Part shown: positions 1 through 64,000 of the stretch, piece by piece
How the letters are laid out: each line of letters opens with the position of its first letter
How positions within the stretch are numbered: position 1 is the first letter of the stretch
Assembly (NCBI GenBank): GCA_021234155.1
Contig: JAJEKV010000040.1
Coordinates: 12,109,072-12,173,071, forward strand
DNA length: 64,000 nt
Source: Isoetes taiwanensis
Lineage: Eukaryota; Streptophyta; Lycopodiopsida; Isoetales; Isoetaceae
Direction: 5' to 3'
Notes under the pieces: model-generated
The model's database searches: none
Told to the model about the DNA's origin: nothing
Seen by the model: only the letters and a program-made list of their open reading frames with translations
Position numbers and translations under genes: made by a program

Positions 1-540
1 CACGAATGAACATTAAGTGTGTATCAATGTGTTTAGTTCTGGCATGAAACATGGGATCATGAGCAAGCTGGATGGTGCTCTGATTATCACAATAGAGTGC
101 TGGTGGAGGGGAAGACAGCTGAAAATCAGCCCAAAACTTCTGCAGCCATAAAGCTTCCTGTACACCAGCAGAGAGAGCCTTGAATTCTGCTTCAGCTGTG
201 CTCAAAGAGACAGTTGGTTGTCGCTTGGAGATCCAACTAATGCGATTTGGTCCCAAGGAGGCAACCATTCCAGTGGTGGATCTCGAGTATCCGAGAACAC
301 CCGAATAATCGGCATCCACAAATATAGTAAGTGAATATGAATCTTTGGGCACGTAAAATAAGCCTTCATCCATAGTGCCTTTGACATAAGCAAGCACTTG
401 CTTAGCTGCGTGCCAGTGGCTCACCTTTGGTGTGTGCATGTACCTGCTCAGTAAGTTAACTGAAAATGCAAGATCTGGACGTGTAACAGTGAGGTACAGC
501 AGTCCACCAATTAGACTCCTATACACAGAAGCATCACAAT
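1..540 (-). pseudogene. copia RNase H domain (partial)
   Basis: The reverse strand encodes the copia RNase H block. It has a VDADYSG acidic motif, the R-S-T-T-G segment, an ISW-S-KRQ stretch, the STAEAEF motif, a CDNQSTIQLA motif, and the HARTKHID segment just before the window edge. The RT-to-RNase H link (a GGLLYLTVTRPDLAF-like stretch) is readable near 430-520. It is out of frame with the RT block to the right, so there is a frameshift near 540-560. The left end is cut by the window. Confidence 0.9.
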
Positions 541-561
541 AACGGAGTATCACAGACCATG

Positions 562-1320
562 CTAAGCTTTGTCAGGAGCCATGGGACATGAAGTCGGGTT
601 TGATCCCGACATATTGAACTTGGTTAACAACTTTCGAGCATACTGTTTTTGACTGAGGAAGATCCCCTCAAGTTGCTGCCAGACTTCCAAGCCCAAACAG
701 AAGTGACATAACCCTAAATTAGTCATGTCAAAGGCATGTGACAGCTGGTCCTTAATGTGTTGAATAAGCTGAAGTGCTCCGCCTGTGATTAACAAATCGT
801 CAACGTACACCACAACAACGCATAACTCACCAGCCTCAGCCTTGTAGTACAAACTGGGATCTGCTGTACTCTGCCTAAAACCAGCATTCAAGAAGAATTT
901 ATGGAGCTTCTTATTCCAACAACGCGGTGCCTGTTTAAGACCATAGAGGCTCTTGTTGAGTTTGCACACGAACTCCTCGTTATCCTGCTGCACAAAACAT
1001 TGAGGCTGCTCCATGTAAACAGTTTCTTCAAGTTTGCCATGAAGAAAGGCACTTTTCACATCCATTTGATGTACCTTCCACCTTTTGACGGCTGCCAAAG
1101 CCATGATAGTCTGTTGTTGCTAATCGGCCACCGGAGCAAAGACTTCATCATAGTCAACGCCATATTCTTGAGCAAACCCCTTTGCTACCAGACGAGCTTT
1201 ATGTTTGCTAATAGAACCATCTGCTGCATACTTGGTCCTGTAAACCCACTTACATCCCATGGCACGCTTTCCAGCAGGCAATGGGACCAAGTTCCAAGTA
1301 TCATTCTTCATTAAAAGCTA
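562..1320 (-). pseudogene. copia reverse transcriptase
   Basis: The RT starts with the W-x-L-V-P-L-P and KWVYRTK motifs and continues through [29 protein letters not shown] and the catalytic YVDD. An in-frame TAG near 1118 follows the FAPVA motif and splits the domain into 1120-1311 and 562-1104. Another TAG precedes the W-x-L-V motif near 1318. The catalytic residues are intact, so decay is by nonsense and frameshift rather than active-site loss. It acted in cytoplasmic virus-like particles, copying element RNA to DNA. Confidence 0.93.
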
Positions 1321-1384
1321 ATACTCTTCTTCCATAGCTCGCTGCCATGTTGGATCCTTTGCTGCAGCAGCAAAGCTAGTTGGA

Positions 1385-1891
1385 TCAGAAGACTCTTGCA
1401 AAATTTGAGCCATCAAAGCCCATATTGCATTGTGCATCTGTTTGGGCAGCTAGACGAGCAGATCTCCTTGGAGTTGCTTCCTGTGGAGGAGGTTCTAATG
1501 TTGAATTACAACGGGAAGTTGATCGACAGCTGGACGACGACCAAGAGAAATCACTCAAGTTGGAAGACAATTTAAAAGGAGTATCTTGAGGAGGTAATGC
1601 ATGAGCACTACTCGCAGCTCCACCATCACAAAAGGAGTTCAAAGGGAGTTCTTCCATGAGTGGCTGCCATGGATCAGGGGCTTCATCAAATTCCCTTGTA
1701 GATACACCAGGGTCAGCTGCAACATTGGAAGAGTATTGACCAAGACCTTGCGCAATGAGATCACCAACCAAACAATCATCAGCAAAATCACTTAATATTG
1801 GCTGGTCCCACTTAATCTCATCAAATTTGGTCTGCTCATGAAAGTGAACAGAGCGGCTAACAATTGTTTTCTTTGCAATCGGATCATACAA
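1385..1891 (-). pseudogene. copia integrase-RT linker
   Basis: This stretch begins with the conserved copia segment after the integrase core (KLYDPIAKKTIVSRSVHF-like). It continues with low-complexity linker rich in Ser, Pro and Asp. It ends where the frame shifts into a DPTSFAAAAKDPTWQRAME-like block at about 1320-1400, the usual lead-in to RT. Two frameshifts bound it, one near 1900 (a small deletion at the GYALD motif) and one near 1400. Confidence 0.75.
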
Positions 1892-1920
1892 CTTGTAGGC
1901 CTTGTGATCAAGCGCATAGC

Positions 1921-3084
1921 CTAGATTGCTTTGGTTGCTCTCTCATGCAACTTGCCTTGCTTCTTGAAGGCTTCAAGAGTATTAGATACAAAGGCAAGAC
2001 AACCAAATGTACGCAAATGGGAAACATCTGGTTTCTTACCACGAAGGGCTTCATACGGCGTCCGATGCCCAAGCAGCTTAGTTGGCGACCTGTTTAGAAT
2101 GTAGGCTGCTGTCACCGCTGCTTCAGCCCAAAACCACTTCGGAAGATGTGCATGAAACAACATGGATCTGACCAAATCCGCCAACGTTCGATTGCGCCTT
2201 TCTGCAACACCATTTTGAGCATGTGCACCTGGAACTGCAAGCTGCCGAGAGATTCCATGTTCAGCCAAAAAATCAGCAAACTGATTTGACATATATTCAC
2301 CACCGTGATCAGTCCTCAATGCTTTAACATGATGACCAAACTGCTTCTCAACCTGAGCTTTCCATTTTCTGAAAACATCAAAAGTTTCAGATTTGTACTT
2401 CAAAGGAAAAATCCACATGTATCTCGTACTATCGTCAATCAAAGTCATGAAGTATTTGGATCCGCCAATAGAAGACACACTCATATGGCAGAGATCGGAA
2501 TGTACAAGTTCCAAAGGCTCTGCAGCAATATTTTCAGCAATATGTGGGAAAGGAACTTGAGTTTTCTTACCTTTATGACAAGCTTCACATTGGAGATTAA
2601 CAGAATTGAGAGAGGGGAGATTCTCAACCATCTTCTTGCTGCTGAGCATATGCAAATGCTGCACATTGATGTGGCCGAACCGAGCATGCCACAACTCCTC
2701 CAAGGTCTGATCTATGACACATAAATCAAGCTCATGTTGAACCTCATTTGCCTCACCACAAAAGTAATATAAGCCTTGCCTAAGTTTGCCTTTAGCAAGA
2801 ACTTTGCTGCTGCTGTCATGAAGAGGATTTGAGTTGTAGATCATAGCTTCTCCACCGCCAAAGAGAAGAAAATTGCCACCTTTGTCCATTTGGGACACGG
2901 ACATCAGATTTGCACTTAAGCCTGGAATGTACTTGACATCTTTTAAGACTTTAACACTCGCATCATCGAAATGAAATTGCACATTCCCTTTACCAACAAT
3001 TGGATGTGAAGAACCATTACCGAAATGGACCTGCCCTTCATTTTGCACATCCAAGTCTTTGAAAATAATTCTTTTTTTTGTCAT
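1921..3084 (-). pseudogene. copia integrase
   Basis: A 387-residue open frame covers the GAG-pre-integrase zinc finger (H-x3-H ... C-x2-C, residues about 130-175) and the integrase core. The core shows the HSDL aspartate, the RTDHGGEY aspartate and the AQNGVAERRNRTL segment with the catalytic Glu. It ends at the conserved FGCLAFV region, where a small deletion breaks the frame. The upstream part resembles the stretch after the protease (HFGNGSSHPI, YIPGLSANLMS). Integrase would insert the cDNA into nuclear DNA. This is the best preserved piece of the copy. Confidence 0.93.
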
Positions 3085-3579
3085 GTGTTTGGTGCTTTTG
3101 AATCCAAGATCGATCTTGGGGATCAGTAAGTAATCAGCATGACTTGAAACATATACTCAATGGGACAATTATCATCACTAGACCCATTTGTATCGGCCAA
3201 ATTTGACTGCTCAACTCCTTTTCCTTTATCAGCAGATTTCTTTGCATCCCCTTTGGCCTCTTTAGCTTTTCTTTTATTGCAGTCCCTAGCATAATGGCCA
3301 TGCTTGTGACAGTAAAAGCACTCCACATTAGGCTTGCACCTGCCTTTACCCTTATCAGAATCAGAATCACGTGGTTTCTTCTCTTTGAAATCGTGCTTTC
3401 TAGGAGTAGAAGCATGTCCAACGAATGCAGCTTCAGATCCTCCTCCATGCTCTCGCTTAAGAACAACTTCTTCTTGCAAGAGCCGTTGTTGTGCAACAGA
3501 GTAATCAAAATGCTCCATATATCTGATGTTGGTACTTACAGTTTTGTATGCTGCTGGTAGAGCTAACATGGAAAATTTT
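3085..3579 (-). pseudogene. copia gag C-terminus with zinc knuckle, and broken protease
   Basis: The gag C-terminal half has one CCHC knuckle (C-FY-C-HKHG-H-YARD-C, 3279-3320) in a Lys-rich context. The protease signature lies at 3085-3110 and is damaged twice. The expected D-S-G-A reads D-S-K-A, and a missing base after it shifts the frame before the conserved H-M-T. The right end of this block joins the 655-bp insertion at 3580-4234, beyond which gag resumes. Confidence 0.85.
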
Positions 3580-4234
3580 AAGGGACTTATAATTTTGTAT
3601 AAGTATAATGAATTGGCCATTCCTTGTAGAATATGCCCCCAAAAGTGTAGCCTGAACTGGCCATTTTCCTATTTTTTTCTAATGTGGATGCAACCCAATT
3701 GGCGATTTTTGAAGCCGCTACCCTATATAAATGTGTTTAAGTTACATGTTGTATGAATTTCATACCCCATGTATTTCAATAATGCACAGATTGCTGGTAG
3801 GGAGAATTGGAAATCGGATGCCAGAATCTTCGTAAAGAGGATTGAAAAGTACCTCGACATTCTATTTTCCAAAAGAGCAGAATTATTCTTAGTTGGTAGA
3901 TATATTTAAGAATAAAAATTTCTAATAATGTTGGCCCCCCTGAGTGACGATTTTATGAGGGGGCCTCTTAATGAATTAAGATTTGGCAAACTTAAGGCAT
4001 AAATGGCCATTCCATAAGCATATCTAGTTCTCACTTGGTACTGAATTGGCCCCAAAGTCGACACCACTCTAATTAGCAAATATCTAATTGGCCATTCTAA
4101 TGTCGTAATGCGCAATAAAGTGCCACGAAATGGCGAATCTGCAGGTAGTCCATAGGTAAGGCATCCTACTCAAGCCGGTCGTCGCATTTTGCCTGAACCT
4201 GTAATTTGTGGCCAAATGGCCCGCCGGGGCCACT
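3580..4234. mobile_element. Insertion of unknown class inside copia gag
   Basis: About 655 bp without a gag match separates the two gag halves. Both junctions carry AAAATTTT (3572-3579 and 4235-4242), which could be an 8-bp target duplication. The inside is AT-rich with several copies of a TGGCCAT-type word and no convincing ORF. No clear terminal inverted repeat is visible, so the class is open. The AT palindrome at the junctions may be chance, and joining across it does not by itself restore one gag frame. Confidence 0.45.
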
Positions 4235-4702
4235 AAAATTTTCGCTGAGAGCTAACAAGATGTCTTGAACTAGCTCTTCCTCCTTGTATGTACCTCCGGC
4301 TGCAATATAAGCCAACCTCCATGCTTCCATCTGCTTCAAAAAGTCTGCCATAGACTTAAAATCTGCTAGCTTGGCCATTCGAATCTTTTCCTTGATCAAT
4401 CCTTGTTGAGGCATGCCTTTAGTAGAGAATTGTCTCTCAAGAAAGGCCCAAAGCTCCTTGAACTCTGTCAAACTTTCAATCTGAGGCTGAATGGTAGGAT
4501 CTACCAGCAGGTTGATAGTTGAAACTGCTAGAGAGTTCATTTCTGCTGCTTTGACATTCTTTGTGCTGATGAAGTCTGCCTGAAAGACATCACCTAGCTT
4601 GTTGAAGGTGAGATAGTGCTTCATAAACACCCTCCAAGAATGATAGTTTTCATTTGTTAGTTTGGCATCCCTTGAAAATTTGAAGGGATCCATCACCTTC
4701 AA
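4235..4702 (-). pseudogene. copia gag N-terminal region
   Basis: The gag start reads M-K-V-M-D-P-F-K-F, followed by the N-Y-H-S-W-R-V-F-M segment and the LWAFLERQFS region, which is the usual copia gag (UBN2-like) layout. The reading frame is open down to the insertion junction near 4235. Gag would form the virus-like particle shell. The stretch 4703-5106 between this start and the primer-binding site is the untranslated leader and holds no ORF of note. Confidence 0.85.
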
Positions 4703-5106
4703 AGACGATGATCAAAAGAAATCTTTCTCTTGATCTCAAGAAAGAAATCTTGCCCAAGATTGTCTAAGGAACAATCCTCCAATCCAGGAATTGGCTCAGA
4801 CGTCTCAAGAATTTGGCTCAGAATTGAGCAAATACAGCTTCTTGTAGTTCTAATTGAATGTGCCGATGCTGGAAAAAACGTCCACGGTATTGGTTCTCCG
4901 TCACCGAAGGCTTACACGAAAAAAAAAAACCAACGTGAACCAAAAAATGACGTTTTGTCACAAAATTAGCCTTGTCGGCAATCAAATTTGGCCAAATTGC
5001 CAAACGGACAAGACTTCACCCGACCAAATCCGTCACTTCCAAAACCAACCCGGAACACCTGCAATTCAATTCAACGAACGATCCTCCGCTCGATTTGCCT
5101 AGGGAG

Positions 5107-5118
5107 GCTCTGATACCA
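5107..5118 (-). other. Primer-binding site (initiator Met tRNA)
   Basis: The minus strand reads TGGTATCAGAGC, the complement of the plant initiator methionine tRNA 3' end. It directly abuts the LTR end, which fixes element strand and LTR boundary. Confidence 0.92.
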
Positions 5119-5363
5119 TGTAGAAGATAGGGATCCTAGAGCAAGAACGGCAGAGAGAGACGCAAGAAAACAATAACGTCTAGATTGATCTCCATTGAAT
5201 ACATCCATCAACTAGTTATAGAGATCTAACAAACTATCTACGTGGCCTAACAATACAACTAACATCTTGGGCTTATATGAGTTCGCCCCATTACAACGTG
5301 GGTAGTGACACATGTCACCCACCAATTGGCCACTTTAGTTTACATATAACATTAGCTTTAACA
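5119..5363 (-). repeat. copia 5' LTR
   Basis: In element orientation this 245-bp block starts TGTTAAAGC at 5363 and ends ...CTACA at 5119 next to the primer site, giving TG...CA ends. The outer boundary is inferred from the TGTTAA start because the second LTR is outside the window, so it could move by a few bases. Confidence 0.75.
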
Positions 5364-5370
5364 CTATTAT

Positions 5371-5520
5371 ACCCTCATTTCACACCTACATTGTAGTAAA
5401 GAGCTATTTGATTTCAACAATTCAACATGCTATATGGGCGACTACCCTCATTTCACACTACATGGTAGTAAAAAAGCTATTTGATTTCAACAAGTTATTC
5501 AGCATGTTATATGGGCGACT
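5371..5520. repeat. Tandem duplication, ~75-bp unit x2
   Basis: ACCCTCATTTCACAC...GGGCGACT occurs at 5371-5443 and again at 5444-5520 with a few differences and small indels. Confidence 0.9.
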
Positions 5521-5523
5521 TAG

Positions 5524-5598
5524 AATTGGTTGGTTGTTCTTGATTTTGAGTCCTCATAAGAAATTGGTTGGTGGTTCTTGATTTTGAGTCCTCATAAG
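5524..5598. repeat. Tandem duplication, ~37-bp unit x2
   Basis: AATTGGTTGGT...CCTCATAAG occurs at 5524-5560 and at 5562-5598, nearly identical. Confidence 0.9.
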
Positions 5599-5681
5599 AA
5601 CACACAATGTAAGACAAGCATAACACACTGCTAATGTTAAGAACACACAATGTAAGACAAGCATAACACACTGCTAATGTT
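5598..5681. repeat. Tandem duplication, 41-bp unit x2
   Basis: GAACACACAATG...GCTAATGTT occurs at 5598-5638 and 5641-5681, identical. It follows the two preceding duplications without a gap. Confidence 0.92.
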
Positions 5682-6500
5682 TGGCTTCAATAAACGGTAA
5701 AAATACACTTCCCTTGACTCTACCTTAAAGAAGACGACGTCAAAAATGCTCTTCCTCCCTACCATAACCTTGGCCTCAACAACAAAAGCGTCCATTTTGC
5801 AACGGTTTGCAAACCATATGGAGAAGGCAGTTTCTATATATGGTTTTTTTGAGCCAGAAGCCATTGAGTATTTGGTGTTGAAAACTTGGACAAATTTGTT
5901 CAATCTGTATTCCGTCTGGATGGATGGGCTGCAGGCTACAGGCATTTGTCTTGCCATTTCTCGAGAAGAGCTGAACAATATAATGGTGACTATGATGAGA
6001 AACAAGAAGGTTTGATATTACTTTTCAAGTTTCAACATGGTGCAGTTGTGAAACTGGTCACTTGGACTTTGATCTGAACTGATTACTTCAAATTTGATCT
6101 GTGAAATAAATGTGAACCTTGTTTTGAACCTGTGTAATTCCATGATGATCTCTATAATTCCATGATCTTTTGATAATCTGTGTAATTCCATGATGTTCTG
6201 TGTAACTGCACGATTTTTTGATCATCTGTGTAATTCCATGACCTGTGTATGTGAACCTATTTTGATCATTGTAATTTTAAGACTGTATAATGTTCACTTA
6301 AAACTATGTACGCTTCATTTTGTAAGTAACTAAGATTAGAATGTTCAGTAAATAAATGAAACTTAAGAATGTAACTAACCTAAGAAAATGTAACTAAGTT
6401 GTAATTCGTTGATAGAATTGTGTACACGTGGCAGTCTGGAATTGGTGAATATTTCGGAATTGCAACAAACCAAACTTTACTTATTCGTATCTAAATACCG
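5682..6500. other. AT-rich spacer with short degenerate repeats
   Basis: No gene is recognised. Open frames of 60-120 residues overlap on both strands around 5700-6070 and I cannot tell whether any is real. At 6125-6245 a degenerate word CTGTGTAATTCCATGAT recurs about four times. Confidence 0.5.
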
Positions 6501-6684
6501 TAAATGCTGACGGTGGACCCCTGTTATACGAAACATAAGGGGTATGGCACTATAGCCTCTTTTGAGGTTTCGGGGGGAATGGATGGGCATGGCGCTCTTG
6601 CACCTGCCTTTCTATCTATGTTTTGCAGGGTAGTGTTCGCTGGGTTGAGGCCAAGAACTCTCTCTTCCGCGGCCACGAAATCAG

Positions 6685-8375
6685 ATGGTGAAGCACAAAA
6701 ACAGAAGATGGAGCTTTTGCTCCACCAGATATCCAAGCAACAGGGTTTCTCAAGATCATGATGATGTGTCCGGTATGAATGACTGTATTACCAAAGTATT
6801 GTTGCAAACAGCTCAGTTGTGTTTCAGCTCTAACAGGGCAGCAAAGGGGTTACCGTGTAATTCTTGGTTTGATATGGATTGCAAGCAAGCACGCCAAAAA
6901 TTTGTTGAGGCACCAGAACGTGATAAAAAACAAATGCTGCTGGAATATAGAAGGATGATCAGGAGAAAAAAGAGAGGTTATATGAAAGTTAGGCAGGAGA
7001 GACTTCTCATGGAATGGATAACGCGCCCAAAGAGCTTTTGGAATAAGATGAAAATGAAGAAAAAACAGGAATCTAGTTTGCCATGTGATGTGTTGATTAA
7101 TCATGTGTGCATGTTGTACCATAAACCAGGAATACATGAGCTTTCATCTTTGCAAAATGGTAATATGGGCAGCTTTTCTGTGGAGGACATATGTGATGGC
7201 ATTAGGCGCATATCTAATGGTAAGGCATCAGACAGTATGGGCTTAGTGGCTGAACTAGTAAAATGGGCCGGGGATCCAATTGTAGAGTATATTACTCACA
7301 TGTTCAATAAAGTGATACTGCAGGGATTTCCTACTAAATGGCAATGCAATAGGGTGGTGCCAGTACCTAAAGGTGGTAACAATTCGGATATGAATAACTA
7401 CCGAACAATTATGGTAAGTAATCTATGGGCAAAACTATTTGCTACTGTTGTTGAGGGGAAATTGAGTTCTTGGGCGGAGGAGAATAAAGTAAGAGCCAAG
7501 GGGCAAGCAGGTTTTAGGCCACGTCATTCTACCACGGACCAGCTGGTGACTCTACGTGCCATGGTAGAAAATGTGAAAGGAAAGAAGAAACCGCTATTCT
7601 TGGCATTTGTGGATTATACTAAGGCATTTGACACGGTGCCGCATGATAAACTATGGGCGAGAATGGATGCCTTAAATGTCCCAATGGAATTGAGGTCAGC
7701 AGTACGACGTTTGTATGATAAAGTCCTTGTAGAGCTATCCCGGCCATGGAATGATATCTGCAAAGACCAGGTACACAGTAACATTGGAGTAAAGCAGCCC
7801 CTACTCTATTCGGTCTCTTTATAGACAAATTAGAGGATTGGATTGTGTATAATGGTGGTCCAGGAGCTCCTTCGGCTGAACATGTGATCTCCCTCTTGTT
7901 ATATGCGGATGATGTGGTCTTAATAGCTAGGACTAAACAAGGGTTGGACACTCATCTTGAAACATTGGGTGCCTTCTGTGATAGAACTGGTTTGGAGGTG
8001 AACATATCTAAAACTAAGGTTATGGTGGTTGGCACCCGTGCAAAACATGTTTTCTATTATAAGGGACAACAACTGGAGACAGTAACTTCCTTCAAATATT
8101 TAGGGGTTATATTTGAAAGCAGCTATAGATGGAACATGTGCATTGAGCAAAGGTACAGCAATGGGCTTAAAGCCTTATGCGCGCTGCAAAAGCTATGTAA
8201 GAAGAATCACTTATGGGATTGGAACATGAAAAAGACACTTTTTAAGACATTGGTCCAAACTGTTGTACTCTATGGGTGTGAGGTGTGGGCTCCCAGTGTT
8301 ACAGCTAATCTGTGGCTCTCAGTTGAGAAGCTGCAAAAAGGATTCCTACATTCCGAACTAGGGGTCAAGTTATAA
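6685..8375 (+). pseudogene. LINE reverse transcriptase (relic A)
   Basis: The first frame (6685-7824) begins with the basic WFDMDCKQAR...RRKKRGY region. It continues through NGKASDSMGLVAELVKW, QCNRVVPVPKGG, NNYRTIMVSN, KGQAGFRPRHSTTDQL and the catalytic FVDYTKAFDTVPHDKLW. The frame breaks at GVKQ, exactly where the conserved G-C-P-L-S motif should follow; several bases are missing there. The second frame (7845-8375) has the catalytic LLYADDVVLIA, then the TGLEVNISKTK and FKYLGVIF thumb motifs. Both catalytic aspartate motifs survive but the protein is broken. Its role would be target-primed reverse transcription at a nicked chromosomal site. Confidence 0.92.
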
Positions 8376-8704
8376 ACGCCCTATCCTATGATGTTAGCAG
8401 AAGGAGGCTTGCTTCCGCTAGAATGCGAAGCCATATTGCAGGGTACATTGCTAAGGTCCGACGTGGGAGAGATGACCGATTACCGCATGTTGCAATGCGT
8501 GCCAGTAAGGAGAAGGGTTGGTACCATGAGCAGAAGTGTGGCTTTGAGCTCCCAAGTAAAAAAATAGGCAATTTTATATCTGATGTACTTGAGCGTAGAG
8601 AAAGTTATACCAGGAGAGTGAGATCTGATAGCAGTTACTCTAGTGATATACACTCAGAGAGTGAGAGTAGTACATCCACCGATGATAACGATGGAAATTT
8701 ATGA
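8376..8704 (+). pseudogene. LINE C-terminal region (relic A)
   Basis: After a stop at 8373-8375 the text is still readable in shifted frames: a TPYPMMLAEGGLLPLE-like block near 8377-8430, then an open frame 8423-8704 with IAKVRRGRDDRLPHVAM. The tail is an acidic, Ser-rich run. The same sequence order (LGVK, then PY-x-ILL-x-E-x-G-x-LPL) appears in the LINE fragment at 42383-42961. Function of this domain is unknown to me. Confidence 0.7.
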
Positions 8705-8721
8705 TGTATGTTGCATTTTGT

Positions 8722-8783
8722 CGTCTTATAGGCCTGTTAGGCCTCGACAAGACGTAATAAACACTTCACTTCACTTCACTTCA
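8722..8783 (+). other. LINE 3' hairpin and (ACTTC)n tail
   Basis: CGTCTT (8722-8727) pairs with AAGACG (8749-8754) around an inner AGGCCT/AGGCCT stem. Right after it come GTAATAAACA and about four ACTTC units. In related LINEs such a 3' hairpin is bound by the RT and a microsatellite-like tail marks the insertion end. Confidence 0.65.
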
Positions 8784-8964
8784 ACGATAATACACCCCAA
8801 ACAATAAGCAGGGTGCAGCGATTTGGCTCCATATAGTAGTATGTTCATAGCTCTTCCTTGCAGATGGATTCATCACGAAGAAAGTTCTATCGGAGGAAGA
8901 TTACTACCTGGTTTTGCAGTGCCTAATTTCAACCCTCATGATCCTTTAAGCCTGCTTAATTAAT

Positions 8965-9207
8965 GTGACCCACCAGGTTGATGCTTGTACAGGAAAAATT
9001 GAGAAAATGCTGAGTGTGGACAGTCTATGTGGGAGATTGTCTGCGTTCGTAGGCCAACTGGATCTGTGGCTCGTATACATGGGTGTGGGTGGAAGAAGGG
9101 CCTCTGTGAGGCAGGCTATCATCCTCCATGGCACTCGTAGCATGGCAAGAGCCTTAATGCAGAAACATGAGGATGTATGGCATGCTCTGGTGCATAGAGA
9201 TGAATGA
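8965..9207 (+). CDS. Small ORF of unknown function, possibly an exon
   Basis: An open frame of 80 residues (M-T-H-Q-V-D-A-C start, ends ALVHRDE) has even composition and codon-like texture. I recognise no family. It could be an exon, host or element, or chance. It sits 180 bp after the LINE tail. No other exon is evident. Confidence 0.2.
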   Translation: MTHQVDACTGKIEKMLSVDSLCGRLSAFVGQLDLWLVYMGVGGRRASVRQAIILHGTRSMARALMQKHEDVWHALVHRDE

Positions 9208-9312
9208 CCACCTGAACCATTGTTGAAGAAATGTGAACTGTTGCTTTTTTTTGTTAATCATATTGTTTTTAGCTCTATTTTTTTTGCTTGAACGTGTGGT
9301 CTTGTACAACCC

Positions 9313-9387
9313 CCCTCCCCTACGTGGCGCTATCGTAGCCCTCCATTTCAGCCATCGACGGCCAGATATCAGCCACATAGGGGAGGG
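9313..9387. repeat. Imperfect inverted repeat
   Basis: A 16-nt arm CCCTCCCCTACGTGGC (9313-9328) faces GCCACATAGGGGAGGG (9372-9387) with one mismatch and a 43-nt loop. It may be a hairpin or a small MITE core. Confidence 0.6.
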
Positions 9388-9876
9388 CGGCTGTAAAATG
9401 CACTCTACCCGGAGTGTTTTATGCCATGATTTATGATTTAGAAGATCTACTATGTTTTGTGATGTTTTAAATATGACACTAATGACACGAAAAAAAATGT
9501 TGTTCAAGATAATAATGGAGATGTGATGTACATCTCATGGAATTGTTGTGTGCATAGTTCAAACCTATGAAACACGGATACAGTTTTAAAGATTTATGCC
9601 TGTAAAACTCCTTTTGTCACAAAAAGTATGAACAACAAAGAGGGTAACTTAATTTCCATTTGACTTTCTCAAGCTGAATCCTGTTTGACATTCAACATCG
9701 AGCTTGGGATCTCATTGGATATCTCAAATTCAATAGCAATTGGGAAATAAATGATATTTGCACTGGCGTGATGTCTAATATACAAGCAAATGAACAGGAT
9801 CTGTGTGGGTCATTGAGAAAAAGACCCATGTTGCCTGAACATGAAGCAAATTAATGACATGTACACAGGACAGTAT

Positions 9877-12279
9877 TCACTGCCTCCTTAATGGGATTTC
9901 TTCTGCTGGCATTTCAAGGTCCTCTGGCCTTTTTAAACTTCCTGAGCTCAAGGAGTGTCGTGTTGAAACATGCGATGGTAATCCAGTGTACATACCTGCA
10001 CAGAACTGTGAGTCTAAGAGAAATATAATGTACATAAAACAGCGGATCAAACCTGTGTTGGCTGATGTATTTTCCCCATCTTTTGTTACATGCAGCAAAT
10101 AAGTGCCAGAAAGAATGGTAATAAAGCCACATAGTTCGGTCACAATTTGCTCCCCGTTTTGTGTATCCCAGTCCTATCATGTTTCAAATTAAAATCTGAG
10201 AATCATTGTAAATATACAACATGGGTATCTCTTCACCAAAACAGAATCATGTTACCTTAAACATAATGACACTGGCCACAATGGTAAAGGATGTAAACAT
10301 GACATAATAAATTGGTGATACTACTGCAGTATTGAAGGTGTCCAATGCCTGCCATAATCGTTATGATGATTATGTAAGCAGGTAATCAAAGTACAAAACT
10401 GAAACAAGTTTAACAGATACTCTGAAGTTTACACATGTCAATGAATTCATTCATATTAGAATAACAAAAATTTGGTCATTACATACCACCCATTCAGCAT
10501 TCTATAACTGCTGGTAACTTAAATTAATTATTAGATAAATGTCTCCACAGCGTAGAATTTGTGTTGATTTGGATGTGCTAATCCGACAAAGACTATAAGC
10601 CTAGAAACTAAAATAATATAAAGATGAGAAGCTACAATATCTGGTCAATAGTGTAGTCTGAGTAACCTACCAACGTGTCTAGGTTCATCCATAAGAATAT
10701 CAAATTGGCCTTGGCATTGCTTAGCTAAAGACACATATGTCCTTTTAAGAGCATCAAATGAGGTTCTACGAAACAAGTTTCCAATGTTCTATTTTAAAGT
10801 GGTTAAGAAAAGCACCAAACGATGTTCCCATAGTTTCAAGAAGACTTCCATCCTTTTCCTTCTTTAAAAGGGCCCTAGAAAACTAAAAAAGGAGTACTAG
10901 CTGATATTGGAAAAGTCATCTCCTGGATGGCATTATACCAGATAGGGATTTTGGAGCATAATGTAAAGGCTTTCCAAGTTCAACCAGGGCCTTCAAAAAC
11001 TGTTCAGCATCCTATAGCCAGATTGAATTGGCTCCTTGGATATTCCTAAAAAATGTTAAACAACAAGCAAGGTTGACTAAATACCTTGTTAAGGTAATTC
11101 ATCTGTGTCAAGACACAAGAAATGAGCACCATCGCAAAGGCCCAGGTTTGGGGGTATATTAGTTGATTCACTCCTTCAAAAGTAAGCCGTATTGCAATTC
11201 CTAAGGCCTTCGCACTCATGACCTGGCATGGTTGAAACCACCTAGTTGAGACATAAAAGACTAACATATTGCACATGATAAGCTCTGATGTTTGTGGTCT
11301 TACCGATAACGAACCAAAAAGTGAGCATATTCCAACATAGACCATCACTTCGCTATTCCCATAATGGGGTACAAAATGAAAGATAAGAACCAAAGCAACT
11401 GCCATAATAGAAACGGCATACAAAAGAAATGCTGCAGCATATGTGAACTTTCATAAATCATTTGAGTTCAAGGATAGACCTAATAATAAAACAGAAAAAA
11501 CAAAAGCTCGAGCAAGAAAATACCTGGCTCAGTGGCAAGTTGCCAAACCTCCTGCACCGATTGTATCTCCCGCTCTTGTGGAGCATGAAGAACAATACTA
11601 ACAGAACCAACAACGCATAACACACAACCCAAGATGCCCAAGGTAGGAAGTTTTTCCTTTAACATAATATCTGCTAAAACTGCACTGGAATAGGGACAAA
11701 AAGAGCTTCCAGATCAGAAATAAGTTCCTTGGTAGATGTAAACAAACTGCATGGTTGGATCTGCACCTAACGATAATGCTTAGAGCTCCCAGAGGGGTGA
11801 CTAAAATAGCTGGGGCAAATGCATATGCTGCAAAGTTCGCAACCTCGCCAACAATCACTGGAAGCTATCAAGTAGCGTAAAAAAATGGAACAAGTAGCAA
11901 GATAGGAGATAAATACATGTAAAAATGTTTATTACTTACTGGTTATCATCCCTGCCCACCATAGGGGTTCTAGCAAATATGAAAATCCTCCGACTCCTGA
12001 AAATTAAAGTGGATAGGTGAGAACTGTAGTTGCAGTTTTAAGTTTAGGTCATGTGAAATTTGCAGAAGGAAGTACCATACCTGCTCTCATTCCTGAAGCA
12101 CCAGCACGTTTTAGTCCTTTTTTCTTCACAATAAAGCTAGACCCAATGAATAGACTGGAAGAAAGAGCTAAAATAAGACCACGGTGATTATCTGCCGATG
12201 GTGCAAGGGGCACAGACGCACCATTGGCCATAGACACTTCTGGTGGAGCTAGCAGTATACTAGCCATTGACAGGGGCAT
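9877..12279 (-). CDS. NIPA-type magnesium transporter, nine exons, 368 aa
   Basis: Exons on the minus strand: 12279-12081, 11996-11940, 11857-11767, 11684-11524, 11431-11304, 11222-11085, 10348-10256, 10173-10053 and 9995-9877. All eight introns have GT-AG ends, phases agree, and the spliced length is 1107 nt with no internal stop. The product matches the DUF803/NIPA family throughout: [106 protein letters not shown]. These are multi-pass membrane proteins; plant members are placed in plasma or endosomal membranes, with Mg2+ transport shown for animal relatives. The start is the ATG after a TTGCAG, so a 5'-UTR intron may precede it. Met-5 or Met-17 are alternative starts. No defect is seen. 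Confidence 0.95.
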
Positions 12280-13420
12280 CTGCAACAATCTGTGGTCAGT
12301 ACAAATCTTCCCTTTTCCTCAGTGCATCTGTGATACCGTATCCCAATCCAGGATCTATTAAACTGTATCCAAGTTTCTCTTCAATTGTACACCAACAGTC
12401 TTAACAGTAAAGCTCCAACCATAAACGCACGCAGGCTTAGAACTCTTACAAGATTTGAGCTCAGAGTAACCTAAGGCTTGCAAATTCGAGTCTGAAAAGA
12501 ATTATGTAAGCTAAGGTCTATTTTAGCACAAAAGCTTGAAATCCCACTGAAAATGTGACGAATGCAAAAATCTAAATGCGCAGGTGCCCAGGACAGCAGA
12601 AAGAAGAAGGACCTGCCCTCCGGAGTATGGCGACGAACATGGGAAGCCAACAGATAATAGTAATAAATTGATGGGTAAAGTGTATGGAAGTTTACAATTG
12701 TCCAAGGTCCGGTCTACTGTTGACATTTCCATGTAAATAAAAATACGACACAATTTGGTCGTGGTTTCTACGAAAGGAAAGGTTTTCTAGCTACGAGCCA
12801 ATGACACCATGCCATGTGGCACCAGTTCTTTTACTGAAACAAATTTCAGAGTGAGGATTGCAGTGATAGACGAATTTCACAGCAATCTTACCTCGTGTTC
12901 TACCTCGGAATTGCCTCGGCACTATTTCCACCCTGGATTTCAAACCTTGAGATGTTTCTTGTGTAAAATCATTGTTTGTATTGGTCTCACCTACTCTAGG
13001 TGCAAAGAAAGTGGTAACCCTACTTTAGTCTATGGTAACTAAACTTAACATGGGCATCTGCCCCTTTATTGTTGAACTTGGACTAAGCAACCTAGCATAT
13101 ACATTGCCAAGTTATGGGAAATAAACCGACACTTCCAACCTGGCAGTATACAAATGTGGGGACAAATTGATAAACATCATGACAAGGATAGGAAACTCTA
13201 ACAATAAAATATGTCCAAAAGAATCCAAGAAGCCTTGGTCTAGTGTGACATCACTGGGTCCAAAGAAACTACTAGCTAATTACTAAGTTAAATGAATGGT
13301 AGAAAGTAATCCATGTTGCCTAACTTTTTGATAAGGTGATAGCTATTAAATGCCTTATCCTAGCTTCAATTTGCTATCTAGATGTTTGTTCTAAGATCAA
13401 AACGATATAATCCCTTTCCC
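12280..13420. other. NIPA upstream region, no gene seen
   Basis: A pyrimidine tract and TTGCAG sit immediately upstream of the NIPA ATG, consistent with an untranslated first exon further right on the minus strand. Nothing else here is convincing. Confidence 0.4.
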
Positions 13421-13520
13421 TCGGGGCATGGTCCTTGTGGTAGGACCTTAAACTCACCACACTTAAGATCACAAGTTCAAGTATGACCCACCGCGGACTC
13501 TAAAACTTGATGCCATGCGG
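13421..13520 (+). mobile_element. Possible tRNA-derived SINE remnant
   Basis: TGGTCCTTGTGGTA (13429-13442) resembles a Pol III A box. AGTTCAAGTATGACC (13473-13487) resembles a B box, about 30 nt further on, as in tRNA genes. The intervening sequence does not fold as a tRNA. No tail or target duplication was identified. Confidence 0.3.
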
Positions 13521-13721
13521 TTATAAGTATGAGACTAGCCATACATAATCTACCATAACATGGAGCTACGCTAGATTATGGAGCTACGCTAGATTGGCTT
13601 CATGTCACTGTGATTCATGTTATGTACAAAATGTTGCATGATGAATAAAATAACTTACAAAATAACAATTCCTAAAAGTTTATATTTTTCTTTTTCTTTT
13701 TATTTTTATTCTTATTCTTCT

Positions 13722-13802
13722 CTTTCTTCTTTCTTCTTTCTTCTTTCTTCTTTCTTCTTTCTTCTTTCTTCTTTCTTCTTTCTTCTTTCTTCTTTCTTCT
13801 TT
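13722..13802 (+). repeat. (CTTCTTT)n pyrimidine microsatellite
   Basis: About ten near-perfect 7-bp TTCTTTC-type units follow a T/C-rich stretch. The run ends in TTTAG, so it also forms a strong polypyrimidine tract before a possible 3' splice site. Confidence 0.95.
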
Positions 13803-13804
13803 AG

Positions 13805-14191
13805 CAAGAGTTGAGACTTTGAAGCAATTCGAAGCTATCCACGTTGCAGCCATCTAGGATTATTGTGCATGTGGAGAACCTCATAGTCGTCCGATTTGAT
13901 CTATGGTGGAGAAAAAACTTGGAAATTCCAGTATGTCAATGGGTAGCGTTGGTGGTTATGGCTAGAGCACTTGAATTGGCATTATGGCATTTTGGAAATC
14001 GATTTTGCATTATGGCATATAGTAAGTTTGAAAGCGGCGCATTGCTTATTGCTCTTATTTCAGAAGCTATATTCATTTGCTTGCTTTATGAATCGTTATG
14101 CAAACCAATTCCTAAGCTTTTGAGGGATTCTAGTTCTACTGCATCTGCCACGTTCCTCATCATCGGGTGGGCCAAGTTCCTAGTTGAGAAG
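13805..14191 (+). CDS. Candidate internal exon, unknown hydrophobic protein
   Basis: The segment is bounded by TTTAG at 13801-13804 after a long pyrimidine tract and by AAG|GTAAGT at 14191/14192, an ideal plant donor. One frame is open from 13821 to the donor (about 123 codons). It encodes alternating hydrophobic stretches such as ALVVMARALELALW and GALLIALISEAIFICLLYE that could span membranes. A stop at 13818-13820 in the same frame means the true acceptor may be the TTGCAG ending near 13850. I do not recognise the protein and found no partner exon. Confidence 0.3.
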
Positions 14192-14500
14192 GTAAGTCTA
14201 TATAGGACTGTCTAGAAATCATACAATAGAAAATTAGTCGGGACTACCGTAGATAGAAAATTGATGGCTTATGAAAATCAGTTCCTTAGATTTTCATCAC
14301 CTTGTATGGGTACGATATTTGGCTTTTAAGCTATCCTTATCTTATCTTAACTGTTGAGTTATGAAACAAAGAAACTTCCAATTAGGTCGAAAGAAAGCAC
14401 CTTCCAATACAGATTTCGGGGCTGAGCAAGATCTGAGGCGCACTTGGTGCTGATTTTTGCCAGCTTTTAGTTGGCCTTTGCAACAGCTGGCATCAAGGAT

Positions 14501-14665
14501 TAGGTTAGAATTGGAATGTTAGGTGACCTCCTGGCGATGGTGAAAGGGCATTTGCCAAAAGGTTTGATGTTCTTTGCTTGTGCTACAGACTTCACAAGAG
14601 ACGGTCCACTCCTTGCAAAGTAGAATTTATACAGCTTCTTTTATAGATGCATGGGTTTGTGAGAA
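14501..14665 (+). repeat. Dispersed repeat, copy 1
   Basis: About 165 bp beginning TAGGTTAGAATTGG recurs at 15814-15978 with roughly 90% identity by eye. Both contain GGGCATTTGCCAAAAGGTTT and GATGCATGGGTTTGTG. It is non-coding as far as I can see. Confidence 0.85.
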
Positions 14666-15112
14666 CTGGGTTTGCCCTTCCGAATGAAAAGTCTGCTAAC
14701 AAAGAGGTGAAGCTTCATCCTTTTCTTTTTTTTTTTGTTTGCCGAGTTGAAAAATAAGCAATCAATGAGCATCCTTTTGCATGCTTAAGGTGTTTTTTAG
14801 TAAGATCTGGTAGTTAGTATATTCTCTTTTTATTTTGTAAGAAATATTGTCTTCACCGTGTCCTCTTTACAAAAGGATGAAATTATTGCCAAATCTGGTA
14901 ATTCTTATAAGGCTAGTAGGACTTCCAGTTGACTGGACATTTGTGCTTTGGTAAATAGACATTGAGTTTTGCTCTTTTTTACGTATTCTGGCAGCACCAA
15001 ATTAATTGGTCATCCCATGGCATAGAAGCTATTGCATGCTTGATCTTCATTGACTGGTTAAGTGATGTAAGTTTGACAGGCTTTTTACAGGAATTGTAAG
15101 AACGCTTCATAC

Positions 15113-15290
15113 CACTAGAGATTTTGCAAATTTTCTTTTTGTTCCTTCGTATAGAGACACCTCTGTTGCTAGTCCTTGCAGTCCTCAAGAGTATATGCTT
15201 CCTATTACTAGAGAGTTTACAAATTTTCTTTTTGTTCCCTTGGATGAGCCATGTCTATTGCTAGCCATTGAAGTTCTCATTAGTCCTTGC
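15113..15290 (+). repeat. Imperfect tandem repeat, ~90-bp unit x2
   Basis: ACTAGAGATTTTGCAAATTTTC... (15113 on) is echoed by ACTAGAGAGTTTACAAATTTTC... (15209 on). Both are followed by a TTGCTAG segment and a CATTG/CTTG-CAGT-type segment. Confidence 0.6.
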
Positions 15291-15813
15291 ATATATTGTT
15301 GCCAATAAGTTGTCAGACCAGTTGCAATACTTTGTGTTGCCACTTGTGATTCTGATCCTGATAGCATTATAAGGCTTTAAAATTTGCTGGAAATGCTGCT
15401 TTTGCGCTTAGGCAGAACGTTTTGGCTGGAGCAAAGCTCTCGCCAGAAATATTTTTGAAAGGTCAATGTTTGAACATTACGTAACTTCCAAAAAGAGGCC
15501 AAAGGCAAAGCTTAGGAAGGCCATAAACACTCAACACCCTTTCTAGTTTGCACAGTTAAAGGATTCGTTGAAAACACTGAACAAATTTTCAGGTGAATCG
15601 CAAATAAGGAATAAAGACTTTAGGGTGTTTTCCAGGAGATAAGGAGATGAGATTGGGGTATATGGCATGCTTAGAGCTGCAAACTAAAGGCTGTTCAAAA
15701 TTTCGATGTGCCTTACTTCTTATTAGATATACTGACTATAGATGTTATTTCTGTTATCACTAGGCTGTGAAAAATAGGGGTTTCAACCCAAAAAATCGGG
15801 TGCCCACTCCTAT

Positions 15814-15978
15814 TAGGTTAGAACTGGGATGGTAGGTGACCTCTTGGCTATGGTGAAAGGGCATTTGCCAAAAGGTTTGATGTTTTTTACTTGTGCTACA
15901 GACTTCACAAGAGACAGTCCACTCTTTGCAAAGTGGAATTTATACAACTTTTTTTTATAGATGCATGGGTTTGTGGAT
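15814..15978 (+). repeat. Dispersed repeat, copy 2
   Basis: Second copy of the 14501 repeat. Its right end lies about 60 bp before the KIN17 fragment, so the fragment may have been moved together with it. Confidence 0.85.
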
Positions 15979-16042
15979 TCAAATCTCATGAAACCAATGC
16001 GATTTAAGTTAAATGGGACAGCCTTCATGTAGATCCTTAGAG

Positions 16043-16428
16043 GCATTAGATGAAATTATGAAGGAGCAAGAGCGTGCCAAAGAGAACGTTAATAGGAAGG
16101 ATTACTGGCTTTATGAAGGTTTGCTGGTGAAGGTAATGTCAGAAAAGGGTTATTATAAGCAGAAGGCATTGTGATGAAATTTGTGGGCAAGTACATCGGG
16201 GAAATTGAAATGCTTGAGAGTGGTGATATGCTTAAGGTTGATCAGGAAGAACTTGAAACTGTCATTCCTCAGGTTGATGGGCTTGTTAAAATAGTTAATG
16301 GTGCATACCGAGGATCAAATGCAAGACTGCTTTCTGTTGATACAAGCTACTTCTACGCAAAAGTTCAAATTGAGAAAGGGATGTATGATGGCAGGGTCTT
16401 GCCTTTTGTACTGATAATCGTTACTTAA
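16043..16428 (+). pseudogene. KIN17 C-terminal (KOW domain) fragment
   Basis: The translation shows ALDEIMKEQERAKE, RKDYWLYEGLLVKVM, EKGYYKQK, then after a one-base frameshift near 16168 GKYIGEIEMLESG, VDQEELETVIPQVDGLV, KIVNGAYRGSNARLL and VQIEKGMYDGRV. This is the C-terminal tandem SH3/KOW module of KIN17, a nuclear DNA/RNA-binding protein tied to replication and RNA processing. The normal end is replaced by an unrelated VLPFV... tail and a stop. The N-terminal zinc finger and winged helix are not found nearby. With a frameshift and only the C-terminal third present, I call it a fragment pseudogene. A single exon of a real gene is less likely but possible. Confidence 0.88.
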
Positions 16429-18095
16429 AACGTTGGGAGTTTTCAAGATTATCTATCCTAATAGCAAATTTTTGTATTTCAAAGCTGCAATGGAAGTAAT
16501 ATTTTTGTCTACGACTATGTCTTAGCAACCGGATTTTGCTTTCTTGGATCTTTCCACGCCGGATCCATGTAAAATATAGATGGATTCCTGTTTGGTGGAG
16601 CTCCGAAATCTTGCCCTATTTTTGGGCGAACACAGCATTTCTTTACTAAGTGTTTCAAACCCACAGTAGAGTTCCATCTGATGACGTGAAGCTGTAATTT
16701 GATCTTCTGGAGATATGGAGCAAAAGCCAGAGGAGCAAAAACCAAGAGACCCTGTTGTTGCAGAAATGACGTCATGTTTCATTGCTCTTCTTCCGTATAA
16801 CACAGACAAAGCAACATCCTCAGACACACAAAGCACATGATTGTTCCTTCTCTATCAGACTTACTGTGAGTATTTTCCTCTTCCCTTGAGCATTCGTATT
16901 GTTAAGCAGGTGAAATTCGAATTGGTCCGTTCTTCTCAGTGTGGAGGTAGTTACAATTTGCCATTTTAAGAAAGCCTCGTGGTTGAGGGATTTCTTGGAA
17001 TAACCTTATAAGAATTGGGTCCAAATACCCATTGTGGCTATGAGCTTGCCGGATAAATTTTAGGTCGGATTTCGCCTAGCACGGCTTGTTATGGCTTTCA
17101 GTTTGTCCATCTTTCTCACCTTGGCACCTTTCCACAAGGAGCAAGTATGGGCGGAGATTTATTTTTAAAGCCACCTAGCCAGTTAAACAACAGGCGAGCT
17201 TGAGCATTTGTGCAGATGCTAGTGATGATACTGCCATGGTGTAATCTGGAGTCTGATGTTAGTTGATTAGTTATTTATTAAGAGCCGGAGAGTTTGGATT
17301 TGAGAGGAGAGGGATTATGAACACGAACCCAGTGGCCAAAACATCCATTGATAATGGGTTGCTTAAGGACGGGGCACGGCAAAGCCAAAAGAGCGCTCTT
17401 CACTTGAAAGAAATAGGACATGTTGCAAATTGCTGGATATGGGCTTCTATTACTCAAAGGGAATATCAAACTAGTGAATTGATATTTGGGCCAAATATGT
17501 ATATCCAGTATGAGAACCACATGATTGAATCTTGCTGTTTTTTTATACACATGGCAACGATATGTATGCATTCTTATTCCACCATTTAGTTTCAGGCATA
17601 AAGATTTGGCATTATGCATGTCTGCTACTTGGACCGAATATGTATATCTAGTATGAGAACCACATGATTGAATCTTGCTGTTTTTTTATACACAGGGCAA
17701 CGATATGAAATCAATGTACTTAACCAATAATCATGTGTCCAATTTCATTGCCACCTTGTCCCAGAATATAGCTTTATAGCTTTTTGGATGCACGAATAGG
17801 GAGCTACAGGCGGTTATGAGGTTAGTATATCATTTTTGGGTTGCCCCTAAGGGGCAAACCCTCGTTTATGTGGGTTTATGGCATATCCAAGTATATGCCA
17901 GCATATGCCTAGGATATGCTGATGACTGCTCCAAACTGGCTGTTGCCAGTAAACTGGCGGTCAGCCCTTTTGCCGCCCAAACCCCCCTTCAGGTTGCCTC
18001 TTGAAAATCGATTTAGCTCGTGATCTTGTTCAGGGTATCTCAAATGGTCACAGTTTTATTGCTATGGCTTGGTGTATGACGGCATGTGCTGAAGT
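16429..18095. other. No gene recognised
   Basis: ORFs here overlap on both strands without family signal. A GGGCAA/TTGCCC-type palindrome sits near 17842-17858 and several GCATATGC words near 17890-17920. A ~50-bp segment around 17510-17560 is repeated at 17650-17700 (GAACCACATGATTGAATCTT). Confidence 0.4.
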
Positions 18096-18200
18096 AGAGC
18101 TTGCTGAGCCGTTGAAGCAATAGGTTGAAGCATAGGTTGCTGAGCCATTGAAGCAACAGGTTGAAGCAGAGGTTGCTGAGCCGTTGAAGCAGAGGTTGCT
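18096..18200. repeat. Tandem repeat, ~30-bp unit x3-4
   Basis: Units of the form GTTGCTGAGCCRTTGAAGCA recur across this stretch. Minus-strand translation gives AQQPxLQPxAS repeats; plus-strand gives VAEPLKQ repeats. I cannot decide whether either is a coding exon. Confidence 0.75.
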
Positions 18201-18599
18201 GACCGGAATCCAACAGAAAGGGCATTTCCAAGGTTGCAAGGAGTGTTGAAAATATCAAAGAAGAAGATGACTGAGGTATAAGCATTTCCTGTTTTGATCC
18301 CACAAAGCAAATCACTTGATTTGCTTTCATTTTTGCGCATATTTTTTGATCCTGGAAGGATTTTTTCTGCTTGCAGGTGCTCTGGAAAGATTGCAAGTAC
18401 TCCTTACCATTTCAATAACGATTTGCTTTTTTATTTGCTATATTGTTGATTTGGGCATTTTGTGCAACAGACATGGCAGTCCTAGAAGCCAAGCTCTAGA
18501 TTTGTAACTCTGAAGTGGACGGCATTTATCAAAAGTAAGTTCTGTGCTTCTAGATAGGAAGTGTATCAATCCCAGTTTTGGCCGTTGGGAACAACTCCA

Positions 18600-18841
18600 T
18601 AGAATGTATCAGGTGTATATATGATCATGGGCTTGCAAAAAATAGAAATCAGATTTGTGTGCTATTTTTTTCCATCGCAGCTTTATATCCCCCTGGAGAA
18701 CCTATTGTCTTGGGGAACCTTTTGCATGCAGAATTGAGGCTTACTTTGAATCATGCAGATTTGCCCCTGGATTCTCTACCCACTTCACAATGGAACAATC
18801 TTCACAGACAATTCATGAGGCTTTAACACAGAAGCGCTTGG
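18600..18841 (+). repeat. Host segment, left copy of a tandem duplication split by the Ty3 element
   Basis: GCAGCTTTATAT...TTCATG at 18678-18818 matches 32045-32183 on the far side of the element at roughly 85% by eye. Before insertion the two copies were tandem. The plus frame starting AALYPPGEPIVLGN is open and protein-like, with PLDSLPTSQW near the end. The right copy stops at a TAG where the left has TGG. No family recognised. Confidence 0.7.
18837..18841. repeat. Target-site duplication CTTGG (left)
   Basis: CTTGG directly precedes the LTR TGTGACG and recurs at 31973-31977 directly after the other LTR. Confidence 0.93.
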
Positions 18842-20440
18842 TGTGACGCTCCCAGAATATATACGACCCTCGGACGTATACATACGGGGACTTTCCCCTC
18901 CCATGGCGATCCTCTCACCATGAGCAGGGCCCTCCGTCTGTTTCGGGCCACCTATGAACTGAGGCCCGAAAGAAGGACACGAAGGGGTCATTCGGCCCAC
19001 GCCTTCAATGGGACTCCTACGTCGCGGAAGCATGAATACAAGGGTTAGCACACAGCACGAATATACATAAATAACCACCACGAAGGGTGGCGCATCCATC
19101 CAAAATACCAACGGCATAGAATATGCATCTAATCCTAAGAAAACGCCCAAAACCCAGGCTTCTACCCCGGCTCAGACTCCAGTGAGGATCGACTGACGGC
19201 TGGGCCTCAAGAGATCAGCAGACCGAGTCTTGGCATGGCGTTGGCTGGCATAGAACATCGGCTAGGGTTGTCCACTCCATCCGCCCCTCCTGTGCACACT
19301 TTGCAGATGGGTCAATTCATGCTATGGCTTTGCTATAGCCTTCCGGAGACGCAGGTTCGAGGAATCACCCTTTGAGCCTACTCCAGGTTCATGACGCCTG
19401 GTCCGATGAGGCAGGTCGGGGAAGCGTCCCCTTCCAGAATCACAGTGGTTCCATGGGCGAGCTAGAGAATACGTGCCGCATCAGCTGACCCGTGATCCGT
19501 GCGACTTACCGCCCCTAAATCTACTCAAAGTGCAAGGTGCTCCATACGGATCACACCTTCCCACCCAGGAGTGTCGGACCCATACCCGCCCCTACGTGGA
19601 TGGCCATCGGGCCTAGCCCATCAGAGGAGTCGGGAGCCATGTATGCTCATGCAAGACCCCACCCCTCATGTCACCTTGTGTTCCTTGTCCGGTGCTAAGC
19701 CGCACCATAGCATCTAGGACCCGGTGGGCTCTTGTGCACAGCCGCAATTAATGGGACTTTACAGGCTATCTAGGAGCATACTACTATACACGGTTCAGAG
19801 GCCTCTACCCCCGTAATCCCCCGTTTCAGAATCGATTTAATCACGTAACTAACAATCAATCCTTTGAGAGAAGAACCCGAATTGAATGTAAAGAGAACCC
19901 ACTTGTACAACCAAGGGTTAGTTCCTATGATTAATTACTGAGAGAACAGAGAAACGCAGACACAACCAAGCGTTATCTAGAACTCACACAACCACCTACC
20001 CGAATTCTGGCTTGACTCGTTTCCATGGGGCCTCCATCTCCGGGAGTTGTTAATCATTTGTTACTTCACAGGGGACGATCGCTATGGTGGTTCTGCAAGG
20101 GTGTGATGGCTCGCTCTCCCGGCCTTCTTTGGTCGATCTTCAGGAGTCAATCCCAGGGATAGGGGTCAAGCTGGCATCCAAACTTGGCAATCCCCATGCT
20201 CCCCCAATCGATTGGGGCAGGTGGCGCCTCCCCAAATGGTATTTCCTAGGTTATAGGTTATTATTATTAATGTGTTAAATTAGCATAGCTAATTTAATCC
20301 ATTGTAAGGTAACCCCCTAGGTTACAATTAAGTTCCCATACCCCCATGGTAGCGTACCTTTAGGGGGGTGACATGCTTGTATTTGTACGTGGCCCGTATA
20401 AATACGTGACGTAGACCGTACAAATACGTGGAACGTCACA
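18842..20440 (-). repeat. Ty3 element 3' LTR
   Basis: This 1,599-bp LTR has TGTGACG...CGTCACA inverted ends and matches 30364-31972. The first ~450 bp and the last ~350 bp look identical between copies, whereas 19290-20100 has many small differences and indels. No ORF of note is inside. Confidence 0.95.
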
Positions 20441-20453
20441 TTCTCCCCTCCTT
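20441..20453 (-). other. Polypurine tract
   Basis: On the minus strand AAGGAGGGGAGAA abuts the 3' LTR start TGTGACG. This is the usual primer site for plus-strand DNA synthesis. Confidence 0.9.
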
Positions 20454-21060
20454 AAAAATTAATGCTGTCCTCAGCATTGGGGTCAGCTAACCGAATATAT
20501 TTAATTAGAAAATGGAGTTAAGAATATAACATTAATACGTCGAAAGTATTTCGGATAGTAATATATTGAAGTTACAATAGCAAAGTAGAAGCACGAAGGT
20601 GCCTTACACAACTTATCATCAAGAGAGTTTAGGACCAGAGTCCGATTCAAAACATTTAGACAACATAAATCACACATGTAGACAACAGGACTACGGGAAA
20701 AGTTGGGTCATCAGCAACCCTCTATACAAGGCAGGCGACGACCTGTTCACTGGCCTGCACATATCCATATACCCGTAGATTAATAATATGATGAAGGTGT
20801 GGTTAAAGGGTCCACCCCCCTACAATTAAAATAAATAAAAAAAATATCTAGAAGAAATGTATCATGCGGACGGTACGCAATTCATTATGGCATAAGGAAC
20901 GATTCAGTTCCCCGTATTGCCGGAATGACTGCGGTCTATTTACTATACGCTTCTCAAGCAATGCGCGGTCATGTCAACATCAACACTACACCACGTCCTA
21001 GAGAACACAAAGGTGATCTCATCATCGGTTATTTTTATAATATACGATGCATCTACCCCT
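20454..21060. other. Non-coding 3' region of the Ty3 element
   Basis: About 600 bp between the pol stop and the polypurine tract. AT-rich, no ORF or motif recognised. Confidence 0.6.
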
Positions 21061-23921
21061 CTAAACATGATTATCGGCAATCAAGTCTTCGAGCTTACCG
21101 CTGGGAGCGGGGTTGATAGCATCGTTGATGGTGCGGCCTTGAGATTCCCGCATGAAGTCCGGATAGTGCTTCTCAAGGTCTATCTTCATTACCCAGGTAG
21201 CATCTTCAACTGGTAAGTGTTTCCACTTGACTAAGTATTGCAACATTTGAGTCCTTCTGGTCTGTTTGTAAGCTCGATCAAGAAGAGCTTCGGGCACTAT
21301 TTCCAGCTGCTCTTCAGTCATCTCTAGGAGAGTTGGGGTATCCAAAACCTCCTCTGGATCTGGGGTGTGTTGCTTCAGAAGACTCACGTGAAAGACCTTG
21401 TGGATCTTCAAGCGGGGTGGCAAGTCCAAGCGATATGCTTGTTCCCCTACGCGTTCAGTAATCCTGAACGGCCCAGCCCATCTGGGTGCCAACTTCTTAC
21501 AGTTACCAATTTTAAGCTTGGCTTGTTTTACTTTGATCTTAAGCCAAACTGATTCGCCCACCTGGAAGATCCGTGGGGTTCGGTGCTTATCCGCTAGACT
21601 CTTTTGACGATTGCGTGCGGCCAATAAGTAACCCCGAACTTCTTCCACCAAGGCCTGCATTTCTAAAAGGAGCTGTTGAGAGACCTCCACTTTAGAAACA
21701 GGGTTATACCACGTGTCTGGAGTAAGACATTGATAGCCATAATTTATCATGAAGGGAGACATCTTTGAAGACTCCTGCTTTGTACTGTTATAGGCGAACT
21801 CTACCAGGTAAATATAATCCGCCCATTGTGACTGTTTACTCCATACATAACTTCGTAGCATATCTTCGATAATACGGTTGACACGTTCCGTTTGACCATC
21901 TGTCTGAGGATGGTAAGCTGTACTCATGGCAAGCTTGGTCTGGATGGTGGCGAAGAAATCCTTCCAGAATGCACTGACAAACTTAGGATCTCTATCTGAT
22001 ACAATTACTCTTGGCATCCCGTGCAACCTGAAAATTTCTTTTGCAAAGAGCAAGGCGGTGTCGAAGGCGGTGTCCGTGGTGCGACATGGCAGGAAGTGAG
22101 CCATCTTTGACAATTTGTCGACCACGACCATTAATGCATCATATCCACGGAGGGTGCGTGGAAGCCCCACAATGAAATCCATAGTTATGACTTCCCACTT
22201 GGCGTTGGGCACATCCAAAGGTTGCAACTCCCCAGGAACTCTTAATTGCTCCGCCTTGGTTTGCTGACAAACCTGACACTGTTTGATGTACCTAGCAATA
22301 TCCTTCTTCATCGAAAGCCAAAAATAGCTGGAGCGGATCTTAAAGTAAGTTTTCATAAAACCCGCATGTCCTGCTATAGGGCTGTTGTGGGTGTCATGGA
22401 GAATCAACTTTCGCACCCCTGAAGTTGCTGGAACGCACAACTTATCTTTGTAATATAATAAGTTGCCCTCCTTCTTATATGAACGGAATGCTTCTCGTTC
22501 TCTGTCGGTACGGGCTTCCTTACCCAAACTTTCCCAAATATTACAGAATTCGGGATCTGTGGCCAAGGTCTGCTCTATCTGCTTCCCAAACTCGCTGGTG
22601 AGTGTGGAAATGGCATTACAATGGGTGCGGGTTATAAAGGGATGACGTGACAAAGCATCCGCAACCACATTGTGCTTCCCTGGCTTGTATACAATCTCGA
22701 AGTCATACTCCTCGAGGAATTCCATCCATCTGCGCTGATGGAGATTTAGATTTGGCTGGGTGGATAAATAGCGGAGACTCTGATGATCCGTATCCAGCTG
22801 AAATCTTCTACCAAGAAGGTAGTGTCTCCAAATACGGAGAGCACGAACAACTGCCAGCAACTCCTGGTCATGGGTAGGATATCGTTGCTCTGCGTCATTC
22901 ATCTTCTTTGAATCGTAGGCAACCACTCTCCCCTCCTGCATTAGAACTCCACCGGTAGCTATCTTACTAGCATCGGTGGCTACCGATTTATCCTTTTCAG
23001 GATCAGGCAATGTAAGGACCGGTGCAGATGTTAAGGCATCCTTGAGCTTTTGGAAGCCGACTTGGACTTTTGTCTTCCAATGTTCCATCCAATCCTTTAC
23101 CTTCTCATGCTTTGTGAGATTAGTAAGAGGTGCGGCAATTGCTGCAAAATCCTTAACAAATTTTCGATAATATCCTGCGAGTCCCAAGAAACTTCGGACC
23201 TCTGAGACATTAGCTGGAATGGGCCAATCCTTTACTGCCTCTATCTTGGCTGGATCTGTAGCAATTCCTTCTGCTGAAATAATATGCCCCAAATAGTCGA
23301 CCCTCGTAGTGGCAAACTTGCATTTAGAAAACTTGGCAAAGAGCTGATGGCGTCTTAGCTTCTGCAAAGCCAATCGAAGATGTTGTTGATGTTGCTGCAA
23401 GGTTTTACTATAGATGAGAATGTCATCAAAAAAAATGACAACAAAGTCATCCAAGTATTGGCGGAAGATGTCATTCATCAACCGCATAAACGTTGCAGGG
23501 GCATTGGTCAATCCAAAAGGCATGACATTGAACTCATAATGGCGTGATCTCAGTGCGAAAAGCGACTTATGAATGTCCTCCTCCTTTATCCTTATCGATG
23601 GTACCCGGAGCGCTAAATCAATCTTTGAGAAATATTTTGCTCCTTGTAACCGGTCCATAAGATCATCGCCCTAGGCAAAGCATAGCGATTCTTGATGGTA
23701 TGCTTATTGAGTTGCCTATAATCAATACACATCCTTAAGGAGCCATCTTTCTTCTTGACAAAAGAATAGGAGCCAAATGGTGAAACACTAGGCCGAATAA
23801 ACCCCAAATTCAAGAACTCTTGTAGGCTGTTTCTTAAGCTCGCTAACTCAGGAGGACTCATTGATGCGGGGCTTTCTTTGGTAGGCTTAGTACCCGGTTC
23901 AAGAGTTATCTCACATTCCAC
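21061..23921 (-). pseudogene. Ty3/gypsy pol: RT, RNase H, integrase, chromodomain
   Basis: The left block (23613-23921) has the RT start: [31 protein letters not shown]. After a frameshift near 23656 an 865-codon frame continues. It has KIDL with the first catalytic Asp, [22 protein letters not shown] (RT catalytic pair, residues 76-84) and [11 protein letters not shown]. RNase H has [11 protein letters not shown] and the [15 protein letters not shown] end. The integrase HHCC finger has CQVCQQTK. The D-D-E core has [18 protein letters not shown] and [15 protein letters not shown] chromodomain (residues about 785-838: [16 protein letters not shown]) ends the protein. Chromodomains steer integration to marked chromatin. 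Six residues after KIDL are changed by a pair of compensating indels. Confidence 0.96.
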
Positions 23922-24480
23922 CCTCCGAAAGGAGGAAGCTTGTGGATCTCATCTCGAAAAAAGATCGCTAAATTCTCGAAGAAGGGTAGCAATGTCCCGA
24001 TGGTAAAGCGTCAATTACTTGTCTTGCTTTGGAGTCCGGCTCAATGGAAGCAAGTCTAATGAGGCAAAGAAGTTCATTTACAGTATAGCTTTTCCTAGCT
24101 GTTTTATTGACATTGATCGTGATAGCGGAGTGTAATGAATCACCTTTTATTGTCACACGTGCTCCATTAGCGGCGTTGAAGGTGACCTCCGTTTCTCACG
24201 GTCTATGTGGGCCCTAGCAGGACGCTAAAAACTCCATTCCCACAATAAGATCATATTTGCCAATGTCCATTAACTTTCGGCACCTAAAACCGGTGCACCC
24301 GGCGGCTGCATTTTAAGGTTAATACTGCCATGAGTGTGCTCCTCGATCTTACCGCCGGGCTAATGTGATCGGGCTTAGGTCGGGATCTCAATGTTTCCAA
24401 ATCTGCAGTATTTGGGCCATTCTAGGAGAAGCAAAATTATGCGCATTACTACCCGTGTCCATCAAAATTATGAAGGGCTT
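23922..24480 (-). pseudogene. Ty3/gypsy aspartic protease, broken
   Basis: FIILMDTGSNAHNF places the catalytic D-T-G-S at 24448-24459. Downstream pieces (YDLIVGMEFLA near 24230, TIKGDSLHSAITI near 24140) fit a retropepsin fold and its linker to RT. Several stops and shifts lie between 23930 and 24430. The active site is intact, the frame is not. Confidence 0.82.
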
Positions 24481-25887
24481 ATCGCCTACTTGGCCTATTG
24501 TAGAAATAATGTATAGGCTGACTTTCGCCGCTTACTTTTGTTTCTATAGCGGCAAGAATATGAGACGCACCATGAATGTACTGGGAGCCTCGTCCTCCGC
24601 AGCAAGATTGGACTCCAATTCTTCCCAATCCAGTCGGCCATGGCGGTTGAGCGTCTGGCGACGCATCGGACAATTCTCGCATGAAGTGTCGGGCCTCATG
24701 CACTGTAGTAGCATGCCTTATCCCGGCGTGAGCTGCTCTCTCGCCTCTTTAGGAATGGACCGTAAGAGGCCCCTAATTTCCTTACCCGCATTGTTCGCTT
24801 TTATCCCCGTGCTAAAAGCAACTTTCTTCTCGGCGTCCATAGGAATTGTCTTTGAGAGGGCCCCGGACTTGGCGAGCGGGGTTTGTAAGGTGTGGACTGA
24901 CCGTGGTGCGCGTAAGTAAGGAGCAGGTCGCAGATATCTGGTTCTTTGGCGTGTCTTCCTCAAGGCTTAATGCCTTAGCTTCGCCTACAAGCATTGACTT
25001 TGGGTCTATGGCCTTGACCATGCGTTTAATGGATGGGGCCAACCCTTCAATGTAGCCCTCACGCCCTTTTCTCATTCATTCCGGTACATACAACCTCAAA
25101 CGCATGAATTGGCCGATTAGGCCAGGCACCGACATGCCCTTCTGTTCCAACCCCAGAGAAGGTCTCGAATCTGTTGGCATTTGTGCGCACGAGGCACATA
25201 ATGCGATTTAAAAGCCTTAGCAAACTTCCTGAACTTGCATCTGCTCCTATCCAGGTGTTTAGCTCTGGCGTAACCCTTCCACCAAATACGGGCAGCTCCG
25301 GTAAGGTTGGTGGTGGCGACTTTCCCTGTATCTTTCTCTGTCATTCCATAGGACTTCCCGAATTCCTTCATTTCATCCAACCAAGATTCCGCATTCAAGC
25401 CTCCTCTAGATTTTCCATCAAATTGAGCTAACTTCCGGTTCTTCCATATACTAGTGATGGCTGTATCAACGGTTTTTCGGTATTCCTTATCCTTACGCCT
25501 TGAGTGGTCACTGTCTGACAGCGAGGACCCCGAAGAACCCGAAGCGGTTGAATGTGAGGACGCGGCACTATCCTTAGAGGAACTTCGATGACGCTTGGCA
25601 TGAGTCCTCCTTTGTACCGGCACAGGGCTAGCTGTGGGAGGAGACGGCTGTTGTGCGGGTGGACTCAATGGTCGCGGAGGCAATTCCGGTCCGTCCTCCT
25701 GAGTATGTGGCAGTGGATTGGTATGCAAGACATAGGCCTGCAATTCGCCGAGTTGCCTTTTCATTATCATCAATTCCTGTTCAGGGGTGAGCCTGCTGGC
25801 GTTGGAGGGTGTTTGCCAAGCGGCGTTACGTACACCGTCTATAGGGAGTATCCATGAATGTATAAGCAGATTTACATTAATGTACAA
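24481..25887 (-). pseudogene. Ty3/gypsy gag, frameshifted
   Basis: The N-terminal frame (25117-25887) has a Pro/Ser-rich stretch, an RSSSKDSAASS region and the retrotransposon gag core (AQFDGKSRGGLNAESWLDEM, AARIWWKGY, FAKAFKSHYVPR). A shift near 25140 separates it from 24812-25075 (GYIEGLAPSIKRMVKAIDP). A degenerate CCHC knuckle (C-Y-Y ... H-F-M-R-E) lies near 24680-24720. A run of reverse-strand ORFs in this area is overlap only. The first ATG of this frame is near the ORF's left context and the exact start is uncertain. Confidence 0.85.
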
Positions 25888-26084
25888 TCCTTTTAAAATA
25901 TTTGAGACAAAAGAATATACAAACAGAAAATAATATTTTCATTTTCATTTTTTTGGTCAAGTACAAAACAAGTTTATTGGTACATGAGTTGAGACGGAAG
26001 TAGGTATGATACAGTGAAAATCTTTAAAGGTCTACTTGCACACAGTGTAAGCACAGCAAAGAAACATAGCGGAAAAGACCAAGC
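25888..26084. other. Spacer between ORF C and gag
   Basis: 197 bp, AT-rich, with long T/A runs near 25935-25970. No ORF. It could hold the 3' end of ORF C mRNA and a gag leader. Confidence 0.5.
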
Positions 26085-26573
26085 CTAGGGGTTGGCGAAG
26101 GGGTACAGGATCGCGTAGCGGGTACTCTCCCGTACGGCTCGGACGAGTTTATAGCGTGCCCAGGCTTGGACAATGATTGCTTGGTACTCCCATGTTGGGC
26201 TGATAATTAGAAGGTTAAAGAGCCTTCGCATCGCATAAAAGAGTTGCCAAAGGTGATCGTTGGCGTCCTCAAAGGCTTCGTGCCTGGTCATATTCCAGTA
26301 GTCCCAGGTACGACACAAGGTCATCCTCAGATCCTCGAAAGCTCGATCTCTGAGGATGTTAACTATCTCCAGCCCTTTGTCAGGGTCATAGAGTTCCCCT
26401 GGTGGCGGTGGTTCAGTTTCATAGCCTTCCTCCCACTCTGGATATTCACCATATCTCTGGCCATAATCCTGGTCTGGCGGCCCGGGATCGTCCCTCCTAA
26501 CCATGTCGGTGATTCTTTCCTCATACTCCCAAATGGTTTCCTCTGCAACATAGTTGGAATGAATAGAGAACAT
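26085..26573 (-). CDS. ORF C: acidic protein with probable H2B-like C-terminus, 162 aa
   Basis: The ORF starts at the first in-frame ATG (26573) and is open to TAG-side stop at 26085. The N-terminal ~65 residues are acidic and Tyr/Pro-rich (DYGQRYGEYPEWEEGY, EPPPPGELYDP). From about residue 79 to the end, helices align by eye with histone H2B. Counting from the first residue of the first helix, Ala-22, Asn-27, Phe-34 and Leu-44 coincide without gaps. A Pro-Thr pair then precedes the last helices, and AVRESTRYAILY resembles the H2B C-terminal signature AVSEGTKAVTKY, with 2-3 residues fewer in the loop before it. Function is inferred. A chance helical match is possible. No lesion is seen, and an H4-like reading of the same segment fits less well. 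Confidence 0.5.
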   Translation of the reverse strand: MFSIHSNYVAEETIWEYEERITDMVRRDDPGPPDQDYGQRYGEYPEWEEGYETEPPPPGELYDPDKGLEIVNILRDRAFEDLRMTLCRTWDYWNMTRHEAFEDANDHLWQLFYAMRRLFNLLIISPTWEYQAIIVQAWARYKLVRAVRESTRYAILYPFANP

Positions 26574-26778
26574 TGGAGTTGCATTATATTCCAAAGTTTA
26601 ATGCTCTTGAAGAGGATGTCATAACAAAACACAATTCAATAATACTCCTCAAGAGAACTTTGTATTAAATAGGTAAATAAAGTACACCATTGTTCAATAT
26701 CATCCAACGGTTGCTAAACGAAAATCTCATAAACCCACGTATAATTATATATATACAAAAATTTCATAGCACAATTGT
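26574..26778 (-). promoter_or_regulatory. Spacer between ORF B and ORF C, possible promoter
   Basis: 205 bp, AT-rich. On the minus strand a TATATATATAATTATA stretch lies near 26740-26756, soon after the ORF B stop and about 170 bp before the ORF C ATG. A TATA-driven ORF C transcript is possible but not shown. Confidence 0.3.
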
Positions 26779-28182
26779 CTAGGAACTAGGCCCTGCCTCT
26801 TTATCCTTAGCCTTAGGAGGTGGTGGAGGCGGTCGGTGTCGCAGCAGAGCTACTCCAGGGTCCACGGTGGCCGCCGCAACAGATGCAACCTCTGGTGGAT
26901 AAGCAACGGCCAATGGGGCTGCCGTGAGGAGCTTCATACCCATCCAGGGCGCAATATCCTGGCCCAAGGCCGTAAGGGCAAGATCCCGTCGTACGAGTAC
27001 ATACGTAAACGTACGATAGGAAAGCTTCTTGTGGCCGGCGAGTGTAGAAAGTGCACGGAGGGCCCACCATGAAGCTTCAGCCTCTGGCCCTAAGTCCCGG
27101 GCTATGAAGAGGACTTGGCCGTATTTGAAGGCCGACAAAAAGAAACGGGTAAGGTGGTTACCCAGCACCTTCCCTTGCGGAGTCTCGGATGCTGCCACCT
27201 CCTTATCCAAGTCCATGGGGACTTCTTCCTCCTTAAGCTCCTGTTGCTCCTCCTTCTTGTGTGCAGGGTTATGATACAAATCTTCGCCCTCATCATCTGA
27301 GTCGGAGGGAATCTCAACCATATTAATGTTTGGGACGTGAGGTCCCATAGCCGTGAAGGCATCTGGTGCAGGTTGCGAAGCTGGTTCCTGCATCACAAAG
27401 TCACGAAGACGTAATAGAGTCTCCGCCGGCTCTAGGGTCTCCTGACGGAACTGCAGCAGCTGGTGCACCTCTGGAGGAAGCTCAGTAGAAGTGAAGTCGA
27501 TGAAATCATCCATACAATACTCCGCAAGCTCATAAAGTACATGGTCTTTGCGCTTGCGTCTAAATCCGGCCACTACATGATACGTCCAGATAATATCATC
27601 CAAGAGAAGGTATTCCTGCCCCTGGTGATAAATAACTGGAAGGCCGTCTAACCCTGACAAGCCTATAGATTGGTCACGGCGCGGTGGTAGCTCCTCTGCT
27701 AGCTCTTTCCAACGGCCGAAGTCACCCATCCCTATATGCTCATCATCCCCCTCCTCGGAGGATTCCGGCAGTTTGCTCTTCTCCACTGGCAAGGTCTCAT
27801 CCTCAACGTATTGGTCCATGAGGATAGCCAGGGCGAAAGTAGCTTCCAAATACTGCTGCCCCTGATGTTGGACTACCGGTAGGTGCTTACCCCATCGGAG
27901 TTTCCCCTTCAAGACGTCATAGGCATGTGTGTCCCCGCCTAGCATCTGCCGAACTATCTCCCGCTCCAAATACAAGTGGGGAGGATCCCCTAGAGGAATA
28001 CACAGAGGAAGCATTTCCTCCATGTAAAAGTCAAGGAATCCGGCATAGTCCGGATGCCGCTGCATATTGGCAAGGAGATCTATGCGTTGGCATAGCAAAG
28101 GCTGCAGCAGGTCGAAGGGAACCTGTGGATCCCATTTCTCTCCATCAAGGTACCAGGCAGCAAGGTCGATGGCGGCAGCCAT
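26779..28182 (-). CDS. ORF B: novel protein with probable H2A-like C-terminus, 467 aa
   Basis: An open, ATG-started frame. The N-terminal half contains two copies of a P-V-[VI]-x-H-Q-G-Q motif (residues 102-109 and 182-189). An acidic patch SDSDDEGEDLY at 293-303 follows VEI and resembles a SUMO-interacting or histone-binding acidic motif. Residues about 338-425 align by eye with histone H2A: RFFLSAFKY against RFLKKGKY, then LAG at 381-383 at nearly the H2A spacing (38 versus 36 residues). From Thr-393 to Gly-415 there is an ungapped 23-residue match in hydrophobic pattern with Thr, Arg and Gly kept. A Pro run and Lys-rich tail close it. The fold call is inference; the ORF itself is clear. 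It lies 201 bp after ORF A. Confidence 0.55.
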   Translation of the reverse strand: MAAAIDLAAWYLDGEKWDPQVPFDLLQPLLCQRIDLLANMQRHPDYAGFLDFYMEEMLPLCIPLGDPPHLYLEREIVRQMLGGDTHAYDVLKGKLRWGKHLPVVQHQGQQYLEATFALAILMDQYVEDETLPVEKSKLPESSEEGDDEHIGMGDFGRWKELAEELPPRRDQSIGLSGLDGLPVIYHQGQEYLLLDDIIWTYHVVAGFRRKRKDHVLYELAEYCMDDFIDFTSTELPPEVHQLLQFRQETLEPAETLLRLRDFVMQEPASQPAPDAFTAMGPHVPNINMVEIPSDSDDEGEDLYHNPAHKKEEQQELKEEEVPMDLDKEVAASETPQGKVLGNHLTRFFLSAFKYGQVLFIARDLGPEAEASWWALRALSTLAGHKKLSYRTFTYVLVRRDLALTALGQDIAPWMGMKLLTAAPLAVAYPPEVASVAAATVDPGVALLRHRPPPPPPKAKDKEAGPSS

Positions 28183-28383
28183 GGCGCTAGAAGGGAGGAG
28201 ATGAGGAAAAGAAGCGTTTAAAATGACCCTACAGTCCCCTTTTAAACCCTCTTAATAAAGCTGACGTCAGCATTTTATTTTAAATTCAACATGGAAAAAC
28301 ATTAAACTTTTAATTCAAAATAAAAGTTTCTTTATTAATTATCACAAAAAAAATATGTACAAATGCGGATCCCCGCAAGTAGG
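28183..28383 (-). promoter_or_regulatory. Intergenic cassette between ORF A and ORF B
   Basis: Going down the minus strand from the ORF A stop: AATAAA-type signals (near 28330 and 28280), then a perfect TGACGTCA palindrome (28262-28269). This contains ACGTCA, the hexamer known from plant histone gene promoters. Next is a TTTAAAAG TATA-like box (28239-28246), then a pyrimidine-rich leader to the ORF B ATG at 28182. A near octamer TGCGGATC (7 of 8 of the plant histone CGCGGATC box) is at 28365-28372. The layout suggests that ORF A ends and ORF B starts its own transcript here. Confidence 0.45.
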
Positions 28384-29613
28384 CTAAGGTTGCTCCCCCC
28401 GTATCCTACGGGCGAGGGCCAAATCCTTAGGCATTATGGTGATCCTCTTTGCGTGGATAGCGCAAAGGTTGGCGTCACCAAAAAGTGCTACCAAGTAGGC
28501 TTCAGCAGCCTCTTGGAGCGCCAAAATTGCAAAGGTCTGGAAACGGAGATCGGTCTTAAATTGCTGCGCGATCTCACGTACCAGCCTCTGAAAAGGCAGC
28601 TTCCTGATCAGAAGGTCCGTGGACTTCTGAAATTTGCGGATCTCCCGCAATGCCACGGTACCGGGTCGGAACCGATGAGGCTTCCGCTGCGGCCGAGGCC
28701 CCGACGATGTTGGCACCGTCTTAGCCCCAGTAACCGGCCGGGAGTTATCCACTCTCTGCTGCCTCCGGTCGGAGCTGGTCTTCTTCCCGAAAGCCCCGAC
28801 AGTCTTTAATTTCTCCTTGTATTGACTGCCGGCCTTATGGGCGACTCCCTTCCTTCTGTGCTTCACGGTCTGGTGCGTCGGTTTTGGGTCCAGCCCGCTC
28901 CCCGATGCACCTCCCTCTTGCTGGTCCCGCTGGTCCTGTCGGTCCCGCTCATCTTGCTCCAACTTCTCCCGTTCCTCCCGGGCTCTCCTCAAATCTTCTT
29001 GGATCTGAGCAAAAATTTGGGCTGCGGCACGGCGATTAAGCTCAGCGTGGTACCGTTGTGGCCGCAGACCCATATCTATCTGAATAGTTGTCAGATAGTC
29101 TATGCTGATGTCGGGGATTTCTCCCCAGACAAAAGTATCGGAACCCTCATGCCAGCGGTATGGGGGAACCTCGATGGCCCTGCCATCAATGACGGCAAAG
29201 CCGTCCCCGAGGTACCGGTACTCCCTACCCCGAGCTGCTGTGTCAGACCGCTCAATCTCCCGGTGGTCGTCCTCCCTGGCCAAACCCCTGATACGGTCGG
29301 CCTCTGCCCTGACATCTTCCTCCTCCGTATGGCCTTCCTGCTGAGGAGGATAAAACTTGATGAGCATCATTACCATGTCTGGTTGCTCCACAATGGTATA
29401 TGGGAGCTGGCGTAGGTTCAGCCGGATAAGAAACGGCTCTGAGAAATGATAGATAGGATAAGGAATCCTATCATTGTTCTCAAACCTGTTAACCAGCTCA
29501 TCCAACAAGATGTCGACGAGGGCTGGGTCAGTGGCCATGTGCTTGGCAATCATGGCGTAGATCTCCACGATGCTCAAGGTGGACGGATCCGGAGCGCTCT
29601 TGGTGATTGCCAT
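28384..29613 (-). CDS. ORF A: novel protein fused to a histone H3 core, 409 aa
   Basis: The first in-frame ATG is at 29613. Residues 311-409 are a histone H3 core from the KPHR of residue 37 to the C-terminus: 99 residues, no indel. About 83 of 99 match plant H3.1 as I remember it. [37 protein letters not shown] and NLCAIHAKR are intact, as are the lysines at H3 positions 56, 79, 115 and 122, His-113 and Asp-123. The canonical ARTKQTARKS tail is absent. In its place are about 310 residues: a helical N-terminal part, a P-x-x-W-H-E-G motif (151-157) shared with ORF B, a charged coiled coil (about 195-232), and a basic linker ([12 protein letters not shown]) that could act as nuclear signal. H3 forms the nucleosome core with H4. 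Here it probably joins or mimics nucleosomes. No lesion is seen. Confidence 0.95.
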
Positions 29614-30350
29614 AGGGAATAGTGAGGCGCTGGCGGCGACGAAGGTGGCAAAAGGGGCGCTAAGAGGCACAAGGCACACAGGCGCGGGAGCAGGGTCTAG
29701 TCCGGCGACGATGGCGGAGGGCGGCTCAGGTGGTTGGAGGCGCGGAAGCAAAAACAAATGACAAAATTTAATTGGTTAAAAGGCCCCTTAACTTTTAAAA
29801 ATTTCAAATTTTTTTCCTTTTATTAACGTCGAAATATTATTATTATAAATTATACGGCGGAAATACGCGCCCCATACGGTCGGGCGCCGATGGCGTTATA
29901 CGAGTTTCTGCCTCGACTGGGCGTCGCCGAAAAGCAAGCGGCGCCCGAGTTGACTCGGCGGGCCCGCGTTGACTCGGGTCTGACAGGTCGGGCGCCGAGG
30001 GCATTTCGGGCGCGTCTACTTTGACTGCAAAGCTTCCAAATGCAAGCGGCGCCCGAGTTCGTTTTTGGGCCTGCCCTTGACCATGTTTCGCCTAGAGTCG
30101 ACTGTTCTAGGGTAATTCGGGTACGCCCGATCCAATGGAACCATCATCTTCGTCATTTGAGCTACCCACTGGCACCTATTAGGCCTCCAATCTTGGGCCC
30201 TCCACTTTAAAGCTATAATCTCTTAACTTAACCTAACACCAAACCAAACAACAAAGAGAACTAACGACACATTGACTTAGCCTCCTCCTAACTACCGTGC
30301 TACGAGTTAGTGTTTGGCCAGTGCTATGATTTCGAGCAACCGAAATCACG
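29614..30350 (-). promoter_or_regulatory. Element 5' leader with diverged ~108-bp tandem repeat
   Basis: The leader between primer site and ORF A is GC-rich at 29870-30080. GGTCGGGCGCCGA occurs at 29878-29890 and 29986-29998, and GCAAGCGGCGCCCGAGTT at 29934-29951 and 30042-30059. Both pairs are spaced 108 bp, marking a diverged tandem duplication. Near ORF A, TATAATTTATAA (about 29840-29855) and an ACCAAT are seen on the minus strand. Confidence 0.6.
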
Positions 30351-30362
30351 GCTCTGATACCA
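30351..30362 (-). other. Primer-binding site (initiator Met tRNA)
   Basis: Minus strand TGGTATCAGAGC, one base inside the 5' LTR end. All 12 bases match the initiator-Met primer site. Confidence 0.95.
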
Positions 30363-30363
30363 C

Positions 30364-31972
30364 TGTGACGCTCCCAGAATATATACGACCCTCGGACGTA
30401 TACATACGGGGACTTTCCCCTCCCATGGCGATCCTCTCACCATGAGCAGGGCCCTCCGTCTGTTTCGGGCCACCTATGAACTGAGGCCCGAAAGAAGGAC
30501 ACGAAGGGGTCATTCGGCCCACGCCTTCAATGGGACTCCTACGTCGCGGAAGCATGAATACAAGGGTTAGCACACAGCACGAATATACATAAATAACCAC
30601 CACGAAGGGTGGCGCATCCATCCAAAATACCAACGGCATAGAATATGCATCTAATCCTAAGAAAACGCCCAAAACCCAGGCTTCTACCCCGGCTCAGACT
30701 CCAGTGAGGATCGACTGACGGCTGGGCCTCAAGAGATCAGCAGACCGAGTCTTGGCATGGCGTTGGCTGGCATAGAACATCGGCTAGGGTTGTCCACTCC
30801 ATCCGCCCCTCCCATTGCACACTTTGTGGATGGGTCAATTCATGCTATGGCTTTGCTATAGCCTGAGACGCAGTTCGAGGAATCACCCTTTGAGCCTACT
30901 CCGGGTTCATGACGCCTGGTCCGATGAGGCAGCGGAGGGGAAGCGCCCCTTCGGAATCACGGTGGTTCCATGGGCGAAGCTAGAGAATACGTGCGCATCA
31001 GCCGACCCGTATCCGTGCAGGCTTACCGCCCTAAATCTACTCAAAGTGCAAGGTGCTCCATCTGGGGGATCACACCTTCCCACCCGGGGAGTGTCGGACC
31101 CATACCCGCCCCCTCGTGGTAGGCTATCAGGCCTAGCCCACTGTAGGAGTCTCAGGAGCCATGTATGCTCATGCAAGACCCCACCCCTCATGTCACCACT
31201 GTGTTCCTTGTCTGGTGCTAAGCCAGACCATAGCATCTAGGACCCGGTGGGCTCTTGTGCACAGGCCGCAATTAATGGGACTTTACAGGGCGCTATCTAG
31301 GAGCATACTACTATACACGGTTCAGAGGCCTCTACCCCGTAATCCCCCCGTTTCAGAATCAGATTTAATCACAGAACTAACAATCAATCCTTTCAGAGAA
31401 GAACCCGAATTGAATGTAAAGAGAACCCACTTGTACAACCAAGGGTTAGTTCCTATGATTAATTACAGAGAGAACAGAGAAACAGACACAACCAAGCGTT
31501 ATCTAGAACTCACACAACCACCTACCTGAATTCTGGCTTGACTCGTTTCCATGGGGCGCCTCCATCTCCTGGGAGTTGCGAATTCAGCTGTTACTTCACA
31601 GGGACGACTGCTATGGTGGTTCTCTGCAAGGGTGTGATGGCGCTCAGCTCCTGGCCTTCTTTGGTCGATCTTCAGGAGTCAATCCCAGGGATAGGGGTCA
31701 AGCTGGCATCCAAACTTGGCAATCCCCATGCTCCCCCAATCGATTGGGGCAGGTGGCGCCTCCCCAAATGGTATTTCCTAGGTTATAGGTTATTATTATT
31801 AATGTGTTAAATTAGCATAGCTAATTTAATCCATTGTAAGGTAACCCCCTAGGTTACAATTAAGTTCCCATACCCCCATGGTAGCGTACCTTTAGGGGGG
31901 TGACATGCTTGTATTTGTACGTGGCCCGTATAAATACGTGACGTAGACCGTACAAATACGTGGAACGTCACA
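30364..31972 (-). repeat. Ty3 element 5' LTR
   Basis: This 1,609-bp direct repeat of 18842-20440 has the same TG...CA ends, followed by the second CTTGG target copy. It is the 5' LTR because the primer-binding site abuts its inner (left) end on the minus strand. U3 lies at the right. Confidence 0.95.
31903..31972 (-). promoter_or_regulatory. U3 cluster of ACGT-core motifs
   Basis: The first 70 bp of U3 hold at least five ACGT cores, among them TGACGTTCCACGTA and TACGTCACGTA. The latter includes ACGTCA. A short word CACGTATTTRTACGG occurs twice. ACGT cores are bZIP binding sites. The same cluster is in the other LTR at 20371-20440. Confidence 0.45.
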
Positions 31973-31977
31973 CTTGG
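31973..31977. repeat. Target-site duplication CTTGG (right)
   Basis: Identical to 18837-18841. Five base pairs is the usual Ty3/gypsy target duplication. Confidence 0.93.
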
Positions 31978-32190
31978 TGTGCAAAATTTAGATATCATGG
32001 GCAGTGGCTTTAATCACAGCGGTGTTATGCAACCGACATCGGCAGCTTTATATCTGCATGGAGAACCTATTGTCTTGGAAAATCCTTTGCATCCAGAATT
32101 GAGGCTTGCTTTGGATCATGCAGATTTGCCCCTAAATTTTCCACCCACTTCACAATAGGACTATTCTTACAGAAAATTCATGCAAGCAAT
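31978..32190 (+). repeat. Host segment, right copy of the split tandem duplication
   Basis: GCAGCTTTATATCTGCATGG... at 32045-32183 matches 18678-18818. The plus frame has the same PIVL, ELRL and HADLPL words and ends at a TAG. A pseudo-exon or untranslated duplication is possible. Confidence 0.65.
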
Positions 32191-32605
32191 ATCCAATAGA
32201 CCAAAAACATGAATCATTTTAGAAGCTAGCTTTTATATAAAAGGGTTCTTCAGTTGTCAACATTCTGGTCCCGTTGAATATGTTCAATTATTAGTGGTTC
32301 TATTCTTGGAACTGCAAGTATTGACCAGCTTCAACCAATATGTATTGCTATTTTATTCTATTGTTGTATATAGGTAGATATGCATATTCTTTTTTACTAA
32401 TGTGGCTTTTGTTTGCACTGTATCCTTTGGTAAAGGCAATAAGTGACATTGAGATCAGTGACTTGGAAGCTGCAAAAGTTGGACTTGGCTTACTTTTCGA
32501 ATCTCAAAGTGCGCCTTTCATTTGGGTCTTTTCTTATCTCCAAAGCTTAAGTTCTGATTAAACAAATATGAGATGCTTTATATTTTCGCTGCGCTTAGTC
32601 TCCAG

Positions 32606-32643
32606 GTCCAGTGGAAAAACAGTTTAACAAGATTATTCAGAAG
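32606..32643 (+). CDS. Candidate small exon of an unidentified host gene
   Basis: TCTCCAG|GT at 32605/32606 and CAGAAG|GTAG at 32643/32644 bound 38 nt encoding PVEKQFNKIIQK. It may belong with the terminal exons at 35692-36254 on the same strand. A second exon-like frame with DIEISDLEAAKVGLGLLFE lies at about 32440-32510. No family recognised. Confidence 0.3.
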
Positions 32644-33770
32644 GTAGTTTAAGAAGACCAGTCTTCAACTTCATTGGGATTTTTTGGGAAATTTTTATTT
32701 GAAGCTCATTTTAAAGGTATGTAGCTACTACGTTTGATGGCCTGTTTATCTAATTATACAAGGCCTTTCTGTAATTAGTAGAAAAACTTACCATTGGTGC
32801 TTTCAAAAAGCCTTCGTCAAAATTCCAACCTGAAGGAAATGCCCTGAACACCTGTCAGCAGAGATTTCTCCCAAAGTCTTCATCTATGTTTATAGTGTAC
32901 TGCATGTAGTATCGTATAACATAGATGGCACATAGACAATGAATGTGGCATGAGAACTGGATTTTGCCACTCCACCTTCTCTCCCTCTCTCTTGACCAAT
33001 TTTGTGCTTATGTAGCTTGGTCCATCATTTTCAGTTCTATCACTTCAAAAATGCTGCCAACTAAAATGTGTTTGTTGCAATACATACTTTTAAATAGATA
33101 TATTTTTGCTTTCTAATGCATAATATTAGTAACTTTGCAGGTATGTTTTAACGGCCACAATCCATTTCAAAAGCTACGTTTTTTATAGAATCATTATTCC
33201 GATACCATTTACAGCTTAAATTCTACTGTCTGACCATGCCAAAGCAGCAATTTGAAAAAACTAGACAAGAGCTTTCAAACAGGGCGAAGAGCCTGCTGAC
33301 CGAGGATCTAAGAGCTTCCAACTTTTACTGCATGATTTACTTCCTTTTGTATCTTATCCCATATTTATGTTTAGAATCCAAAATCATTATAAGTTTTTTC
33401 CATGTGGTGATGAATTTTTGTGTTCTCAACCACGCGACCCAGCTTCAGGATCTATGATAAGTGGTGTGATGCTAGTGCTATTTTCTTATTACAATATCCC
33501 TCTCCTATAGTACATGTGCATATTGAAAGCAACATGGAATGAATTGTATTATCATGTTTAAGGAGTTAGTTCACGTCTATCTATTCTAAAATGAACAATT
33601 GGAGCTTTCAGAGGTGGCCTACACAACTGTTTGATATAGATGTGAAATGCATGTTTGTGTTAATTTTTTAATTCGAACAAAACAGTTGTACACTTAACCG
33701 AATGCCAAAATTGTAAATCTTCTTTTTTAAAATGGGATGGGGTTGGGAACCGCGCCAGAACGCCGCATGT

Positions 33771-33788
33771 AACGCCGCATGCGGCGTT
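33771..33788. repeat. 18-bp perfect palindrome AACGCCGCATGCGGCGTT
   Basis: The left arm AACGCCGCATG is also present as a direct repeat at 33759-33769. The surrounding ~90 bp is GC-rich within AT-rich DNA. Confidence 0.9.
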
Positions 33789-35691
33789 CCCTCTGCCGCT
33801 TGCGGGTATTTTTTGCGGAACGCGAGTCGGCTGCCAGTTTTTTTTGAATCCGATGCACTTTTCACTCCGCCTCCTTACTCTCCACCTATTTCGTATCAGA
33901 AAAAAGGAAGGGGAGAACTCCCGATTCAGAAGGAAGCGGGAAACCAAGTGTTTTCAAGAGTTCATTTTTTTCTCGCCATTCTCCAGCTTCGCGTTCTTCA
34001 AACGTGGTGCTGCTTCTATGCCCACATCTTCTGCTTCAAAACCAGGCAGAAGAACTGTAAGCAAACTTTAAGCTCGGAGGAATTTCAAGTTCTTATCCAG
34101 GAATCTTTCTGACAGAATATATTCTCCTTTGCAGAAGTCCAATGGATCCAAGGTCGTGCGATATGCAAGTGTTTACTTTCCTTCTATTCGTTATGTTTTT
34201 GCTTAATGTAGAGTGATTGTAACCAGATTCGATTGTCTGCAGGATGCTGTTTGAGTCCATATTTGAGGTATATTTCTATTTTGCTGGAAGGCATTCTTTA
34301 ATTCGTATATTCATTATTCAAGTAGCTCATGCACTTCTGGTAATGTTATGCAATTATACAAAATTTTGTTGGTCAATTTGTGGTTGCTTTCAGTATGAGG
34401 TATTGACAACAGCCATGGGGTAATACCCTTTATTCTGCAGGAATCAGTAAGGGCTTGCAATGATCCCTCTTTGTTAGCTAACTGTAAGCACTTGGAATAG
34501 AAAGGTACTGCATTATCTATTCTGATTTGCTTCATTTATGTCTATGAATTTGGAATATGAAAATATAATGTTGTATCTGTGTTGCTTTAAATAGCTTATT
34601 TATGCATCTCTGGCATATTGACATGTCCTGCTTCTTATTCGCTCGCATTATTCAATCTGGTCATATTGTTTTGCTTCAATCCCACATTGATTTGTCTGTG
34701 AATGCAGGTTGAAATTTGAAAGCCAACTGGGGAATCAAAGCTCTCTATGTAGATCTTCCATGAGATTTCTCGCCTTCCGCTCTGATTTCTCTTGAAGCAG
34801 GTTTAGTATCTATCACTCTTCAAATTTCAAACGAATGACATTTCTTCTGGCTCTGGATGAAAATAATAATCTAAGCCTAAAACTAGCAAATCATGCAGTC
34901 TTTAGTCATTTGAATGAAAGTACACTGGCTTCTAAAGTCCGCTTGGTTCAAAATGACCCATTCTTGCATGCCATAGTTTTTTACAGTTCTTTCTTGCAGA
35001 TGGCATATTCTCTTTCTTGCACTAAACACAGTCTGATCTATCCCATTTGCAGCCTAGGTCAATTCATTGCATTACAGAGTTTTTGTGCAAGTATACTGTA
35101 AGGTAAAGAGATAATCAGTTTTGCTAAGAGTGATTTTGTAGATCATTTTATGTGTTGCCTTTTGAGCCCAGAGATATTCGTAAGGGTGCATGGAGCAACT
35201 GAGCATGAATATGCGTGGAGAAATGGGTTGACATATGCTCCCTATGACATATGCTCCCAACAACATATTTTGACTCGCAGCCTCTATAGTGATGGAGCAG
35301 AATGGACATTGTTGTTGAAGATCCCCATGGTACGTACGTAGTTTATTGTGACACTGGATTAACTATGCCATAACCGTTATAAATGCTTAGAATGGACGTT
35401 ATTGACCATGTTGAATATATATTGTGTTGCAGCCAAGGGATTTGCATATTGAACCTTAGAATGCCCAAGTGTCACAAAAATGTTTCATGCAGATGCATCT
35501 TCCATTTCGGCCTTGGCCTTACTTGACTGTATGAAGCCTGCAATGACAGGTATGCACTTCATGCAGAAAATCGAACAGAATAGGGCTTTCAAATATTGGC
35601 TGCAAAATTTAGTTTAGCATGTTTTGATATTAATTTGGATTCTTACATTTTGTAAAACATGGCTTAGAACCCAAATTTGTTGCTCCACCAG

Positions 35692-36254
35692 GGGCTTGGA
35701 GGCGAATGGTCAAGCTCGGTCACAAAAGAAGAGACCATCCCAGTTGTTACTGCATGGGAGCTGAATGAAAGAATGTAAGATTTGGGTGATTATTCTCATA
35801 TTTGCTTATAAATTTTGAGTTCTCAATAATCAGCGTGATACGTAAAACATGGTTGATTTCAAGTTCAGTTTTAATTCTGAAGGCAGATGTAATTCTACAA
35901 AAGGCAGCAGCAGGATGACATTGTTTCTCCAGTATTTTAATGTTTGCACGGCATTTAGTTATGCAAAATTTTGACCTGGACGAGGAAGTGCATTAAAAGT
36001 TAATTGCGGATGTCTTTGCTCTTGCGAAGTGCAGCTATGGAAACCTACAGGGATTGAACAAGAAGGGAACTCCAGATTATGGAACTCCTTTGGTCGTTGC
36101 TGTGCCGGATCCTGCATTTCAATTAGGGTGAGCCTTGCACAATCGACTTGCTGTGAGTGGGTAAAAACTTGCTGGAAAAGCAATCTACGTAGGCAAGAGC
36201 ATCTATAATTTTTTCTTCTCAATTTCTAGGGACAATGGGCCGCTGCAAATTTGA
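35692..36254 (+). CDS. Last three exons of an unidentified host gene
   Basis: Exons 35692-35774, 36035-36127 and 36230-36254 have AG/GT borders and compatible phases. They give GLGGEWSSSVTKEE..., then YGNLQGLNKKGTPDYGTPLV, then GDNGPLQI and a TGA. The three join without a stop. An upstream open stretch ending at a GT near 35549 (SSISALALLDCMKPAM) is out of phase with 35692, so the exon before is not settled. Another exon-like frame with VRVHGATEHEYAW lies at 35165-35330. I do not recognise the family. The Ty3 element and split duplication lie upstream on the same strand and might interrupt this gene. Confidence 0.5.
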
Positions 36255-36957
36255 GGGTACCATAGAGTATACTATCATAATGGACGATACCATTCAAAGT
36301 TTGCCAACACCACGACAACATTCAAAACATCTACAGCTTATGTACCATGCTTCAAGTGGGGGTACACTAAGGCAGGTGCAGACATTTACTTGATTTGTGG
36401 CTCCAAATTAGTATAGAATAATTTTTTTTGATTCGGCACTATTTTTAGTATTATTTGGCAGCTCTATGGGATGCAATTGTCTAACCATCATGGCTCTAGG
36501 TGCCTGTTACTGCCATGGATAGACTCATCAGTACTTATAAGCTTCGTATTTCAATGGTTGAAGCAGTGTAAAATAAGAACAAGATAATAATGCAGTGTAA
36601 TAATGATTGGGCTGTTTAGACGCGATGTGAAGAAATCATAGTTGATTGAATTTGTATCAAAAATTTTGCACATTTATGTGATGTACATGAGCGCACAATA
36701 CCCATCCATTCTTAACAATTAACTGCCAAAATATGCAATTTTCTCCCAAATCCATGTCTCACTAAAATGTTTCCTAAGTCACATGCACCATGCCCCACAA
36801 ACGAGGAACTTTACGTACGGTGTAGATTAAGGAATAAGGGGTGAATATGCCTATCCAACAGCTCTCGTTGCCCTACGTCACCCCCCGTGTGAATATGCAC
36901 CCAAACCAAAGGGGGTTTAAGGGGGATTTTAATTTAAATTTGCTGGACCCAATGGTT
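36255..36957. other. 3' flank of the host gene, no gene seen
   Basis: AT-rich, presumably 3' UTR at first. Nothing else recognised. Confidence 0.4.
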
Positions 36958-37032
36958 GTGTTAATTAATGTCAATGGTAGTTATGTGTTGGTTGTTAATG
37001 TCAATGGTTGTTATGTGTTGGTTGTTATGTGT
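36958..37032 (+). repeat. Minisatellite, GTTATGTGTTGGTTGTTA-type units
   Basis: Units with AATGTCAATGG and TTATGTGTTGGTTG alternate two to three times. Confidence 0.8.
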
Positions 37033-37763
37033 TGGGGGATTTAATTTTAATATGTTGGATGTTAATGGTTTGTGTTGCAAAAAAAAAAATTTGGCCCCTT
37101 CGGGGCATTAGGGATGTCACCCCCCCCCATGTGACAAAAATTTTAGAATTCAAACCAGAAAAAAACTAGAATTCATTTGAGGCTTTCATCACCTGTAGCT
37201 TTTGAATTTCATCACAATAAAACAAATAGAACATAAGTAAAAGTTACCATAAAGATAGAGCAGATTGATCCCATTATTCTGAAAGTCATAAAGTTTGCAA
37301 CACCCATACACAAACATTTTTCAACTGGAATTTAACAGCAGCCTTTGGCCTCCATGGATTCTTGTGGTGAGAAACCAAAGTGGGAAACTTTTCTGCTTGT
37401 TAGCACAAGGATCTAGAAGCCTTGGAATTTGCTTAATAACTGCCTCAAAATCTAAAAATGCATGGTAATTTTTTGCAAGCTTCATTCGGGTTGAGCCATA
37501 AAACAATATCCAATAGCACAATCCTGTATTAATCAGCTAGTAGGATGTGAAAGCCTACCAAACCCGACCGAAAAATTGTTGTTTTAGCATAAATAACTTA
37601 ACCAAACATATTCATATCATACACTATAAAAAAGATCTCGGAGAGAGCTTTCCAACGCAATAAAAATCATCTCAAACAGAGCTCTGCATCAGAAGTTATG
37701 ATAAGAAATGTGTTGCCGGCGGCGAAACTGCACTACATGCGCCCTTCAAGCCCTTCATGTGCC

Positions 37764-37877
37764 CATTATGCACCACACACACAAAAAGAGGGCTTTTGTT
37801 GTGAGCCATTGGTTGTTGACCATTATGCACCACACGCACAAAAAAAGGGCTTTTGTTGTGAGCCATTGGTTGTTGAC
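37764..37877 (+). repeat. Tandem duplication, ~57-bp unit x2
   Basis: CATTATGCACCACAC...GGTTGTTGAC at 37764-37820 repeats at 37821-37877 with minor differences. Confidence 0.9.
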
Positions 37878-38036
37878 CATTGAAAAAAAAAAGGCTAAAA
37901 TCAATGGCTCAGAAATGGTGCACTCTAGATGTACGCATTAGTACATCCATTTGAATGCATCACGAAATCATAGGAAAACCTTAGTGAAAAGCGTACAAAA
38001 ACATAAAGAAAACCTGTTATTATGCTACATATTGAC

Positions 38037-38142
38037 CTATTTATTTGTCTCGATCCCACAATCTAAGCCTGAAGTTCTTTTTAAGCACCTATTTGTTTGT
38101 CTTGATCCCACAATCTAAGCCTGAAGTTCTTTTTCAGCAGAC
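38037..38142 (+). repeat. Tandem duplication, ~52-bp unit x2
   Basis: CTATTTRTTTGTCTYGATCCC...GAAGTTCTTTTT occurs twice in a row. Confidence 0.88.
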
Positions 38143-39956
38143 CGTTGAATTTCTTTTTTAGAACGGCTTGACACCATTGGGATTTTGAGAAACAGGAAGG
38201 TACAATCGCAAATACTACTCATGATAGGAGAAAAGTTCTAAGCGTACTTCCATTGCCAACATGTTCAAGGAAATAAAATGACATTTGTGCTGCTGATCCA
38301 TTAACCTATTTATTATTGAAATTTGAACTTCCACCATAACACACAAGAAAATATATACATGTTTAGTTTACATCATATCAATTAATGTTGTATAGGATCT
38401 CTGTTGTTTTATATATTGTTGTTGCACAACTCACAATCCCCACTTAACAATAATAAGATATTATGCAACAAACTTCCATTTGATACATGTTAGTCTTCAT
38501 GCAAGGTAGGCTTATTATTTTATACATATCAAATTTCATGCTCATACTCATGCCTTTTCAACAAACCACTTTATGCAGTTTATCTAACACCATAACAATT
38601 AATCTCTCATATTCACGTGTAACCATTAACACATGATTGAGCACATGTTTTCAAGGATTCTTTCAAGCTTTTGCCTCTTATGCTTTAAGCATAATGTCCA
38701 AGGATATTTGTAGGTTTACAACATCAAAGTCAACCCGGTTCACGAAATTCGAGTATGCACCTATAATGCCACCAAATATGGTATCATTTGCCGTGGCATA
38801 CCTCTACGAATATTGGAAGCCTGTATAGATACACATGCGTACATAGACCCCACATCACATGATTTGCATTAAAAGATCATCTCCAAAATGATGCTTGCAT
38901 GTAGCAGTAGCAACAACAACACATTTCATACATGTATACAACACCACACTTCAATTACCATCACGGTGAGTACCCATTATATCCACCACTTCTTATGATT
39001 CCATGACACTTACAGTTGTACAATCACTTTGAAATATGGTATTTATAACCCAGTACCACTACCATTGTCTCACAGTTGCACTTCATTAATGTTCGCATCA
39101 TATAAAAGACCAATTTTCTATGCATTTCACTTGCAAATCGTGTGACTATCCATTAAGTCTACACACACCATTAAATCCACCTCTTCCATTCTATCTCATG
39201 CAGGCTTGCATCACCATCTACCTATCCATGTGCCCACCACGACTAATGCCCGACATCGCCGGGCACATGTTTCTAGTAATAGTTTATAATGTCTAGTGGT
39301 GTCTCTGCATTCATATCCGTTGCTGTGTGCGTCAAAGTCTAGGACGTAATAATAGCATTGAACTTGTTGAAATTTGGCTAAAATTTTCATAGGCAAAATT
39401 GCATGTTTAACAGAACATTCTGATGATACTCCTCTCACACTACTTTGAATTGTACAAGAGTCTTACACATGACAAGGGGCATCTGGTGCATTAAGAACTT
39501 GGTATATGCTTTTTTTGCCTGGCCTTTGTTAGAAAGGTTTCCCAATGTGCTTTATTTTTTTTTTCTAGAGGTTTGACTTGGTGTAAGTGTTTGCGCTTTT
39601 TGTCGTCGACACCTAGCTTGTTATGGAAACCACCATTTAGTTCTCGGGTGCAGTTTGTTAAAGGGACCCTAGAACTTGGGTGTTATCTCTCTCTTAAAAT
39701 CATATCGTCCACTTTGTTTTTGGATGGCAATGGCAACATGATTCTATTTTGTGGCAATAGAAGAGATCATAAATGTGTAAGAAACTGAGGCAGTCTTATA
39801 GAAATGTAAAAAATGTAGAGCCTACCACTTATTCTTGGAAGTCATTCTGGAAGCTAAAGGTTAGGACAGATAGATATATATTATATTAATATCCACAGAG
39901 ATCCTGTGTGGTTTCTTGAGGGATATGACTATGATTAGGCTATTTACTGAGAACTA
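38143..39956. other. AT-rich region, no gene recognised
   Basis: Only short ORFs on both strands and no motif. It is unannotated rather than proven empty. Confidence 0.4.
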
Positions 39957-39960
39957 ACAG

Positions 39961-39972
39961 TGGTATCAAAGC
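39961..39972 (+). other. Primer-binding-site-like word next to an LTR-like end
   Basis: TGGTATCAAAGC differs at one base from the initiator-Met primer site and follows ...ACTAACA-G, an LTR-like end. It may mark the 5' LTR of a plus-strand retroelement remnant left of 39959. No gag or pol follows. Confidence 0.35.
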
Positions 39973-41476
39973 AAGTAGATGTGCTCAGTAAGGTGCTGAC
40001 GGAATTTAAACTAGTGTCAAGCACGAGTAGGTACAGGCTGAGAAGGAGTTGTAAGGATAAGGATGCAGCCTGTACATAAGATTATTAGATGATAATGTGG
40101 CATTGGGGCTGCCAAAGGCTGCAGGCATTTGAGTTATTGATCAGAGAAACAGGAGTTCAATCTGCAAGAGGTAAATTGCGTAGGCTTGAATTGGCCATTT
40201 CCAGACCTAGAATAATATTTTAGGGATCAAGGGTGAAATTCTTGTTGAAAACAAGAATCAAGTATCAAGCGTTGTATTGTTTTGAAGTAGCATTTTTTAT
40301 TGATTGTGAAACATGACTTTGAAGTATGATTTAAGCCACTTCACCCTCGAGTCACGGAGGGCAATCCTCCGTGCGCACCACCTTGTTTAGTTCATGGCAT
40401 TTCTTGTGACCTTTGTTTACATCTTCAATGATATTACATCGATAAAAAAATACTATTCCTAGGAGCTGTCATGGTTATTTTAATTTAGCACCACTAATGA
40501 AGGGTTTCATGGCATCTCTTGGCATCACTAATGGAGGGTTTCATGCCGCCTCTTGGCTCCATTACAATTTTTGAACAAGTACGCACATATTAGAGAGGGC
40601 AAATTTGGTCTAGTTATGTGAACATGGACTTAGAGCAGAAGTTCTGAACTAGAATTCAGTAGGGATTAGTTGTTAATTTAGCAAAAGTGCCATCCACATT
40701 AGCCTGGCTATATCTGCAATTGCAACTGAAACTTCAGAGAAAGTACAGAAGTAGTAGATTTCATTTTTTTTACAAAACACTCCATTTTACAAAGGTTCTA
40801 GCACACACCATGGACCTGAAGTGAGACATGCCTGACTTATTGTAATCTGATTGGTTGTATGTGTTGGAGATATTACAATAATTCTCTGCAAATCAAGAGC
40901 TCTCTGGTTATCATGATTGGCAACGTAAGCCGTTCCATGTGATCTGTGATTATGCACTGCCAATCAGCTACATAAGATTTTTGGAGAAGAATGTCCCTTA
41001 CTTCCTACCACAACAAAGCGCTCTGTAGAACTCTCAAGGAAAAAAAACATGAGAGAATTTTTGACAAATATAGAGACTCTCCTAAATGGAATTTCCTAGT
41101 TTTCTATGTTTTCCATCTTTACATGTTCCACACGAAACTATAGGTTATCGCTCTATTGCTAGATTCGCAAGATTTACAAAATGCTAGTCAGTGGATTGCA
41201 TGGACGGAACTGGATTATGACTTCAACACTATTGAGGATGCAGGTGTACGGACATTCTCAAGGAGTGAGAATATGGAGGCTGGTATATGTATAAGGATAT
41301 TATGTATAGCTGTTTAATGGTCTGCAGAATTTGTGCTCATGTAATTTAGGGCCATAACTTTTTCTTTAATTTGGTTAGTTGATGTTGTCAGCTGGTGCTT
41401 GAAAGAAAGTAAATGCCACAAAATTGTCTTAATATTCATCCTCTTAGGCATCTCTTACAGTGCTGAAGCAGAAGTT
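39973..41476. other. No gene recognised
   Basis: AT-rich with no long ORF. A near-duplicated word (AATGGAGGGTTTCATG / AATGAAGGGTTTCATG) sits at 40490-40545. Confidence 0.4.
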
Positions 41477-42345
41477 CTATCCAATTTTATACACCCACTT
41501 GTTACCCACAATATTTTTTCCTTTTGGTAGTTCTACTAATTCATAAGTAAAAGTTCTATAAAATGATTCCACTTCAGCCACCATTGCTCTCTTCCAATCC
41601 TGTGATTTTGCTAAATGTATTGCTTCATCAAAGCTCTCTGGAACTCTACTTTCTAATGTCATTAAGACTTCATTATATGCTGCTTCTTCATGTTATTATT
41701 CTCTTACTTCTGCCATCTTCTTGTCTACACCATATTTCTCTATTTCCAGAGGTACATCCGCCCTAAGTTTTTCAGCTTTAGTCCTTCTCCTTCTTCTACT
41801 TTGATCTTGTTGTAAGTTCCCTTCACCCTCAAGTTGAATTTCTGTACTATCTGTATCAGTCCCTTTGATGAGCTTCATATGCACTTTGATTATCTGCAAT
41901 TTCTGATTCCTCTTCGTCATCACTCCCTAATGCAACCTTTTCACATGTTTCCTTGACTGCCTCGATATTTTCTTTTGTAATTTCAGCAATATTATCAGTA
42001 ACCCTTCTTGGTTTGTATACCATTTCTATAAAGTTTAATGATTTTTCTATTATCTAGATTCTACAGTCTGTAAGCCTTAGAGGATTCATCATAACCTACT
42101 AAGTAGATATCAATACTCGATCATTTAATTTCTTTATTTGCTCAACTGGAACATGTGCATAGGCTAGGCACTCATAAGTTTTCAGTCTTTCATAGTTTAA
42201 CTTCTTTCTGCCCAGAGCATATCAGGAATTATCCCGCCTAAGCTTGACGATGGCAACATATTTTGAACAAACACTGCTGTCTTAGTTTCTTCTTCCCAGA
42301 AATTTGGTAATCTTGTATGCTTGAGCATTGGCCTAACTGCATTAT
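41477..42345 (-). pseudogene. copia integrase C-end, linker and RT start
   Basis: 42240-42345 reads PNFWEEETKTAVFVQNMLP, then the GCLAYAHVP-like and VGYDESSKAYRL segments in shifting frames (42060-42200). 41696-41923 is a polar linker, and 41477-41662 ends in ELVELPKGKNIVGNKWVYKI, the start of RT. The text stops there, so the catalytic RT is missing. Confidence 0.88.
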
Positions 42346-43405
42346 TCTGTAAGGGGTCGAGGTTTGGGGCCCGGTCATCTCTTTGGCGACCTGGAATGAC
42401 TTGGAGCAGGTGCAGAAGGCATTTTTGGCACGCGCACTCGGGGTGAAACCTTCAGTCCCCTATCAGATCCTGCTGCAGGAAACTGGATTCTTGCCGCTTC
42501 AGCGGGCAGCCCTTGATAGACACATCGTCTATTTTCAGAAAGTGGTTAATATGGGTGATGCTCGGCTCCCGCACCTGGCTTACGCTGTGGCAATGGACCC
42601 GCAGTGGCTCAGGGCCTGTTGGAGGGGTAAGAGAGATCAGTGGTTCGCCAGATGGAACGTGCAGGAGCACAGATGTGTGCAGGTGGACACAGAGGCCGAT
42701 CGTGACAGCCTGCGAGAGTACCTGGACGCTTGCTTCCTTGGCAAGCTCTGGGACCCCGGCGCTCTAGAGCAGGTCAAAACGGCCCATTACAAGGAGCAGA
42801 TCAACCCCGCGTTGGCCCGGGGCCCGCAGCTCTACTTGCGTTCCCAGCTGCCCCTGAAAAAGCACAGACTCATTGCCTCCATTCGCACAGGTGCCCACCA
42901 TCTCCGCATCGAGACGGGCAGGTGGATTGGGGAGCCCCGCCAGGACAGGCTCTGTCAGTGATGTGAAACGGGTGCCATTGAGGATGAGTCTCACACTTTC
43001 CAGAGTTGTCCAGCATTTAGTCAGATCCGGGCCAGATACGTTCCCTTAGTACGGCCAGACTTGCCCCTACATTTGCTGATGAACACACCGTCAGTACGTG
43101 CTCTGGGATCGTATATTCAGGAGGTACTGGATCTGCGAGCCCACCTTTGTCCCCGCCTGGCTACCCGCTGATCAGACACTACGGGTACGGTACATGAGTG
43201 TATATATTTGTGTGTTTTTGCATTTCGTATATTGGAACAGTTTGTCAGCAGGCTGATTGCTGCCACGGTTTTTCCCTCGAAAACCCTTCGGGGTGGGGGG
43301 GTTTTTTAATCCGGGTAGTAATCCGCTTGCTGCGCTTTTGTATTGGGTCCCATAGACCGATTGGTCTCCGTGGACGATAAAAATACCTTCCTTCCTTCCT
43401 TCCTA
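42346..43405 (+). mobile_element. LINE relic B, 5'-truncated
   Basis: The fragment begins in GVEVWGPVISLATWNDL, the RT C-terminal end, and continues in an open frame to 42961 (ALGVKPSVPYQILLQETGFLPLQ). A TGA interrupts a zinc-like C-x2-C...H...C motif (C-ETGAIEDES-H-TFQS-C). The 3' end has nested stems (AGACC/GGTCT at 43354-43367 inside GTCC/GGAC) and a (TTCC)n tail. It is related to relic A at 6680-8783. Confidence 0.88.
42383..43170 (+). pseudogene. LINE C-terminal domain (relic B)
   Basis: A 192-codon frame (42383-42961), then the same frame past a TGA to a stop near 43170. It is rich in Arg and Trp, with HLRIETGRWIGEPRQDRLC leading into the split zinc motif and a FSQIRARYVPL end. This type of terminal CCHC-like domain closes many LINE ORF2 proteins and may bind nucleic acid. 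Confidence 0.8.
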
Positions 43406-43409
43406 TAAG

Positions 43410-44567
43410 TCTCCATTTTCAACTTGTATATGCCGCTCCCTTTTCCTTTGCATTCCTTGAGAATTTTTGTAGAGCACGCTATTGATCTTTCAGCTCCACT
43501 ATCTAAGATAAAGAAGCCATCATTTCATTTATTATTACTCAATAACTGACAGAATTTCAAAATTTTTTACCTTCAAGATTTTCATCATCATTCTCGTCAC
43601 CCTCTGGTGCAACTCGTTTAGCCAAGTTTATAGTAGCTTGTCTGCCTCTTTCCCTTCCTCTTGAGTTTGCAAGTCCTCCTCTTGTACCTCTGCCCTTCCT
43701 TTCCCCCCTTCTTTAGGTGTAGAGCATTTTGATGCAAAATGCCCATGACCTCCACAGATATAACAGTTAACATTCTTTGTTTCTTTGCTCAAACTAAAGC
43801 AGTTAGTCTTTACATGTCCAAAGGTGTCACAATAATAACAAGGTCCTATGTTATCTTTACCTCTAGATTTAGGATTTTCTTTCCTTTTTGCATAAAAGAT
43901 TCCTGCATTCTCACTACCTTCTGCTCCTCAACTCCTGTCCTGAGCATTTTCTTGGCATCAATCCGTGATTTAGCCATATTCCTTATGAATATTGAGAGCT
44001 GCCCAATGTCTACAACCGCCGTGTCCACCTGTAAAACTTTTTGCGCCCGAGATACGTAAATCCTCGCACCTTCAAGATCAGCAACAACATTATCAAATCT
44101 TTGAACGAAAGTATTCACGTCTTCCTTTTCATCATACTTGAGTTTTCTAAACTCTTGGTCTAAAACATCTATTTTGTGAAGATGTTTTTGCCTCATAAGT
44201 CTCAGCATGTATTTCCACATATGTTTGGGATTTTGCCATCTCAATCTTATTACTACTATACTATCATCCCCTGCACCTCTTTAATCTTTGCTTCTTCAGA
44301 CTTACCATTTGCATCCCTTCTTGTCATTACTTGTTTTACAGTTCTAGCAACTGTGGAACCTTCATTAGTAGACGAGTGACTACCTTCTCCATTTGAACTT
44401 CTAGCGGAAACACTTTCAACAACATTAGCATTCCCATTTTCAATTAAATACCATAGATCTTCCACTTCTAGAACATGCTTTACTTTCTCTTTCCAAACCT
44501 GAGATCCTGGCCCTCCTTTGAATACTTCAATAGCACTTAATAATCCTGCTCCAAACCTGCTTGCCAT
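43410..44567 (-). pseudogene. copia gag and protease (relic 2)
   Basis: Gag frames are 44256-44567 (starts M-A-S-R-F-G-A-G-L) and 43846-44244 (KYDEKEDVNTFVQRFD). Two zinc knuckles follow: C-YY-C-DTFG-H-VKTN-C (43799-43840) and C-YI-C-GGHG-H-FASK-C (43724-43765). Then comes an Arg/Gly-rich stretch and a protease FILDSGAERSIACS whose active-site D-S-G-A (43492-43503) is intact. Frames shift between blocks. The text ends at the LINE junction near 43408. Confidence 0.88.
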
Positions 44568-44589
44568 AGCTTATCTACTCTGGTACCAA

Positions 44590-45275
44590 TGTGAGAAAAA
44601 TACTTGATAGTTCTATATGAAAACAATGCCTTGATCAAGGTTTTTCTAATAGTATTCAAACATTCACAAATATGATATAAAAACCTTTAAGCTACTGTAG
44701 CACGAAATACTATTAGAAAGGAATTAAATCGGCACTATAGCAACTTCGATTATAATACACCTGACAACTCAAGCTTTTCAATACAATTTCAATTCCATCC
44801 AGAATGGCTGCAAAACTATATCGCCAATCAACGCAGACAATTCTGTATTCAGTAGTTCGATCCCTTATATTTTGACTCCGATGGTTATGCAACACTGATC
44901 TCATGTACTCCCATTGTGGCTTGTTTCTATTTAACCAAATAAACATTTGAGATCATCTGATAATATTTCTATATTATAAACCATTGAACAAGTTTTATCT
45001 TTATAACCAAATGCTCAACCCTTTATATGATGCTAACTTGTTTAACCCTTTAGATCACCTCCATTCTAACCCTATACTTTATGAACCTGTGGTATCACTG
45101 TCTTCTGCATGATCACTAGGTTATCATAAGCATTTCACCTAATGCAGGTTATACTTATAACCATCAGTTCATTTGTAACTTCTGATAATAATCAATGAAC
45201 ATATTTCTTTCAAAAACATCCCTAAGACTCGTGCAACGCTTAATCTAACCTCAGGCTAACCTAAAAGATAACACA
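44590..45275 (-). repeat. Candidate 5' LTR of copia relic 2
   Basis: ACTCTGGTACCA at 44577-44588 is one base off the complement of a Met primer site. The adjoining 686 bp has TG...CA ends (TGTGAG... and ...AACACA on the plus strand). No second copy exists in the window, so the outer end is a guess. Confidence 0.45.
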
Positions 45276-45836
45276 TCATTCTGGCATCAGAGTCGCAGCC
45301 ATAGCTGCAGAGTTGAAGCGCCGAGAGAGAGGAAAACTGTCCAAAAATATACTTTATATAGCCGGATATGTCAGCTACCATGTCAGAATTGAAACTATCA
45401 CAAACTTCAGGTTCCAATAATTTCCTTCTACGTGCGATTCTAGAATTTAGGGATCCTTCTTTTGTCAAGAAGTAGCCCTTGCTGGAGGTAATAATAGATG
45501 ATTCTTTGGAGCCATTGTGTTCTCCATAGCCATTTCATAGTATGTCTAAAGCTGCCTCACGCGATCCCACGTGGCTCATGCCCCATCGGCCCTTCCAATC
45601 TATGCCATCAAATTGGCACATCTAACGGCATCTAGCAGCATATTCTTCAACCAATCTCCCCAAGGGTTTGCCCTAAGGTCCACCATTATGAACTGCTCAT
45701 TGGAAAATGTAAGAGGGTTTTCTAAACTCCAATTGTGTGGAGGAGTATACCAGGTGCGGAATGTTGAAACTACGGGCCTCTGAGAACACCAAATTGTGGC
45801 AAGTTTACAGGTTCAAAACTCTTCTTCCAAGCGCTC

Positions 45837-45950
45837 ATGGCATCTTTGCCTCGTATCTTTGCAAGACATTATTTTCCAGTAATAGGTATACGGAAATTCT
45901 CACTGATATCAGCGCTGTTTTCTAGCAACCACATAACTTTAGGGTTTTAA
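45837..45950 (+). pseudogene. Probable organellar transit peptide of the PPR gene, out of frame
   Basis: ATG at 45837 starts MASLPRIFARHYFPVIGIRK, followed by Ser-rich FSLISALFSS and a stop at 45948-45950. It is Arg-rich, acid-free and amphipathic-looking, as in mitochondrial targeting peptides. It is one frame away from the PPR frame, which is open from 45924, so an indel may have cut the link. Confidence 0.4.
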
Positions 45951-46066
45951 TCAACAGGAATTTTGAAGATCCAAACAAACAAAGCTGGTTAGAAGAGGCT
46001 CTCAGATGTGCTGAAGCAAAGCATCAGAAACAAGGAATTTCATTATCTAAAGCACTTGCACATCGT

Positions 46067-47671
46067 ATGGTTTCAGAGTGTTCTAAACGCCGAGACTTGA
46101 AGCTTGGAAGACGAATCCATTCATTGATGGCTATTAATAAACTAGATTGTGTTGCATTTTTGGCAAATCACCTTATTCGTTTATTTGCCTCATGTGGAAG
46201 CTTGGCTGAAGCAGAGCAGGTATTTATCAAGGTTACAAATCCAGATCAATATACTTGGAATGCAATTATTGATGCCTATGTTAAGCACGGTGAAGCAGAA
46301 TTGGCATTAAAATTGTATGATAAAATGCTAAGAAAGGGTGGAAAGCCAGACAAATTTACATTTCCTAGCATTTTGAAAGCGTGTGGTAGCATAGGTGCAA
46401 TAGAGAGAGGCATGGAAATTCATGGCCAGGTTGTTAAGTTAAGTCTTCAATTTGATCCTTTTGTTGGAAGCAGTTTAGTGGACATGTATGCGAAATGTGG
46501 GAATTTGGAAGCTGCTCGTGCTATCTTTGACAAACTCTCCACTCGAGATGTCGTAACATGGGGTTCAATGATTTCAGGTTATGCACAGAATGATAAAGGG
46601 CACCTTGCTTTACAATGTTATGAGCAAATGCAGCAGGCAGGCATAAAGCCAGACAAGTTTACATTCCCAAGCTTGTTGAGAGCATGTGGCAGCTTGGGAG
46701 CTATAGAGCAGGGTACCTTTATTCATGAACAAATTGTAAAAGAGGGCCTCCGGTCTGATGTCGTTGTTGAAGTTGCCATTGTTGATATGTATGCCAAATG
46801 TGGCAACTTGGACAAGGCACGCAATGTGTTCGAGAACTTAAAGCATCGGGACGTAGTCGCATGGGGAGCGATGATTGGAGGATATACCGATAATGGTCAA
46901 GGCCAACTTGCACTAGAATTTTATGAGAGCATGCAGCAAGAAGGCATAAAACCTGATATGATAATATTTTCAAGTGCTTTGAAAGCATGTAGCAGTATAG
47001 GAGCCATAGAGCAGGGCAAGCGCATTCACCAGCAGCTTGTTGAGAGTGGGGTGCAGTCGGATATTGTGCTTGGGAGTATCCTTGTTGATATGTATGCAAA
47101 ATGTGGGAATTTGGAAGAGGCACGAAAGATGTTTTTAAAATTGGCAAAGCATGATCTAGCAGCCTGGGGCGCAATTATTAACGGATATGCACAGGCTGGT
47201 GAGGTGGGTTTGGCTTTTCAATGTTTTGAAGACATGCAAGATCGTGATATCAAAGTAAATGATATAGCATTTACGAGTATTCTTTCGGCATGCACTCATA
47301 CTGGCTTAGTGGATGAGGCTCTTAGGTGTTTTTATACGATGAAGCAGGTTCATGGGTTACATCATGATATACATCATGTTACGTGTATGGTGGATCTCCT
47401 AGGACAGGCTGGACAGCTTCAGGAGGCTGAACATTTGCTTAAAGCTGTGAATGTCCCTGGTATTCGTCCATGGATTGCTCTCCTTAATGCCTGCAGAACA
47501 CATTGCAATGTAGAGCTAGGAAGACGCAGCTTTAATGTAATTGTTCAATTAGAACCTGTCTATGTTCAAGCATATGTGCTCATGTCAAATATTTATGCTA
47601 ATGCCCACATGAATGATGATGCTCATAGAGTGGACCTGATGAGAAAACTTGCTTGTGCACGTCAAGACTAA
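46067..47671 (+). CDS. PPR protein, PLS class with E-type end, intronless
   Basis: A 534-codon frame is filled with PPR motifs. Conserved units recur: MYAKCGNL four times, R-D-V-V-[TA]-W-G-x-M-I, GIKPDKFTFPS and A-C-x-S-[IL]-G-A-I-E. The end (ALLNACRTHCNVELGRR ... YVLMSNIYANA) is the E1 region. PLS-class proteins bind organellar RNA one base per motif and many guide C-to-U editing. The DYW deaminase is absent. After the stop at 47671 the same frame shows GKKHPSDRESW, a remnant of the E2-to-DYW link, so the C-terminus looks lost by deletion plus nonsense. Upstream the frame stays open to a TAG at 45921-45923. An ATG at 45837 in another frame encodes a likely transit peptide. The gene may be expressed from the internal ATG or be a pseudogene. 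Confidence 0.9.
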   Translation: MVSECSKRRDLKLGRRIHSLMAINKLDCVAFLANHLIRLFASCGSLAEAEQVFIKVTNPDQYTWNAIIDAYVKHGEAELALKLYDKMLRKGGKPDKFTFPSILKACGSIGAIERGMEIHGQVVKLSLQFDPFVGSSLVDMYAKCGNLEAARAIFDKLSTRDVVTWGSMISGYAQNDKGHLALQCYEQMQQAGIKPDKFTFPSLLRACGSLGAIEQGTFIHEQIVKEGLRSDVVVEVAIVDMYAKCGNLDKARNVFENLKHRDVVAWGAMIGGYTDNGQGQLALEFYESMQQEGIKPDMIIFSSALKACSSIGAIEQGKRIHQQLVESGVQSDIVLGSILVDMYAKCGNLEEARKMFLKLAKHDLAAWGAIINGYAQAGEVGLAFQCFEDMQDRDIKVNDIAFTSILSACTHTGLVDEALRCFYTMKQVHGLHHDIHHVTCMVDLLGQAGQLQEAEHLLKAVNVPGIRPWIALLNACRTHCNVELGRRSFNVIVQLEPVYVQAYVLMSNIYANAHMNDDAHRVDLMRKLACARQD

Positions 47672-47880
47672 CTGAGTTTTTGTTTAGGCAAAAAACATCC
47701 AAGTGACAGGGAATCTTGGCATGTCAAGCTCTTGCTATGACAAGCGACGCTTAATTTCAAAAAAAAAATTAAATGGTAGGATCAAATGATGCCAAGATAT
47801 GCAGAAAACATGGAGGTTTTGATTGAGTAAAGTGGTTAACTGGTGCCTTGGCTTGGCTTGCCATGAACGAGTCAAGCAGG

Positions 47881-48060
47881 CAAGTGCCAAGTCTATTTTG
47901 ACGACATTATGACAAAGTAAAAATATATTGGTTCGAGCAAATGGGCAGGCCAAGTGCCAAGTCTATTTTGACGACATTATGACAAAGTAAAATATAAGTT
48001 ATTGGTTCGAGCAAATGGGCAGGCCAAGTGCCAAGTCTACTCTAACAAAGTAAAATATAT
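47881..48060 (+). repeat. Tandem repeat, ~72-bp unit, 2.5 copies
   Basis: CAAGTGCCAAGTCTATTTTG... begins at 47881, 47951 and 48025. The third copy is shortened. Confidence 0.9.
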
Positions 48061-48292
48061 GGTTGGATATTGTGAATGCCACATAAGCCAAGCGGTCGAG
48101 GTGGACATTGTCTTTAACTCCTAATCTGATTCAAATACTGTGCCCCATTTTCTGTTCACCGGGCAAGTGGCTTCTTTCATCTAGAAGCAGAAACCGCGGC
48201 TTTGGGAGTATTTTGGGTTATTCTTTTGCCGCTAATCTTATCGCCTCTTAAACAGAGTCCGCTCTGAGCCGTTTCTTCTTGGTCTGATACAT

Positions 48293-49017
48293 ATGGGTTC
48301 TGCGATTGCGAAAGCCGGCATGTAAGCACCGGAATACTAATTTTTAGTCCCTTGTTTAGGAATCTTGAAAGTTTTTAGTTTTTTATTTACAGTCTTCTGC
48401 TTGGATATGGGTATCCTGCCTATACTTGTTTTAAGAATATCGAAAGCAGACATGCTGACTCTGCTCATGCCCGAAACTGGTGCAAATACTGGTAATCACA
48501 ACAACAACATATATTTATTATTATAATCTTCGAAGCGAAGTATTAAGGATCTTTTTTATTCTTTAACTTTCAGGATTGTTGTTGCTGTGCTTTGCATGAT
48601 TGACCCGGCCCTATCTTGGTAAGTCCTAGTCTCTTTCCTGCTGCTTCAGTATATCAATGTGACGGAAATACCCAAATTTTGATTTGAAGGGCCCCATTAT
48701 ATTACGAAGCAAAGCTCCTATTTATGATCTACTTGTGGTACCCTGGCACTCAGGTACTTATTCTGTGCAGGCCTTGATGTATGTTTGTTTTAGGGTTTAA
48801 ATTTTGGTGTAATATCCCATTGTTGCAGGGCACAACTTATGTGTATGACAGATTGCTGAGACAGTTGTTGTATCGCCAAGAGAATAAGATTGACAACACT
48901 ATCATACAAGTTGAAACCAAAGGAGGCCATGCTTTATCCAAATTTTTGGACAAATCTTCTGCATATGTTGAGGGGGCATTCAAAGATCTTCTTACTCAGT
49001 CACGCAAGCATGAGTAA
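48293..49017 (+). CDS. HVA22/REEP-like (TB2/DP1) membrane protein, five exons, 141 aa
   Basis: Exons are 48293-48321, 48393-48491, 48574-48618, 48690-48753 and 48829-49017. All introns are GT-AG, phases fit and the 426-nt coding length has no stop. The product has GYGYPAYTCFKNIES, RNWCKYWIVVA, WAPLYYEAKLLFMIYLWYPGTQGTTYVYD, the TB2/DP1/HVA22 signature with hairpin membrane segments. The C-terminal RQENKIDNTI... extension matches the HVA22 h/i/j subgroup. The loop before SWAPLYYEAK is about three residues shorter than in those relatives. Members shape tubular ER and HVA22 itself is stress- and ABA-induced in barley. The start is the first ATG before a short exon 1. The gene looks intact. Confidence 0.94.
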
Positions 49018-49589
49018 AGCAAGAGTCTTCATCTGAGAGTCCTTCACTCTCAAACAGTCACTATACTCTTATGGGGTATCATTTTTTGGCACCTCATCAA
49101 ATGGCCAGGCCATGCAAGTCAATTGTACTTATTGACTTCCAAGAATCAGATGTATTTGACGTTTATATGCTGATTTTTCTAGATTAATTGTAATAAACTC
49201 GAGATGCCTTATGGCTTATGGTTGGAACCTGGAATTCATTCAGATAAGGGATGTAAATGAGGCAAGTGTAGTTGGCATTGGACACTGTAATCTTTGAACT
49301 TGCACTCTTGCATAAGAGTAAAAGAATGAGACGAAGAAGCGTTGTACGACTGCGAGTGTGTGTTTTCCCACCATTGGAAGTAGAATGTTTGTTTTGCAAG
49401 CGTAAGTAAAGTGCTTGATACGCGTTGCATGCCTAGTGCCCTAAACGTGAACAATTTTGCATGCTTTTTGATGCTTACAAGCAAGAGAAAACGTGAAGAA
49501 TGTCAATTGTGGAATGCCTTTTTTATGGGGACACCTATTTGCTACGCAGAAGACAAAGTGTAGATCATGAAAAACCAAATGTTCTAACA

Positions 49590-49995
49590 TGGCCTAGACC
49601 TCCTTCCTAGAAGTGTAGATCATGAAAGAAACCAACCCCTCTAACATCTTAGGAAGGACATGGAAGAAACTAACTATTCGAACATGGCCTAGGACTCCTT
49701 CCTAAAAAGTGTAGATTTATGAAAGAAACCAACCATTCTAACATCTTAAAAAGGACATAGGACTCCTTTTTGTATTTGTTCTAACATCAGGAAGGACAAT
49801 TGTTGTAACATCTTAGGAAGGACAATTGTTAACATTTTAGGAAGAACATAGCAGACAATTGTTGTAACATCTTAGGAAGGACAATTGTTAACATTTTAGG
49901 AAGAACATAACACTCCTTCCTGACATAGCGAATTTCTTTTGCATGTTCTAATATCTTAGGAAGGACATAGGGCTCCTTCCTAACATAGATAATTT
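49590..49995 (+). repeat. Degenerate tandem repeats, (ACATCTTAGGAAGGAC)-type
   Basis: A word TAACATCTTAGGAAGGACA and variants occur at least eight times, often with CAATTGTTGTAACAT or CTCCTTCCTA between. No gene. Confidence 0.85.
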
Positions 49996-50109
49996 GCTTT
50001 GTTCTCTGGTACCCCTGGCAAATTGGCTCCCTTGCAACAAGGTTGTGTCACATGATGGGTGCCCTCATGATGGAGTAGTCAAGAATGGAATGACTATCAA
50101 TTGTGATAA

Positions 50110-50300
50110 CTAGGGTATGGTCGCTTTCCCGCCGCGTGACCCCACCCGAGCGACGGAACCCCGGTCCCTTCGCGGGTTATCGTCATGCTGCCATGGGTAT
50201 CCGCGTCTATGTACCGTCGTTTTGTGGCCAGGTGTCATTATCTGGGGTTCCGTCAATCGAGACACCAGGGTCCATCAACCGTGCCTGCAGTGGCCATTAA
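50110..50300 (+). other. GC-rich block of unknown origin
   Basis: About 190 bp of GC-rich sequence in AT-rich surroundings. Two overlapping plus-strand ORFs end at 50300 and 50368. No family recognised. It may be a transposon fragment. Confidence 0.3.
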
Positions 50301-50791
50301 AAGAGCACACGTTGAAGGTCATATGTAAGAAATTTATATTTTCACATGTGTATTTAAGCACAATTTAGGAGGCATTCAAACATAAAACAAGAATATATGT
50401 TTACCCCCATCTTCTTCTAAGAATGGCCTTTGAGTTGGAATTGCGTACTAGTGTCAATGGTGCAAAATAGGCGATCCCAAGCAACCAAGGAACTCATTAA
50501 AGTCAAAGTAAGACATAAAAATCACATAGGCCATTGTAGCCCAAAAAAAAGGGGCAGTAAGATAGGCCTGGGGCAGGGTTGGGTGGGGGAGTGAAGGGAG
50601 AGAAGGATGACAAAAGGTTGATGAACACAAATAGAAAAGATAGTGGGTAGGAGGGAGACTAATTCACTTGGAAGAAGAGATTTATGAGAACACGAAAGAT
50701 TGGATAGACTATGAATGATGTAGGGTCACTAGTATTGAATTGAAGTAAATAAATTTGTATTGCATGAGAATGTGACATGCGAGTTGAATGA

Positions 50792-51094
50792 TTGTCTTAC
50801 TGCATTCACAGGCGGCGTGGCATCCACCCACCACCTAAACATCCACCGGCTCTTCGTCAACCACGAAAGTCAGCTAAGGGATCTAATTCCTCTGCGTCCC
50901 AGCCCTCAGTTCCTACTTCAGGTTGCACTGCCCCTCCCATTGCATCCCATGGTGGTCGCTTTGATCCACTTCAGTGGGCTGATTTGGTTGATGAGGTTAC
51001 TGTCATGCCAGGTGCCCAGGAAACATCCTCAAGTTCCCTTGAGACACCAGTGGTCTCATCTGAATTGGCCCCATCACAAGATCAATGCGGTTAG
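50792..51094 (+). pseudogene. L1 ORF1 C-terminal end
   Basis: A 100-codon Pro/Ser-rich frame ends at a TAG at 51092-51094. The next ORF's ATG overlaps this end, as in plant L1 ORF1/ORF2. The gag-like knuckle is missing, so only the tail survives. Confidence 0.55.
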
Positions 51095-51830
51095 TCTCAT
51101 GGAATGTTCAGGGGGTAGCCTCCTCCCCCCTCAAGCGGAGTCGTATTTCTTTTTACTTATCTAGATTGGATGCTCAGTTTGTATGTCTTCAAGAGCATAA
51201 GTGTCGTAAGGGAGACGTATCAAAGCTTGCAGACATGATTGGTCGCAGGTTTAATGTCCTTATCGCGAAGAACGATTACGCGCCGGTCAGGGTCGTGATA
51301 GCATGGCTTCCTTCCTTGCCGGTCATCTTTACCAGCCGATCGCTTTGGTCGTTGGGCCCCTAATTGTATGGCAGGAACAAGGGGTTAAATATGGTCTAAT
51401 TAATGTTTACGCCCACAATAGACCTCATCGAGAGAGCTTCACTGTGGGCCTCTTTATGAGGGAAGATACTCGGCTTGAACGCCACATTTCATGGCTTCTT
51501 GTTGGGGATCTCAATATGGTGGAAGTGGAGTCTGATCGGTTGGGGGCGACCTCTATAGTGGTGTCTGGTTTTGAATGCCAGCAGTGGCTTCGTCTACTCC
51601 ATGACTGCAACCTCTCGGAGATTGATGGTGAAGGTGCCTTCACTTGGTGCAATGGTCAAGTTGGTGGGGGTCGCGCAAGCTCTAGGTTGGATAGAGCTTA
51701 TTGGAATCGCGGGAATCTGATTCGCGGCACTTCCAGGTCTCTTTCGATTCTATCTCAGAGATAACTCAGTTTCAGACCACCATCCGCAATTCATTTCAGA
51801 CGAGCCCCGCGCAACGAACAGCGGCGGCCG
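51085..51830 (+). pseudogene. L1 APE-type endonuclease
   Basis: The frame starts MRLVSWNVQGVASS, then AQFVCLQEHKC. After a shift near 51290 come GLINVYAHNRPHR, WLLVGDLNMVE, FTWCN and SRLDRAYWN. SDHHPQF follows in a third frame near 51772. All APE motifs (N, E, D-x-N, S-D-H) are present across three frames. It would nick target DNA for priming. Confidence 0.9.
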
Positions 51831-52439
51831 GAAGGGCGTGTTTCGCTTTGAACGTGAAGTTCTTAAAGGATGCTGACTTTCAACAAGGTTGCAAGAATAC
51901 TTGGACAACTGCCTTCAACCGACGTCGAGGTATGACCGGGCATAGTGGATGCAATTGCGGCGATCAAGGGTTTTGGCAAAGAGTGGGGTCGAGAGTCCGC
52001 AGCGGCCAGTCGTGCTTTCTTGGACACTTTGTATCGGGACTGCTCCATTCTCGGCGGGGGCGTCTTCAGTGTTCATGATCGTGATATTTTGGCACGAGAT
52101 CCAAGCATTGGAGGAGGAGCAAATTCAGCAAGCAAAGATGAAGGCGGTCTGCGATGGTTTTCGTGATGGAGATCGTTATGCGGGCTTCTTTTTTAGATGC
52201 GGCTAAGAGGCGTCGCATGACATCAACCATGTCCTCATTGCTTTTGCCGAATGGTTCGATGCTAACAGAGCCGCCCGAACTTCGGCAAAGACATCGCATA
52301 ACCACTTCGGCGTTTTTCTTTGAGAAACATCTTCCCTTTCAATCGAAATGCAAGATGTTGTTTTATCTAGGATTTCCCCATCATCTCGGTGAGCAAATGC
52401 GAGTCCATAGAGGCGACTATGACGGTGATGATTTAGGTT

Positions 52440-53824
52440 CGGCGGTCTTTGAACCGAAAAGAGGCAAATGTCCGGGTTTGGATGGTTTGCCAATTGAGTT
52501 CTTCGAGTATTGGGAATGGTGAAGCGGATGTGTATGATGCTTTATGTGACTTTTCTAAACACGGTGCCATCTCACTCATCCCCAAGGTCAAGGATCCTCG
52601 GACTATTTTCGACATTGGCGACCCATCACCTTATTGTCATCCCGTATATAAGATCTTCGCCAAGGCTTTTGCAGGCGGGTAAAAGGACATCTTGGCGAGT
52701 CCATCTCAACAACCCGGTCGAGGTTTTCTTCCAAAGCGGTGCATTTTGAATAATGTTCTTCTGCGCTACGAGGAATTTATTGGGCACGTAGGCAAAACCT
52801 TCCAGTTGTATATCTTAAGCTTGATTTTGCAAAAGCTTATGGCGGTGTCATTTGGGAATTCATCTTGCCGTTGTATGCTAAAGGTGGGATTTGGGGAACA
52901 ATTCACATCGGATATTATGGTGCATATCTCTGCTTTCGGGCGACCGTCTGTTCCATGGTGAGCCGTCACATGCCTTTTCACTTTCGGCCATTGGTATTCG
53001 CCGGGGATGCCCTTTAGCACCATTGCGTTTCATAATCGTTCTGAGAGGCTTTGTCGCGGTTATTCACCATTGCAACGACGGAGGGACTTCTCCATGGACT
53101 TGCAATGGAGGGCGACACACAAGAGGTTTGCAATCAATATGCGGGCGACACGTTCCTCTTCCTAGTCGCTAATGATGAGAATCTTCTTCTTTGCCAAAAT
53201 GCTTTTAGATACTTTTTCACCGGCTTCGGTGTTCTTGTGGGGTGGCGTATGTATGCGGCTTTGTGGACATTGGATAATCCGGCTCCGGCATGTGTTCACA
53301 ATTATCCATGGAAATTACTTGCGCATGGACAGGCCATCAAGTTGTTGGGGATTCCAGTTGGCATCCATGTTACTATGGGAGCTGCATGGGAGGAGATCAT
53401 TAGGGGTTTGGAGAAGCACTTGTTCTGGTGGTCCACTGCTAACTTGTCTCTTGCGGGTCGCATTACAGTGGCCAAGTCAGTCCTTAGTAGTACCCATGTT
53501 TATATGGCATCCTTACTGCTAGCACCACAAATCAAAGTGCGTGAGCTCATTGCAATAGTTCGGAACTTTATTTGGGCAGGTACTGAGGAAGGTGTTGTGC
53601 TTAGGGTGGCTTGGTCGAAGTGCATCCTTCCAAAATGGGCAGGTGGTCTGGGTATGATGGACTTCTTACTACAGAGCAAAGTGCTTATTTCAAAGTTCAT
53701 TTGGAGACTCCTGAATGGTGAGGATGACTCTCCTGGTTCACGCCTTCTTAGACAAGCTCTTGGTCACTGTATCCCTCTAGGCAAGAAGGCTGTCAAACCA
53801 GTCCTACCTTGGGCTTTATTTTAG
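52440..53824 (+). pseudogene. L1 reverse transcriptase, catalytic YADD mutated
   Basis: Motifs in order are the GLDGLPIEFFEYWE-type start (52470-52520), ISLIPKVKDPR, the LKLDFAKAY motif near 52815, IRRGCPLAPLRFIIVL, and QYAGDTFLF at 53135-53158. The usual Y-A-D-D reads Y-A-G-D (53138-53149), removing a catalytic aspartate. From 53051 the frame stays open 257 codons through IKLLGIPVG and LSLAGRITVAKSVLSS. Other shifts lie at about 52500 and 52690. Confidence 0.9.
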
Positions 53825-54690
53825 ACTCTGCAGCCTTTTCCAAGTGCTTCTCCATTTTTGCGTGGCTTGTTGGCAGCATGGGAGGCAGTCAGACATCTTT
53901 TCTGGCCATGCCCCTCTATCCACACCCTCTTGGAGACTCCATGGTGGTGGGCACCACTGCCTCCAGACCCCTCAGCACCTCCACTGGCAGCCTCAGTTCA
54001 TCCCCTTACACAGAGACGATGGGTTCTTGCAGGTGTTGTCTCTATTCAAGCATGGTATGAGGAGGGTAAGCCCTCTTGTCTTGGCCTGAATTTCAGGCAA
54101 AGTTCCTGCTCTCTCGTTGGGATGTATCTCTATGGGAGAAGGTCGCAGAAAATTTGCCTCTTATGGTGCAAGTCGGTGTTGCTGAAAGGGTGCCATGGGA
54201 CTGCCATGAAAATATTCACAAAGGCAAGCAATTTGTCAGATCAGTATATCGCCTTCTTTTAGCACCACAACCCCTCCAATTGCCAGATGGGTGGCACCTA
54301 CATGTTCCACAGCCCACTTTGTGTCGTACATGGCGATGGCTTTGGGATAGGTTGCTCCACCCTAAAGTCTCTGTACTGTGGTGGCAGGTTATCCACAGGT
54401 GCCTGCGGGTTAAAGCCGTTCGACATCGCTATGATCCTCGCATATCTGCAGTATGCCCGCTCTGTCTTTCGGACGTTGAGACTCTTGAGCATTGTCCCTT
54501 TGATTGTCCTGAGGTTCAACCAGCGTGGTCCTGGCTACAAGGTTTGTTTAACAGTACACTGGACTGCCGATGCATCCTTTTGGCGTCCTATCCCAACGCA
54601 TGGCCTCCAGCTAAACAGAGGGCATTTCATCTTGGTTCCGGTTGGCTCCTATGGTCAATATGGGAACGTCGCAGACACCACATCTTTTAG
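53825..54690 (+). pseudogene. L1 ORF2 C-terminus with zf-RVT
   Basis: The open frame 54076-54690 carries WDRLLHPKVSVLWWQVIHRC and C-x2-C...H...C (CPLCLSDVETLEHCPFDCP), the plant L1 terminal zinc motif. It is followed by a GWLLWSIWERR segment. 53825-54075 is a shifted bridge. Confidence 0.88.
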
Positions 54691-54977
54691 GGCATTTATT
54701 CATCTGCACACAGTGTTATTACGGTGGCCCAAAAAAAGATATTGACAGCCTACGAGTGTTCCTCCCTTGACTCAGAACTGGTGGAACGCATCTGGATTCA
54801 GTATCTTCGAATTGATTCTTATCATTAGTCTCCTATTCTGGAGTAAGTACATTGTGCTTCAGGCTCGTGCTTCTATGGCATCTTTGTGTGCTTACACAGT
54901 TAGATGAGACATGTAAATTTTGTACTTTTTCTCTGATTAATAAACTTTTTGGCTTTCGTCCTTCAAAAAAAAAAAAA

Positions 54978-57479
54978 GATTAACATTTTCGACCATTTGA
55001 TCATAGATATGGCAAGGATTCCATAACGATTGTGGCGTGGCTTAGTTTGAGGCAAATAAGCTGGTAGTTAGTGTAAAATCCTACTACTATACCGTGTTTT
55101 AGGCACTATGCTTGGCCGGATCCAAGGCCAGAAATGGCCTGAACCAAATAGGTTGAGCAGGCCTCTGCTGGGCCGGATTGAACAGCATCTAGCAACCCCA
55201 GGCCGCTGCTGTTTGCAGTGCTCATGCTTCACTTGTTTCAGTCTTCAAGTACCCACTCAATAAAATGGTTGCGTACATTTAGACCACTAATAAAAACAAA
55301 TCTATAGTCTAAAAGGATCTAACATCCAATGCACATTGTATGTTGGGAGGTAGAGTGTGAGTATGATTCCACCCATAAACTATACTGCAAATTGGAGGAA
55401 CATTAGCTTCAATTGCATACAATATTAGTGCAAATGCTAAAATTGAGCTAGGTTTTAAGGCTTAGATTTTTCATTTCACTAATCTAATTATATCATTTAC
55501 TGAATATTACCAAGATGCATGATCTAGTTGACTAAAAAAACATGAGATCCCACCATAGAGTCACAAACTCAAGTGGAATAAACCATGTTCCATAAATAAT
55601 TAAATGTCAGAAGTCAACATCGTCCACCAACCATTGCAGGTCAAGTTTAACAAATCAACTTCAGATAGACAGACTTATCAACTGGTAAGCCTATTGATGA
55701 GCATAGAATCTGTCATGCAGTTAGCGCTTTTCTGAATCGTGAATATAACTTCCTTTATCTATACATATTAATAAGGGCATGCAAGTAGAGCTTCTTGAAA
55801 CTGGACACCCAATGGGCGCACTCAGCTCCCACATATTCATTAAACAAATGCTAAGGCAATAACCCGATATATATTCCATCTGGCATTAACATGGACAGTG
55901 GCACATCTGTAAAATATCATTTTGTCTATTTCTTTGACATTAACATGGACAGTGGGAGATCAGTATAACAACAATTTTCACTCTACTTCATACATCTCCA
56001 AATTGCTGAATTATTTCTAGCAATGGCTTTTGCTGAAATCATTTCGAAGCACGCTTAAAGTAGACACTTCAAGTCGTAATGAAGAAAAGACATACTTGAA
56101 AGCCACCAAATACTTTTACTGCACTAAAATTCATCCTTATAGACCAATTGAAATAAACTCTTATCATTAAAACCAAGGTACTCACGATATAAAATCTGAC
56201 ATGCAAGTAGAGCTGTGAACAATGTTAAAGAATATCATTAAGTAAGATGCAAAGTCGCAGATTGTAGAAAATCAATTTGCACAAGTTATGTAGTTGCAGA
56301 GGTGGTTATGGCTTTCACTCTGCAGGCAATTAAGGTTTCATGAATTGAAACTTGTATTTCACTCCATCATAATAATTATAATATACAAACAAATAATTGT
56401 AACCACATTTCAAGACCTAATACGACAATTTACTATTTTAGAATTCAACAACTGTGAAGCTCATATTCAGGTTTTAAAATATATACATTCTATATTTCGC
56501 CATTGATCTAATAAGGTGCTGCTATTTCTTACAAGCTTATTTTTGCACTGCAAAACCATGCAATATCCTCTTTCCACTGAGCGCAGGCATGTGGTACTTC
56601 TCAGACGGATACTGCACATATGATTGCACACACGATTGCAGTTTTCAATGTTCCCTGCAATTGTAAGAAGAAGATGTTGACGGATTTGTAATATTCATAG
56701 ATTCTATAATTCACATTCTTTGGAAGAGGATCATGTCAACATGTACCCTTGTTGAAGTAATGCTAACACTTGTACATATTTGAACTTAAGCATCTAGAAT
56801 AGTTGCATGGGAAGCATATGCAGAATGATCTTGGCATGGCATTATTCAGCAAGTCAATAAAATATCTGACAAGAAGAGACACATAAAGCATTATAGTTTG
56901 TCTGCCATATTTCAAAAGCCTAGAGCTTCCATGTGTATCTCTTCTCATCCATAGCCAGACCAGTCCTCTTTATTTTTTCGTGTTCATATCATACTGTTGA
57001 TTCACACTACTACTATTTAAGCCATGGTGAGGTTCTTTCAATAACCACTTTAATTTTGCACTGAAACATTTTTGCTCCTCTATTAACAATGATTCATGTT
57101 AAAGGAGGATCATCTTGTGCTCTAGAAAAGGATTTTATGCTTGCTGATCCAAAATAGTTCGGGTTGATTAGTGAGTCTAGCTGAATCACAGAGCAAAATG
57201 CACATACATCTAGCAAAAACAAGATTTGTTTAATGGGGCTAAACCAAATATGTTGATGGCTGATAAATGGTCATATCTACTACTGTATACCAGTTCCTGA
57301 CAAGATTAGCAATCACAATACTAGCACAAGATGACAAAGCACTTTTATATGCTAATAAAGCCAACATGAGTAGGCTATTGTATAGATATGAAACCTGTAC
57401 AACAGCCTGTTCTATATGGCCTCTTTGGGCTTCACTCTGGAGCAATATATGAAAGGTGGCCATTGCGGCCAAGAAGTAA

Positions 57480-57484
<5 letters not shown>
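54978..57484. other. AT-rich intergenic, no gene recognised
   Basis: Only short ORFs, none with family signal. Confidence 0.45.

Positions 57485-57511
<27 letters not shown>
57485..57511 (+). repeat. (GT)n microsatellite
   Basis: About 13 GT units. Confidence 0.97.
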
Positions 57512-59249
57512 TAACAGTGTGTGTATTATGACATAACATGACATAATACAATAGAACAGAACATAACAAAGCTAGACAATCACAGCAAAGTTATGTAACC
57601 CACAACATTTCATGGCACTCTAGTGAAAAATGGAATTAAAGTAAACTCACAACTGGTTTTAGAGATCACACATTTCCATCTAGATTGCACATAAACAACC
57701 TAGAATATAGGAAAACCATCACAAATCCCAATCCAACTATGAAAATAGATTTAGATTTAATGGAAAGAGACATATATGATGATATGAAATGATAACAGAT
57801 GGAAATAGTCAATTTGAAACTGTTGAAACATTCAGCAAGCTGAAAGAATGAATGAGTAGAACCGTTGTACGCAAATCCAAAACCTAAGTTCAAGGATTGA
57901 TGCTGGTACCTGCAGACCATCCAAGAGCTTAAGTTAGTAACAGAATAGTAACTAGACTTGGGAACTGCAGGCGTCAACACATCAATCCACTTGTTATCGA
58001 TGTCCAAACTTAGCAGATGGATAACTACACACAAGTTTATGACATCACAAGAACATGAACAATTCATTCCCAACTAAAAGCAAACTTTTAGTTATACTGC
58101 CGGGAGCGGAATATCATACACATGCTAATACAGAAATCTTGACAACGATTTGAAAAACTTGAAAAGAATTCCAAATCAACATACTCCTACTGGATTAAAG
58201 AACAGGATTCCACTATGATGCCTCTGTATAGTATCCTTCTCATTTACAATTGAATGCAAAATTGAGACTCATCAGAAGGACTAACGAGTCTTGAGAATAA
58301 TCTGAAGGACTAAAGAGTCCGTTCTTATAGCCCAAGCCAGAAATTTACAAGGTATTTACAGCATGTTTAATGCAAGACTGAGAATTTTCTGAAAGACTAG
58401 AGAGCCAACTCAATAAGCCCAAGACAGAAAATTTACCTGGCCATTAAAGCAAACTCACAGTTGAAAGCAAGATAGAGAATAAACTGAGGGACTAAAGAGC
58501 TAGCTCTATTAGCCCAAGACCGAAGTTTACAGCAACAATTCCCATCAAGATAACAGCCCACCGGAAGAGAACGAAGAGGAAACGACATTGGCAATAAAAC
58601 CGAAGCCAAAACCAGAGGGAAAAAAATTCTGACAGAGGAAAGACAGATTCGGCACTGACGAAATGCTAGAGGCAGTACCGGCCCAGGACAAAAAGGTAGC
58701 ACGAAAACAACAATGAACCAACAAAAGGCAACCAAAAAATAATAAAACGAACCCGCTAAAGGGGACGGCCATCCATAAAAAAAGAAAAAACAAAAGAAAA
58801 CAACACACCTGAAGGTGCAGGCCGTACAAGCAGCAGCAGAGGAGCGCCCAGTAGGACCGACAAGCAGAGAAAGGGACCAAGAAAAGGGGGGGCCAGAGGA
58901 GAAAAAGGAAAAATCACAAATAAATTTAAAATTAATTAACAAACAAAAAAATGAAATAACAAGGAAGGAACAAAAACCATGAACACGAAAAAATACATAA
59001 AAAACCTCGGAGGCTGGAGCAACAAGATGGGCCGATAAAAACAGTTCACATAGGTAAATTGCCCAGATGAACCATGTACTCAGAGCACACATACTGCATC
59101 TCAAAGTTGCCCTACCACAATTACACAGGGCAGCATACAGAGCACGCAAGATTATTATCCCAAAGTCTAAAATAAATGTAAATGACACTGTAGAAACCAC
59201 ATCACCTGTGTCATAAGACAGGACCCAAAATCGTGCAAGGGTATGAATA

Positions 59250-59251
<2 letters not shown>
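57512..59251. other. No gene recognised; purine-biased stretch
   Basis: 58570-58990 is purine-rich on the plus strand, which yields a 255-codon Phe/Leu/Ser-rich minus frame (58433-59200) that I judge spurious. Confidence 0.45.

Positions 59252-59301
<50 letters not shown>
59252..59301 (+). repeat. (GT)n microsatellite
   Basis: About 25 GT units. Confidence 0.98.
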
Positions 59302-59302
<1 letters not shown>

Positions 59303-59439
59303 CCCACCTCCACCTCACAAAGAATACACCTGAGACCCAAAATGTATCTGAGAGCATACCGAGCACCACTCCCTACATGGGTTTGTGTGTGTGCACCGCT
59401 CCCACAATAGAATAATCAAGAAGTATAGGCTACACTTGA

Positions 59440-61147
59440 TTAACTTGAAAAAACTGTAAAAACTAGTTGCATGTGATAAGCCAAAGAGATAGACTCCATA
59501 CCTGAATGCTTATGATATAAGAGATGATCAATTAACGTGGACGGGTCACACTTAGCTTCAGGAAAGTTGTTTGCTTTCAGCATGTTAGTAACAATGCGTA
59601 ACAACTTATCCTTTTTGAATCCATTGCTATGGAATGCTTCGATAGTGATCAAAATTTCTTGAACACATGACTCAATATCATTGCAGTAGTATAATAGAGG
59701 AGAAACTTGAGATATAACCACCTTATATGCTGCATTATTTGGTCTGTTAGATGCCAGCCAAATATATTGCGCATACTTGAAGGGAAGAGATCTTCTCTTA
59801 TCAAATTTGGAGAGTAAGAATCCACCATTGGCCTGGTCCGTAATCTGTATATCCAAGCTAAGAAAATGAGCATTAGTACAATGCGATGCTTCATCACATC
59901 GAAGCACATCCTCCATTTCAGGTTTGATCTCAAGAAGATCTAAGGGATAAATAGTAAATGGATCCGAGGGATCCACACAAGTCCCCGGCTGTAAGAACTT
60001 GAACATGTAAGCGTTGTTCAAAGAGCACAGATCATCAATAAATCTATATGTGTTGGCAAATAAAGAAAGAAGATCTGGTCTCCCCAAGCGAGATAATTTC
60101 GCTATAAACTGGAACTCATAGAAGGCTAAATACAAGTTGCACCAAATCGGTGAACAAGAAAAGCCCATGGGGATGCCTTTCACCTTGAATTTTCTCCGGC
60201 AGGTTTAAAGCAACCTCCATAGTGGAGTCTACCACCCAAAAGCTTCTAGTTTTGACATTTAAGAATCTGAGAACAGACTGATCAAGTGTATTGCACTTCT
60301 CTCGCAATAAAGGAACAATAGCTTGCAAGGCTTTAGTAATAAGCACTGCAATTTGCGAGAACACACAACCAGCAGCATTGGTCAGCCACCTCATGGAATT
60401 TTTGTGCGCCTTAAAGATAGCCATTAAATAAGGCAATTTAGGGTTTTCAATATGGGTAGCAGGGATAAGTGCACTTATATTGCAAGAAAGCTCAGTTACA
60501 CAATCCATTACTGATTTCCAGTTCAAATTAGAGTCCAAACATGGCACGAAGTCACTGCTGGATAATCTCTGAAGGGCTAACAGTCTCAGGTACCGTTTAC
60601 AAATGAAGGAAGGTGTCATGGCAGACTTATCAATGCCGGCAACATACAAGTGGGATTTCAACCAGTGCAATTCATCCATGGCAGAACTGCAATCCAATAA
60701 ATTAGAAGCTTTTGTAATCTTCTTTTTCAGTTTGGCTTTAATGGTAGATTTCAATAGTCTCCCAATGCGGTACAATTGCTCAGAATTAAGCACCAAGGAT
60801 TGTGAGGAAAGAATACTATATAATAAATTCCACCCATCAGTAATTGCCGAAATGATCTCATGAACATCCGGTTTTGACAGAGGAATATGATTCAACCCTT
60901 TCCCCGTTTCCTGCTTCAATAATTTGTGATGGATAATATCCAGATCTAGTGTCAAAACATGACAACCAAATTGACCACAGTCTCGAATGAATGGAAAGAA
61001 ACGTTTCAAAGAAGTGCAATAGCATGGCGAAATTTCAGAACATGAAAACTTACAGAAAGTATCCGATGGTGAATACCATAAGGCAGACATGCTCTCCTTG
61101 TAACGCCATCCAAATACTACTTGGGACATCACATCACTGAAATCCAT
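59440..61147 (-). pseudogene. Penelope-like element RT (Naiad/Chlamys-like), frameshifted
   Basis: Two overlapping minus frames, 60116-61147 and 59440-60183, form one protein with a single frameshift near 60170. The N-terminal part has a C-x-C motif (CYC, 61016-61024) followed by HVLTLDLDII...GKGLNHIP. It then has YLMAIFKAHKN, which recalls the RT PKLHK block. The C-terminal part has KGIPMGFSCSPIWCNLYLAF and the catalytic YRFIDD (60031-60048), then FDKRRSLPF and AAYKVVISQ. This order and wording are those of the Penelope-like group that carries an N-terminal GIY-YIG nuclease, known from algae, Selaginella and invertebrates. The nuclease itself is not found here. Function was target-primed copying. 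Confidence 0.8.
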
Positions 61148-61323
61148 GACAGAACATATTCAAACAAACCACGTACATTTATGTGTTCCATGGCACGGTT
61201 AGCATATAAAATGTGGACGTAGAAAGATCTTTCCCTGTCAGACTTAACCATGATCTTTCTGCCATGTTTGATTACGACCTTTTTTTGGCATGTGGTATCC
61301 CAGTCATCCATTATCTCCTCCAT
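61129..61323 (-). pseudogene. Possible N-terminal remnant of the Penelope-like element
   Basis: A 64-codon frame (KHGRKIMVKSDRERSFYVHI...) directly upstream of the RT frame. A GIY-YIG nuclease would be expected here, but I cannot recognise its motif. Confidence 0.25.
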
Positions 61324-61827
61324 GTACCTATCAAAAGGAGCATACGTACTGCAAATCGAATATCAAAAGACTGGACAAAGTCCAAAAATTTGTGATGTAA
61401 TAAAAGAATTTGAAGCATTTATATACGATGGACCACAAACAGCAACATGTCCACACCACCAAAGTGAACCAGCATATAAAGGTAATGAGACATAACAACA
61501 ACGACATGCATAGAATAGTTAAAACACTTTATACGGAACTGAGAATAGTGGATGAAAGACATGTCACTACACATAAAAATTAGATAAGCTATAACCAAGA
61601 ACAGACTTAAGAAAGAAGCTTAAGAATGTACGGAAATGGAGCTTAGATAGTTTACGACATATCCAGTAGAATCCAAACATATTAAAATCCAGTAAACAAG
61701 TTACGAACATAAAATAAAAACTGAAAGTATGATGAACCAAACAGAAGTTTATCCATAGCATGCTGTTCATGTGATGATCAGTCTCTACTCATTCCAAATG
61801 TCGGAACAGGTGTGCATAGCGCTAAGA

Positions 61828-62096
61828 TCACTGTTTCAAATTGGAGAAAAGCCTCTTTGGAGTCACCATAAAAGGCGAAGAGGATGAAGCAGTAGCTCCA
61901 CTTGAAGTTCCAGGGTAGGTGGAGTCCTTGCATCATGGAAAGCCGAACCACTATTTTGATGAGGAGTACCCCGACCACGACCAAATGGAGAATTATGGAA
62001 GCCACCACGTGAGTGACCCCGACCACGTCCCCTATAATTGCGCTTGTTGGATCTTTGCACTGTCAGTGTATTATCACCGCTATCTTGTGAGTGCAT
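61828..62096 (-). pseudogene. RGG-box protein fragment or terminal exon
   Basis: The minus frame from 62096 encodes RNYRGRGRGHSRGGFHN and FGRGRGTPHQN, an RGG-type RNA-binding stretch. Another frame further down gives GTSSGATASSSSPFMVTPKR and stops at 61828-61830. A frameshift or intron near 61930 must separate them. Upstream, SKKQPPRRRLNLNAL is in a third frame. It could be the 3' end of a host RNA-binding gene or a decayed copy. Confidence 0.4.
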
Positions 62097-62150
62097 TCAA
62101 GTTCAACCGACGCCGAGGAGGCTGCTTTTTTGACATGTTTTGTGTGTGTG

Positions 62151-64000
<1,850 letters not shown>

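Follow-up and report, generated by a model that had tools for sequence, protein, structure and literature searches.

What is a histone H3 core doing inside a plant LTR retrotransposon, and does the element make use of it? The question is raised by an open reading frame of Isoetes taiwanensis, which the initial annotation had described as a histone H3 gene fused to a novel N-terminal protein and carried by a Ty3/gypsy element. We analyzed the whole 64,000-nucleotide stretch surrounding this frame (the window). Elsewhere, the window holds pieces of NIPA and KIN17 genes, an open PPR frame of 581 codons with an E motif (45926-47668), pieces of a Copia-type element recognized by eye (2-4711, minus strand), and a reverse transcriptase of Penelope-like appearance on visual inspection (59443-61159), with a weak RVT_1 match (0.0054) for 59443-60204 only. 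Neither Rfam families at gathering score nor tRNAs were found in the 64-kb window.

A self-comparison of the window delimited a Ty3/gypsy chromovirus of 13,131 bp at 18842-31972 on the minus strand, with an LTR at each terminus. The 3' LTR (18842-20440, minus strand) is 1,599 bp long, runs from TG to CA, and matches the 1,609-bp 5' LTR (30364-31972, minus strand) at 95% by self-BLAST, with identical ends. Directly outside the LTRs lie the two copies of a target-site duplication, CTTGG, at 18837-18841 on the left and 31973-31977 on the right (no strand assigned). The 5' LTR adjoins a primer-binding site, TGGTATCAGAGC (30351-30362, minus strand), which we take to match the primer site for the plant initiator tRNA-Met. 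The 3' LTR adjoins a polypurine tract, AAGGAGGGGAGAA (20441-20453, minus strand), identified by eye, which is also the end of the spacer that follows pol. Read along the minus strand, the order is 5' LTR, TGGTATCAGAGC, ORF1, ORF2, ORF3, gag, pol with a chromodomain, and 3' LTR. The frame in question thus sits, in the orientation of gag, between the primer site and gag of a bounded LTR element, as had been proposed; the interval holds three open reading frames rather than one, and the H3 fusion, ORF1, comes first.

Two LTRs with a short target-site duplication, and a pol in which reverse transcriptase, RNase H, and integrase are followed by a chromodomain, are what a chromovirus should have. 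Together with TGGTATCAGAGC and gag, they identify the element as a chromovirus with an unusual block of three ORFs. Ogre/Tat-type elements have an extra ORF upstream of gag and lack an integrase chromodomain. The element shares the first feature, with three ORFs between primer site and gag, but its chromodomain places it outside this group; one abstract describes Retand as a non-chromovirus lineage. Between the 5' LTR and ORF1, the leader contains G+C-rich repeats with inverted arms (29878-30059, minus strand), a possible RNA structure or packaging signal. In the host flanks just outside the element, 18673-18817 and 32037-32182 form a direct repeat of 86% similarity; these seem to be two diverged copies of one host segment that lie on either side of the insertion point.

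The first part of gag (25117-25887, minus strand) was recognized by a Retrotrans_gag match exactly at the cut-off (4.4e-05, 24.1 bits). The following stretch, 23671-25116 on the minus strand, covers the end of gag, the protease, and the start of the reverse transcriptase, and is damaged by frame changes; four gag-pol relatives gave fragmented, gapped tblastn matches to it in two frames. From there, pol continues in a single frame (21064-23670, minus strand) that encodes the C-terminal part of the reverse transcriptase, RNase H, integrase, and the chromodomain. In Pfam, this frame matched RVT_1, RT_RNaseH, Integrase_H2C2 (above cut-off), SH3_Tf2-1, and, at residues 792-840, Chromo (PF00385, 8.4e-08), while rve, at 31.8 bits, narrowly missed its cut-off of 32.6. 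Relatives of pol among the best 120 of 7,970 matches (8,000 scored) showed 41-51% identity, in some cases over part of the query only, and those listed include Closterium, flowering plants, and entries labeled PITA, presumably pine.

The pattern of differences between the LTRs bears on both the age of the insertion and the quality of the assembly. At least the first 300 and the last 420 alignment columns show no difference within the pair, and all 65 substitutions and 21 gap runs are confined to the middle. True divergence would spread evenly, so we read the LTR middle as local consensus noise or conversion. The identical ends indicate a young insertion, in which the carrier moved recently with ORF1 intact; for the same reason, selection since the insertion cannot be read from the open frame of ORF1. 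The apparent break in gag has to be taken with care, since the LTR pair suggests local consensus noise, and gag may be in better condition in the plant than the assembly shows. The contrast drawn in the initial annotation, of an intact ORF in an element with a broken gag, stands for the 409-codon frame, which has no stop, whereas its other half may reflect assembly noise.

A point against a role of ORF1 kept throughout the family is that one copy only of the H3-bearing element was observed. In IMG/VR, a query with ORF1 returned one locus, 36% identical over residues 310-400 only and not the fusion, and queries with ORF2, pol, and residues 1-290 of ORF1 returned no copies.

One answer to the opening question would be an artefact: an assembly join, or a host or transposon fragment nested at 25.9-29.9 kb, would have placed sequence foreign to the element between its leader and gag. 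The noise in the LTR middles and at the gag/reverse transcriptase junction does indicate that the assembly may be imperfect, and a 16-nt inverted pair (88%) flanks ORF2 alone. Against this, primer site, ORFs, gag, pol, and LTRs are ordered on one strand between matching 5-bp duplications, and ORF1 to ORF3 are all open; we consider an artefact the least probable of the explanations weighed here. The inverted pair itself (26593-26608 and 28295-28310) is A+T rich and probably due to chance. A nested DNA transposon was rejected, as none of the 10 inverted pairs of at least 14 nt in 25000-30450 encloses the three ORFs.

ORF1 (28384-29613, minus strand) encodes 409 amino acids, running from an ATG at 29613 to a stop at 28384 with no internal stops, and comprises an N-terminal part, a long helix, a basic linker, and an H3 core. 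The core spans residues 311-409 (28387-28683, minus strand), which correspond to H3 positions 37-135. A comparison with Pfam Histone, which the initial annotation had suggested as a check, matched PF00125 to residues 290-405 (E 1.3e-40; 138.9 bits, cut-off 26.4). The best phmmer match among PDB sequences was 7ux9_E, "Histone H3.3" (E 5.6e-52), and the alignment is gap free from residue 311 to the end, with a three-residue gap just before 311. We thus confirmed that the core is free of indels, as had been claimed.

With 84 of 99 residues identical, the core is equally close to plant H3.3 and to plant H3.1 (Nymphaea), differing from each at 15 positions. Comparison with the two variants bears out the earlier reading of three diagnostic residues: F41 is H3.1-like, L90 is H3.3-like, and F87 is neither. 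We further compared the core by BLAST with 32 distinct H3 cores, drawn from 246 matches of which 230 were full length and gap free and were used (16 were dropped). K53 occurs in 18 and A96 in 15 of the 32; we take both to be plant residues of H3. Eight of the 15 sites changed from H3.3 (54, 59, 77, 86, 89, 105, 107, and 117) are invariant in all 32, which indicates that the core is freer than host H3; judged from these replacements, it may not assemble normally. CENH3 is distinguished by a longer loop 1 and a divergent core, and was ruled out by the gap-free alignment to H3.3 and H3.1 and the 85% identity.

A first protein search with ORF1 gave 5,602 matches among 8,000 scored candidates. Four that we inspected among the best 120 contain several tandem histone copies, some with other sequence between them, and were rejected as relatives of the N-terminal part. 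Because such matches are tandem-histone proteins, the homologue alignment for ORF1 is spurious outside the H3 core and was left out of folding.

What stands ahead of the core is not a canonical H3 tail. The canonical modifiable tail, with K4, K9, K14, and K27, was not encountered in ORF1; in the alignment to the PDB H3.3, only a faint K27-like stretch precedes the core, and this possible remnant means that the tail may not be wholly gone. In its place are residues 1-183 (29065-29613, minus strand), for which no relative was found, a predicted long helix at residues 184-234 (28912-29064, minus strand; AlphaFold2 without an alignment), and a basic linker at residues 246-310 with a net charge of +14 (28684-28878, minus strand). 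Residues 1-245 had no Pfam match even at E 10. Residues 1-290 were searched against about 5.8 billion proteins, where 2,796 candidates share short words and none reaches E 0.01 or better; this search requires an exact word as its seed and would overlook very remote relatives. Similarity of the N-terminal part to ORF2, ORF3, or gag did not exceed that of shuffled sequences.

The single-sequence model of ORF1 is poor overall (pLDDT 44, pTM 0.25), with values in the 30s to 50 even in the H3 part, and little is predicted in residues 1-290 beyond the helix. Within the helix, mean pLDDT reaches 89 and 92 at residues 211-230 only, falling to 65 at 201-210 and to 32-41 at 181-200. Based on this model, the helix is probably a coiled coil. 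Of the earlier proposal that some 310 residues with a coiled coil and a basic linker replace the H3 tail, the loss of the canonical tail and the linker hold, and the coiled coil amounts to a predicted helix. The broader description is supported: the sequence shows a Ty3/gypsy element with an H3 core joined to a protein for which no relatives were detected.

The two frames that follow are less easily assigned. ORF2 (26779-28182, minus strand) encodes 467 amino acids and matched nothing in Pfam or PHROGs, and no PDB match was better than E 0.87. Its structure model has a pTM of 0.22 and, like that of ORF1, is of too low quality to be searched by fold. It carries a 12-residue motif twice, as LPVVQHQGQQYL and LPVIYHQGQEYL, a score reached by 2 of 500 shuffles. 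ORF3 (26085-26573, minus strand) encodes 162 amino acids from its first ATG and likewise had no Pfam or PHROGs match; its similarity to ORF2 is weak (reached by 9 of 300 shuffles). The spacer ahead of ORF2, 28183-28383, contains two AATAAA, the palindrome TGACGTCA, and TTTAAAAGG, which precedes an ATG whose context is GCGCCATGG; by its sequence, the spacer might hold a promoter of ORF2's own. AATAAA occurs in three of the five spacers examined, but shuffled spacers contain it in 10-23% of cases, so the motif is no proof of separate poly(A) sites for ORF1 to ORF3.

Both long frames behave like coding sequence. In 500 simulated 9.9-kb interiors with the composition of the ORF region, read on one strand, the longest stop-free run was 418 codons (median 167), shorter than the runs that hold ORF1 (463 codons) and ORF2 (490 codons). 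G+C content at the three codon positions is coding-like in ORF1 (0.61/0.42/0.65) and ORF2 (0.68/0.38/0.56), and the N-terminal and H3 parts of ORF1 share the same coding-like pattern. The corresponding values are 0.53/0.36/0.49 for pol and a flat 0.50/0.51/0.50 for the gag piece. For the H3 core taken by itself, the absence of stops says little, as only 0.6 stops would be expected alongside 15 changes.

The kind of replacement in the core is more informative. The 15 replacements from H3.3 have a mean BLOSUM62 score of +0.87, against -0.39 for random single-base changes; 0.125% of 20,000 draws reach +0.87. With Closterium H3 as ancestor, the mean is +0.88 (reached by 0.12% of draws); the test is weaker with H3.1 of Nymphaea, where it is +0.53 (1.5%). 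Measured on these sequences, the replacements are conservative, with P between 0.001 and 0.015 depending on the assumed ancestor. The H3 core may therefore have been under selection, possibly within a host H3 variant before capture, as the test does not distinguish selection in the element from selection in such a variant.

These results bear most directly on the main rival to a functional reading, passive capture, in which a host H3 cDNA and a neighboring coding piece would be carried as unused cargo. Gene capture by transposons is well known, and the excerpted reports of H3 in fungal hAT elements set a precedent (PMC3538342, PMC6710886). The element was found in one copy only, and a young insertion keeps its ORFs open for a while without selection. 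Yet the fusion frame is open over 409 codons, as are the frames of ORF2 and ORF3. The replacements in the H3 core are conservative, and the search with residues 1-290 found nothing resembling them, in the host or elsewhere. On balance, we regard passive cargo as unlikely, with packaging, poisoning, and artefact ranking behind it.

We favor the reading that ORF1 is an accessory gene of the chromovirus, whose product, an H3 with an exchanged tail, pairs with host H4 and enters chromatin for anti-silencing or tethering; we give it a probability of roughly 0.4. The histone fold is almost whole and the canonical tail is gone, so the simplest function would be one in which the H3 fold reaches chromatin and the element's own domain replaces the tail. 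An H3.3-like or H3.1-like plant core would have been captured and joined to the N-terminal protein. Once expressed, the product would pair with host H4 through the intact fold, join H3-H4 chaperone complexes and nucleosomes, and display its N-terminal domain where a modifiable tail should be. Plant transposons are silenced largely through H3 tail marks and DNA methylation. Nucleosomes with the ORF1 product would have no K4, K9, or K14, and thus no H3K9 methylation on that subunit; because silencing works largely via tail marks, such nucleosomes on the element might resist it, and the element's chromatin would escape silencing. Alternatively, replication complexes could gain a chromatin tether beside the integrase chromodomain.

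The fusion could instead serve in particles, with linker and H3 core binding element RNA or cDNA in the manner of a nucleocapsid. The net charges of the linker (+14) and core (+10), the place of ORF1 ahead of gag, and leader repeats that could act as a packaging signal are consistent with this. However, stable DNA wrapping by H3 needs H4, for which the scanned frames of the element gave no match, and a near-complete H3 fold is unnecessary for RNA binding; such a packaging protein is improbable. A further alternative is that the fusion acts as a poison or decoy, binding host H4 or H3-H4 chaperones or capping nucleosome arrays, and so weakens host silencing broadly. The core is similar enough to compete with host H3, and bracovirus H4, as described in the excerpted account, works by entering host nucleosomes (PMC5423620). 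A vertically inherited element would nevertheless gain little by harming its host. In addition, the changes at positions 105 and 125 might weaken chaperone contacts. We consider the poison or decoy role very improbable.

Under the favored accessory-gene reading, a plant LTR lineage would encode its own nucleosome subunit, either to build silencing-resistant chromatin or to tether itself to chromatin, a proposal that we make tentatively and with some doubt. If true, we know of no earlier case in which a retroelement employs a histone as weapon or tool, and an H3 core supplied by the element without its tail would point to a direct countermove against silencing. Even if ORF1 is mere cargo, no other LTR element bearing an H3 fusion came up in our searches, and ORF1 offers nucleosome studies a natural replacement of the H3 tail.

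How does the locus compare with known systems? H3 on transposons (fungal hAT) and added domains in plant Gypsy elements are known already, and an LTR-borne H3 fusion was not encountered in the excerpted sources. Likewise, among the matches listed in a full-text literature search, no title or abstract start described H3, as a gene or in a fusion, on an LTR element, which is not proof of absence, as subscription papers and preprints are mostly outside its coverage. The closest precedent is fungal. According to excerpted reports, captured H3 is found in hAT DNA transposons of several fungi that are plant pathogens; one of these fungi has 26 copies that are very similar, and in another all copies but the original are inactivated (PMC3538342, PMC6710886). 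As in our element, the H3-like gene H3L of Pyrenophora tritici-repentis is transposon borne and is thought, in the excerpted text, to stem from a host transcript; the Pyrenophora form also has a further ORF of unknown function, and its H3 tail bears insertions (PMC3538342). The fungal elements (Pyrenophora; Pseudocercospora and relatives) are DNA transposons with terminal inverted repeats, described in the excerpt as surrounding H3 and accompanied by an 8-bp duplication (PMC6710886), whereas the carrier here is a plant LTR retrotransposon. Membership in the fungal class was rejected, as no inverted pair encloses ORF1 to ORF3 and a 5-bp duplication lies at the LTR ends. The fungal H3 stands as a gene of its own, and the excerpts mention no long fusion at its N terminus, in contrast to the fusion of about 310 residues here.

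Among plant elements, chromoviruses share with ours the LTRs, primer site, gag, and order of reverse transcriptase, RNase H, integrase, and chromodomain; unlike theirs, its primer site and gag are separated by three further ORFs, one of them an H3 fusion. Giant Gypsy elements of Phalaenopsis, as excerpted, carry an AlkB m6A demethylase that is active in vitro (PMC9289625). They too are a plant Ty3/gypsy lineage that gained a conserved domain, in that case an RNA demethylase rather than a histone. The screen of 121 angiosperm genomes in the same study names no histone among the domains discussed in the excerpted main-text section (PMC9289625). Retrotransposons of dinoflagellates and charophytes carry DNA methyltransferases, according to the excerpted report (PMC5890265); there, too, a gene acting at the level of chromatin was gained, an enzyme that marks DNA and not a nucleosome subunit. 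Single H3-like histones of viruses are judged likely to enter host chromatin in the excerpted source, and bracovirus H4 and xenomavirus H3 combine a conserved fold with an altered, extended N-terminal tail and are thought to enter nucleosomes (PMC9145170). These are histones of DNA viruses, and the tail extension of xenomavirus H3, as given there, is 35 residues long, against about 310 in the chromovirus fusion (PMC9145170).
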